NCBI GenBank assembly: GCA_947179485.1
Contig: OX359247.1
Location: 38,416,801-38,480,800, forward strand
Direction: 5' to 3'
DNA: 64,000 nt
Source: Allacma fusca
Lineage: Eukaryota; Arthropoda; Collembola; Symphypleona; Sminthuridae
This document shows, piece after piece, positions 1 to 64,000 of the stretch. Numbering within the stretch: the stretch's first letter is position 1; each line of letters opens with the position of its first letter. The notes under the pieces were generated by a model. The model was not told the origin of the DNA, did no database searches, and saw only the letters and a program-made list of their open reading frames with translations. A program made the translations under genes and the position numbers.

Positions 1-498
1 ACGGTCATTGTCAGATCTCCAAATTAAGGTATAGTCACTGTGCTCGTAAACCTTGGATTATTTTTATTCTGAATAATTGATATGTTCCTTGTGTTTTATC
101 CTTTGTCGGAGTTGTGAACGATGGAAATTCATTGTCAAATTGACAATGATTTTTCAGGGTATACTTAGAAGTAACAAGTGGAGCTTGAGTAAAAAATCGA
201 AAATCATTCATCATATCCCCGAATGTATGTATTTATTTTCATCATGTAATGCTTTTAAGATAGCAATAATGAAGTTAGAGACCAAAAATACTATTAAATT
301 TGTCAACATTATCTCCATTGTTTGGAGAACAAATGTAATAATTCCACTTTCCAAATGCAGAAGGGATACAGTAAGTACTTCAAGCTCCAGTATTTTCATA
401 TGAGATTACAAGCCACATTGATTGTTCGGAAGGAAAACCAATTGTTTTTCATCATCATAACGGATCATATAGATTACGGAGCATGCTTTCAAGTAGTC

Positions 499-604
499 TA
501 TAAATAATTTTTTAAAAAATGATGCACAATTTCTCTCTCTCTCTCTCTCTGACCCTGCTAATGAGAGAATCAACTCCTGTATCCAGATCCAGAATAGATG
601 TCCT
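499..604 (+). pseudogene. Collapsed Kazal unit: promoter fused to intron and exon-2 tail
   Basis: A TATAAATA box (499-506) stands in the flank that precedes the Kazal gene at 1588. Instead of the first coding exon, the sequence passes straight into a (CT)n tract (about 534-550) and then a copy of the exon-2 tail (CCC TGC TAA, about 553-561). The downstream flank up to 604 matches the one after the intact gene near 2166-2214. The first coding exon and most of the intron are missing, so the unit cannot encode a Kazal peptide. A deletion joining the 5' flank to the intronic (CT)n is the simplest explanation. Confidence 0.7.
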
Positions 605-824
605 ATTTGAGTCATTTGTGCCAATCATTGCAGATTGCATCGTCATGATACTTACACCTTGCCGTATTTAATACAATAATTGGATAAAACAGGTTTTATT
701 ACATCTTCCATACACTCCTCTGTCCTATCATCAACATAAATGATTAAGCATTTGCACTATTTCAGATTTCACCTAAATTAGTAGTTTCCATTCGTGATTA
801 CAATTTTGCTCTCTGTCCAAGCAG

Positions 825-897
825 GTTTCTGTGGTGTAGTGGTTATCACATCCGCCTAACACGCGGAAGGTCCCAGGTTCGGTCCCTGGCAGAAACA
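825..897 (+). tRNA. tRNA-Val (anticodon AAC), copy 1
   Basis: A 73-nt cloverleaf. Acceptor arm GTTTCTG pairs with CAGAAAC, followed by discriminator A. The anticodon stem TCCGC/GCGGA holds the loop CTAACAC, with AAC at 858-860. The T arm carries GGTTCGGTCC. There is no intron and no encoded CCA. Box A and box B positions look normal, so RNA polymerase III transcription is expected. Three more copies in this window have the same sequence. Confidence 0.96.
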
Positions 898-1433
898 GAT
901 TTTATTTTGAAGGATTTATTATTATGGTTGTAATTTACTAAACGTAATTTTAATAAAATATACTATACTCTTGATTAATGTTCATGAATCTAATTATTGA
1001 TTCATAATCCTGCGACATTTAAGGAAGTAAGAAACTAAAAATATTATAGAATTTGTCAACTTTACTTCCATTGTTTGTACCACAAATGCCAGTGCACTTT
1101 GTAAATGCAGAAGGGGTACAGTAAGTAATTACTTCAAGCTCAAGTATTGTCACATGAGATTACACGCCACATTGATTGCTATTTAACTTCTGGCTGATTG
1201 AGGTTTTGCGTTAATACCGATAAATGTATCCTGTTTTTATGAATTTGACAGTAAATAAAGTTTGGAAACAAACAACCCATAATACCACAAATATAATTAT
1301 AATTAAATATTAGTTTTGTAGAATTTAAAACTGTGGCAACAAACCATCAGGAAGTAATTTTCGGAAGGAAAACCAATTGTTTTTCATCATCATTACGGAT
1401 CCTAGAGATTACAGAGCATACTTTCAAAGAGAC

Positions 1434-1441
1434 TATAAATA
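1434..1441 (+). promoter_or_regulatory. Probable TATA box of Kazal gene 1
   Basis: TATAAATA lies 147 bp before the ATG at 1588. The same box at 499-506 survives in the collapsed unit, which supports it as part of the duplicated promoter. No transcription start has been shown. Confidence 0.45.
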
Positions 1442-1587
1442 CGATTTTTTTATATGATGTACATCAGTGAGCCGTACAAAACCATAACTTAATTCCGCTG
1501 TTATAATAGATCCGTAATTTTTTCCTACTTCAATAATTTTATCATTCCTGCATACATATACAGTACATTTTACATTCCACTCTCAAA

Positions 1588-2168
1588 ATGAAACTCACTG
1601 TTTTCCTTTGCCTACTGCTGGCTGTCATGGCTCTCTCAAGCACAGCTGTTGAGGGACAACGAGGAGGACGTTGTGGAGACACTTGTATTACCACTCTTGA
1701 ATACAACCCAGTGTGTGGGTCAAATGGGCAGACTTACTCCAACAGAGGAGGTCTCCAGTGCGCTAGGCGCTGCAATACAAGTAAGAGTAATTTAGTAGAT
1801 ACTTGAATATTATTATTTTAAGTTTTGAATACAGTGAGCTAACTATAAGTAAAAAAAACTATAAGTGGAGCTCTCTCTCTCTCTCTCTCACTCTGTAATT
1901 GTAGTACCCCAACTGAAGGAATCGCAACATTCTTATAAATACCAGGTCTTATAAGGAGAAAAAATATGCATTTGCTGTACATAATGTTTTACGTGCGCTT
2001 TAAATGTTTCCGACTGTACCATTCTTTAGCCTGAGTAAATGAAATGAGTAACATATAGTAGGAGTGAGCATACAATAGTAACATACAATAGGTTACACTA
2101 AAGCAAATATCTAATGATACTTAACACTTGTTTCAGGACTTCGCATGATTCGTAGAGGACCTTGCTAA
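1588..2168 (+). CDS. Secreted single-Kazal-domain peptide 1 (two exons)
   Basis: Exons 1588-1780 and 2137-2168 give 74 aa. The intron is GT-AG, phase 1, and contains a (CT)n run near 1869-1890. Residues 1 to about 23 form a signal peptide (MKLTVFLCLLLAVMALSST). The mature part carries a Kazal core with VCGSNGQTYSN. Exon 2 supplies only the last cysteine (RRGPC, stop). There are six mature cysteines, but the usual fourth one after the TYSN motif is glycine; a cysteine appears four residues later (LQC) instead. The second residue after the second cysteine, the usual P1 site, is Thr, and the loop is longer than in classical domains. The likely role is extracellular protease inhibition or antimicrobial defence; the target is unknown. 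Confidence 0.85.
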
Positions 2169-3082
2169 TGAGAGAATCGCCTCCTGTATCCAGATCCAGA
2201 ATAGATGTCCTTCAACTTTATTTTAACTTTCGTAGACACAGAAATTGTGCATTTTGATGCTCTTGATTTGTACCAGCACTGGAAATATTACTTGACAATA
2301 ACGATAATAAATGACACCAGCTGGTATTAAAAATTATTTGAGACATGTGTGCCAATCATTGCAGATTGTATCGTCATCAGAGGTGTGGAAAATCCGTGAA
2401 ATTTATTTTTAAAATACAAATACACTTCCAGAAACATTAAAATGCAAACAAAATACAGATATTAGGAACAACTTGGTTAAGATACACAATAAAATACAAA
2501 TATCCGTAGGAATTTTGGCAAGATAAAAAACAAATAACTTTGCCTCCAACAAAAACGAAAATACTAAATGAAAATCCCGTATTTGAAATATAAAATACAT
2601 ATAGAAAATATTCTCAAATTTATTTCAAAATATACGTCTGAGATGTAACTATATTCTCTCAAGCACAGTACCTTGAACAATTTAAAGAAATAATTAGATA
2701 TCCGAAAATTGTTTAGGAAACGTAAGGTAACAGGCACGTGATTAGAGTTTAGAGCTGTTAATCTGTATAGATCAAAGTAAATAACATGACCCTAGATACA
2801 GAATATTTTTCCTTAAAGTGAATAACCTTATAACTCCTGGGTAACTTTTCACTGATCGTATGTTGGCTTCAGTAATTCTTTTATGGCCCCCACATACATA
2901 AAATGAATTTAATGTATTTATCCAACTAGGGAATATTGCAAGCAAAACAAAACCGTTAAAGAATTGGTTTCAAAATGTTTCAAATTAGTGCTTTTATCTT
3001 TAAAATATTTGTTTAAGGTTTTATTATATCTTCCATACATTCCTCTGTCCCATCATCAACATAAATGATTAAGCATTTGCAG

Positions 3083-4065
3083 CAAAGGTGTCCAAAAGGT
3101 TCAGCCTACCTAAAATACTACATATTTTTTGCAGCATTGCCTTCCCTAAATATTAACCTACATTATTTATCAAAAATAAATTGTCTACCTATTTGCCTAC
3201 ATATATACTCCTGTAATGTTTCTTCCTATATTTTAGCCTTTAAAGACCTATTTTTTTAGCCTCCGAAGACCTATTTTTAGCCTATACAGGCTTATGTTTT
3301 CAACTAAAAATCATCTATATATGTACGTGCAATCGTAACATATGAAAAAAATTGAAAACTAAAATGTCACGTGTTTGAAGAATATTTTTGAGATTTATTT
3401 TAAAGTTAAATCAAATAATTGCTTGACAAATTTGTCAATAGATTATTAAATATGCCTATTTTTACCTTCGCAAACTGCCTACCTTGTAGTGATGCCAATG
3501 GTCTGGTCTGATCCATGATTTATGAAACTGGTCTGGTCCAAAGGTAAGACCAGACTATTGGTCTGGTCCAGTTTTTCGGACCAGGCCAGACCAAAGACCA
3601 TGGTCCGGACCATGGTCCAGAATACCATTAAGAGTAATTAAATAATCAAGTTTTATTAAGTGTAATTTTGTTGTTATAGTTAAAAATGACAATTTTAAAC
3701 ATTACATGGGATTTCGTGAATCCATAAATTTGTCATTTTGCGAAAGGTTAGGACCATGGTCCTTTGGTCTGGTCTGGTCTGGTCCTGATACTGGACCAAT
3801 GGCATCTGGTCTGGTCCAAGTGTTGGACCAGACCGGACCAGACCAATAACGGACCATTATAAATGGTCCGGACCAGACCATTGGCATCCCTACTACCTTG
3901 TTCCTGAATAAAAAGTGAACTCTTGCAGCTCCTATATATAATATAGGATTAATTTTAGCGGTAATTACTGCACCCTGTTTTACTACCTATAATTACTTGG
4001 ATTTTGCATCCTGCCTATTTTTATCCTATATATAGGCCTATAAACAGGATAGGTGGACACCTTTG
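3083..4065. mobile_element. hAT-type non-autonomous transposon (983 bp)
   Basis: Terminal inverted repeats CAAAGGTGTCCA / TGGACACCTTTG are exact. The element is flanked by an exact 8-bp duplication ATTTGCAG (3075-3082 and 4066-4073). Comparison with the related flanks at 10261 and 750 shows that the host sequence is continuous without it. No transposase is visible. A second element is nested at 3487-3892. Confidence 0.88.
3487..3892. mobile_element. hAT-type MITE rich in GGTCTGGTC, nested
   Basis: Termini TAGTGATGCCAATGGTCTGG and TAGGGATGCCAATGGTCTGG (inverted) lie between exact 8-bp duplications CTACCTTG (3479-3486 and 3893-3900). The interior is built from GGTCTGGTCC/GGACCAGACC steps, so much of it can fold back on itself. 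It sits inside the element at 3083-4065 and is therefore younger. The small reading frame over it encodes only repeat-derived sequence. Confidence 0.88.
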
Positions 4066-4140
4066 ATTTGCAGTATTTCAGATTTCACCTAGATTAGTAG
4101 TTTCCATTCGTGATTACAATTTTGCTCTCTGTCCAAGCAG

Positions 4141-4213
4141 GTTTCTGTGGTGTAGTGGTTATCACATCCGCCTAACACGCGGAAGGTCCCAGGTTCGGTC
4201 CCTGGCAGAAACA
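4141..4213 (+). tRNA. tRNA-Val (anticodon AAC), copy 2
   Basis: Identical to the copy at 825-897 over all 73 nt, with anticodon AAC at 4174-4176. The 5' flank (AGTTTCCATTCGTGATTACA and onward) and the 3' flank are also shared with the other copies, so whole segments were duplicated, not only the tRNA. Confidence 0.96.
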
Positions 4214-5089
4214 GATATTTTTTTGAATGATTTATTATTATGGTTGTAATTTACTAAACTTAATAAAATAAAATATACTACTCTTGATTAATGTGCATGA
4301 ATCTAATTGATTCATACTTCTGCGACATTTAATGAATGTTACATATTCAGCAAGTGATCTCATTTACTCTAGTAGTCTAGTCGTTACATAATTGTAAGCT
4401 TCAGTTACTGTACGATCTTGTTCTGTGAGCATACTTGAAATGAGGAAGTGCACGCTTATTTAAAAAAAGTTGTTTAATTTTTTAAAGCGAAGCGCTTTTG
4501 TAAAATTGCTCGTTTTTGATTTTGTGCAACGAAAGGCTCCCGCACGGGACAATGTACAACGACCGGACCATCGGCAAACGACCAGTTGGGACCTGGGCTA
4601 TGGCATAGCGCCTTTAATTTTTCAATTTTCAAAATTTCATGAAATTTCGAAAATTCCCCGAATTCACTTAAAAATCTGAGTTAACCGCACAAACGAATTC
4701 GTTGATCGCTAAAGTCGTGGAAGTCGTGGGCTACAACTGGGATTACAACTGACACTGACTATATGGTACGCGATACTATGTACCATACAGCAACAGTGTG
4801 GTAATAAATTGGGTAAAACTACCGCAAAAACTACACCATGATATATAGCATACGCCACCTAGTGTTAAATTTTAACTTATTTGCGTGTTGGTTCATATTT
4901 GAATGCTAGATGGCGCATGAATTTTATATTATATACATAGATACATACAATAGGAGCTGTAAAATTCGTGAACACGATTTTTCAGTCACTTCAGCCGAAT
5001 TTACAAGGTATCATACCACCAACATTAGTAATGCTCACAGGAAAGTAAATATAATACTAGTGTTCCGAAACAAATGTTTCATCTTCCGG

Positions 5090-5231
5090 TAGGGATGTCA
5101 ATGGTCTGGTCTGGACCATTTGTAATGGTCCGTTATTGGTTGGTCCGGTCTTTTCCGGTCTGGTCCAGTCTAAGCTTTGGACCAGACAAGTTTTATAAAA
5201 TCTGGATTAGACCAGACCATTGGCATCACTA
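5090..5231. mobile_element. Short GGTCTGG-type MITE (142 bp)
   Basis: Termini TAGGGATGTCAATGGTCTGG and, inverted, TAGTGATGCCAATGGTCTGG place it in the family of 3487-3892. The flanking octamers TCTTCCGG and CCTTCCTG agree at six of eight positions, consistent with an eroded duplication. It is an internal-deletion derivative. Confidence 0.75.
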
Positions 5232-5274
5232 CCTTCCTGTGATCAGTAAAGATTTCAGTTCACGGCCATGTAAC

Positions 5275-6128
5275 TAGGGGGGCCACTTTTGTGAAGCGTC
5301 AAATAAGTACCCATTAATTAAAAATTAAAATTTATTAAAAATTGATATTTAGAAATAATTAAGCACTACCCAATATGCATGAAAGTATGTACGTTATTGG
5401 GAATACTTGCTCTTCCAAGTGTACTTCTTATCTGACAGTTCTTTATTCTCTAGAAACTGGTTGTACATACACGAGCAAGATTTGTTTTGAAAGTTGACAA
5501 TAATGTTCAATTCTGAGCGGACGCTATCAACTTCGAGAGAATTTCTCTGGTCGGTCCATATTTGTCGCATTAGCGAAAATATTCTTTCAATCAAAATCTC
5601 AAAATCATGGATATCAGGTTGAAAAGCTCAGTATCCTTCGTCCCGTTTTCTTCAAAAAACTATACGTATTTTTCAGCCGCAGAAAGAGATTTGCATGCAC
5701 CAGATTCTTTCGGTTTATCAGCAAAATCTGATAATTTGCAGCATTCTGGAAATATTTTGTCAACAACCACCTGAACTGATTTGGCTGCTTCTATTAGGTC
5801 TTGAAATAAAAACGATTTTTCTAGGCTAAGGATGCTCACCTTTTTGTGGTAATTGTTAGGTGAAAAGTCGTACCGTGCGGTAATGTACTTCACAAATTCG
5901 CAGAGTTGCTTACGACTAGTTCGGAATTAATAGTATTGCATCGCACCAATGAACATTATTGAAAAACTTCAATTTTTGCTGTTTTACCTTTCAATTTATT
6001 TTCACATTTTAAAAGCGGGCTCGAGCTAATATCAGTACCTTATGGCCCCCCATAAGATATAAGATAAGCATGTCCGAAATAAGTACAGTATTACAGTACT
6101 TACGAAATAAGTACTGGTGGCTCCCCTA
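5275..6128. mobile_element. Degenerate hAT element with transposase remnant
   Basis: Termini TAGGGGGGCCAC and, inverted, TAGGGGAGCCAC lie between exact 8-bp duplications CATGTAAC (5267-5274 and 6129-6136). On the minus strand it holds a broken transposase tail (5394-5893). It is the only element here with recognisable transposase sequence, and it is far too short (854 bp) to be autonomous. Confidence 0.85.
5394..5893 (-). pseudogene. hAT transposase C-terminal fragment, broken
   Basis: The minus-strand frame ending at 5394 has a segment (ERIFSLMRQIWTDQRNSLEV, then ELNIIVNF) resembling the C-terminal dimerisation region of hAT transposases of the SERxFS...NRL type. Upstream, the frame 5893-5660 (about 77 residues) looks like the preceding helical part. 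Between them are a TAG stop, a TGA and a frame change, so no product is possible. The enclosing inverted repeats and 8-bp duplication fit a hAT origin. The family call rests on remembered motif shape, not a search. Confidence 0.6.
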
Positions 6129-6879
6129 CATGTAACAGTTCCGAGGAATCATGTAGCATACTCCTGATTAAGAGACATGGGCTCGATCAGTACATAAATA
6201 ATAATAATATCAGCAAGTTATTACCCAAATTACATTAATATTACAAAACTCTATAGGATACCAGCATAGCCACAGATACTTATTACAAAGGATTTTGTGT
6301 GACAAGTGTGACACGACACAAGCTCGTGAACTTGAGCTGAACTTGAGTCCAAGATGTTGTAATTCAATTGTAAGAATAAAACATTGGAAAATTGATGATT
6401 CACAATCGGAATGAAATATTCGATTTTGTTATATCGATCGGTGAAAGTAATAATTTTTGAAAACACACAGTGGTCCTATTACAAATTCTTGCCATATTTC
6501 GTACTAAATAACATAAACGGTGGGAAAACCATTAAAGATCACCTAATGTAGCGTATGCAAATAGTCCATAGATGATAAGATAATAGTGATAGATAATTTA
6601 TTTGGTCGAATTGGCCTTAGCCCTTACAACCTATGCCCCGTGTAAATTTCAAAATCAAAATTCAAAATAGCATAAAAATCCGTTTGATATCGAATTAATA
6701 GTATGTATTAATTGTTTGAGTTCTTTAAATAAATAAGTAGAGAGAAATAAAATAAGGGAGACAGCAAATAGTCTATATGCCAATACGTTACACATGGCAA
6801 AATTTATCAACTTTACTTCCATTGTTTGTACCACAAATGTCAGTCTACTGTCTACTTTATAAAGGTAGATGGGCGTGCC

Positions 6880-8532
6880 CACTGCTGCCCGCCAAGTTTT
6901 CATTCTATTCTATTCTATTCTGTTTACAACTAAGTCTTGTATATTCAAGTCCTACTAGTAAAAGCCCTGTGCTTCGCACATGGGAAATTACTTGAGAATT
7001 GTGAGAGTATTCACAAAACCTTAAATGGCTATAGATCCTGTATCAAGGCCTGTCGAGAAGGCTTAATATTAATGTCCCGCTTCGCCGGGTAAAGTAATCT
7101 TATATAAGACATGTGAACTATTAACTGTTAGACTAACAATTCGTTTCATATACATGGATAGTTGGTATTTCATCAAATAATTATGGGACAACAGCTTCCG
7201 ACCCACTAAAGATCACTGTCAGACTTAATTTAATCAAAATTTGATGATTTATGTCTAATGTTTATAATAATTACGATTAGCGCTTTTAAGTGATAATCTA
7301 AAATTGTGTAATATTGCGAGCTTCCAGTAGGCTGCAAGGAGTTGGTATATAGCTGAGAAGCAGAGCGAGCTGAAAAAGCTCTCGTCTGCGACAGAGTTTC
7401 AGCCCGCTGTGCTTCTCGACTTGCTGTATACCACCGGCTTGCTTGGCTATATAGTGAAATAATATAGTACATAGTGGCTTGCTATATATTGAAATGAGCA
7501 CGCCCAACTTTAAATTAACACAACAGCAGAAAAGTGTAGAGGCTAAACGGCTTTCGAATTAAGCCCAGTCTTCGGCTTACTGTATGCCTAAACCTTGCGC
7601 GCTGATATTAAGAGTAGAGCGCGAAAGTTTAATAGCCACAAACTCCATCCCTAGGTCATTAATTTATAAGGATTATATTCTGCTAAAGGTTCGGCGAGGC
7701 TATTCAAGTCTATTCCTATTCCAACAAAATTAGATAATTCCTATTCTATTCCTATTCAAATTCTATTCACCAGCAATTAAAAACCGCGCGCTGAAAACTA
7801 GTGGATAAAGCGCGCTGTATAAATATAACTACATTTTCTTTCACAATTCCAATTTCCAGGTCCTTGAATTATAACTTGCTGTTGACAATGATAATAAAAT
7901 AACTGATATTTACCAAATTTACGAGTCACTTCCAGACAGAAGAGAATTAAAAGGCGTACAAATAATTATTTTGTACTCAATAATTGGCAGTTAACAGGCC
8001 TGAACTAATAAAGTAATGCCTACCCTCAAAATATGTTTCTAGTTTTTAGGGTGGCGCCAGCCTTCAGTAAAAAAACCTTGTCTGTGCGTCCGTGTGTGTG
8101 TCCTTCCGCACGATATCTCAAAAACCGCTGCACCGATTTCAATGAAATTTATATTATAATTTTTTAAAAGAAATTATGAAATTTAAAAAAAAAACTCAAA
8201 ATTCGTCCTACTTTGACGGCGGTAACTGACGCCACCCTACTCGAAGCCTCAAATTATCGCGTATCAATGATTTTTACACATGCAATCAAAGGGCTTTAGT
8301 TAATTTTTTTTGTTTATGACATTCTCAGAGGCTCAGATTTGAATAAGAATTTCGCTGTTTTTACTATTCAATTCTAATCTTGGCATCAGGTGCATATTCT
8401 ATTCTATTCTAGTCTGGGAGTTTCAAAAATCGAGCTATTCAATTCTATTCGATTTATTTCTGTATAAATTTCGACAATTCTATTCAAATTCCTATTTTCC
8501 TATTCAAGCCGGAATAGAATAGGGCAGCAGTG
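6880..8532. mobile_element. hAT-type element with ATTCT subterminal repeats (1653 bp)
   Basis: Exact 11-bp inverted termini CACTGCTGCCC / GGGCAGCAGTG lie between exact 8-bp duplications GGCGTGCC (6872-6879 and 8533-8540). Subterminal (ATTCT)n runs at both ends are typical of transposase-binding arrays. It splits a duplicated flank (up to about 6870, resuming about 8541) whose uninterrupted form is seen near 1075-1160. No transposase frame is seen. A further MITE is nested at 8049-8237. Confidence 0.87.
8049..8237. mobile_element. TA-flanked MITE (189 bp)
   Basis: Inverted termini GGGTGGCGCCAG / CTGACGCCACCC (one mismatch) are flanked by TA on both sides (8047-8048, 8238-8239). That is the duplication expected of Tc1/mariner-like elements. 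The interior has a segment (ATATCTCAAAAACCGCTGCA) that resembles the degenerate repeats near 16.6 kb. Confidence 0.65.
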
Positions 8533-8928
8533 GGCGTGCCCCAATACTTTAATCTCCTGTATTTTCATATGAGATTGCAAGCCACAACGGTTGTTTTTGA
8601 ATTTCTGGCTGATTGTGGTTTGCGTTAATACCGACAAATGCATCCTGTTTTCATGAATTTGACAGTAAATAAAGTTTGGAAACAAACAACCCATAATACC
8701 GCAAAAATAATAATTATTATTATAGTAATGTTGTGGAAATATTTTTATTGGGACACTCTGTTTTATTAAAAGACTATTTAAAGACACCAGACCAATCTGC
8801 TGAGAAATATACAACTGAAAGTTTAGAGCTGGATTGTAAAACAACACTAACTGTTGGAAAAGAAAAGTTCGTGTATTAAATTTCTACCGCTTTCCGATTT
8901 CAAATCCAAGTTTCGAAAAACTTGTATA

Positions 8929-9308
8929 ATGAAGTACCTTATTTTGCTCGGACTTTTCGTGGTTGTAGTTGCATCTGCAACTGTTGAAGATTTACAGGAA
9001 CAAGGATGTGGGAAAGATTGTTATATTCCTCGGGTATTCGATCTTCTATGTGGATCTGACGGTATAACATACAGTAATAAATGGGAATTTGACTGTGCTA
9101 AACGGTGCAATAAAGGTAATTATGTTCATCGAGTGTCGCACAATTATTTAACACTTAAAACTTTCTTATTTAGACTTCTAACTTTTATTCAAATACAGAT
9201 TCTGTACAGCCAAATATTATACTATGCATTTGACCGTAAAAACTGATTGTTAAGAGGTGCTTTCCTTTAGATCTGACAATTGCTGAACACAGACCGTGTA
9301 CTGAGTAA
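8929..9308 (+). CDS. Secreted single-Kazal-domain peptide 2 (two exons)
   Basis: Exons 8929-9115 and 9271-9308 give 74 aa; GT-AG intron, phase 1. The ATG at 8929 begins a clear signal peptide (MKYLILLGLFVVVVASAT). The Kazal core is LLCGSDGITYSNKWEFDC; the canonical fourth cysteine is Trp and a displaced one follows. Exon 2 supplies the last cysteine (HRPCTE, stop). The residue two after the second cysteine is Ile, so the predicted inhibitory specificity differs from peptide 1. The intron stands at exactly the same place as in peptide 1. The surrounding flanks are diverged copies of the same duplicated unit. Confidence 0.83.
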
Positions 9309-10090
9309 GGATGATGATCAGGATTCCGAATGATACACACCAACAATCTCCAAGAATACAGACCAATTCAATTTCTAACGTCTATATATTTACAAACTTA
9401 GTACCTTGTGTTTCTTATTTTACCAATACAAATTGAGGTAGTGTATCTGTAATAAGCACTGGACACATATATATTAATTAATAGGCTCCTGCCTACATTT
9501 GAGACAATCTTTTTTATTGAGACACGTTTTATTTTTTTGATTGTACAGGCAGTGAAAAGGCGGATGTTATGTAAAGTAGAAATACATACATACAGACGTA
9601 ATCCATAAGAATATGATACACATGACTTCACACTTAAGTTTAGAATTTAAGGTAGCGGTAGTGCTCGCAAACCTTGGCTTTATTTGTATTCTAAATTAAT
9701 ATACCCATCAATTCATCATACCCCCGAATGTACGTATTTATTTTCATCATATAAAATTTTTCAACATTATCTCCGTTGTTTGGAGCACAAATTTAATTCC
9801 AATTTATAAATGCAGAAAGGATACAGTAAGTACTTCAAGCTCCAGTATTTTCATATGAGATTACAAGCCACATTGGTTGTTCAGAAGGAACACCAATTGT
9901 TTTTCATCATCATAACGGATCATGTAGATTACGGAGCATGCTTTAAAATAGTCTACAGTCAACTTTAGCTATAAGGGATGCTCAAGGGACCAGCAAAATT
10001 TGTCCGTTATAAGCATTGTCCTTATAAGCATAGTCTTATACATTGTGTAAATGGGTATCGGGACTGCAAATCCCAAACCCTTATATCGAA

Positions 10091-10140
10091 AAATCTCTCT
10101 CTCTCTCTCTGGTTGCACTTGTTGCAGATGTTCGCATGTT
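10091..10140 (+). pseudogene. Second collapsed Kazal unit
   Basis: As at 499-604, a 5' flank (about 9780-9955) runs into a (CT)n tract (about 10094-10111) and then a scrap of the exon-2 start (TTGCAG ATGTTCGCATG) before rejoining the downstream flank. The first coding exon is absent. A piece ending like a pogo-type repeat (TACAGTCAACTTTAGCTATA near 9954) lies between the flank and the (CT)n. Confidence 0.55.
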
Positions 10141-10331
10141 GCATCGTCATGACACTTACAGGTTGCGTATTTGATACAATTATTGGATAAAACAGGTTTT
10201 ATTAGATATATCTTCCATACATTCCTCTGTCCTATCATCAACAAAAATGATTAAGCGTTTGCAGTATTTCAGATTTCACCTAGATTAGTAGTTTCCATTC
10301 GTGATTACAATTTTGCTCTCTGTCCAAGCAG

Positions 10332-10404
10332 GTTTCTGTGGTGTAGTGGTTATCACATCCGCCTAACACGCGGAAGGTCCCAGGTTCGGTCCCTGGCAGA
10401 AACA
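10332..10404 (+). tRNA. tRNA-Val (anticodon AAC), copy 3
   Basis: Identical over 73 nt to the other three copies, with anticodon at 10365-10367. The 3' flank matches the one after copy 1 for about 200 bp. Confidence 0.96.
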
Positions 10405-10420
10405 GATTTTATTTTGAATG

Positions 10421-10730
10421 ATTTATTATTATGGTTGTAATTTACTAAACGTAATTTTAATAAAATATACTATACTCTTGATTAATGTTCATGAATCTAA
10501 TTGATTCATAATCCTGCGACATTTAAGGAAGTAAGAAACTAAAAATATTATAGAATTTGTCAACTTTACTTCCATTGTTTGTACCACAAATGCCAGTGCA
10601 CTTTGTAAATGCAGAAGGGGATTTATTATTATGGTTGTAATTTACTAAACTTAATATAATGAAATACACTTACTACTCTTGATTAATGTTCATGAATCTA
10701 ATTGATTCATAATCCTGCGGCATTTAAGAT
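10421..10730 (+). repeat. 200-bp direct duplication of the tRNA 3' flank
   Basis: ATTTATTATTATGGTTGTAA starts at 10421 and again at 10621, a period of 200 bp. The second copy is partial and diverged (to about 10730) and ends near a CATTTAAG motif shared with the other tRNA flanks. Confidence 0.75.
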
Positions 10731-12764
10731 CTCATTTACTCTAATCGTCTAGTCACTACATAATTGTAAGCGTCAGCCACTGTACCATCTTGTTTTGTGG
10801 ATATACCATTGTTGAGCATACTTGAAAAGGGGAAGTGCCAGGGTTGGCAAGTGGATTGTATTGACCTGGAATGTATTGGATAAAATCCTGTTCCAGCTGG
10901 CCTGGAGTAAACTGCTTGTTGGAAACAATTGGTTAATATTAATTTCGACCAGTACAGTCCACTAGCAAATAAAACCGGTTGTAACGGGAACCATCCTGTG
11001 GCGTGGACATTAAATCACATGGAAAGAATTGGCTAGTACTGCTAATTGTACGTAAGAAGTTCAAGTAAATGTAATCAATACTTGAATTGTAAACAACAAT
11101 ATGACTCTTACAATGATTACTAAATCCATAGATTGTTTTTGCCTGAGGACTAATTTCAGCGCTACAATATTTGGAATTTGCAACAGCAATGCTTTTCAAG
11201 TAGATATTTTATTTGCGTTTGGCCAGCAACAATTACCGCAATGCACAAGCAGTTCCAAGTAGCGTTTCTGTTCGAGTTCGGGAAACTCGAAGTTCCGGGA
11301 ACGAATAGAGTTCGAGTTTAATTTTTTTGGGGCCGTTTGCTTTCTAGCCGGTTTTGGTTATCAAGTTTTCCACCCGAAAAAATTGGACCGGATTCGGATT
11401 GTTTGTTGGGCATTTTTGGAATTACCTGAACTGCGTGAGGTTGTATTTTACGTACATTTTGTGTTTGGTTTTGGTTCAAGTCGCTTTCGGGTAGAACATT
11501 TTATAACGGTCTCGGTTTTGGGTATGACAAATTTTCCCGACTCGAATGTCCAGAGTTCGAGTTCGGAATGAAAAATGGAATTTACACCGGGGTTTTGTTT
11601 CGAGTCGAGACTAATTATTTGTAACCTATAGAAACACTAGTTCCAAGCACAAGTAGTTTATCAGCAAGTTATTCAAAAGAACGCGAAATAAATTATTGAG
11701 AAACTATACCGTTAAAAACGTTTTACTTGCGAGTTTGAGATATGAATAATTGTAGCAACTACAAATTGAAATTTTCAATTTCTCCTTATGTTCAAAACAG
11801 GTATACTGTACTCAGGATGGCACAAAGCGAATATCCCCACTCTATCTCAACTGAGGAAGTTACTCATAAACATAAAATAGTTGTTTGCCCCAGTTTGTAC
11901 AGAATTCTTTTCCAGATTTCCTAAAATTAGTTTCATTGGCGCATATTTGTGGCCCCAGGTGTGGCGAATGTGAATTAAGTAAAGATTCTAAAGTCTCCAA
12001 TGGATGGAATGAAAATCCATAGTAAACGGATTGAACCCATCAAATGTGCAAATAAAAAAAAGTTAAATTTATACTCCAATTCACATTAAGGCTTAACGGT
12101 GTATTTCCTCTTTATTTCCAATTCAATTATATATTGGAGCCATTCTGTTCCAAATAGCTATACACACCCCCATTCCACACATGCTAGTTGTAAGTTATTG
12201 GTCTATACCAGAAATTTAATAAAATTCTGCTTCCCAACTTGGAATCATTCATAGACGGATTGTACTTAAGCAGCAAGCAGAAAGCTTTACTTTACTTTTT
12301 TTTTAAGTCAAAATTTACGGATTAATGGTGTACTCATTATTCGAATCAAATATCTTGTGACCAGTTCAAATTTCAGTTCACATCCAAATATCAGCTCAAA
12401 GCAATCATTTAAACAAAGTTGGACCGCTAATATAAAACCCTGCATAGAGCCAAGTATTCTTATACTATATTATCTTTTCCAGCATATTTGTCAGGAAACA
12501 ACCCATTTCCATTTTTTACTAAGCTAAACTTATGATCGTGCATAAAAATCAATTCTCATGCTAATCAACACAGACTGAGCTGTTGCAATTTAACTGTAAG
12601 AATAAATATCGAAAATAAATAGTCATTTTATTTTTATTATAGCAATCGGTGAAAGTAATCATTTGTAAAAGTACACACTGGTTGTATTACATATTCTTTG
12701 CCATTTTCCAACCGAAAATTAACATAAACATAGGGGGATCTTTGATGATATTTCACATTCTCGA
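10731..12764. other. Intergenic stretch with no recognised gene
   Basis: About 2 kb with no coding or RNA signal I can support, apart from the MITE at 11260-11639. Around 12600-12730 it resembles 6360-6500 (ATCGGTGAAAGTAAT motif), another trace of segment duplication. Confidence 0.6.
11260..11639. mobile_element. hAT-type MITE (380 bp)
   Basis: Inverted termini TAGCGTTTCT / AGAAACACTA (one mismatch) lie between exact 8-bp duplications GTTCCAAG (11252-11259 and 11640-11647). The interior is rich in TTCGAGTTCG and GTTTTGG steps. No protein is encoded. Confidence 0.82.
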
Positions 12765-13110
12765 TTAACACCGCCCATAGCGCGCAATTCTTAGTCCTGC
12801 AAAAGATAAAAATAAAATTGTCTCTGTAGAAAGAACATTTTGTGATCTGGATCCTTCAGGTGTGGAATGAATTAAATGACTTCCTAAGAAGCAAACCATG
12901 ACAGCGAATTTGTTTGTTTAAACGCTTACTTCGATTACACCGTTGAGCACAAGCAAGAGATCCACGATTGCCATAAGTTCGTCCATCCGTTCCGCAAATT
13001 TCTCGCAGTTCCAAGGTAGTCACACATGGTTGTCCACACCGTTGGGCCTCGACAGCAGTCGTAGCAAGTGCAGCAATGAGAAAAAATCCGAGAAGCAGCG
13101 GAATTTTCAT
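12765..13110 (-). CDS. Secreted single-Kazal-domain peptide 3 (two exons)
   Basis: Minus-strand exons 13110-12930 and 12796-12765 give 70 aa; GT-AG intron, phase 1. The start is the ATG at 13110 (MKIPLLLGFF); the open frame extends upstream but has no ATG. A signal peptide covers about residues 1-22. The Kazal core is EICGTDGRTYGNRGSLAC: the usual fourth cysteine is Gly, with one displaced as in peptides 1 and 2. Exon 2 encodes RLRIARYGRC and stop. It is close to peptide 1 in the loop (PCVTTLEL versus TCITTLEY) but lies on the opposite strand, so this copy was inverted or arose by a separate event. Confidence 0.83.
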
Positions 13111-13220
13111 TTCGGAAATGTTCAAATAGTTTTAATAATATTTTTTAATGAGTATGAATTGCTTTGGAGATGGTGGGATGGATGAAGAAATGTGTGCCAG
13201 TCATAAGTCAAGTAAATTTG

Positions 13221-13228
13221 TATTTATA
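13221..13228 (-). promoter_or_regulatory. Probable TATA box of Kazal peptide 3
   Basis: TATAAATA on the minus strand lies 111 bp upstream of the ATG at 13110, the same box and similar spacing as in front of Kazal gene 1. Confidence 0.4.
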
Positions 13229-14974
13229 CTGATTCCATTTGTGACATTCCAGTTTCCGGGTTCCGGTTTGTGACAAAGGAAAGTATACCCATACATTCTG
13301 GTTGTTACATGTGGTCATAGTTGTTTTCAGGAAAATTGTATTTGTATAAACAGTCAAGTGTTAATATTTCGTTGAAGCTATTTATGCTGACGTAATGTAC
13401 CATAGAAATACATACATACATATATAACCCATAATAATATGTTACACACGGCTTCCCGCTACCCTTTAAGGTAGCGATAGTGCTCATAAGCCTTGAATTT
13501 ATTTTTATTCTGAATTAATATCTTCAAAGGAAGCAGTTTTTACATTAGTGAGCTTAAATTAAGTGATCAGACTTCATTGAAACAAGGCACTCCGGAACGT
13601 TCAAAACATTTGGGGGGGGGGCAAACTGTTTTAAACAATTTTAGCAATTTACTCAGCAGTTACAGTACATACAGATGCATGTACATAACGTTTACATACA
13701 ATTTTTCTCCCGCTGGCCTGAAACCCATGCACAAATTCTCCACCAATTTAGTTTTTTTTTCGTTATTCATGTACTTTTCATGTCATGTACTTTTCATGTC
13801 ATGTACATATGTTTAAGCCAAATGTTTGATTAATTTATCCTGTGAATCTAGCATTCAGACAATTTGATAGTTACCTTGATGAACCAATCTTACCACATAC
13901 TGATATGTTGAGAGCTAGGATGAAAAAAACTTTAGCAACATGGTAAAAACATGTTTATTTAAAAGAAGTACAATAACCCAATTTCGTTTTAAATATTTAT
14001 TTTGTGAAAGTATAGTATTTTATGGAAGATTTTAGAAAATTTGTAATTTTCTTAGTAATTTGAACAACAAAAAGTCATCAAAATGTTAATTTTAATCCTC
14101 AATAGTGGGTGGACACCTGCATATAAAAAATTTTGGGGTGGCAATATTCCCCCTGATTTCCATATTCCGGAGTGCCTGATTGGGACTATTAAAGCTCACC
14201 TATGTAGCGTAAGCAAACAACCCATATGACAATACGTTACACATGGCGGCTTCTTGCTCATTGTCAGATTTAAAAATTAAGGTAGCTACTTTTACTCATA
14301 TTTTTATTCTGAATAATTTGTCACTTTCTGTTTTATCCTTGGTGGAATTAGTGAACAATGAGCGCATTATTTGCGTAACAGTTCTTGGAAATTCTTTGTC
14401 AATTTGACAAAGAATCTCCAGGGTATTATACTGTTCATAGATGTGACAAAATGAACTTGAGCAAGAAATCATTCATCATACGACCAAATGTATCTACACA
14501 TTTTCATCATGTTAAGTTTTTAACAATATGTAATAAACTTGAAATAAATAGGTAAGAGTCCAAAAATACTATAAAATTTGTCAACTCTTACTTCCATTGT
14601 TTGCAGCACAAATGTCAGTGCTCTTTGTAAAGGCAGAGGGGGTGCAGCAAGTACTTTAAGTTCCGGTAGGTTCATATAAGATGACAAGCCACAATAATAA
14701 TTATTGTTATTTAATTTCTGGCTGATTGCGGTTTGAGTTGACACCGACAAACACGTATCCTGTTTTTATGAATTTGACAGTAAATAAAGTTTGGAAACAA
14801 AAAATCCATAATATTTATTAGGCTTGTTATATCTACTTATAGGGCGTCAAATACTTAGTAAGCTGTTCAAAACCGTATGTTAATTCCACTGTTATAATAC
14901 AAATAAATCCAGAATTTTTTCAACGCCAACAATTTTAGCAGTACTACTGCAACATTTTACATTTCACTGTCAAA

Positions 14975-15556
14975 ATGAAACACACTGATTTCCTTTGCTT
15001 ACTGTTGGCTGTCCTAGCTCTCTCAGCTACAGCTGTTGAGGGACAATTACCAGGTCATTTTGGAGATCCGTGTATACATACATTACCAATGTTGACTACA
15101 GCCCAATGTGCGGGTCAGAACGCCAGACTTACTCCAATATAGAAAGCTTGCTAAAACGCTTAAATAGAAGTAAGTAGTTTAGTAAATATTTGAATATTGG
15201 TATATATGTAATTATATTTAGCTCTAAATAAAGTGAGCTATTGTGAGTGATCTCTCTGTATAAGAACACCCCTGCTGAAAGAAGGAAAATATGATACTTA
15301 TAAATGCCAGCAGCTGTATGGACAAATACCATTGAGATACGTAGGTAGGTGTACGTACGTATATGGGAACGCTTCAAATTATGCTTCCTATAAAGAAGAT
15401 ACTCTTATAAGGGGTATCTTATAACGAGAGTTGACTATCATTCTTAAGTCTGGAAACAATAAATGAGGTACATTTTCCAAAAGCAAAAATAGAATCATTT
15501 TTAAAACTATTTGCAGCCATTCGCATGGCTAGTGGAGGATGTTGGCCCAATTAAGA
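14975..15556 (+). pseudogene. Kazal peptide pseudogene
   Basis: The signal peptide is intact from the ATG at 14975 (MKHTDFLCLLLAVLALSAT) and very like peptide 1. The domain is then broken: the core reads out of frame after about residue 35, a TAG follows at about 15139, and the TYSN-to-cysteine part is shortened. A donor (AA|GTAAGT near 15170) and an exon-2 relic after TTGCAG (15517 to about 15556) remain recognisable, but exon 2 is also degenerate. tRNA-Val copy 4 follows about 360 bp downstream, as in the intact units. Confidence 0.8.
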
Positions 15557-15915
15557 GGTAGAGAGGATGTGAGGATATCCTCATATCCCGATTAAATCTC
15601 CGTCAACATTATTTAAATTACGTAAAGATACTACGAATATTGGACTCAACACTGGAAATACTACTGACAATAATAAATCCACCAGCTGGCATTAAAATTA
15701 GTTAGGTATGTGTTCCAATCATTGTATCCCCTTGACATTTCCGAGTTATCATAATTTATGCAGTTACATAAAAACAAGTTTTGTTTTATGTATCCTAACA
15801 ATAAGTGCAACGTGAATTGCAATGTCAGCAAGTATTTACAACATTTTATATTTCATTTAAAGATATGTACAGTAGTGCCCATTGGTGATCATAATATCGT
15901 TCCCCTTCCAAGCAG

Positions 15916-15988
15916 GTTTCTGTGGTGTAGTGGTTATCACATCCGCCTAACACGCGGAAGGTCCCAGGTTCGGTCCCTGGCAGAAACA
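15916..15988 (+). tRNA. tRNA-Val (anticodon AAC), copy 4
   Basis: Identical over 73 nt to copies 1-3. The immediate 5' bases (CAAGCAG) are shared, but the wider flanks are the most diverged of the four, so this is probably the oldest branch of the array. Confidence 0.96.
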
Positions 15989-16589
15989 GATATTTTGAAT
16001 CAATTATTTCAATTACATTTTATAAATAATTTCCCCTATGGTGAAAGAAAACGGGTTTTCATTTGCAAATAGATACACATACATACATACGTAAATGTAT
16101 TTATCATCTGTTTTTTTTACACCCAGCCAGTTTTATATATAATTATGAGGTTATTTATTAGCTTTTTATTTGTTTATTTTATTATAAGGACGATACCCCT
16201 ATACAAAACAACGAAGTCATAGGAATAGGAAAAAATATATATTAATATGTTAGCTGCTAAAAATTATAGATAGTATTTATTCTAAACGTAACTTAAATTA
16301 ACAAGCGTTTTGATAAGTTTATCAAACACAAGGTTAATGCAACGGGAACCCCTCCCAAGGAAACGTGAGGGTGGTCAAGATTTAACATTCCTTCATAAAT
16401 GCCTAGATTTTGTCACTCTGGATTGATATTTCCTTTAAGTATTCTTAATAAATAGAAGTGGTTACGACGATACTATTAGAAATCTTTTGACCGACATGTT
16501 TTGCAGAGCACAAGCAGCAGGAATGGTTTGAGAGGACCAGTTTGTAGCGCGGCGTCCGCCCCCTTATATGATAGTGTTGTCCGTGGGTC

Positions 16590-16930
16590 CGACAGTCCGT
16601 ATCTCCCGCAGTTTTCCTCCGAAACTGCTTGGCCGATTTCGCTCAAATTTTTTTAACGTTGTTTAGGTCAAAAACTCGTATGAGTTCGTTACTGATTGAA
16701 ATCGGTCGGCGTGTTCGTGCGTAAAATAAATTGTACTCCCTGCACTCTTCCTCCGAAAATGCTCGACCGATTTTGTTTAAAATTTTTGTGAACATTATAC
16801 AGGCCAATTCCTCGGTTGATTTCGTTATTGGTTGACATTGGTCCACGTGTTCGTACGTAAAAAATTGGAACAAAATCTTTGTTTTCTCCCGAACTGTTCC
16901 ACCGATTTCAATGAAATTTTTATACGTATA
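16590..16930. repeat. Degenerate tandem repeat, about 125 bp, three copies
   Basis: Three units share a phrase like TCCTCCGAAAATGCTCGACC GATTT followed by AAATTTTT and, farther on, a CGTGTTCGTRCGTAAAA segment. Starts are near 16605, 16740 and 16870. The same phrase occurs once inside the MITE at 8049-8237. No coding capacity is evident. The rest of 15990-18540 shows nothing I can identify. Confidence 0.55.
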
Positions 16931-18541
16931 CCAGTCCGCATTGGTAAAAATAGTTTTTTAAAAAAATTATCAAAACATTTTTTAAATTTTATTTGTAACG
17001 AGAACTTGGAAATAAGTTCAACATAATACAATAAAAGGAGTAAGGGAGTGTGCACATATTACGTTTCATTTTTGTGGGGGGGGGGGGAGGAGGGGGTCTT
17101 GAAGCTGATGATTTTATGTGTAAACAATGGTGGATAGGGTTAACCTTGCTGATGATGTTTCACCGATTCTTACAAAAATGTAATGAATAAGCCGGGCTTA
17201 TTGTTTGACTCAATGTTTTAAGTAACAATTCATGGCGTACTGTATAGTGTTTTATAAAAAATGTTTATTATCAAAATGTTTTGTAAAATTTAATACTTTC
17301 ATAACAATTATTTTACCTATAGTCGTCCTACTGGATGTCAATTGCCTGTGAAAGCTGATTTATATTACAATAAGGATCAGTTTTTCAAAGAAAGGCCAAA
17401 AACATAATCTAAAGTACACGCAAACAGAACGACTGATTTAGTGAGAAGGCCCAAGGATCTTTTATAAGTAAATAAACACTTAACGTCAGACCGTCAGAGC
17501 TTATGTATTGTGCACAGTGTTCCAGTGTTTTAAAGCAAGGAAATAACTAACAAGATACAATGTGTATGTAAATATGTAGGGCAACTTATAATTATTGTGA
17601 ACCTTCCACCCCCTTTTGTTCCTAAATTTCCCACAGAATCAATAATTAATTTTGCTGATGGGGGCAAGAAATTTTCCATTTTGACAGAGGGTAGTGAAAA
17701 ATTTTATATAATAAAATATGAGATGGCTATCACGATTGTCTTATTTCGATTATTCCAAAATTTTGAGATTTCCATATGGAAAAAGCATCTTACGAATGTA
17801 CATACATTTTGACGCTGCACATAAGTCGGATTTACACAACCATAATTGGTAATGCAGAAACAAGAGTTGCTATGAGACTGCCCCTGGGTGCAGAACACAT
17901 AGATAAAACTATATGATATGACACGTGCTGGGATGAAAACACAAAGGATTTAATTGTAGCCCATAATTTTCAGAAAAGTAAGCTATCTGGTTTTCCAGAC
18001 CACCTGTCAGTTTAGTTTTACGAGGTATTGTTTCTCGAAGCATCCGTGAAGGGTAAACATATAAAGATGAGTTTGAGCGCTACTCACAACAGATCAGCAC
18101 AATTTTTTAGTAACGTTATTTGACAATGTTAAAAAATATTTTGACTTTCATTGTCGACTTGTGCACATAAAGTAATTTTCCCTTTCCTAACCTGATGCAA
18201 TTTTCCCATTTATCTAATTTATGGAGGCATTAGCCCTTGGAACTGAAAAAATGCATTAAAAAATAGTTACTAGTTACATACACATGGACATGTTTGTTAT
18301 TGTACATTTTGCACTGGATAAAAATTTAGCTTTACGTACTTTCGATTCCTTTGAAATTTGTACCAAATGTTTGCAATGATGTTTAATGACTACAAAATGT
18401 ATCTGCAGACGATAATTTTTCCCCAAGGGTGTTTGAATGTCTCGACGCTTTCCAGATAGTCCTATTCTACAGGTGTGTTAGGAAAGTCCTTTCGAATTGA
18501 AGGGCTAAAGCTTTCCAAGTTTGATAATTTTTTGTAAAAAT

Positions 18542-21500
18542 ATGGAAATGACTAATGTGTTAGCATTCCCATCGTTCATTCTGTTACTATTAATTGGCGC
18601 TGTAGCTGGACAAGATGCTGCAACAGAAGGCCCTTGTGAAACACATCCATGCAAATGCCCCAAGAATTACCGGCCTATTTGTGGAACAGATGGAAAAACA
18701 TACTCCAACAAATGCATGCTAAAATGTGATAGCCAATGCAATGAAAGTAAGTTTAACTTCTAATCATATCTATTATTCTTACCTTTTTAATTGCAAGGAA
18801 TAAGTTCACCGTTTAGCATACTGCAACAGCCTGTATATCTACTTATACTTTCTTTCTAGATCTTCAGGAGGCATATGAAGGACCCTGTCAGAAAAAATCG
18901 GTTGAGAGCTCCACAGATAATGGCGACAAGAAGGAATGCCAACGTTTTCTATGCAGATGCATGAACCTGGACGAGCCCGTTTGTGGAGTCAATGGAAAAA
19001 CCTACTCCAACAAATGCATGCTACATTGCGATCGGCAATGTTACGAAGGTAAGTTTTCCCAGTCACATAAATTATGCATAATTACCTGGTACATTACCAG
19101 GAACAAGTTCACGGCCAATTTGTAATATAGTAGTATCTATAATTATTATTATTGTACTTTCTTTCTAGGTCCTCAGGTGGCATATGAAGGACCCTGCCAG
19201 AAAAAGTCGGTTGAGAGCTCCTCCGATAATGAGGAGGAGGAGGAGTGCCAGCCTAAACCATGCCAATGCACCAGGCAGTACCAGCCCATTTGTGGAACAA
19301 ATGGAAAAACCTACTCCAACAGATGCTTGCTACAATGTGATCAGCAATGTAAAGAAAGTAAGTAACTTCCAATCACATAAATGATCCCTACCTGGTACAA
19401 TACAAGGAACAAGTTCACAAATAATTTGTAATTGTGCATAATTATTGTACTTTCTTTCTAGGTTTTCAGGAGGCATATGAAGGACCCTGTAAGAAAAAGT
19501 TGGCTAAGAACCCCAAGAGTAATGCTTATGAGGAGGAATGCACGCCAGAACCATGCAAATGCACGAAGGAGTACCATGTAGTTTGCGGGACAGATCAGCG
19601 GTCTTACAACAACCCGTGTCTTTTAGAATGTAATCGGGATCAGTGCAATCCTAGTAAGTTAACTACCTTTAATAAAATCATTCCTTTCCAGTAAAATATA
19701 ACATTGAATTTAATCAAAAATTTTGTTTCTAGATTTACAAACTGCCCATGAAGGACGCTGTGTCAAGAAGACTGGTAGGAATTCAACTGGTAAAGGGAAA
19801 AAGAAAAAGAAAAGTCGATGCAAAGCAAAACCATGTCTGTGTACCAAAGAATACCACCCTGTTTGTGGAACGGATCATCGCACGTACAGTAACCCTTGTC
19901 TCTTGAGATGCAACCGGAAGCAGTGCAATAAAAGTGAGTAGCTGTCCCACTCATGCATTTTTGAATTTATTTAAATCAGAGTCACAATATAAAAGATGAT
20001 CTTCACTAGAATTGAGAAGCGCACATAGAGGGCGCTGTGAGAAGAAATCAAAGAAACGTGGTAACAAGAAGAACAAGAAGAACAAGAAGAATAAGAACAA
20101 GAAGAACAAGAAGAAGAATAAGCAAACAGTTGATTGTAAGCAGAGATCATGTCCATGCACTAGAGAGTACCGGCCCATTTGTGGAACGGATCAACACACG
20201 TATGGAAACAAATGCCTGTTTCAATGTGAGCAGAAATGTAAAAAAGGTATGCGGTATTAAATGCTTAATAATCACAAGAGTATATAATACAGCCCAAATC
20301 TCGATATAACAGTTATTATACATATAACGAAGGGTTTGGTTGTCCCAAGTCCCGTGTACATAATGCTTAAGGAGTATGCAATTATACATATAACTAACGT
20401 AAAAATCGTTAGAGCGTATATAAAAATCTGGCGCCGGGATACGTTATATCGAGAATTGACTGTATTTTGTACAGTTCGTGAAAGTTTGACATGAGGCTGG
20501 TGTATTTTGAAAATAGGTTTAAAACAGGCACATCAAGGACCATGTGAAAGCGATGAAGATTCTGCTAATAATGGAACTTGTAACCCCGATGGTTGTGTTT
20601 GCACTGAAGAGTACGCACCTGTCTGCGGATCGAATAATCAAACTTACTCTAACCGTTGCGCATTGAGGTGTGATCAGAACTGTAATCAAGGCAAGTTGGA
20701 AAACACAATGAAAAGTTTTTCCATTGACTGCATAAATATTAGAACTAATTAATTAGATTTCTATGTACTATAATTAGGTAAGTCTTGAAGGTGTTTTTCT
20801 TTGAAAATAGGTTTACAAGAGTCACACCAAGGTCGATGTGAAAGCGAAACGACTGACAAATCTACCCAAAATGAAGTTTGTAACCCCGATGGTTGTATTT
20901 GCACTCAAGAGTACGCTCCTGTTTGCGGGTCGAATAAGCGAACTTATTCCAACCGTTGCGAATTGAGGTGTGATCAGAACTGTAATGGAGGCAAGTTTGA
21001 AACCATCCTGTAATAGATTTTCAAAATCTGTGTAGCTATTAGAGCTAATAATTAATAATAAATCATATAAAAAGCATTGTTCATGATTTACATATTTCCA
21101 CTATAGACTTGCTGGAAGAATATGACGGAGTTTGCAAAACTTCTAAAAGTTCCCCTCGTAAATCATGTTCGCGAGATTGTAGTTGCGACGATGAGGACTA
21201 CGAACCAGTTTGCGGGACCAATAGGAAAACGTACTCCAATCCCTGCCGTCTGGAATGTGACCAACGATGCAATCGAAGTTAGTATTTGATTATTGGAGGT
21301 TACACTTAAATGTATTGTGGGTCTTGCTTTTACAAAATAATGTTTCCACAGGAATAAAAAAGGCATACAACGGGAAATGCAAAAGACGGTCTAAGAAACG
21401 TACGACCAAGAAACCAGGTTGCAAACAGCGTTGCACTTGTCCCTATCACTACTGGCCAGTTTGTGGGTCTAACGGGAAAACCTATAGTAACGACTGTGCT

Positions 21501-21765
21501 CTCAAGTGTGACAAAAGGTGTAACAAAAGTAAGTGCATTTTCCATACATTTTTCCAGTTCATATTTAAGATGGAAAAAGTTTTTACATTTCACAATAATT
21601 TCAAAATTTAATTCTCTTTTATGGAATTTTTCAATCGTAGGTCTTAGAATGGTAAGTCAAGGATATTGCGGGAAACCCAGAAGAACGACCAGGAAACGTC
21701 CGAAGTCTAAACCTAGAAGACGCCGAACTACTACAACAACTGAAACTTTTGATGACTTTGAATAA
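18542..21765 (+). CDS. Ten-domain secreted Kazal-type protease inhibitor (11 exons)
   Basis: Exons 18542-18746, 18860-19048, 19169-19357, 19462-19653, 19733-19933, 20010-20246, 20517-20690, 20811-20990, 21107-21277, 21352-21528, 21641-21765 give 679 aa. All introns are phase 1. A signal peptide spans about residues 1-24. Exons 1-10 each carry a Kazal core (for example [14 protein letters not shown]), but the final cysteine of each domain (EGPC, RGRC, QGPC) lies at the start of the next exon; exon 11 closes domain 10. Most repeats have eight cysteines, two more than a classical Kazal domain. Predicted P1 residues run Lys, Asn, Arg, Lys, Lys, Arg, Glu, Gln, Asp, Tyr, so trypsin-like and other proteases may be targeted. 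Linkers before domains 5 and 6 are lysine-rich. Introns 7 and 8 use GC donors. An ATG at 18548 is an alternative start. Confidence 0.88.
20290..20462. mobile_element. pogo/Tc1-like MITE in intron 6 of the ten-Kazal gene
   Basis: Ends read TACAGCCCAAATCTCGATAT and, inverted, TACAGTCAATTCTCGATATA, with TA on both sides, as for pogo-type elements. It lies within the intron between exons 6 and 7 and does not disturb the splice sites. A related right end occurs near 15411-15440. Confidence 0.65.
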
Positions 21766-21907
21766 TAATTATTGGATGGGGGTGATATTTTAAGATTTAA
21801 TTTCCGGAGCCTAAATTAATGACTGAGCAAGCTAACTTCTCACAAAAACTATGGAAAGTTACTGTCAATTTATTGAATTTACTATTGTACGGAGCTATAT
21901 CATAAAC

Positions 21908-21913
21908 AATAAA
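21908..21913 (+). terminator. Polyadenylation signal of the ten-Kazal gene
   Basis: AATAAA lies 143 bp after the stop codon, a normal distance. The cleavage site was not identified. Confidence 0.5.
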
Positions 21914-22242
21914 AGTATATGCATACTGTACTTTTGTATTGTATAGTGCTGACTAATTAAACGTGCATAGTGTATCTAACACTCATTCTGTAACAATACA
22001 ATGTTCTCTCGCTATGAGACACTCCCATATGTAAGTAATTATGCAAGAATGGATCCAAGTGTGTGTTGAAAAAATGCGCAATTAATCGCCTGGAAAGTTC
22101 ATTCAGTTTCAGTTCTAAATAAATGGTTATTACACAAATAATTGATAATGAATGAAACAACTAGTAGGTACAAATGTATCTTAATCCAAGCTCATCATAA
22201 AGAACGTCACTTGAGATTGTATCTTAAATGAAATTAAAATAC

Positions 22243-22646
22243 TCAAAGTTTGCACCGTCCTCTGCCCTCATATCTCAGGTCTGCAAATTCAAGATAGACA
22301 TTTTCATGTAATTAATTGCTTTAACAAAACTGGATCAAAAACAAAATATAGGTAGATAATTACTACAACCTGAGTATCTATGCATTTAAAGATTAAAACA
22401 CATTGATATATTAATTGAGTACTGAAGGAAACAAAGATTTTAACCTGGATCACATATTTTGGCGCAATTGAAATAGCAAAAGTTCCCATAGGTTCTTCCA
22501 TCAGAACCACACAGAAGATTGAATTCAGCTTGACAGCTGCAGCTCACAGGCCTAGTTCCGCGACAGCCCTTAACGTTGGACTCCGCGGAAATGGTCAGGG
22601 ATACCATCATCGCAAAAATTACAACGTACAATGGTTTCCAACACAT
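22243..22646 (-). CDS. Secreted single-Kazal-domain peptide 4, eight-cysteine type
   Basis: Minus-strand exons 22646-22445 and 22280-22243 give 79 aa; GT-AG intron, phase 1. The ATG at 22646 starts a signal peptide (MCWKPLYVVIFAMMVSLTIS); an upstream open stretch has no ATG. The core is LLCGSDGRTYGNFCYFNC, and exon 2 supplies the last cysteine (GRGRCKL, stop). Unlike peptides 1-3 it keeps both the canonical fourth cysteine and the displaced one, eight in all, matching the repeat units of the ten-domain gene that ends 480 bp away on the other strand. The predicted P1 is Ala. It may be a relative of the module that seeded the large gene, or one budded from it. Confidence 0.84.
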
Positions 22647-22649
22647 TTT

Positions 22650-23399
22650 TGAAATTGAAGTTTTACAGCTTAACGTTCTTGAGCAAGTCCTTACAGCTTC
22701 AAAGCCCAACAATATACTGTATGCTTACGAAGTTATCCTTTTTTCTTTTATTGGGGGACTACGTAGGCAAGTTTTGTTAATTAAGCAAAAAAAAAAATTG
22801 AACCCAGTAGTGACAGATGATGCTTCCATAATCAGTTAATCATTTTCAGTGCAGCGGTCATTCTAGATTTAGTATTTTCAATAAGTAATATTCCTTATTT
22901 TTGTTTATCATAATAACGTTTTCAAAGCATGCAGTGCTGAATATTAAGTTCAATATTTAATTTGAAATAAAAATATTTGTTATCCACTACAATAAACTGT
23001 AGATTGATACATTAAATGATAAACTAACGTTAAATAAACAAAATATAGGTGGAATAGAACGGTACAGTTGTTATAAATAACCATCCCTCCATGACTCAAC
23101 AAATTGGGAAACTTCAAGTAAGAACAAAAACACCCAAATGCACATTGATAAATAGTGCATCAATTTACCGATAAGTTGTGGGCTGATAAATTCCAGCACT
23201 TGATGCTTATTTTAACTACGGACATAAGGAAAAAGTGAGAGGCTGCGATCCATAGGCACTTGGCAGATTGTAATGTTATATTTAGTTAATTTTTTAAAAA
23301 AACATTTGAACGCGCGACTTGAAATTATATTGTATAAAATAATTAATAATAAGGTGCGATTGCTTAAAATACTATTTTTTCCATTCAGACGACACATTG
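22650..23399. other. Intergenic stretch without recognised features
   Basis: I see no gene, RNA or clear repeat here. It separates the Kazal cluster from the kinase cluster and presumably holds the promoter of Kazal peptide 4. Confidence 0.5.
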
Positions 23400-24740
23400 C
23401 TGATGTTCATGTGCTGAAGGTAAATTATGCTGTGTTTTTTGCTCTTTGTTTCATAATCCGTGAATATTTAGGGTTATGAAATACTCCTTCAATATATCTG
23501 TAGCAAAACGAGGTCACAGTTCAGGTTCAAGTCTCCAGCAGGATTTTATATGCTGGAATTTGCAAATAATCATATTATAAAAACATTCACTATAATTATT
23601 ACATGAAATTATTTATTTTATTTTTTTTTTATTATTTATTACTATAATTATTACTTCTTCCGAGGTAACAAACCTTAAATAAATAAAAAGCTGGATTCAC
23701 AAGGTTAATCAATAACTGTATTGTAAGTTGTATCGGTGTGTTATGGCTCCTCCCCAAATTTATTTTTGGACAAATTTTGACACGTTTATATTTATTATAT
23801 GTATGTATATTACCAAAGTTTAAACTTCCTGAAATTTGAAACGGCTCTCTTTATCTCTTGTTTTTTATATACATAGTGTAGTTATTCAAATGTCTTGATA
23901 ATCCAAAATCTGTCACCTTCACGTCTAAGTCTGAAGTGACTCTACTGTAAAACATTCCTTGTGGCAAGTATAATGTTAGAAAATCATCTCCTCTAAGACA
24001 CTCACAATCAGTACAGGTCCCAATGAGTTCAACAAGGTGTTTGTGTTTCCCTAAATATATCATTATTTTCAGTTCCGATAAAAGTGCCAGGACTGTACTT
24101 TTATCCGCATCTGGTAGAACAGTCTTAGCAGCCACAGTTTGGTTATCAATTTGTCCCTTAAACACGACCCCGAAAGCTCCACGTCCCAGCTCTAGATTAT
24201 CTTCAATTAGAAAAGAAAAAATGAAGACCAAAACTATTGGGTTAACTATTCCTTATATATAATTATACATACAAGTGAACATATGCACTTCAAGTATGTA
24301 ACCTGAAGTAAATCGAGGCTATTGTAAAAACATTAATTCAAATGTTGACTTAGCAGTATTAAAGATTTTCATTTGAATCTCATAATTTTTGTTGTACGGT
24401 AAATACTCTGCAATTTCATGCCCGAATTTCTTTCCAATCAAAGCCTTTCCATTGCCCTTTACAAATGCTTCAATTTCCAGTTCTGTGAGTCCAGCCTATA
24501 CTTGTTCAATAATTTTTAATAAATGTAATGACAACGACCTAAAGGTAATTATAATTTGTATGTAGGAATCAAATTTTTTTTGTAAAAGTGAACTGCATCC
24601 TGTGATTGTGAGTCACGTAAGCCCTGAGGACGACAATTAATAATTATGGTAAGTAAAATGGCAATTATGATGACAGCTATACATGACATGAACACTATCC
24701 CAAAGTTCTTCATGGCATATTCTGACCCTACGCGAAGTCT
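23400..24740 (-). pseudogene. Truncated receptor tyrosine kinase pseudogene
   Basis: This is a decayed partial copy of the gene at 26628-33795. Matching pieces, in order on the minus strand: transmembrane exon (about 24735-24600), juxtamembrane exon (24492-24360), kinase N-lobe (about 24200-23990, with GRGAFGVVF and VAAKT), a fragment around DFGL (23960-23856), and the C-terminal exon (about 23570-23400, CWRLEPEL). The N-lobe runs straight into a damaged catalytic loop: the hinge/insert exon and the HGD motif are gone. The C-terminal exon has an in-frame TGA where the paralogues have CGA. The ectodomain and signal peptide are absent. It cannot make a kinase. Confidence 0.85.
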
Positions 24741-24744
24741 CAAA

Positions 24745-26620
24745 TTTTAGAGAGAGATTTTTGGAGATTTATATATTTACTCCAACTAGTAGTCATTGAC
24801 TAGGACCGCTACAAAGAATTGTGTGGATGATTCAGACTTAACATTTTTATATGAACATTATTTGTAAAGTTTTGCTGGGACATTTTTTACACTTTCCCTT
24901 CAAAATATGATTATAAACTTGATATTCGACTTCATTAGTTATATTCGTCCGGGTTTTTACACTATATAATTACAATAGATTTGTATGCCGGTAATATCAA
25001 ATTGTAGCCCACATATTTAACTACATATACCACAAAGTAGGAATAAAAACTACTTGCCCATGAATATTCTCAGAAATTACCACATAAAAAAGTCAGTTGA
25101 GGAAAAATATTATTTTTATTGATTCCATGAAGTTGTGCATTTCACTTTAAAATAAATATATTCATGTAATTACGCTTCACATTCTTTGAACCGGGACGTG
25201 AAGAAAACAATGTCCATACAGAACTAATTTATTGTACGTAATGATTAAGTACTACTGTATAGTCATCTCATCTATGTATCTTGAGGCCTTGACCTTCTGG
25301 GTTTTATACAGTATTAGCTCCTGTGTTCCGGATGGCAGCCACACCAATAGAAGCTAGACACAAAACTGGGTGCATACCCTACATGCATGCGTACAAGTAA
25401 GCAAAATTGTAGGTTATGCTCAAATTTTAAAATATTTTGTAGGCAATTGTATGTAGGCTGTAAATTTCGAGGAAAAAATTCTCTAATTATTTATGTTTGC
25501 TGGGAATAATCAGTATATGTAGATACGGAAAAAAGGCAGGTAAAAAGAAATGAAAACGTAGGTATGTACATATGTACGTTCGAACTTTTGGTATTCCAGT
25601 CGCATCTAGATTTTCTTTCACATACGATTTTTTACGTTTGTTTACTTTCTACAGCGCAAACGATTTCAATTTGTTTACATTGACTCTAGTAAGTCTTGAT
25701 CCCCTCCGAAATAACGTGTTATCGTGCAAAATGAAAAGTTGATTCAACATAAGAATCATCGTAAATTTATTGTCTAAAATGTTCGGCATTAAACTGGTGG
25801 TTTTATTAATATTGAGAGATTATATTTTCACACAGCTCCGTTTATAGCAAATTTGAAGGGTCTTTATATGAGTCTACTATGTATTATTCCTGTGTCGAAA
25901 ATGGCTGTGTCAGGATAAAAAACGACGAAATCCGAATTTCCTTCTTTTCTGCATCTTTCGCACTTTTGCTTATGAAACTATATATCCCAAATCTTGCTCT
26001 CTGTTCTCATCCTCAACTCCCCCTGAAGCCCTCATTGTCAGTTCTCAATCAGTCAGAGAACTGGTGAGCATCTCCCAGGATAGTCCATAAAAGTTGCTAA
26101 AAACTGCCAATATATATGCTGGAAACAAATTTGTTAAAATAATCAACTGCTTAATTGAGAATCCGTAAAACATTCAGACTTTGGTTTACTTTACATTTAA
26201 GACCCTTGTGACCACGAAAATTGACCCAGGTCAATGAAAAGTCAATCATTTAAAAATCTGGTAGCGAATTTACTATAAACTGGGAGAATCAATTATTTTA
26301 TGAGTTACTCCTTTGTGGGCTTGGCGAGGAGAAATTTAATATTTCATTTCAACAGCTAAATAAAGGAATTGTTATACACTATAATAAACTGGGGATTGAT
26401 ACATGCAATGCTAAAGTGAGTGATAAAGTTATTACGTACATAACATACATAAGGATAAAGTGAGATGTTGGGATAAGGCATCTATAGACACTTGTCAGAT
26501 GATATATATACGTACGTTATTATTTAGTTACTTTTAAGCATTTTTAAAAACATTTGATCACATGTCCTCAAAATTGTACACAATAATAATCACATATCTC
26601 ATGGGCGATTGACTAAAATG
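24745..26620. other. Intergenic stretch without recognised features
   Basis: About 1.9 kb of AT-rich sequence between the kinase pseudogene and the end of kinase gene B. The part near 26400-26620 resembles 23000-23250, showing that the duplication carried 3' flank as well. Otherwise I see nothing. Confidence 0.5.
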
Positions 26621-26627
26621 ATTTAAT

Positions 26628-29600
26628 TCAGACCACTTGCTGATTTTCATACACTTGCGGTAAATTATGCGCTTTCGGTTGTTCGTCACTTGCTAATCTG
26701 TGAATATTTGGGTTTGAGAAATATTCTTTTAATTTAGCAAAACTAGGTCGTAGCTCAGGCTCAAGTCTCCAGCAGGATTTTATATACTCGAATCTATTGA
26801 ACAAATTAAAATTTGTAAAAACAGTAAGAGTAAACTGAATTTTAGTACTGTCTAAACTTGTGTCCTTTACTCCAGCTCGTTGAAGTTATGGGATTGAAGC
26901 CTTCGCATAGAAATTATCATATTGAACTGATTGCATCCACTTAATAGATATCTTACATTCCAGTACTGGCAAATTTGGGTCGGTCCAATCGATAACCATT
27001 CTCAAGGCTTTCTAGGAAGTCCTGATTCCATACCGCACCCGGGTACGGCATCTCAGCCAAGCTGAATATTTCCCAAAGGGTAATGCCAAAAGACCAAACG
27101 TCAGATTTACTTGTGAAAACTAAATTTTTGAGAGATTCAATTGCCATCCAGCGCCAAGGAAGAGGGGTCTGTTTAATCAACAAAAATGAAATTACTTCCT
27201 ATATTTAATTTCTGTTAAAAATACTTGTGGATTGTTTTCTGAAGGTATTACAAAGCTTTAATTTTTCAACAAGGTTAACACATATACATTGTACGATGTC
27301 ATAGCGTGTTAAATACCTCCTCCACAATTTTATTTTTGGATAAGATTTGACATGGTGATATTTATTATAATTATATTAAATATTATTAAAAAATAATGAA
27401 AAATAACAATATACATTATTACATGTTAAAGTTTCCAAAAATATAAAGTTTTTATTACCTCTTGCTTCTTTATATACATGGAGTAGTTATTCAACTGTCT
27501 TGACAATCCAAAATCTGTCACCTTCACGTCTAAGCCGGATGTGAGCAAAACATTCCTTGTGGCCAGGTCACCGTGTATGACCTAACAATAAATTTTTAAT
27601 GTATAATCCAATTTGCACCGAAAAATATTCTTTTGAGTTCAATTTCATTCCTACTTTATACACAATTCGATTAATAATAAGAATATATTTTGAGCTTGCC
27701 TTTTTGCTTTCGAGGTATTGCATAGCGTCAGCAATTTGTCCAGACCATTTAATCAGATCGATGGTAGAAAATACTTTCCTGACACCAAAATCCGTTGTTC
27801 TCTTACCTTGATTGTTAGACAGTCCCGGGGTCCCATCATCTCCGAAGTCAAAGTAAACTCCAGAAGGTTTTGGCACAGATTCAGATTGATGCATATTTTT
27901 CGGCTCTGTGGACATCTCATTGATAAAGGATTCACGTCCATCCCTAAGAAAAGATAGCAAGCTACCCATCGTACAAAATTGAACGAATATGTAAGGACGA
28001 CCTGTATGGAAAATAAATACGATAAAAGTTCCATATGAACATAAATTATATAGAGCTATTTTTTACAACCACTACTTACTTTTCCTACTTATACATAGGA
28101 AGATTTATATTGTTATGAGATCACCTTCTCTAAGAAACTCAGTACAGGCCCCAATGAGTTCAACAAGGTGCTCGTGCTTTCCTAAATAGATCATTATTTT
28201 TAGTTCCGATAAAAGTGCCAGAACTGTACTTTTATCCGCGTCTGGTAGAACAGTCTTAGCAGCCACAATTTGGTTACCAATTTGTCCCTTAAACACGACC
28301 CCGAAAGCTCCACGTCCCAGCTCTAGATTATCTTCAATTTAAAAAAGATAAAAATGAAGACTATTGTACTAACTTATAGTATAATGTAAGTGAACAAGTG
28401 CACTTTAAGTAATTATGTAACCTGAACGACGTAGGGTCCATTGTAAAAGCATAATTTAAATTCTGACTTACCAGTATTAAAGTTTTTCCATTGAATCTCA
28501 TAATCTTTGTTGTACGGTAAATATTCTGCAATTTCATGCCCGAATTTCTTTCCGACCAAAGCCTTTTCATTGCCCTTTACAAATGCTTCAATTTCCAGTT
28601 CTGTTAGTCGAGCCTATACTTGTTCAATAATTTTTAATAAATGTTACAACAACGACCTAAATGCATAATTTGTGTATAGGATATCAAACTTATTTTGTAA
28701 AATTGTACCCTCTGAGTCACGTAAGCCCTGAAGACGACAATAATTATGGTAATTAAAATGGCAATGAGTATGGATGGTATTCCTAGGTAAATCCAAGGAC
28801 TAATTCCTACTTGCTCCTCTGAACAAATCAAACATATGTAACTTATTGACTTCAAAATTTCCCGTAGCAATTTTTTATTCCAGACACAAAGTTTGCAGGT
28901 TAAAAATCACCCTTTTCAATTGTGACACGAATTTGTTGAAATTCCATTCCCAAAAAATTCTCCGCATTGCAATCGTAAGCTCCATTCCATTTTGGCTTTG
29001 AATTACAAATACTCAAGTGGGAACTTTGGGATTCCTCGTTTGTCCATTCTTTCACACATGGGTCAATTGCAGCTGTCAAAGTCTGTAAATTACAGTCAGT
29101 TTTACAAAGGTCATTGCATTGGTAATTTTTCAACCTACGTATCCTAAATCATTGCAGGATTAATTTTCTGTCAGCTCCTAGATACTGAATCACCTTGTTT
29201 TTGAATTTCCAAGTATAGACTGGCTTTGGAATGACTTTCTTCCAATAACATGCCAGCTCAAAATCTGGAGATATTATTTTCATATCAGTCTCCCCTATGT
29301 CATGTAATCGTCCTGGCTTCTCACTAGCTGCAGTAACATAACCCAGCTTAAATATAAGTAATAATTCTGTAGGCGTACATACATTGAACATGCTTATTGC
29401 TTATGTTTCTAAGTGCTAAAAGATGACATTACGTAGAACATCAAAGCTCAGAGAGCTCTCAATGTAATCGGACGAGTTCCAAAGAGAAGCTTTGCAATGA
29501 ACGGATTTCATGTCTATGAATATTGTTACATTTATTTTAAAAACGTTGGCTGTGAAGCTTTCTGCTTGAGGATGAGTAAGTTTGACAACCTCGGTGAGAA

Positions 29601-32600
29601 CTTCCTCTGTAATTAAAAAAAATAAGGAAGTAGATTTAAACACGAAATTCAATCAGTCATGTCGATCTTTGCTCAGATTTTGAAGATTCTAGCCAATGCA
29701 ATGTTAGAATTAATTGTAATTTTTCTGAATTCATAACCGGTACACTCACTCGTATGTAGGGCATTGGGTCTAAACAGAGCTTCGCTTCCATTTTTCCATG
29801 TTATGGCCCATTTGATTGGTGGTACTAAAAAGAAATCAAGGAAATAACATCGGAAGGTAAAGTGTCCTCTGTCGTATAATTCCACTTTTTCAGAGGGTTC
29901 CTCCACATGATCCAAATAATCCCGACCGTCTTCCAACCTCAAAGATATTAATGCTTCAGGTTCTTTTAATATTTCACTCAAAGTATGGTCTGAAATGAAT
30001 GAAAATAACATGTGAGTAAACATTCGATGATGTTTGGAATATTAAACACCTGAGGAGCGTGCATAATTATATGTACGTACATATGTACATACATATCTAC
30101 GTACGCATGTGTATCTATATATATTATATTTTATACATAAATATATATAATTACGCAGGATTAAATCATATCTAGGCAAAATTGTGTTGCACAGTAGAGT
30201 ATGCTAGTTCCTTACAGTATAGCAAATCCAGCCCCATAAAAAATTCTTTCTCAATGCTGTTTCCCCTGTAAGAGCACCTTACAATTCCTTGCTGCTGGCT
30301 TGGAAAAATATCTTGGCAAAAACCAGGAGTATCTGAGGTACATTTTGCCCCGGAAATTTTTGAACCACATGGCGTATTCTGGAAATACAGTAATAGTGTC
30401 ACTTCAAGTACTCAAAATTTTATGAATACTGATGTAGTCAATTCTACACGTTTAGTATATTCCTATACGAATACATCGCCAGCCACTATCTGTACTGTAA
30501 AACTACCACTTCTATAATTACGAAAGCATGCTTTAAAATTCAAATTCAATTTTAAGGATCAAAAGAGAGCAAGATTGGTCGTTCCTTACAAAATCTAGAC
30601 AAGGTCTTAAAAGTTGAACTTCAAGGGGATTTGAAGCTTGAACTACAGTCAGAAATACAGCATGTAATTTGGCTTCAGTTTTACATCGTATTCTACCGGA
30701 ATCAAGATCCAGTTCCGGAATGGCCTCCAAAGTTGAATTCCCCGTTGAATAATGATTTCCTGAGCAAAAGTAAATATAATACTTAAATTTAAGCATTTTA
30801 TAATATTTATGCTTAGGCATACACCATCAATTTTTTTCAAATATAAATTTGAAAACGAAAAAAATGGAACAAACATTTGTTTAAAAAATCCCGACTTTCC
30901 TTCAATTAACGGATCGCTGTGACCTTATATTTGTTGACCATGGGCAATTGACGCCTAGAAAGGTTTTTGTAATTAGTACATTTATATGGGTTTGGGGGTG
31001 AAACATGGTTGAAAACAACATCTATAGGATGGTCCAAAGTTTTTTAGAATCTAACCTATTGAATGGCGTGAATAAAAAATGCCCCTGTTGAGAGCAAATG
31101 TTTGTTTCCATAATTGTTACAACGCTTTCTAGCCGAAAATTTTATTATCCTTCCTGACTGCCATTGTCACTATTTTTACCGTCCTTGCGTTCAGCTCTTA
31201 ATGGTATCAAACATGATGCGCAATGATCTCATAAAGTGCCCTGTAAACAGTGCTGCGATCGGGTCAAGTAATTTCAAAACTTGACCATGAACTTGACTTG
31301 ACCACAAAACTTCAAGTAACTTTCAAGACACAACCTGAACTTGATAACTCGCGTTCGTGTAATTACTTGACTTGTCAAGTTCAAGTAATCAAGTAACTTT
31401 TATAAGACCCGAACTTGATCAAGTACTTAAAGTTCCAAACTTGACTTGAACTTGACTTGACCATGACTTGAGCGCGACTTGAACTTGATAATTCAAGTAA
31501 GTATCACAAAAATTAAAACATGACCACAATAACTTGTCGAACTTGTTTCGGCAAATCATTTCCTTCAGACGGAAAACCAAAACGCATTCAGAAAACAATT
31601 TTATTAAAATTGTTTATTTAAAACAATTCGAGGACAACTTTGAGCGCACGTTGAATACAGTAAAAGATCGATATAATTGACTACAATTTATAAAGGACTT
31701 TCCCTTATAAAAACGTCTAAAGCATTGCGTAAATGAAAGTTGGGGTCATACAAATGCATCCCTGATATCGATACATTCCTTATAAGCTGAGCCTTTATAA
31801 AGGACTTTCACTGTATATCTGACGAGTTCTACGTACATGGTGTCAAGTTTTATTTAACGTCCATATATGCATATACCTATTTGAGTATTACCAGCACTCT
31901 TAATTTAAAATTTAATAAACTAGAATTTACTTATTTATTAAACGCTTTTGTAAAGGGCCATTCAAGCTCATTTTATATTGCAATTTATTTACACAAGTTG
32001 AAACTAATAGTTCTAAGCAAAAATATGAATTATCAAGATAATTCTTTCGTTTCATGGAGAGGAGAGGCCGCTGCAACAACTAATAATGAGCAACGTCTGG
32101 TAAACAAGACCTTCATAAAACTGACTCTGATTTTGAATTTTGTCGCTTGATTTATGACATGTGCAAACAAAATACCCTAAACACGACATGAAATTGGATT
32201 GTGATTTAGAAATTGCTTCCGTCCTTTATGGCATGCGCAATCTAAAATTACTTGAACTTGACCATGAAATATCAAGTTCATGGTCAAGTTTTTTCTTTCC
32301 ATTACTTGACCCTGAACTTGGCTTGAGGTTCAAGTAAATTTCCCTTACTTGTACTTGAACCTGACTTGTCTTAAAATGTCATGGTCAAGCCGAGTACGTA
32401 CTTGAACTTGACCCGAAAGATTCAAGTAAAAACATTTGCATACTTGAACTTGACCCGAACTTGAACTTGACTTGAAAACTCAAGTATTACTTGAACTTGT
32501 CCGCAGCACTGCCTGTAAACCAGCTTCAAAACGCTTTCTTAAAAGATTTGCGTTGGAATAATAAGCTTCAATTTTGAAATCCTTGAAAAGTTCCCACTAT

Positions 32601-33795
32601 GCTGCACATGTTCACGATGTACCCACATATTTTCAAAGGCCAACCAAATAAATTTTAGAAAATCTGGAACAAATATTCAATATATTGGGGGAAGTATGTA
32701 TGTATATACACATTTTAAGAATCGTAGCCTTATGAGTGTTTCAGCACAGCAAAATTTTGAGCTATCCTGAACATAAAATATAGAAACATGTACAGAAGTA
32801 CCACTTGTTCAATCGGCTTTACATTCGTTAAGGAACTTACTCATGGCGGCAGTAATCTTGAGTCGTCTTTCTAACTGATGATTTTCCATTGAGTAAATTG
32901 TGTAGTTTCCACTGTAATCGTGTAAATCGCCTGGGTCAAACCTCCCAGGAATTTGTAACTGAATACGGAAAAATGGCTTCACATATTTCAAATCTTCAAC
33001 TTTGGAAAAGGACACTTTTATTCCATCGTAAGGCTAAAGGAAGAAAAATAATAAATTTGGAATGGGGTTCAAAATAGTGAAAATACTATACCTATGTTCT
33101 GTGCAAATTTACAAACAAAATATATATAATTAAACTGTATAAAACTTACAGAAGCTGGATTGACATCATATTTTAAATCCACGGAGTATGGAGCAAGGCA
33201 AGTCAAACGTAACCCGTCTATTGGAATCCAATGAGTTGGGGTTCAGCAACGATAACATTATCAAACATGATATAAGTATATAATTATGCTGTGACCTAGT
33301 TATTTTAAATGCATTTTTAAGGATATGACTATACTTGCAGCTTCACTCACTTGTGAAATTATGATTTCTATCAATTTCAAATGAATCGTAGTTTGAACAA
33401 TTGACGTGATCCCTAAAAATAATTCGCTCATCGTTGGAAATGCAATTTGAAGGGAATTCGGAAATTTCCTTGAATGTACAAAATCTGGTTTCAGAAATGT
33501 TCCAGGTTTCATTGTCCTGTAAGTTACTATCTATATTTAGTAATTCGGTGGCTTCGTCAGATTTAAAATCAATCTTGAGGGCGTACAAGTGTTCCGTTAA
33601 TTTGTCTGGACTTGGGCTTTCCGGGTCTTTACAAGCGTCTGGGAAAAGTAGTTCCAAGTAGCAGTACGGAACTGGATCTGAATTATCAAAATAGGTGTTA
33701 CCTTGACTCTCTAAACCATTTCCTACGTCAAAAATATTTGGGATAAATGATACTAGAAAAATAAGGCAGACTGGGGGTAGTAAAATAGTCACCAT
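26628..33795 (-). CDS. Receptor tyrosine kinase B (PDGFR/VEGFR/Torso-like split kinase)
   Basis: Sixteen minus-strand exons: 33795-33351, 33217-33150, 33033-32841, 30759-30590, 30378-30216, 29989-29750, 29606-29433, 29327-29194, 29082-28911, 28818-28709, 28613-28472, 28331-28125, 28001-27700, 27581-27459, 27168-26957, 26793-26628; 1006 aa. A signal peptide at 1 to about 26 is followed by a cysteine-containing ectodomain of about 560 residues with Ig-like segments late in it, a transmembrane helix at about 595-616, and a kinase with glycine loop GRGAFGVV (676-683), Lys696, a kinase insert in exon 13, catalytic loop HGDLATRN (843-850), DFG (863-865) and a CWRLEPELRPSF C-lobe. The HRD arginine is glycine. 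Exon 13 ends in a GC donor. The exon-8 donor is shifted upstream relative to gene A. It probably signals from the plasma membrane; the ligand is unknown. Confidence 0.85.
31248..32511. mobile_element. hAT-type element in intron 3 of kinase B (1264 bp)
   Basis: Perfect 10-bp inverted termini CAGTGCTGCG / CGCAGCACTG lie between exact 8-bp duplications CCTGTAAA (31240-31247 and 32512-32519). Both subterminal regions are dense arrays of ACTTGAACTTGA/TCAAGTTCAAGT steps. There is no transposase. A TA-flanked MITE is nested at 31658-31813. It explains why intron 3 of kinase B is 2.1 kb while the same intron in kinase A is about 100 bp. Confidence 0.9.
31658..31813. mobile_element. Nested TA-flanked MITE (156 bp)
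   Basis: TACAGTAAAAG at the left and, inverted, TACAGTGAAAG at the right, with TA at both borders; the interior repeats TATAAAGGACTTTC. It is a pogo-like miniature element inside the hAT element. Confidence 0.6.
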
Positions 33796-36700
33796 TTCAG
33801 CTACTAAGAGAATCTAGATTAAAATATTATCTTTAAAAGCATGCATACCCTTACTTTAGCAAACGAATGTCGTTTATAAGAATCGCTCACAAGGAAATAT
33901 TCAAGGAAAGGTTCAAGCTTGTCATTTATGCAGTAATAATATTTGCAAAATTTTGTCCTTTTTGATATGTCTGATTGTGAGATTTTCCTCTAAATTGTTT
34001 GTAGTAGAAATACTTCTTTGGGTTTTTACAGACTACACAATTACATAGAACTTAATACAGATAATCAAACTGCAGCCCACATAAATTACAAGCTAGTAAA
34101 ATGTTCTCCCCGTGAATTTTGGTTGTGTAAATGTATGCACAGTTGCTTATATTAATTATATCGCGTTTACTATTTCTGAATTATAAAAATATGTGAAAAT
34201 TATTAACACTATGAGACACTCACATACAAGTGAACTTACAGTATATGTATATGTGTATGTACTTATTACCTTGCACGATAGTTAACAATTACTTTGTTTC
34301 CTCAAACATAGGAATTTACGTGTGTACATCAGGGCTGGGTGTAATACGGATTACAATAATCCGGGAGTATTGAAAACAGGCTGAAATATTAAACCCAATA
34401 TGTAATCCCTTCGGAAAAATTTTGGAGACGTAATCCTTTCTAGTAATCCCAAGTTCAATAATTTTTCAAGTAATCCCTAATCCCATATAAAATTTATGCA
34501 TCTGGAATCCCAATAACCGCCTTGAAATACTAGTTAATACAATTCGTAAATATTTCGTAGACTTCCCTTTTTATCCTATCTACCTGTTTAACGCATCTCC
34601 TGCTCTCTAACAACAAATGCAATGAGATATTGGAAGTGTTGACCAGGCTAAAAAGTATACGACTACGGGTTATGATCAAGTTGTAATATTATATTATTTG
34701 GAGATGCAGTCAGGGCGAGTACGAAAATATTATTGTAACATATATCAAGCAGTTACAAATCCTACTATCGTATTTGGCAATTTATATTTAAATAGGCATA
34801 CCAACTGTAACATATTTCATGTTGTAGAGATTGCAACATCATAAACCGTTAATCCGCTCATATGAATTTTGGCGTGTAATCCAGCGGCATAGCCCTGTTG
34901 TTAATTATTTGACTGTAATCCCACCTACGTATTCCCTTTGCTAAAACATTTGAAAAGTAATCCGTAATCCCAAGTAGAAATTTCTAGAAAAGTAATCTGT
35001 AATACGTAATTCCAAGTATCATTTAAAATGTAATCACCTAATCACAATCCAAGAATTTGATGCTTCTAATAATCCAGCAATTTATGTAATATGTCCGGTC
35101 CTTGACATAACAAACTTAACTCTTTCTGCCTGTTTTCAGTAATCCTTGATTATTGTAATCAGAATCGCACCCAGCCCTGATTGGATTATATAAGTACTGC
35201 ATTTCAAGTGCAAATACACATGTAATTATTTTTTGTTTGTTGTGCATTACAGTCGGCCTCGGACTTCCCGTGCAAGCAGGAAGACTTGGTTTCTCAACGC
35301 AACTTTGTTATACACGTATTTACCTAACGTATGATTTTATTTTTTACTTTCCTGGGTACACTTTCGCGTAACTCCTGCCCTACTGTATATGAACATACAA
35401 CGTAAACAGCTAATCGTAACGAGCTTCGCCTTGTGAAGGCATGTTTTTCTTACGTTTAAGATCGATTAATCAAGATCTAGATTTCCTGTAGACTAAACTC
35501 CTAAAATAATTTCATGGAATATCCAAATTCTTGGAATAACTTAAGATAAAAACGAAATCAATTATGCATCGTGCTATTTTAATGAATATAAATAAATCCG
35601 TGTTTAGAAATTAACAAGAATCAATCCCAAGACTAAATTTACTGTTGCAATAAGTATTTGAAAAGGATCATTATGTAAAGGGTATATCATTCCGTTTTCC
35701 TCTCCCCTACCCCATAGAAGCAACAGCGACACAAAACATGTGATTTCTGATTCCCCCGATTCGAAACAAATTCTCTTCAAAACTGTTTTAAAATTTGTTT
35801 CATTGACCTAACTTAAAAATTGAGGTCGCAATCCTCAAGAACGTGAAGCAAAATGTATAAGCAATAAATAAGCAAAATATTTTGAACTACAAATTTTTAT
35901 TCACAGGGAAAATTTATTCTGAAATTTTTTTCAACTCTAATTTGTAGGAGATTCTATTTGTATGCGACGCCTCAACAAAATAATTCAAAATGTTGTGCTG
36001 TGCTTATAGCAAATTTTATGAGGATTCAATCGATCCTAGTATCAGCTACTATGTAACTACATATGTAAAACACTGTGGTATGAGGACATTACAATATGCG
36101 GTGAAGTTTATAAATTGTCTGAAAAAGTGGCACTAATAATAAACTTTTTACTTGGTTGTATATTTCCTCACATTATTAGGTCATTAGGTCCTGAAACCGC
36201 TATTTTTGAACTAAGAACGTGATATGAGGTCCAAATAAATCCCCGTGAAATTAGCCAGAAGCGCAGTGTTTTAAATAAAATTATGAATGACATATTTCTG
36301 TGAAAAAGTGGAGTTCAGAAACTCCTTTTCCGCACGTTTGCTCATTACGATAAATTTAGCCAACCTTACTCATGTACCCCCTGCATTATGTTGTACCTCC
36401 CCGAGAACTCCATAAAATTACCTACAAATGAAGGGCAAAACATAGTGAAAACATTTTCCAAAAACATTGACAAACATTTTTAATTCCGACAATCCTCCAA
36501 ATATTCCAATGTTTTATTGGAATTTCCTTTTAAGAATTTTTTTCTGAATAACAATCATTCCGATTTTAACCAAATACGAGCTCAAACTTACTGTTGACAC
36601 ACAATGTCCACAACAAATTACAGCTAAATCATTTAATTTATTAATTTTTTTTTTAAATTGCTCTCTCTAAAACTTTAGGACCAATTTTAACCAAATACGA

Positions 36701-37418
36701 ACTCATCCTTACTATTACCAGAAGTAATGTCTACAAAACTAAAAATTTCAAAATTTAACACATTTTTTTCAAACAAACTTTTGGGCCAACTCCAACTGAA
36801 TTGGTTGGGAGTAATAATACTGACATTGGGAAAGATACTTCGTCATTTCATTTCTTTTCAAAATTTCAAAGGTAAGTCTACTTACAAAAATGTAGATAGA
36901 CATGTAAATATGGTTAAATGCTATTTAACTCCTACTTTTAACGAATCGAGAAATCAAATGCAATCAAATGTAATGGTGCTAATATTCATATACATTTTTT
37001 TGATACAGAACTGTTTATAACTTCTACCTCTACTCTACAGCTAGGAATTATTGTATAATATTTGAGAGTTTATTATTTTCATAATTCTAACATTTGTATG
37101 CCATTAATTATACAACATAGGGTTTCAGCATATCTATGTATATAGTAAGGAATAAAATCAAAGATCAATTTTAATTAGTAATAACAATAAATAAATAATA
37201 CCTACATCCATGTCAAGTATCTATTAAGATGTGATTGTGTTATGCATAATTATTTGTACGATTTCGCCGAAAATCTGTTCCCATGTCAATGAAATAGGTT
37301 TTTCGGAAGTAGTTCAATGTCATCACCAGTGTTGCAGTATATACTCTTCTATAAATTTCAAATTGTTTGTACTCTGTAACCGTTTCAAAAATATTAACAA
37401 TACGAGTTTGCTATGACT
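33796..37418. other. Intergenic region between the two kinase genes
   Basis: It contains the element at 34330-35179. I recognise no gene in the remainder; reading frames here (for example 36727-37020) look like random open frames in AT-rich DNA. It should hold the promoter of kinase B. Confidence 0.5.
34330..35179. mobile_element. Probable hAT-like element with GTAATCC subterminal repeats (850 bp)
   Basis: Exact 12-bp inverted termini CAGGGCTGGGTG / CACCCAGCCCTG; the inverted match continues 2 bp outwards (AT). The interior ends are rich in GTAATCC/GGATTAC steps. The flanking octamers GTGTACAT and ATTGGATT do not match, so no target duplication is visible and the superfamily is only inferred. 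Confidence 0.65.
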
Positions 37419-40400
37419 TCAAAGCAAAGGTGAGCTCTCACAGTCTGACATTACTATTCCCTCATCCGATAGCCTCTGGGGGTTGGAGTTGAGAATCACG
37501 TATTCAAATGGTTGTGCATTTGAGAAAAATGCCTTTAGTTCCGTGAAACTTGGACGAGCTTCTGGTGAGGCATGCCAGCAAGCCAGAATCTCCTCGTAAC
37601 TTAAAACGAGGGAAATTGAAAGAATCCGTTAATTGTATTAATATGTAATGTGAAAATATGTCAATTTTAATATTTATTTGTGTATATATTTGAAAAAAAT
37701 ATGTTTATAAGCTCAATCACATACAAACACATGTTTCAAACCCTGCACTTATCTCGGTTAATTATCCTTTCCCAATCATTCGAGTAAAGCATCAAGCTCT
37801 AATTTTAATTCATGACACTTACATTGACACCGTGGAATATTTAGGTCTTCTCATTCGATAGCCTTCTTCTAAATCCTCCACAACCTGACAACAGTTAGTA
37901 GCACCAGCGTAGGGTATTTCCGCCAGAGTAAAAATCTCCCAGAGAGTAATCCCATATGACCAAACGTCAGATTTGCTGGTAAAAACCATATCCCGATGTG
38001 ACTCTAATGCTAGCCAACGCCAAGGAAGAGGTGTCTGTATAATCGCAGTTCAAAATTTATTATGGTCTTTCCAAACGCTACTCAAATGCTGTCCTATGTA
38101 ACAAGCAATTTTTAACAATTTCAACCAGATTCATCCCTAAAAGTTTGACTTACATCCTGCGTCTTCACATACATTGAATAGTTATTGAGTTGTCTTGCGA
38201 GTCCGAAATCCGTCACTTTTACATCCAATGTTGAGGTCAAAAGAACATTTCTTGTGGCTAGGTCTCCATGAATAACCTGAAAGAACAGTAGGAATGTAAG
38301 AATCAATCCTATGGAAAAAAAAACTTATCTATCTGAGGAGTTGGTTTTCAAAATATTAAAACAAGACTGACCTTCCTGCTCTCCAGGTATTCTAAAGCAT
38401 TCGCTATTTGACAAGACCATCGAATTAAGTCTGTGGTTGTCACAGGACTCCCGTTTTCATAGATTGATTCAGCCGAGAAATTTTCAGCGTCCAAATTAAA
38501 TTCCCCCAAGTTTACATACGCTTGGTCCGGGGAAGGAATGGAGTTTACCCGCTGCTCTTTAGGGATCTCGTTCATAAAGTTTTTCCGCCCATTACGAAGA
38601 TAAGTGTCTAAAGAGCCCTTTGAACAGAATTCAACGAATAAAAATGGCCGACCTGAAATCCTCAAACAATTTAATTGACTCAGATTAATTCCGTACTTCT
38701 TGTAAAATTTATGATGATTAAATTACTGTCTTAAGAGGTGCATCCAATTATTATAATTTCTTTTACCTTCCCTTAGAAATTCAGTGCAGGCTCCGACGAG
38801 CTCAACAAGATTTTCATGCTTCCCCAAATATATCATGATTTTTAGTTCAGACAAAAGTGCTAAAACTGCACACTTTTCTACATTAGGATGTACAGTTTTG
38901 GCAGCAACGATCCTTTCGCCAATTTGTCCTTTAAAGACGATTCCGTAGGCCCCGTGTCCTAACTCCTCGTAATCTGGAGAATTTGAGGGTCAAATTACTG
39001 TTTATAGTTTTGAAGTTTCAATTTCTAGTAAAAATTTGTTTTATAGCAATAACTAGTAGCTCTGCATTACCAGTCTGGAAATTTTTCCAGGGGACCTCAA
39101 AATCTTGTCTGTTGTAAGGCAAGTACTGTACGATCTCATGGGCCATTTTGTCCTTATTCAGCTCCTTCTCATTTCCTTTCTCGAATTCTTTGATCTCCAA
39201 AGCAGTAAGCCGAGCCTAGTGAGCCAATTAAGTAATAATTACTTCATCAATAAGAGGATCAATAATATTTAATTACTACTATCTACTTGAAAACATATTT
39301 TCTCCGTTGTGTGCTTACAACGGATAGTCTTTACTCCAGCAGGATTTTCGAGGACAAAATACATTTAAAATAAATCTGACTGTAGTATTCTTACCCTCTG
39401 TGACTTGCAAATTCGGAGAACCACGATAATACCAATGATTAAAATTACAATAAATCCACAGGCTACTCCCAAATAAATCGAGGTAACAGAGCCAACTTGA
39501 TCTGAACACATAAAATCATTTATTTTCCTCGAGTTGTTTAGCTTTGTCGAAAAGTATCGATCTTCATATTAGTTTTGAGTATTACCCTGTTTAATTAGGA
39601 CGTCAATATTTTGTGATGCGTTTCCTAGAAAGTTTCTAGCCAAGCAAGTGTAGGTGCCATTCCAATCTTTGTTTGCATTGCAAATAGACAAATGAGAACT
39701 TTGTGTCGTTTCATTGAACCACTGGCTTACACAGGAATCATTTTGGGAAATCTACATAAGGAAGAAATCATCTAAACTTTTAGTAATTATTGCTAATTAC
39801 CTTTTTAGATTTTCTTACGTAAAGTAAAGTAATAATTACTTTAAAGTTCTTGGATACGTCTTTAGATCTTCCTTGAAACACCCATTCATATTTTGATTCT
39901 GGATTGACTTTCTTCCAATGGCAAGTTAGATTAAAGCCAGCGGATGTAATGACTCTGTGAGTATTTGTGTTGCTATTTAATGGGGATGGTTTTTCACTTG
40001 CTAATTTCATGAAAATACAGTAAAATAATACATTCCCCCTACTACATTTTCCATCACAATCTCCACAAATCTGATTTTTAGAGAAAACTTACGTATAACC
40101 GTCAGGTTCAACGAATCTTCTCTGTAATCCGAAGAGTTCCATAGAGTTGCTCTACAGCGAATGGAGGTCATATTCACGGAGACTGACAATTGCACTTGTA
40201 CGGCTCTCGCAGTAAACTCTGATTTTCGGGGAAGTAAAACTTTTTCCACGTGGAATCCTGTTTTTGAATGAATTTCCAATCCCATATAATAATGACTTAT
40301 ATAATTGCATATGCCTGCTCAAATTGTCGGAGTTACCATTAGAAAAAATCACTGGAGGCTGAATTTGATCAAGGTCAGTTTCCGTTTCATTTTGAAAGGT

Positions 40401-42346
40401 AACTGTCCACTTGATAGGTGGCACCATAAAGTAGTCAAGGAAGTAACAGAAGAAGCTAACTTCCCCCCTGTCGTACAATTCTACGGGCTCTTGAGGCTCA
40501 TCCACGTGGTCAACGTAGCTCCTGCCATCCATGTGACGTATGTTAATTAGAGCGTCCGTCTTATTTTCTAGTTCACTGAAATTCTCATCTGGAATATTTT
40601 TATAGTTCATGGTAAGTATTTGGCACTGTTTTGTAAAATAAGTACTGAATAAGGAGTCATGCTTAGTAAAAATCTTACATGAATAAAGGTCCAGTCCCAT
40701 AAAATACCGTCGTTCGATAAGGCTTTCTCCTCCATGACCACATGAACATCTTATAATCCCCTGCTGTTGAACTGGCAACAATTCTTTACATGTTGGATCA
40801 TTCAGTTTACAATTTTTCCCAACGATTTTCCTCGAACATGTTTTATCCTGCAGTGAACACAGTTATAAATAAATCCATAATTAATATTACTGCACCCGTA
40901 TAAAAATAAAAATTAATATTTACTATTTGGAACATCATATAACTTATAATAAGGAGATTTGCACATTGCCAGATATCCCGACATTTTTCAGCTCCTCTTT
41001 TTACTCATAGTAGTAGGAAGAATATTAGCTATAGTTAAGTAGTTTTAGTGACATTAATATTACGGTGTCAAGACAAGATTTGAGTAGTTCAGTTTCCATG
41101 GGATTGGACGCTTGTACGAGAACAAGAAAAACTGGAGTTTTGCTGCTGTTGGACTCGCATTTTATTCTCCCATCGGCAGCCGTAATCTTAGGAATGTCCC
41201 CGTCAGGCGTTGTAGTAGAGTTGGAACCGTAATCTATAGCCCAGTTAAATTAAATTGAACGTCTTGCATTTCAAAAGAAAGATTATTACAGTAAAGGCTG
41301 GGGTAATGAGTGCTTTAACAAATTATTTACTTGGTGGCAGGATTGTAATGTTTAATTGCCTCCTCAGCAAACGATTCTCTGCAGAGAATATAGTGTAGTT
41401 CCCGGAAAATTCATGTAAATTTCCTGGCTTGAATTCTCCGGGTAATTGCAGCTGAATTTGGTAGTATGGTTCAGAAATATTGATGACCGGGACTTTTGCA
41501 AACCTGACTTGCACTCCCTCATAAGGCTAGATACAAATCAGCATTTTATTTGATCAAGACCAATACAGTATGCAGCAATTAGTTAGAATTGATGAGGAAA
41601 TACTGGAGTATTTCGAATGGTAATTCTGGATGATTGCTTCCAATTGACTCACGATAGATTTCTCATACTTCACTTCCAACGGATATGGTGCAATGCAGGT
41701 TATCCTCAGTCCATCTGAGAAAGTTGTACAATTCCAAACCAAAATTTATTAACATTGTGGAATATAATGACGTACATGTTATATATTTTATACATTTAGT
41801 GTTTGTGTATAAATATAAATTTATGTCATAAATAATTACTACCCATACATGGGCATCGTAACAAAAGCATTACAAAAAAATCATGATGATTCACTTACAT
41901 TTATATCTATGAATTCTATCCATTTGAAAAACATCGTAATTCGAACAATTGACATGATCTCTGAAGTCTAATTTCTTGGAAATGCAGTTCGGTGGAAACT
42001 GGGGAATCTCCTTGAACGAGCAAAATTTATTTTCTGAAGCGTTCCAGCCCTCTCGTTCCTCCAAATCTTGAATCACTCCTGCTCTTGCTTCATTACTATT
42101 TTTAGTCTTAAAGTCAATGTTTAGAGCATATAAATTCCGGGTGAATTTCTTTGACTCGTCACTTCCTGGATCTTTACAAGCGGATGGAAATAAGAGATCT
42201 ACATAGCAATACGGAACTTGCTTTTGTGAAGTAAACTTTTCACTTGAAGTGGTGTTGTTTCCTTGTACAGTCAATACCATTAGGACTAAATGGGCTATGA
42301 CGAGAAACGCGGAGTGATTATAAATTCGGGACCGTTTAGATCCCAT
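37419..42346 (-). CDS. Receptor tyrosine kinase A (PDGFR/VEGFR/Torso-like split kinase)
   Basis: Sixteen minus-strand exons: 42346-41899, 41714-41653, 41526-41331, 41233-41064, 40847-40679, 40588-40337, 40257-40093, 40000-39840, 39751-39586, 39501-39395, 39215-39071, 38973-38767, 38652-38372, 38276-38154, 38034-37823, 37599-37419; 1014 aa. Every exon phase matches kinase B. The start is ATG 42346; a longer open frame upstream lacks ATG. A signal peptide ends near residue 29; transmembrane helix at about 604-625; glycine loop GHGAYGIV (686-693), Lys706, HGDLATRN (846-853), DFG (866-868). The kinase insert in exon 13 contains YVNL, a Grb2-type YxN site if phosphorylated. Intron 6 is only 79 bp. 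The HRD arginine is glycine here too; catalytic Asp and Asn are present, so activity is likely. Confidence 0.88.
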
Positions 42347-42419
42347 TTTACTCCACTCGTCTGCAATAACTGACAAGATTTCAAAATTATATGATATTTC
42401 TATTGGAAAGCCCACATCG

Positions 42420-43470
42420 GACCTTCAAGAAAAATTTCCAGCTGTTGAACATTTTTTGTTTGCGTTAGCAGAGGCCTGCCCTAAGAAAAACTGAAAGCTA
42501 AAATGCAGTAATATGTATTGGATTTAGTCCTGTGGCTTAAAGAAAGGGAAACTGTGGCTTTAGTATTAATGGTCGGATGTTTTTAATTTGAAATGTAGAT
42601 ACACATCATCCAGTAAGTTTACATGCTCAAGTGTAGTTTTGGTTGCTCTTGGTTATATTGTCCTCATTCACTTCCTCCATATTGGGGTTGTTATGCTAAG
42701 CCTTGATAAAGGAAACGTACATATGTATAGTTATGAAAGCGGTATAAATTACATTCAATCAGCTCAAATTTCTCTGCCGGAAAACACGATTATAACATTT
42801 TTAGCTAGAACTGTTTACTCCACTTGACTCTTTGGGAATATCTATGACGCACTTTTGGAGTCAAATTGACTTTCAGGACAGTTCCTCAACTTTTCAGGAC
42901 CTATTTGCGTTCATAGTACATAATTTATTTTTAGGTCTTCGGAATTACTGCGGTCACAGAATCTATGCGGACTTCAAAAATTGATGGTCAGTTATTGTAT
43001 GACAGCTTTTGATTAAAATTTTATTTTCATTTCTGTATAGTGTTACAATTTTGAGTCGGAATGTTAACAGAATAATTATTATTTGTAGGAAAGTAAAATA
43101 TTAAATTCTGAGTAGTGTTCTAAATCCACACTGTAATGAATACTACAAATAGATAATTACGTTGTTTAGTATTTCAGATCTTGTATTGCACTATCGTAAA
43201 CAGGAAGTGTGTACAAATCTTTCACGGTTATGGACATTGAAAAGCATTGATAAATCCCATCTGCTATCTGTTTATTAAAAAAATGGAATTAAATTACAAA
43301 GGAAACGACAATTTTGATAATGCCAAAAGATAGGTTCTCCGTCATTGGAAATTTGCTAGAAAAAACCATTTACATCACTGCATTGCAAGGCAAAGGGATA
43401 TCAGAAACAGTAACTGTTGTATCAGTACATTGAATGTGAGCAATTGTGAGTACTGCTGATATCTTTTTCA
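42420..43470. other. Intergenic stretch without recognised features
   Basis: Upstream of kinase A and downstream of the cysteine-rich peptide gene. I see no gene, RNA or clear repeat. Confidence 0.5.
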
Positions 43471-43764
43471 TTAGGCGCTTTCACACTCCTTATGTTGTCT
43501 GGACCAAATGCAACAAGTAGTGTCGCAATTAGCTTTAGAATAGCCACTACAGCTACTGTAAAGACAGGGATTGGCCCTTTTAACTAAGTCTTCATCTCCT
43601 TTGCCGATCGGTTGGTCTCCTTTTTTTGAAGATGATCCCTGCCCCAGACTGTTGCTTCCTTCTCCGTTGCCATTGGTCACCTTGGAGTTCACACAAGGGC
43701 TCCAAACCATTATCAAGCCGAGGACCAGCAGACATGCAAGTGTAGTTATGCGGAAGTACTTCAT
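43471..43764 (-). CDS. Small cysteine-rich secreted prepropeptide
   Basis: A single-exon frame of 97 aa from the ATG at 43764; the frame is open further upstream without a better start. A signal peptide covers about residues 1-27 (hydrophobic LACLLVLGLIMVW). Next comes a Gly/Ser/Lys-rich propeptide of about 35 residues ending in LVKR, a dibasic processing site. The remaining 34 residues hold six cysteines spaced C-x4-C-x7-C-x3-CC-x8-C. This layout is that of a secreted disulfide-rich peptide cut from a precursor. I do not recognise the family; hormone, antimicrobial or other roles are all open. A TATTTATATA stretch near 43864 could serve as TATA box. Confidence 0.65.
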   Translation of the reverse strand: MKYFRITTLACLLVLGLIMVWSPCVNSKVTNGNGEGSNSLGQGSSSKKGDQPIGKGDEDLVKRANPCLYSSCSGYSKANCDTTCCIWSRQHKECESA

Positions 43765-44594
43765 TTTTAAATCTTCGCTACATTCCAAAATAACTTGGAA
43801 ATGAAAACATACTTGTGGTTGCGACACACTCGCAATTAATGAAATTATATGGCATACCAAATATATATAAATACCTTTGGAAATGTCAGATGAACAAGTC
43901 AGTAACCGTTCCTGGATATAAAGAAGATGCTGGAAGCAGAACAAACTTAGAACTGGGTAGTGTATCGAAGAAGGTGAAAGAACAACTGAAGTTTGCTATT
44001 TTAAAGACTTCAATACCTACGTGGAAGCTATCTGTATTGTTGAATTCATATCTGCGGTGGGATACATATTCAATAAAATATATAAAGGTTTCCCAAAGCT
44101 CCTAAAAGATTTTGAGATGTTCGCTGACATGAATGTATGTATATAATCTTTACCGATACATTTTTATCTCTCACCCTAGACTGACCAAAGCATGCAAAAC
44201 CAACAAAACACTTCCGTAAGATAGGATTAAAAAAAATTTATTTTCCTTATTTATTTCTTAAGAATCAAACAATAGATATACTGAATCATTTCCCAAAATA
44301 CTGTCCCTATGATCGGGCAACATTTGACTTTACTGAAAGTAAACAACCTGTAAGTTATTTTTTCGTCGTGCAGGCCAATTATTACGTAAGTAGAAAATGT
44401 ATCAAATGAAGTGTACACACACATCATATTGGCAAATACTAAATAGCATTTCAGTTTAATTCTCAGAACTTATATTTAATTGCATGTGCTTACATGATCT
44501 CATTACCACATGTATGCTGTTTTTGATTTTACTTTCAATGAAATATTTGTGTGTCACAAAATCCCGGAAATATCCTTCATGAATACTTTACAAT

Positions 44595-46935
44595 TTACAA
44601 CCTTTTCTTCTTCCTACCCCTGGATTTCCTATTCGCTACAATGATTACCTTCTCCTTTGTAAATCTTCTGTAAACAAGTACAGCTGCTCCACAGGGTATA
44701 CTCAACAACAATAAAATTATTCCAGCGAGGAAAGCAATTACATCTAAAGAAAAGTACTGGAAAAAATTTAAATTTCGAGCAGGAGATCGTAGATGAGGGG
44801 CTCCTCCATGGCGTAGGATGTACTCTACAGAATAAACTGCCCGGTCCAAAGGGCTGTTCATGTGATCACGAGATATCCCCGATAAAAATTTAGCTCTTTC
44901 CCGGAAGCTAAAAAATTGGAAAAACATTTAAGTAAATCAAATAAATACAGTTACAGAAAGATGTAGTCCCACTCCCTAATCTCCATGCAAGTTCTACAGT
45001 CGTGGGTAATCTCATGACCTCTGTAAAAGTAGTACGAAAAACGATAATTGACCAGGTTGTAGCAAAAATTGCAAAGTGTAAGATTGTTTCGTAACCTTCA
45101 GCCCGTCCAGAACTAGGTCCTCAAAACCGCTGTAAGTACAAAATGACTCAGGAAAAAAGTCAATGTTGTCATAGTATCACCATTGATAAATTAATTTTTC
45201 CTGAAGGGAGGTTGAGGGCAATGGAACAATAATAATTGTTTGCTCATCTATTTGTAATTAAATTTACTACAACGTAGCAAATTATTGTTTTTATCACTGT
45301 TTTACTAAGTTAAATTACGATGAGCAAATTAAGATAGAGCTTACGGGTGTAAAAACTCCTCTTAATTTCCTTAACTGCTAGTACTTGTTGTTGGCGCTTC
45401 ATTAAATGTGCATCCTTTTTCCGAGTAAATGTGAAACTGCCATTTGACACTACAGTGGCACATTCAGTAATCCAAACACAAGAAAATTACCTTGGTTCAT
45501 TCAACACCCTTGTAATAGCTTGTGTCAGACTCTGCTCCGTCAGATCCATCAAATTCAGTACAAGAGCGAATCCCTTAGAAACAGCTTGTTGCATGTTCCA
45601 GTGCTGATCTCCAAACATAGGAATGCCAACCAGTGGAACACCCTCATACAGAGCTTCCGTAGTTCCTCCGTGGCCACCATGAGTAATGAATAGTCGGATG
45701 TTTTTATGCGCCAGAATATCTGGTTGAGGGAGCCACTTGCTTAGTTTGACATTTTCCGGCACATCCGCCATATTTTCTGTTTCCCATTTCCAAATAATAC
45801 GCTGCTTCAGCTTGGAAAATGTTTTCAAAAATATCTGGCGATACCTTTCTGGCATAGTACTGCCCTGTAGGAATGAACCCATGCTGAATAGTATGAAACC
45901 TTCGTCAGCTCCGTCACAAAAATCTTGCAGATCCTATAAACAGGAATAAATTATTGCTCTAGTATTTATAACCATAAAGACAACCAACGAATCCACTATT
46001 AATTTAAAGGGGTTTCCACGTTTAGAGAAATTTTCAAAATCGGCAGGCAAATTGTCTTTGACCACATATTAAAAGTATTGCAAAATAAAACAAACCTTAG
46101 GTAATGGTTTAGCTTCCTTCAAGTGCATTCCCCCAACTTCCACAATATCAGGCATCAAGGGTCTTGGAGGTACAAAGCTGAAGTGACTATTCACTAGAAC
46201 CATGCTAGTCCTATCTCTGGCTATCTCATCAATAGACGGAGCATTCTTGGAGACAAACTCCCGATAGATACTTTCCATCCGAGGATTGTAGTAGAACTTG
46301 CGGATCAGTTCAAAGTACAACATTCCAAATAGATTCATGGTCCGCTGCCAGAAGGTCATGCAGTCAGTAAATCCATAAAAGAGCAGGGGTACAAAAGATG
46401 GTAATGTTGGGGATCCCATGGAATGTGTAACCCAAGGCATGATTGCCACCTGGCTAATGGCGATGGTTGTTGTGTTCATTTCGTGAATCAGCCCATACAA
46501 ACAATCGTTGAACAAGGGTGTGAAAATAATTAAATCGAATTTTTCTTTTATAATTTTTTGAACTTCTTGAGAACGATAACCCATTCGACAACCAGATTCA
46601 AAATATGGCATGAAACTATAAAACGGGCACTCCAGGTACATGTTTATAGAACTCATACTCGCCCGAGTTTCAAATAAATTTTTATCTGGAAGGGACTGCT
46701 GGTCAGGATTATATGGCTGAATGTTCCGTACATTTCGTAGAACTTCGGTGCTCTTGACTGGATTCACTATTGTGACCTGGTGACCACGTTCTGCTAATTT
46801 GTGTAGCAAAGGTTCGTAAATTATTTTATGACTTTTGCTTGAAACAAAACTCAATGAGAGAATCTTAGCGGATTTGCAGTTTCCAAATAGGAAGAAAGTT
46901 AAAACAAAAAAAGATTTAAAAAAATGATGGAACAT
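44595..46935 (-). CDS. UDP-glucuronosyltransferase (membrane UGT)
   Basis: Minus-strand exons 46935-46096, 45933-45491 and 44907-44595 give 531 aa, the usual UGT length. It should transfer a sugar from a UDP-sugar to small lipophilic substrates in the ER lumen (detoxification, pigments, hormones). A signal peptide spans about 1-23, then a variable acceptor-binding half. The C-terminal half carries the UGT signature at about 347-391 (WLPQPDILAH, ITHGGHGGTTEALYEGVP, GDQHWNM), with the donor-binding Asp-Gln at 389-390. A transmembrane helix lies at about 480-507, followed by a short cytoplasmic tail rich in Lys/Arg (RKSRGRKKKRL). The introns are phase 0 and phase 2 with GT-AG borders. No second UGT is in the window. 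Confidence 0.93.
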
Positions 46936-46939
46936 TTTC

Positions 46940-48273
46940 TGAAAATATCTGAAGTGGTAATGCCTTGAAGTACTTGGCTGTTGCCCTTGAACAACGATTC
47001 GAGACTAAGAGCCAGACAGAACCAATTCCAGCTTAAGAAGAGTGGGTACTAAACTAATTATGCTACGGCTAGTTATCTCGTCACCAGAGTCACACCAATG
47101 ACAATGTCTTACTGGTTGGCAAACAAGCATGAGTCATAAGGAAACTAGTCATCTTAGTGCTAGTTTTAATAGTTAGAATAAGTTTCCAGGGGATAAATCC
47201 CACCACTGACACAAAAGTCAACATATAAGTAAATAAGTGTTCAACTTCCGAATACCCTGCAATGACTCATACAGATCGCTGCACTGCACTGCCAGTATTT
47301 TTATATAAATATAGATAGGTCAAACATGCTTACATGTTAATAACTCCCGAGACAGTACTTACTTGTGACTCACACAAGTTAGTCATGGAGAAAGGCATTA
47401 AATTGAAAGACGAATTCACACACAAAACAACTTTACGGTAGTTTGGCTCCAATTACAACACATTTAAAAATATTATTATACAGAGAAATGAAGCTATTAT
47501 TATTGGTAGCACTCACGTATTAAAAATTTATTATTACAAACGCAATGACAATTTACTGGTATTGAACGATTTCATACATCTACACCAACAACACTACAAA
47601 CAATAAGTAAGCTACTCATGATATCAAGGGATCAGCAATTTCGATCACCTGACCTCAAACCATAAATCTAGGCGTAGATGTCTAATTGTAAGTACGCGCC
47701 TATATAAATAGGATCCTAGTGATTGCCACTTCTGGTAGGATTAGACAATATACGAACAGAAGACATGAATTCACTCAAAAAAACTTCCTAATCTGGTATG
47801 TAGAACTGAAAATCCCAATTCTCAATGATATATCTACTTGTAAAAATGTGCCACAATTGAGATTAATACTCTGAGATTGGATTTTAGTCCTTAATTTTAC
47901 AAAACAAATAATAACAAAAACATCCAAATACATATTTACATAATTACATTTACATGCATTAACTTACATGGGATAGTTCAAATATTATATTTGCGAAGTC
48001 GATCTCAGCACGGTATATCATTTTATATTTATATAGATAAATAATCCAAAATTGAACCTAAAAGCTAAAGACTACAAATAGTAGATGTAATACATGTCAA
48101 ACATATATTCAGGTATGACTTCATGAATTGATATTACATAATTTTCTGCTCTATTGGAAGATCTCACTTTGCATCCTCATTCTCCAAGCTACAAGTTAAC
48201 ATCACCTCACGTAGTTATTCCTGATACAGTGGTAGAGTTACACATAGAGGAGGTATTACTGCCTTCTCAGAAG
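46940..48273. other. Intergenic stretch without recognised features
   Basis: Promoter side of the UGT and 3' side of the BTB gene. I see no further gene; frames here are short and without family resemblance. Confidence 0.5.
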
Positions 48274-50123
48274 TTAAAGAAGAATACCGAGTATAAGGAA
48301 AGAAGTCACAATGCTATCGCTTTTGATAAACTCTTGTAAAACTGTTAGTCCTCCACTGGTATTTAACTGCTGTTTGTTCCTGGTAAAATCAAACTGAAAT
48401 TAGTTACTTTATACTTCACTTTAGTGAAGTAACTAAACTACATATATTATGAACATGCACTTACGCTTTAATGACCTGAAGAGCCTTGAACTCTAAATCC
48501 GGAATTTGATATTTACTTCCAGCGGCAAAAACTTCCAATGCTGCCTTGATCGGCATTTCGTCCAACGGTATATTAACTATATTTTGAGTACATCCTTCCA
48601 CTAAATCGTCAATTTGGTACTTGTGAGCCAAGGCCAAGACATCTAAATTCTTCTTTGTATTCACACCCAACATACTGACACTTGTTTCGTAGATGCTATG
48701 GAGAAAAGCCTGCATTGCTGCTGCGTTCACATCGGGGAGCTCTATTTCTCCCGAACGAGTTTCTTTCATGTTTGATTGAAACATCGCGGCAAACACCGGG
48801 CTACGAGCTAAAAACCAAAGCCAATCAAACACGTCATAAAAAAATTAAATCAACCAAACAGTTAATGCTGTGCACTTTCCACCAAACACTTACCAGCTAA
48901 AACACATTTGTGAGCCGCGAATCCTTGACTAGCATACGGCTCGACTGCCGAATCTTTAGATTTGACCTTAAACGTTACATCTGTAAAACTTGTATCTCTT
49001 CGAAGTCTCTTAATCCAATTATCAGCCTCGGGTTTACTGGTTGCAGGTCGCTTTATGTCAACATAAGAAAAGGAAGAATTTTCAGTAAGCACGTTTTGTT
49101 TCTCACATTCAGCTCCAGCAGTTACCGTGCTATAGGACGGTTTCGAAAATAAGATTTCAGCACAAACTGAGACTGGAATAAACTCCACGTCCTCACTTTG
49201 ACCAATGGTTCGTCTTTGTTTTTGGCATATTGACTTTAGAGTAGCCCTCGGTATAAACGCCGCATTGAAGGAGCTGGAAATGTCGCAATGTGAATGTTCC
49301 ATTAAGTTGCATTTGTTGTCGGGATCAACGTGCATAACTGTTATAAATACACCACAATTAAACCCCATCTCATACCTTTAATCCATAGACCATCAACTAA
49401 AAGTAAAATATTAGGACACTAATTACTGCTAAAAAGCAAAGAGCATTACATTTAGTCACCACCGTATTGTCAAACTTCCCCAAAAATTTAATCTTCACCC
49501 GGCAGTACCTAAAGCGCACCCGACGAAAAGAAACCTGAGTAGCTTCTGGACATCTCTGAACGCATATGGCCATTTGAACCGAATCTTTATCCCGACCTTC
49601 ACTCAGCGTTAAAACTCTGCAAGTCAATCCACACATTAACAATCACATCCCAGATCACTCTCCCTCCATCAACCCAGCCCATTATATAATAATCTTTAAA
49701 CTCACACATTGAAAAATGCTTTATCCTCACAGCGGACACACAAAGTGTCCCTAAGTCTCCAGTCCGCCGAATTTTTCAAAAACGAGTTCGTCCCCACATG
49801 AATATCGTCCGATGTGTCATGGGAGTCCACATTAATCAATTTCAAAGAGCCCGACGACACCACTTTCTGCGTACACAACAGCACTCAATTAAATGCATAC
49901 AAAATTCCATTCCATCAAACGTCCCTCTTCCATTAACTCCCTTCCAATTCTTCCCCAATCCCAATATTACCTTGTCCACATAGGAAACCGTGGCATACGC
50001 TGAATGTGATGACCCATCACTGTCCTCAGTGTCATTCCCGGACACAACGGACTCTTGCTCATTTTCCGACAGCTCTTCTTGTTGACTTTCACTATCATCA
50101 TTACTATACTCACTGCTACTCAT
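48274..50123 (-). CDS. BTB/POZ-domain protein (SPOP/TDPOZ-like)
   Basis: Minus-strand exons 50123-49971, 49866-49706, 49616-49450, 49337-48894, 48807-48465 and 48379-48274 give 457 aa. The BTB domain spans about 272-395 (TSFTDVTFKV, FAAHKCVLAARSPVFAAMF, ALAHKYQIDDLVEGC), followed by a BACK-like tail. Such proteins usually link substrates to cullin-3 ubiquitin ligase. The N-terminus is a serine/acid-rich tract; residues about 60-160 could be a weak MATH-like substrate domain, which I cannot confirm. ATG 50123 is the first in frame after a TAA, so a 5'UTR exon probably lies near 50230. The last exon has two possible acceptors; I chose the one (48379) giving a tail like other BTB-BACK proteins. 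The other (near 48393) would give a ten-codon tail. Confidence 0.8.
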
Positions 50124-50239
50124 GCTCGTTATTTCCACTCCGGACGGAGCTCCTAATACTTCAATACTTCCTTCTGATTTGAAATTTTGAAAACCACTTC
50201 CACGAACAACGTATAATAATTATATCTGCAAAAAAGAAA

Positions 50240-51761
50240 GACGGTAGTGTAACAATTGAATTATAGATTTTCAATAATTAATTAAATCATGTCTTTGTAC
50301 TTACACAATGAAAACAATTTTAAATCCCGACGTTGCAGTTTCGTAAATTCGTACTTACTTTCACAACTCAACAGATAGTTCCACACTATTGATTCGCAAT
50401 CTCCGTTTTAAACAACTCACTTTATGTAATAATAATTATTTAATGTTCTTTTGATGCGAAGGGGATATAAATTAAGACCAAAATCCATGCACATAATATA
50501 TATTTATAATTTCACCATTATTTATGTTTTTGTCACTATACTGCGCCTAAGTACATCCATCAGTATCTATCACTAGACTATAACACAGGATGTAGCAGCT
50601 AGCAGCGCAGATTTTTACAAATTATTTGTAGACTCGAGCAAAACAATTTTGGCGGGTAACCAAGAATACATTCTTCCTCTCCCATAAATATGCAAATGAG
50701 AGTTATACCTTATATGGTAGTACATACACGTCCTTGGCCTTGATCTGATTCCAGAATTGACATTATTTTGTAATTTTTTTTGTCAAACCACAAGATAGTG
50801 TCTACTCAAAACACGAGTAGTAATTTCTGAAATTTTGTTGACGACATGAATAAGTATAAGTGTTCTGTTTTGTAAGTGTGCCTTATCAAGGACCCAATTT
50901 TGACTGCTGTAGTGGGAAATGCTTGCTTAATAAAGGAGAAGCTTAACATTGTGGTGCACAGAATATGTGAAAGCCTTTTAAGGGCGTGTGTGATCGTGAG
51001 TGTCTACTGTATTCGTAGTATTTTTATTTTAAAAAGTTGGGACAGGACAGACAAGGACACTCCAGTCCAGAGTCCGGACCGGGACAGACAACTTTTAAAA
51101 GTGAACTAATCCGAAATGAGCTACAGAGCGTACTGCACCATCTGACGGTGTGAAACGACGGAAACTTTCCCGGTATGGTGCGAATTTGTGAAATATAAAA
51201 CTTATTTGAATTCATTCATTTCATAGCAGAGGTTTGGAAAGAAATTGCGGACGGTCAAATAATTGTTTCATTACGTCGAAGTAACCTGTCTTTAAAGTAG
51301 CTTAACTTTTAATAGTTGTTGTTCTTTGAGCTTGTGTCTTGAGTTGCTGAATCTGGAAGTAGTAAATTTGACGTATTAATTAAGCCGAGAGCCCTTGTTT
51401 TGGAACAGTGGTTTAGGCTTGAGTAAACCGTGGGACCGTGGATTTAGCTTGAAGAAATAATTTAAAAAGTAAGAACAGCTTTTATTGATCACCTGTTAAA
51501 TTATTTATTTACACTATCTGTGTATGATTTCAAAAATAGTTGTGTTATTTAGGTTAGTTGTTTAGTTGTTGTAGTGTAGTTTCAATAAATTCAACTGAAG
51601 ACAAAAGTTACAAAAGGCTTTTTTGAAAAGTAATTTTGTGTTTGGGTTTATTTATCGTTGAATCGGTCATGGGTTCGGTGGCCTTCCTTCTTATTTGTAA
51701 TGAAATATGAGATTAGTCTTAAATTCAGGATTCATTTTGTGGATTAATTTTAGGAAGCAGG
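50240..51761. other. Divergent intergenic region between the BTB gene and RPB3
   Basis: The two genes point away from each other, so both promoters lie here. A TTTTAG acceptor just before the RPB3 start (51753) suggests a 5'UTR intron. No further gene is seen. Confidence 0.45.
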
Positions 51762-53073
51762 ATGCCGTATGCTAACCAGCCGTCGGTCCACATTTCGGAG
51801 CTGTCAGGAGAAAATGTGAAGTTTCAAATTGAAGACACTGATCTAAGGTGGGGGGATATTTTTTAAGTAGGAATACCAATTTGAATATTAACATAAGGTA
51901 GTGTCAGCAAGTAATATTTTCATGTTATTTTAGTGTGGCAAACAGCCTGCGGCGAGTGTTCATTGCTGAGACCGCAACAATGGCAATTGATTGGGTTCAG
52001 TTTGAAGCTAATTCTACTGTCCTTAGTGATGAATTCATTGCTCACAGAATTGGGATGATTCCTTTGACTTCGGATGAAGTTATTGAAAGGATGAGGTATT
52101 CTCGGGTGAGTGAGATGGGTTGTTTTTAATAGCTGACTAGAGATCGAGACTGCATATTTGCAGGCTTTTTAACTTCGAACTTACAGTTATTAGATTTTGA
52201 GTGAAATACTGCAACATGAAAGTCCATATGGAGTCAGACAGTTTGTTTGATGTTTGAAAATTGTTCTAATTGCTTCCGTAGGAGTGCGAGTGTGAGGATT
52301 TTTGTGACCAATGCAGCGTAGAGTTCGAATTAGATGTGAAATGCACTGATGATCAAACTCGACATGTGACTTCGGCGGATTTGAAAAGTTCTGATCCCAA
52401 AGTCGTTCCTGTTACCTCAAGAGGAAGGGACGATGAGAGCCATGACTTCGATCAGCAGGATGGTATGCTGTTAATGATATTGTTGACTTGTCTGCCTTAT
52501 ATATTATGGGTGAATATTGTCAGTAATTGAAAATGACAAAACGTGACATTTCGTTCTTCTGTTGTCAACTGGCAGATATTTTAATAATCAAACTGCGTAA
52601 AGGCCAAGAACTGAAACTGAAAGCCTATGCGAAGAAAGGATTTGGTAAAGAGCATGCTAAATGGAATCCTACAGCGGGTGTTTCTTTTGAGTATGATCCA
52701 GATAATTCTCTACGACACACTCTGTTTCCCAAGCCTGAAGAATGGCCGAAAAGCGAGTACACTGAGCTGGATGATGATAAGCGTAAGTTTGTATTTTGAT
52801 TCACCGCTGAGATATGTACAATATGAAGATATGAAGTCTCTCGACTTCTAAGGTAGCCCTCAACTAATTACTTCGTCTTGGGTTTATACAGATCAGGCAG
52901 ATTACAGTTGGGATACAAAACCGAATAAGTTCTACCTCAATGTTGAGAGTAGTGGAGCGCTTCGACCGGATTCAATTGTTTTAATGGGCATTGCTGCACT
53001 CAAGAAGAAACTGTCCGACTTACAAATGCAATTAACATCTGAGATTCATGGCGAACCGATTGTTCCCAATTAA
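51762..53073 (+). CDS. POLR2C: RNA polymerase II subunit RPB3
   Basis: Exons 51762-51847, 51934-52105, 52282-52462, 52576-52782 and 52892-53073 give 275 aa, the same length as the animal protein as I remember it. RPB3 pairs with RPB11 as the alpha-like assembly platform of RNA polymerase II in the nucleus. The start MPYANQP, the SLRRVFIAE motif, the zinc-binding cysteine cluster in exon 3 ([10 protein letters not shown]), the QTRHVTS stretch and [16 protein letters not shown] are family hallmarks. All introns are GT-AG with consistent phases. It is clearly intact and conserved. Part of exon 4 and intron 4 is duplicated at 54865-55010. Confidence 0.97.
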
Positions 53074-53640
53074 TTTAAGTAGTATTTGCGTATAAGTATA
53101 CTTCTGTAAATACCTCCTTGTTTTTCATTGTTTCGTACAAAATGCTTTGTATTCTTTAGGCATAAATTGTAAAAGCCAACTCATTGTTTGTTCTGTAGGT
53201 TATTATTCTGAAAACAAAACCATGATTTCTCTTATTAAATATCTGAATTTATAAACAAATGCAGTGGATGCTACATATTGTATCAGTTTTAACGAAAGAA
53301 TATTATTCAAAGCATAGTTGGATAGTTCATACATTATTTTGTCAAACACATATTTCTTTGGTAAGAGTCAGATGTACTGAAATGAATCCCTTGGAAAAGT
53401 TGTATATTTTTCAAATAACGGCAAAATAATGCTAAGCAAAAAGGGAGAATCAAACGAAATCTATAGTTCTTGAAGAAACATATTTACAAGAGTTTCATTC
53501 GTTCCGCTTATCGCTCAATTAATTTACTCCTTATCTAAGTCCCTACACGCTAGGCTTATATCATGCGAGAAGTATTATAAAAATGAAAATGCCGCAGTGA
53601 TTCCCTCAGTTAATACTGGATTTTTCGTCCCTTACCAGCG

Positions 53641-54126
53641 TTATGCTAACGCTTCACCCTTGCTGATCTGTAAAATCAAAATAATTAAAATTATTACCAG
53701 TCATTACATTTCCAGTTCAACAAAGCCTTTTCACAAGTTAAATATATGATAGGTGAGGGTGTAAAAATTCCGAACGGGAATATTAACCTACCCAGGCCTC
53801 TAAATACTCGATTTTTCTCTCCAACGATGTTAACCTCTCGTTCAACATTGCCAGTCTCGATCTGCAGCTAAGGTCTAAGGAAACAAAGTAACCGAGGATT
53901 AATCATCTCAAATATGCTTCAAAACTTATTTACATCGTTCTTATTTATCCTACAATCTTGTACTTGAATGTTAGGGTCACAGAAAATGTACACAGTATAA
54001 GCAGATCTTACCAAACGAATTGAGGAAATCCGCAATTCTTTTTATTGACCCCGTTATGACCTCAATGTACTCTCGATTGGCCCAGTCTTGCTGGATTTGT
54101 TTCTGGAAATCTTCTCGGTGAGGCAT
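53641..54126 (-). CDS. BRK1: BRICK1/HSPC300, smallest subunit of the SCAR/WAVE complex
   Basis: Three short minus-strand exons, 54126-54012, 53874-53792 and 53667-53641, give 74 aa. The family is about 75 aa. Exon 1 encodes [20 protein letters not shown], exon 2 a [15 protein letters not shown] heptad-rich helix, and exon 3 the last eight residues ending SKGEALA. Two AG sites start exon 2; only the upstream one keeps the frame. The protein forms a coiled coil in the WAVE complex that activates Arp2/3 and actin branching. It lies tail-to-tail with RPB3, whose stop is 568 bp away. Its coding exons are too short to show as long open frames. Confidence 0.93.
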
Positions 54127-54864
54127 CTTGCTTTATTAGGTTTGTCCCACTTCACTGTAGTTAACACAAATTTTTATTTCAGAGTAATAATTATTAGAAA
54201 CAAGAATAATATTCTGTCCCGGACACAAATGACCAATATCTGGGTAAGTGACTAATGCTATAGTTATCAAAATTAAATTATATATAACTTCATTTATGTA
54301 TGTTTATGTATAAATTTCTCAACTTTTTATCATGGAAGTTACCAAGTTCACATTTGAATTTCCGCTACGCTATGAGGGTTGGGCGTTGTTTATCCTCTCA
54401 ATGTATGTACTTACGTGTTGATTCATCCCCAACGTTAACTGACGTGTAAGTACATAGTTTTAAGAATTGGGGCAACGCTTTACACACACAGTTGTTAGTT
54501 ATTTAGCTGGACTCACAAGTCACAACAGATCACGTATATACCGTAAGTATTAGTGAGTTAAGTATTATACTTATTTGCAATTACAGTCGTATTTACTAAC
54601 ATGTACATGTACTTTATATTAATTTGTTTTTGAATCACACTCTTGACTCTTCTGTTAAAAACCAAGGTATTTACTGTGTATATAGATGCAGCTATTTTTG
54701 TACTTCCGACAATAAAAATGATTTTGTGAGCACCAAGGGAGACACAATGAAGTCCCTTGAGGTCAATTTATGACCAAGGTTTACAAAATAAAATGAGAAT
54801 AATCCCCTTTAGCGCCCCTACACAGCTCTAATAATTTGTCACAGTTTCAAAACATATTCTGCAG

Positions 54865-55010
54865 GGCAGACTCTGTTCCCCAACCCGAAAGAATGACCGA
54901 AAAGCGAGCGCACGGATTGGATGACGATAAGCATAAGTTTGTATTTTTAATTTTTGATTCACTGCAGAGATGTGTATGGTATGAAATCATCACCTTTTTA
55001 GGTCCTGTAG
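54865..55010 (+). pseudogene. Partial duplicate of RPB3 exon 4 and intron 4
   Basis: The stretch from CTCTGTTCCCCAACCCGAAAG (54871) through GATGACGATAAGC and on into intron-like sequence (GTTTGTATTTTTAATTTTTGATTCACTG) parallels 52720-52850, covering the end of RPB3 exon 4 and the first part of intron 4. The donor GTAAGT is now ATAAGT, and an in-frame TGA replaces the Trp codon of the PEEW motif. Because intron sequence is included it is a DNA-level duplication, not a retrocopy. It has no coding function. Confidence 0.8.
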
Positions 55011-55443
55011 TTGTAATTTTGGTCTTGGACTATGGTCATATGAAACTCAAACGAATCTGAAATTTGCTACAAGCGCAATATATTTTTACAACGTCCACAT
55101 TTGCCATGAAGAAGTTGCACGATCCGAAATCCTATATTCTTTGAGTCTTCCTCAGTTTCGTTTCTGAGACTTAATTTTATAGGGCCTTCCAGGGGTGGAT
55201 TTACGGGGTAGCCCACCCTGGCCCGGCCAGGGTAAAAAATTTAGGGCCAGGGTAAAAAAAATGTTGACTAAGGCCCTCAGATTGCAGATATCGTGTGTAT
55301 TTAGTTATTTTTGCAATTAGTTTCGTGCTCTAAATTAATTAAATCTAACACCTGGAAGTAGTTAACACTCATTATAAATCGCAACATTAAAATAAATGTG
55401 GGAAATACCTCCACGGAGCTGTAGATTTAGGTTTATATGCACC

Positions 55444-56413
55444 GGAAGTAAAATTTTAGCCGACATCCGACATGTGTCGGGAGATTTTAGCCGACATGAA
55501 AATATATTTTCATCTTCCGACATTGGGAATATGTCGGGAGATTTCGGCCGACATGAAAAAATTGTTTCCATCCGACATCCGAAATATGTCTGGAGATTTC
55601 AGCCGACATGTGCCAACCATGTAGCTGTACCAGTTACATAGAAATAAAGTGAACTTTCATACTTGCAGATCCATAAAAAAAATTATTTAAAAATAAAAGT
55701 AAAATGGAAGAGGTCTTTAATCTTTAAATTAAATTGAATTACCATTTTGGGTATGAGGATGATAAAAATATATATAAAATACCCGGATACTCGGGTATGG
55801 GTACGGGTATAGATACCCAATAATGCAATACCCTCACTTTGGGTACGGATACGGGCACCGATTTTTCGTACAGCACTGGTCAAGGCCAGCGAAACGTTTG
55901 TGGCAACATACGGGTGTCAGCGTTAATGCTAGACCTTTTCGAATACTGTAGCACAAAATGTTTGTGCCAAAGTGGTTCAAATGCAAAAGTTTCGGGGAAA
56001 AATGTTCGACGAGTGTAAAAGGACGGTCCCAGAAAAATGCTCGTAGACCGTTTTTCTTAAAAGGGAAAATCAGTTTTCGTATTCAACAACTATGGTTAAC
56101 ACTACATAAATGTGAAAACATTTGTTTTCCCAGTTTTGCCTGTTCAAAATAATAGTTGAACGTCATCCAACACGTCGCAAGATTAAAAAATGTTCATGTC
56201 GGCTGAAATCTCCAGACATATTTCGGATGTCGGGTGGAAACAATTTTTTCATGTCGGCCGAAATCTCCCGACATATTCCCAATGTCGGAAGATGAAATTT
56301 TATTTTCATGTCGGGTAAAATCTCCCGACATGTCGGATGTCGGAAGAATAAAATAAATCATGTCGGGTAAAATCTCCCGACACATGTCGGATGTCGGCTA
56401 AAATTTTACTTCC
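55444..56413. mobile_element. Foldback or Mutator-like element with about 200-bp inverted repeats
   Basis: The two arms (about 55444-55620 and 56190-56413) are inverted copies made of the phrase CATGTCGG(G/C)NGAAATCTCCCGACAT in several steps. An exact 9-bp sequence ATATGCACC flanks the element on both sides (55435-55443 and 56414-56422). Long arms with a 9-bp duplication point to Mutator-like or foldback elements. The middle contains other repeat scraps, including a TATGGGTACGGGTATAGATA-type segment, and no transposase. Confidence 0.8.
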
Positions 56414-56424
56414 ATATGCACCTG

Positions 56425-57548
56425 TTCTTGATTCTTGCTCATATATGCCAGCATCCTTTCATGGATACTTTTGTAAATGAGTTAAGGTTATGAATGTGAT
56501 TCTACAATGCATTTACATTATAGGTGCTACATGTGTGTGCATTCGTATATCAAATTATATCTATTCCCCTCTATTATTTTAATGGCTCGGGGAAAACCTC
56601 GGACTCAAGTAAATTGGGGTATTATAAGGTTGATCTCACAATTAGTAATTGGTGAGTCACATTAAGGGCAAGTACAGATAATTTGTAGTAGCACCATCAG
56701 AATCAGTGCATTATATGATTAATACATATCTATAAGTTATTATGTACATCTAATGTGTATTAAAAATAGTACGCAAATACTAACTTTGTATAGTATTTAT
56801 TCCATCATTTCCTTGCATCTCCCACGGCTTTAGGATACTTCATGAGAAACTTCGCACTTTCATTTAATTAGCTTCACCAAATACATGCTCGAAGATTTTT
56901 GGCACCAGGTATAATATGTATATACAAGGAGGAACCCCTTTATGCTTTGATCTACAGTTTTCTACAGAATATTCCTGAATGTAAGAATATCAAATCGTAT
57001 CTATGAACAGCTGATTTAATCATTATGTTGTAGATATGACTTGTGTACTGGATTGCACGTCCACCTGACAATTTCCGGTGAGAATCCCATAACTGGTAAA
57101 AAGCTTCAATGTTGAAGGTTTGACTTAATCATGGCTTATTTACGGCTACCTCAATACATGTGAGTATAAGATGATATTTAAGAAACGAATAATTATTGGA
57201 AACTTCACATTTAAAAACTGTTTTTTTACCCCGTAATTTTAGAGTGCACAAGTTAATACATTATTTTATTCTCTGGGATTCCCTTGACTTGTTGCAAAAC
57301 TGAGTATCAACTCTTCAACTCAATCGTACAAGTTCGGATGGCTCGTCATTTTTACTGTTCTCATCAGTTACTCTCATTTGTCATTTCAAATGAGATCCTG
57401 GAAAATACTGTGTGTGGAAATCAACCCCATTGCTAGCAAGAAAATATTTTCTGACGAATAAAATCTACTCTCCAAGAATAGCTAAATTTTAATTTTCTAG
57501 TACCTACCAGAATCTTAGAATTGCTCCCTAAACCCTCAACTATTTATA
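56425..57548. other. Intergenic stretch upstream of the acyltransferase
   Basis: No gene or clear repeat seen. It presumably contains the acyltransferase promoter. Confidence 0.45.
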
Positions 57549-59249
57549 ATGGTCCTCAAGATGGCAGAATGTGTTACAATGAGACATATACTTCAATTAA
57601 TTTTAGCAGTTTTGGTTTCATTGCTTCTGATACCAATTCTAGTAATAATTCTGCCGCTCCTAGCCATTAGACTCGTGATTTCAATTTGGGCGAAAATATC
57701 CCGTCCAGATTTAGACGGGATGGTAACTGGGACCAGTGCGGTTTTTGCTAGTTGGCCGTCATTCAATATAGTGTGCGAGTTTTTTGTGAATGGGGATATT
57801 TCCCTGGAAAGAAATCGGGTTCTATTTGAAAACGTCTTGAGCCAGAGGAAACCAAATGGTGAATATTTGTTCAAAAAGTTCAAACAAACTTGGACCTACT
57901 TCTGCGGCTTCACATTTTGGAAGAATAGTGACTTCCGATTGGAAAACCACTTGAGGGATTATGACTACAAAGGAGATTTGAAGTTGACAAAGGATTGCAC
58001 GGTAGATGACGCTAAACGCATGATAAACAGATTGCTGGAGGTGTCCTGGAAGGAAGGGCAGAGTCCATGGGAAGCGTTGATTCTACCGATGTCCCAGGAC
58101 ACCAAGAAAGGTCCCGGGACGTTAATTATGCTCCGCCATCATCACGCCTTGTTTGACGGTTACAGTTTTGTCAAGCTTGTGAAGGTACTCTGCGAAACTG
58201 ATATGCAACTTGCGAAGCCCATTACATTCAAGAGGAAACCGATTGGGTTGGAGGATATTGTCCAGGTTCCTTACGATTTTGCTGGTGTGCTCCTGGACAG
58301 CTGGGATCTTCAACATGACTGGCACCTTCCAAGGACGGGTGGTGGAAGGGAATTTCATTCTTCGATCATCGAATCCATAAGGGTTGAATTGATAAAGGAG
58401 GCGAAGAACAAATTAGCCGTGTCTTATGCCGCAGTCTTATTTTCTATTGTGGGCGGCGGGATCCAGGAAATTTTTAAAGAAGCCCAGTTACCCGTCCCGG
58501 AGTATTTGACGACTTTAATTCCCATCCCGAAACCAAATCATCCAGGAGGATTAACGAACCACATGTAATTTATTTAGAGATTGCATCGGTCCCATCGACG
58601 AAGTGCACGATTTTAACTACAAGTTTCAGGTTGCTCCATAATTATTTCCAAAGTAAAATTATGCTCTTCTTGATTATTTTTATAGGATCGTATGTCCCTT
58701 CAAGTGGCCCATAAAAGCTGTGTCCGCTTCAGAACGGACCCAGAAGATTCAAGAGAAGTTCAATCACATGGCTAAATCCATATCGACTAGTTTACTATTT
58801 TTGGGACTAGAAGCCATCGGATTGACACCTTCCTTTGCCCAGCGTCTTTTGTCAAATGTCTTCACCAGTGGTGGTTCTATTGGAGCCTCTTCCTTCCCCG
58901 TACCTGACCAAAAGATCTATTACGATGGGTATCTCATTAGCAGTGTACACGTAGTATTAGGAATGCCAGGAAATACAGTCGGTAGGTCCATACGATACCT
59001 TGTATCTGTATGCTTACTCATGTACAATTCATTACTTATTGTTTTCCTATAGGTACAACCATCGTAATGATTGGCACGAACGGAGACCAAGAAATTGCAG
59101 TCACGATGGATAAGAGGATTTTCCCCTCTGAAAAAATCTTTCAACGTCTTGGGGAGTATGTGCACCGCGAACTGAGATCACTTCTTCCGGACAATCTGAA
59201 ACTAACTCATAATGAGCGAACTGTGTTCACTGCTAACTGCTATGCATAG
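57549..59249 (+). CDS. WSD/DGAT-type O-acyltransferase (wax ester synthase-like)
   Basis: Exons 57549-58564, 58686-58981 and 59053-59249 give 502 aa. Expected role: transfer of fatty acyl groups from acyl-CoA to alcohols or diacylglycerol to make wax esters or triglycerides at the ER membrane. A long hydrophobic segment (about residues 14-47) anchors the N-terminus. The catalytic HHxxxDG motif is HHALFDG at 198-204, in the context MLRHHHALFDGYS. The C-terminal half has the usual weakly conserved second acyltransferase lobe (IVMIGTNGDQEIAVTMD). Introns are phase 2 and phase 1, both GT-AG. A second ATG at 57561 (MAECV) could also be used. An AATAAA at 59417 is the likely polyadenylation signal. 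Cuticular lipid synthesis would be a plausible use but is not shown. Confidence 0.9.
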
Positions 59250-59416
59250 TCTCTTGAAATTATTCCTTAATTTTTTGGGATAACAGAACCTTCACAGCTC
59301 ACGCTCACATGTGATAAATGGTCATTTCACTATTTCTTGAAATCTGGTCAAAATGATTAGGGAATGGAAGTTCCTATTTTCGTTTGTTCTTTCACAAATA
59401 ATTCAGGAAAACCATC

Positions 59417-59422
59417 AATAAA
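59417..59422 (+). terminator. Polyadenylation signal of the O-acyltransferase gene
   Basis: AATAAA lies 168 bp after the stop codon at 59249, within the usual range. No cleavage site was assigned. Confidence 0.45.
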
Positions 59423-60949
59423 AATTCAGCATTTTTTGGAGATTAAATTCTGGTTTTTACGCTTCGTACATTTTTAATGAGAATGGACTTAGCACCCACA
59501 TATGCAGCACCCACACTAGCACCCACTTGGAAATTGAAGTCTAATGAAAACTATAACGGGACGTAAGGCATTTCCATAACAGAACTCTATGGTCAAGACT
59601 AAAGCACGCAGTGTGTACTAGTCTTTGATGTAATAAGTTTCACGTCCTTATGTGGTCCCTTGAGTACTTTATAATGTACAGTGGAAATATTTTCTGAAAA
59701 CTACGGGTATTTGAATTATGAAAGTAAATAATTATAATAATAAATAATATTAAAAGCACCATAATAAAAATAACGTGTAATTAATTTCCATCATGATGCA
59801 CACTGCAATGTTTCCACATCGATGCAAATCGTCTCCCGCGAATCTTTCCGATTCGTGAAAGTTTATACTCGAGTTGAGTTGACTTTTCTTCATTGTTTTA
59901 ATTAATTTTATTCTTGAATTAAACGTGAATTAACTGCAAATATTTTTACAAAGTATCCTTGTTTGTCGTGCCTAAGGGGTGTCTTGTTTCTGCAGTAATT
60001 TTGTGCAAATATTCAAGGAATTTGCTATGTAAGTACATAAAACTTTATTTGGCTACAATCTCCACAAGTTCTACTATCCCGGCCGTTTCCACTTTTCCAC
60101 CTTGTCTTCCACCTTGTCCGCTCTTTTCCAACTTTTTCCACGTTTTTCCACTTTAAATTTCAAAATTCTAACCGCACATTGGGCTTATTATGCGGGCGAT
60201 GTAATGGTCAAAGGTCACAGCTTACTTGTTAGTACGGATAGATAAATACCTTATATGATAATTGTAACAAATTAAGATACTGATGGTGGATTGACATCCC
60301 TTCGAACTCTCATTACTTTTAATTTGTGCTTGGTTAGGTTAAAAATGTAAAAGGTCGATCATATCCAGGTTCCCCTTTATTTGTACTTCCCGTAGCTTTA
60401 TTTTTTTTGTTACTATTATGTCCTTATTCACTCGTTCTGCAAGTGAGTTCAGCAAAAGGGAAATACAATGGTTGGTAGTCTTGAAACTGTTAATAAGAAT
60501 AATAAGACCCTTACGACATAATGTTGTTAATAATAATAATACCCCTGATTGTGACACAATCCCCACTGTTTGTTATTATTGCCATGAAACCCTGTCAAAA
60601 TACTCTTTGAGAACGGTACCTGTCGTACAAGTACATATATTATGTGCAATTGTTTAAATGGTTCGATTTGAGATTACTCCATCAATTCAATGCTGCTACT
60701 TATGTATATGGTCAAAATAAATCATGTGGTAGCGTTAGCGTGTGTATAGTCTGTAGTTGTAGATAAATACATATACATATTCGAGGATCATTATTATCTG
60801 CCCGAGTTTGCTTAATTTCCAAAATGAAGGCTATAAGGGTAATGGTGTTGGTAATTATGTAAGAAAATTTGATTGTCAGGAATGCCTGGAAATTTATACA
60901 GGGTAAATTCATAATTGGTAATTAAGTTGTATAACCACAAGGTTTGAAC

Positions 60950-62154
60950 CAGACATGTCCAGCCTTCGAAGGCTAGCCTTCAATGAAGGCTTAATTGAAG
61001 GCGGAATGTCAATTTTCTAGAGAGTTGAGAAGTGAAGGCGGCATGGCTGAATTAATTCGGGAAGGCTGAAGAAAGCCTTCCTAGTATTAACAGAAAACGG
61101 AAGGCGAAGGAAGGAAGTATGTAAAGTATATAGCCCTCTGCTACTTAGAAGGCTTCGCGCTTGCAATGAGCTACAATAGATAGTTACAAATACAACAATC
61201 AGACTGTACTAAAAACACTCACAAATGTGCAGTTGAAAGCAGGGCACATATCCTACATTTATACATAAATATACGCAGTTTTTTATGTATGTTCGCACAT
61301 TTTCAGAATATTTGTATGCAATATATGTAGGCTGCATGTTTCTACTAAAAAAATGTATGATATATGTATGCTATGAATACTGTATGTACGAGTATGTATG
61401 TATAAAAGACCGGGAGATTTAGGTATGCATGTAACGCTGTGTTCAGCGAGCTCCATCTGTATTTTTTGTGCACGGTCTGTGTATATTGGTGTATTCGCAT
61501 TTGTTATTTCCTACTTCAGTACAAACGATTTCTACACGTTCTGACTGAAACGTACGAAACTAGAAATTAATAATTTTAAACTTAAATAATTAACTACACA
61601 CACGGCGAAGCCATACTTCATTAGTTTTTATAAAGGCTCACAAGGTTCAAGATACACTTTTGTAGGCACGTGTACATATATTTATGCATGCATTTATTTA
61701 TATGCTACATATATGTATGATTACATTTCTGGACAAATTTATGTATGCAAAATGTATGGTCTTTGTAAACTATAAAATGTATGTATGATTTAGGATACAC
61801 AGTTTTTTTGCCTAGCTTTGGTGCAGTTATATGTACAATGAGACTGACTCCTGTCTTCTGATTTTAATAAACGAACTCAATTGAGTAAATTGTATCCCTG
61901 ATTTTCAGGTGTTTTACCTGCAAAAGGGTTGTTTAAATGCATTGCTATGATATTTTGTGTTATGAATGCTGAATAGGAAGGAAGGCTGATTTTTTTGAAG
62001 GCTGAAGGCTGGAGGCATTAAATTAATAAGTAAAATAGGGCTGAAGGAGGGCAAAATATTTTGAAGGCTTCCTTTAATAGGATGAAGGAATGCGTATGTT
62101 TAAAAAAATGCCTTTCAAGGTTTGAAGGAAGGCAATTTCCTTTGGACATCTGTG
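60950..62154. mobile_element. hAT-like element with GAAGGC subterminal arrays (1205 bp)
   Basis: An exact 8-bp duplication GTTTGAAC flanks it (60942-60949 and 62155-62162). The termini CAGACATGTCCA and, inverted, CACAGATGTCCA agree in nine of twelve positions. Both ends are dense in GAAGGC/GCCTTC steps, the arrangement seen in the other hAT-type elements here. The centre repeats TATGTATG. No transposase is visible. Confidence 0.78.
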
Positions 62155-62235
62155 GTTTGAACGCATAACTTTTTTAAATTGCCATTTGCAGGCGTGAAGG
62201 AAGATGGCTCTCAATTTTTGTTTCGTTAGTTTAAA

Positions 62236-62403
62236 ATGGAAAACATTGATCACATCAAAGATAACATCTTAATCAAAGATCCTTGTCTTGTTGTTCGAGA
62301 TCTAGCAGCTGTAGGGTTAAAGGTTATTAATAAAACGAGTTCGCATCTGTGCAAAAGTATAAAAATGGCACGAAGTGGTGTTATTAATCAACATGTTAAC
62401 CTG
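62236..62403 (+). other. Short open frame of unknown status (55 aa)
   Basis: ATG at 62236 to TAA at 62403 encodes a 55-residue frame with an even amino-acid mix (starting MENIDHIKDNILIKDPCLVV). Its composition looks more protein-like than the neighbouring frames, and it ends just where the inverted arm 62398-62498 begins. No partner exon, signal peptide or family resemblance was found. It could be an exon of a decayed repeat-borne gene or chance. Confidence 0.25.
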
Positions 62404-62789
62404 TAAATGATCAATCTTTTCCATCTTTAACCTAACCAAGCACAAATTAAAAGTAATAAGAGTTCGAAGGGATGTCGATCCACCATCAGTATCTTAATGA
62501 ATTACAATGTAGTTACTTAACTATCCGTAGTATCAAGCAAGTTGAGAAATTTGACTACTGTAATTTGTAATCTTGCATTTGTTTTGTACTTTGGTGAAAA
62601 GGGCAAAAGTAGGCCACTACGAGATTATTTTTTACTTCAGTTTTTGTTGTTGTAATAGTCAAATGTAGCCCTAGACTAGATATAATAACAACATTGACAC
62701 TTTCAGAACATAATTTAGTAAAGATGATTCCCATACACTGTACGTTAGTACTGTATTGACTAAGAGTTTACGATAAGTATTTATGAGGG

Positions 62790-63640
62790 ATTGTAAGGCA
62801 ACTGTTGTCGTCTGAGTGCGCTTAACGTTGCTATACTGCAAATTGTGTAATTTCATAGACTAGCTTTTGCTGCTTGTCAAACTGTTGACAGATAACAGTG
62901 TACAATAGATACAAAGGAATGAATGCTAAGCAACTGTTGTCGTCTGAGTGCGCTTAACGTTGACTTGGTATCCATTAATAATTAATAAGTTTAAAATCCG
63001 CCGTACCTAGCCCTTCAAATGGCTGAAATATCTCTCAACTAACAGTGCCTTTCAAGGGCCGAAACCTCATTGAGGTGCCATCCAATGGCTGAAACTGTTC
63101 ATTTGTTGTGTAGTATTTACTTCACTAGGAACTATTTGTCTTATATTGGTTTAATTTGTGTATTTTTGTATTTGTTGTAATTCCCACCGTCTATAGGTTA
63201 GACATGTATTAACTGTAACAAGTTATGTTTTGTATTTATGATTTATTGCTAAGCAACTGTTGTCGTCTGAGTGCGCTTAACGTTGACTTGGTATCCATTA
63301 ATAATTAATAAGTTTAAAATCCGCCCTACCTAGCCCTTCAAATGGCTGAAATATCTCTCAACTAACAGTGCCTTTCAAGGGCCGAAACCTCATTGAGGTG
63401 CCATCCAATGGCTGAAACTGTTCATTTGTTGTGTAGTATTTACTTCCTTTGGAGCTACTTGTGTAATATTGATGTCGATTGTGTATTTTTGTACTTGTCA
63501 TTTTCAAATACTTTGTACGTTAGTAATATATTGACTAAAAGTTTACGTTTAGTATTAATGAGAGATGGCTAAACAACTGTTGTCGTCTGAGTGCGCTTAA
63601 CGTTGACTTGGTATCCATTATTAATTAATAAGTTTAATTC
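62790..63640 (+). repeat. Tandem repeat, about 320-bp unit, four copies
   Basis: The core CAACTGTTGTCGTCTGAGTG followed by CGCTTAACGTTG recurs near 62799, 62931, 63254 and 63574. The two middle units begin with GCTAAG at 62925 and 63248 (323 bp apart), and the next starts at 63568 (320 bp). Units at 62925 and 63248 are nearly identical over about 200 bp, including CCTTCAAATGGCTGAAATAT and CCTTTCAAGGGCCGAAACCT. The first copy is truncated. Confidence 0.85.
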
Positions 63641-64000
63641 ATTTTGCCGAAATTCCCATTTTCTCAAAAGATATTACGTTTTTAGTGAATCAAGTCGAAA
63701 AAATTCAAAGTCCATATTTGGTACCAAGTAGTTTACACCAAGCTGATTATAGTTTATTTCAACTTCATATGACTACACCTACTCGGCCATGCACTCATTT
63801 TGCCGAAATTCCCATTTTCTCAAAAGATATTACGTTTTTAGTGAATCAAGTCGAAAAAATTCAAAGTCCATATTTGGTACCAAGTAGTTTACACCAAGCT
63901 GATTATAGTTTATTTCAACTTCATATGACTGCACCTACTCGGCCATGCACTCATTTTGCCGAAATTCCCATTTTCTCAAAAGATATTACGTTTTTAGTGA
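63641..64000 (+). repeat. 156-bp satellite array running off the window
   Basis: ATTTTGCCGAAATTCCCATT starts at 63641, 63797 and 63953, an exact 156-bp period. Units are identical except for single-base changes (ACTACACC versus ACTGCACC). The array begins directly after the last 320-bp unit and is cut by the window end, so its full length is unknown. Confidence 0.92.

Follow-up and report, generated by a model that had tools for sequence, protein, structure and literature searches.

The window, i.e., the whole 64,000-nucleotide stretch analysed from contig OX359247.1 of Allacma fusca, contained five intact genes predicted to encode Kazal serine protease inhibitors, a family which we take to be MEROPS I1. 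The largest of them, located on the plus strand between positions 18542 and 21765, was composed of 11 exons, which joined into a coding sequence of 2040 nt with one stop codon only, at the 3' terminus, and a predicted protein of 679 amino acids. The Pfam Kazal_1 profile matched this protein in 10 stretches with a total score of 251.8 bits (E = 2.8e-76, cut-off 21). The gene models were predicted from the sequence and the splice sites were picked by hand. Elsewhere in the window, UDP-glycosyltransferases, a BTB open reading frame and a piece of a kinase were noticed.

The four remaining genes encode a single Kazal domain each and are split into two exons. K1588 (plus strand) comprises exon 1 at 1588–1780 and exon 2 at 2137–2168, the latter encoding the tail with the last cysteine, and K8929 (plus strand) comprises exons at 8929–9115 and 9271–9308. 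K13110 (exon 1 at 12930–13110, exon 2 at 12765–12796) and K22646 (exon 1 at 22445–22646, exon 2 at 22243–22280) are located on the minus strand. Their Kazal_1 scores (32.5, 25.1, 26.8 and 23.4 bits for K1588, K8929, K13110 and K22646, respectively) all exceeded the curated cut-off of 21. Two loci absent from the initial annotation were also found: a decayed Kazal copy related to K1588 and carrying an early stop (about 14975–15168, plus strand) and a relic Kazal tail at 551–604. A tblastn search of the whole window with the 14 domains of the intact genes revealed one further convincing copy, which was the decayed one (15076–15150, E = 2e-5); the best match outside the Kazal genes and this copy was at 35122–35223 on the minus strand (E = 0.017). 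When exon 1 was used to search viral contigs, 80 pattern matches and no relatives were obtained.

Exon 1 of the large gene (18542–18746) encodes a hydrophobic start resembling a signal peptide, as judged by eye with no predictor used, and seven of the eight cysteines of domain 1. Each of the nine internal exons encodes the tail of one domain, a linker and the core of the next domain: exon 2 (18860–19048) joins the tail of domain 1 to the core of domain 2 and is followed in the same order by exon 3 (19169–19357; domains 2 and 3), exon 4 (19462–19653; domains 3 and 4), exon 5 (19733–19933; domains 4 and 5, with a Lys-rich linker), exon 6 (20010–20246; domains 5 and 6, with a long Lys/Asn linker), exon 7 (20517–20690; domains 6 and 7), exon 8 (20811–20990; domains 7 and 8), exon 9 (21107–21277; domains 8 and 9) and exon 10 (21352–21528; domains 9 and 10). 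Exon 11 (21641–21765) encodes the tail of domain 10, a basic and Thr-rich C-terminus and the stop. All interdomain linkers are thus placed inside exons, and the gene has no intron between domains; its introns are 74–270 nt long (n = 10). The statement of the initial annotation that exons open with the tail of the previous domain was confirmed for exons 2–11 of this model.

Every one of the ten domains of the large protein contains eight cysteines. Six of them occupy the Kazal positions, so that the 1–5, 2–4 and 3–6 pairing is possible, and two are extra; the same set was found in K22646. In K1588, K8929 and K13110, only six domain cysteines are present, the second and the fourth of the classical ones being missing, and these three domains were filed as Kazal variants by the profile match alone. 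The joint absence of the two cysteines in three of the four single-domain genes fits the loss of that single bridge. The extra pair was detected in all 14 domains. In PMC3082530, non-classical group II Kazal inhibitors are defined by a helix spanning Cys-x3-Cys, and a legend in the same paper ascribes to group II an additional disulfide, of the alpha-beta type. The Cys-x3-Cys spacing was present in K22646 and in each of the ten large-gene domains, and by this helix the large-gene domains are assigned on sequence to the non-classical group II. The idea that the extra cysteine pair is a novelty was rejected in view of the disulfide described in the same legend, and the pair is probably not new.

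The predicted P1 residues, read by position only, are Lys, Asn, Arg, Lys, Lys, Arg, Glu, Gln, Asp and Tyr for domains 1–10, encoded in exons 1–10, respectively, and the reactive-site loop of domain 9 is longer by one residue. Five of these residues are of the trypsin-like type, one is chymotrypsin-like and four are acidic or amide. Each core exon would encode a complete reactive-site loop. We infer from the sequence that the large gene most likely encodes a multi-head inhibitor which is secreted and directed against several serine proteases, and which may act in the gut, in immunity or in defence. The Lys-rich linkers preceding domains 5 and 6 suggest that the protein may be cleaved to release smaller inhibitors, a processing proposed for brasiliensin in PMC2653937.

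All ten introns of the large gene are in phase 1, as claimed in the initial annotation, and its description of them as standing just before the last cysteine can be made more precise, as the split codon is located exactly nine residues upstream of that cysteine in 10 out of 10 domains. The single intron of K1588, K8929, K13110 and K22646 has the same phase and the same distance (4/4), so the sharing of the intron point with the single-domain genes also held. In total, 14 out of 14 introns of the five intact genes agree in place and phase; the decayed copy was left out of this count since its stop precedes the intron site. Eight introns of the large gene have GT-AG and two (introns 7 and 8) GC-AG splice sites, and weak donors were noted in K8929 (GTAATT) and K22646 (GTTAAA). 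The regularity of the layout is far above what chance could give; the independent facts in it are fewer than 14 because the Kazal copies are related.

The similarity of whole introns points in the same direction. Introns 1–3 are alike as wholes, with z values of 7.0 (introns 1 and 2), 10.1 (1 and 3) and 12.5 (2 and 3), and none of 590 random pairs reached z of 4.7 or more. Inside this cluster, the sharing of the intron position by descent is therefore well supported. A different origin, in which introns were inserted in parallel at one site per domain after the domains had multiplied, is scarcely credible, because the position is identical in all 14 cases and the first three introns are homologous, and no point in its favour was found.

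Where in the fold the intron lies was examined on a structure model of the exon 3 product (62 residues), with the nine exon products as the alignment. The model was of low confidence (mean pLDDT 64.3, pTM 0.45), with block means of 77–79 for residues 31–60. It contained a single helix at residues 51–61 of 62, covering Cys52, Cys56 and Cys60, and by this model the exon would end, and the intron fall, directly after the helix. In the termite inhibitor TFP4, the helix is given as residues 29–38, the last strand as 46–48 and the last cysteine as 52 (PMC4433142); the intron mapped on it by distance to the last cysteine falls at about residue 43, between the helix and the last strand. The idea of a self-complementing (circularly permuted) exon product gained no support, as the tail of exon 3 (residues 1–9) was not placed in the model (block means of 51 and 48) and formed no strand.

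The initial annotation also pointed to an orphan EGPC in exon 1, situated before the first domain. The cysteine of this motif has spacing to the following cysteines of 0, 5, 7, 15, 26, 30 and 34, which is the spacing observed in domains 2, 3, 6, 7 and 8; domains 4 and 5 deviate from it ahead of the seventh cysteine and domains 9 and 10 near the start, by one residue in each case. Since the spacing matches that of other domains, the cysteine is the first of the eight belonging to domain 1 and is not an orphan. The tail-like appearance of its surroundings was upheld in a weak form. In a post hoc test, the context scored 5.3 and ranked first among 70 non-tail cysteine contexts (shuffle p = 0.0015), the real tails scoring 12.6–20.4. 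At the DNA level, it was compared with 2143 other plus-strand places that end in TGT or TGC, the ten real tails being left out, and only 5 of them performed as well. The first cysteine of the four intact single-domain genes showed no tail-like context (scores from -6.6 to -10.7). Sliding identity between exons 1 and 3 was 0.50–0.58 over 18592–18632, the tail-like part, and 0.71–0.92 over 18658–18742. Given this context, exon 1 could once have been a tail-plus-core exon, and a deletion fusing a tail to the exon 1 core is possible.

The units in which the large gene was duplicated were read by comparing cores, introns, tails and linkers in two registers. In the domain register, a core is copied together with its own intron, tail and linker, and in the exon register, a tail is copied together with the core that follows it in the same exon. 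The linker and tail pieces compared are short.

Domains 1 and 3 agree along the whole domain unit, with an identity of 0.80 for the cores, 0.70 for the introns (z = 10.1) and 0.93 for the tails; the core pair ranked second among 45 core pairs and the pair of their own tails ranked first among 45 tail pairs. Beyond the tails, the likeness continues into linkers 2 and 4 (0.71, z = 5.9) and then drops to 0.57 in cores 2 and 4. As the likeness ends at the linker/core boundary of exon 4, the breakpoint of this copy lies in the coding sequence. Domains 1 and 3 are thus read from the sequence as copies made in the domain register. The 5' and the 3' ends are both similar between introns 1 and 3 and between introns 2 and 3 (5' z = 5.3, 3' z = 3.8). 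For introns 1 and 2, the whole-intron likeness was resolved by local scoring into a 5' z of 6.0 and a 3' z of 1.7, and in the other side test neither side exceeded 3.

Exons 7 and 8 gave the opposite picture. Their cores were the most similar of the 45 pairs (identity of 0.89), and the tails lying in the same exons ranked 4 (0.79), whereas the tails of the same domains ranked 38 (0.52). The flanking introns are alike on the side facing the duplicated exons: introns 6 and 7 at the 3' side only (z = 3.6, 5' z = -1.7; local scoring gave a 3' z of 2.8) and introns 7 and 8 at the 5' side only (z = 4.4, 3' z = -0.3; 5' z = 4.7 by local scoring). The rare GC donor is common to introns 7 and 8, which follow the two exons. 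Exons 7 and 8 are accordingly read as whole tail-plus-core exon duplicates with breakpoints in introns. Gene conversion could mimic a recent duplication.

Five of the 45 intron pairs had z above 3 on a side, namely 1/3, 2/3, 6/7, 7/8 and additionally 3/4 (5' z = 3.4). The null for these side values was drawn at random from positions 24000–64000 as 1486 pairs of 45-nt pieces, in which z of at least 3 was obtained in 0.34% of cases, at least 3.6 in two pairs and at least 3.8 in none.

The other pairs were less informative. Cores 2 and 3 fit both registers equally, their tails ranking 2 either way, and for cores 4 and 5 the core rank was 9, with rank 7 for their own tails and 10 for the exon-mate tails. 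A sliding-identity comparison of exons 4 and 5 was dropped as an artefact of overlapping windows. In Mantel tests on DNA, the domain register gave r = 0.27 (p = 0.036) with all domains, which fell to r = 0.05 (p = 0.38) once core 1 was removed, and the exon register gave r = 0.08 (p = 0.30); on protein, the p values were 0.08 and 0.60 for the domain and exon registers, respectively. Since the tests favour the domain register only weakly, the majority of pairs must be regarded as too diverged for assignment, and most of the history of the large gene is too old to be read from one genome.

These results bear on the origin proposed in the initial annotation, in which the large gene was built up by duplicating a tail-plus-core exon from a two-exon ancestor, understood here as the repeated copying of one such exon from an ancestor with a single domain. 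Exons 7 and 8 were copied in just this way, the first cysteine of exon 1 has a tail-like context and the intron position is common to the large and the single-domain genes, all of which agree with such growth. Domains 1 and 3, however, were copied in the other register, as core, intron, tail and linker, with the breakpoint at the linker/core boundary of exon 4. Moreover, a two-exon ancestor could not have supplied the exon in question, as one of its two exons encodes signal plus core and the other the tail; by this logic, with no computed result involved, the first duplication must have copied core, intron and tail, and the proposed scheme can hold for later events only. The domain tree described below, in which no branch is starred, does not give the ancestral state either. 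Tail-plus-core exon copying is supported for one event and not as a general rule, and repeated growth by this route alone is unlikely.

A domain tree of the 14 domains and domain 1 of rhodniin was built by maximum likelihood. It recovered the pair D7 + D8 with the best support (92/90), followed by D4 + D5 (87/77) and K1588 + K13110 (82/86), the pair K8929 + K22646 being weaker (78/61). K22646 and rhodniin had long branches. None of the 12 inner branches was starred and the tree gave no direction. The tree does not make the single-domain genes ancestral; they could instead be shortened copies of the large gene, derived from a multi-domain gene by the loss of internal exons with the first exon joined to a tail exon. 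The removal of symmetric 1-1 exons would leave the layout of the single-domain genes, classical cysteines 2 and 4 are missing from three of these four genes, which is probably a derived state, and K22646, adjoining the large gene, keeps all eight cysteines. On the other hand, no starred branch places the single-domain genes among the domains of the large gene, and we regard such shortening as improbable.

The explanation that accounts best for the whole set of observations, to which we assign a probability of about 0.7, combines an ancestral domain with an internal intron and both registers of copying. The large gene would encode a secreted ten-headed Kazal serine protease inhibitor, which belongs to the non-classical group II type and has an additional pair of cysteines. 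We infer that its ancestral domain already had one phase 1 intron, situated after the helix and before the last strand, nine residues before the last cysteine. When a domain that is split by an intron is copied in tandem, with no intron between the copies, tail-plus-core exons follow, and the offset of exons and domains would thus have arisen automatically. Copying then proceeded in two ways, by core-intron-tail-linker units with a breakpoint in the coding sequence (domains 1–3) and by entire exons of the tail-plus-core type, broken within introns (exons 7 and 8). An offset exon module alone is therefore no proof of exon duplication.

Because every internal exon is of the symmetric 1-1 class and the tails resemble one another, the gain or loss of an exon would keep the domains complete. 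It is conceivable, but quite unlikely, that the offset layout is itself useful to the animal, with the 1-1 cassettes, each carrying one entire reactive loop, and the exchangeable tails letting crossing over or alternative splicing add, remove or swap inhibitory heads. If this were true, unequal crossing over in introns or alternative splicing would always leave complete, hybrid Kazal domains. The gene belongs to an ordinary inhibitor family and has a tidy layout, and its evolution is instructive rather than revolutionary. It is a small but clear example of exon boundaries that do not coincide with domain boundaries, in which the sequence reveals the duplicated unit in two registers of a single gene.

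The best matches among solved sequences include agrin, ovomucoid, rhodniin, infestin and dipetalin. Rhodniin, infestin and dipetalin share with the large gene the CxC start, the Cys-x3-Cys helix and the presence of tandem Kazal domains, but their aligned stretches, which begin after the first cysteine position, lack a counterpart of the seventh cysteine of the large-gene domains. The ascidian trypsin inhibitor, likened here by description, is an example of a non-classical group II inhibitor with an extra disulfide. Ovomucoid is a good sequence match, and the avian ovomucoid and ovoinhibitor genes are likewise multi-Kazal genes made of repeated units. Their introns are located between domains, a layout not matched by the large gene with its lack of interdomain introns.

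In vertebrate SPINK1, a single intron likewise lies inside the Kazal domain, towards its C-terminal part. PMC7949130 assigns c.194 to exon 3 and c.198 to exon 4 and gives c.194+2T>C as well as p.C79F; from these data, the SPINK1 intron was placed at codon 65 in phase 2, 14 residues before Cys79. The position found here (phase 1, nine residues, 14/14) differs from it, SPINK1 being the only gene compared in this way. No invertebrate report of this intron position or of offset Kazal exons was found among the matches listed from the open-licence literature. Should the position turn out to be general among arthropods, it would set a lineage of Kazal gene structure apart from that of SPINK1.

Multi-Kazal genes are known from other arthropods, and the likeness to them was judged by domain number. 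Bombyx Kazal genes with 3, 7 and 9 domains are described in PMC3278429, and multi-domain Kazal inhibitors of Pteromalus are tabulated in PMC5691223. Among the triatomine inhibitors, which also include rhodniin and dipetalogastin, PMC2653937 gives eight domains for brasiliensin and seven for infestin, as compared with ten in the large gene, and proposes exon duplication and processing into small inhibitors for brasiliensin. Exon duplication in multi-Kazal inhibitors is thus an old idea, and the new element is that two duplication registers are read in one gene.

Four tRNA-Val(AAC) genes (825-897, 4141-4213, 10332-10404 and 15916-15988) were identified in the window, where they alternated with the single-domain Kazal genes. 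Each of the four was surrounded by a repeated block, with copies of 126 nt present four times and copies of 296 nt present three times. These tRNA-bearing blocks are local segmental copies.

The region 267-646 comprised upstream-type blocks (267-513), followed by a relic of a tail exon, the exon encoding the last cysteine of the domain, together with its downstream part (551-646). It looks as if a gene similar to K1588, the two-exon single-domain Kazal gene at 1588-2168, had been left without its core exon. A decayed K1588-like copy was located at 14975-15168 and matched K1588 in two stretches, with 83% and 80% identity. A weak Kazal-like match at 35122-35223 (minus strand; tblastn, E 0.017) is probably due to chance.

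Other coding sequences in the window included two similar ORFs (33343-33795 and 41891-42415, minus strand) sharing a stretch that starts with VPYCY, and a Pfam search with ORF 41891-42415 gave no match. The stretches 45487-46935, 48461-48832 and 23851-24231 (minus strand) together contained fragments of UDP-glycosyltransferases, a BTB ORF and a fragment resembling a tyrosine kinase.

Relative to the classical Kazal cysteine set, three of the four single-domain genes (those from 1588 to 13110) jointly lacked the second and fourth cysteines and retained an extra pair.
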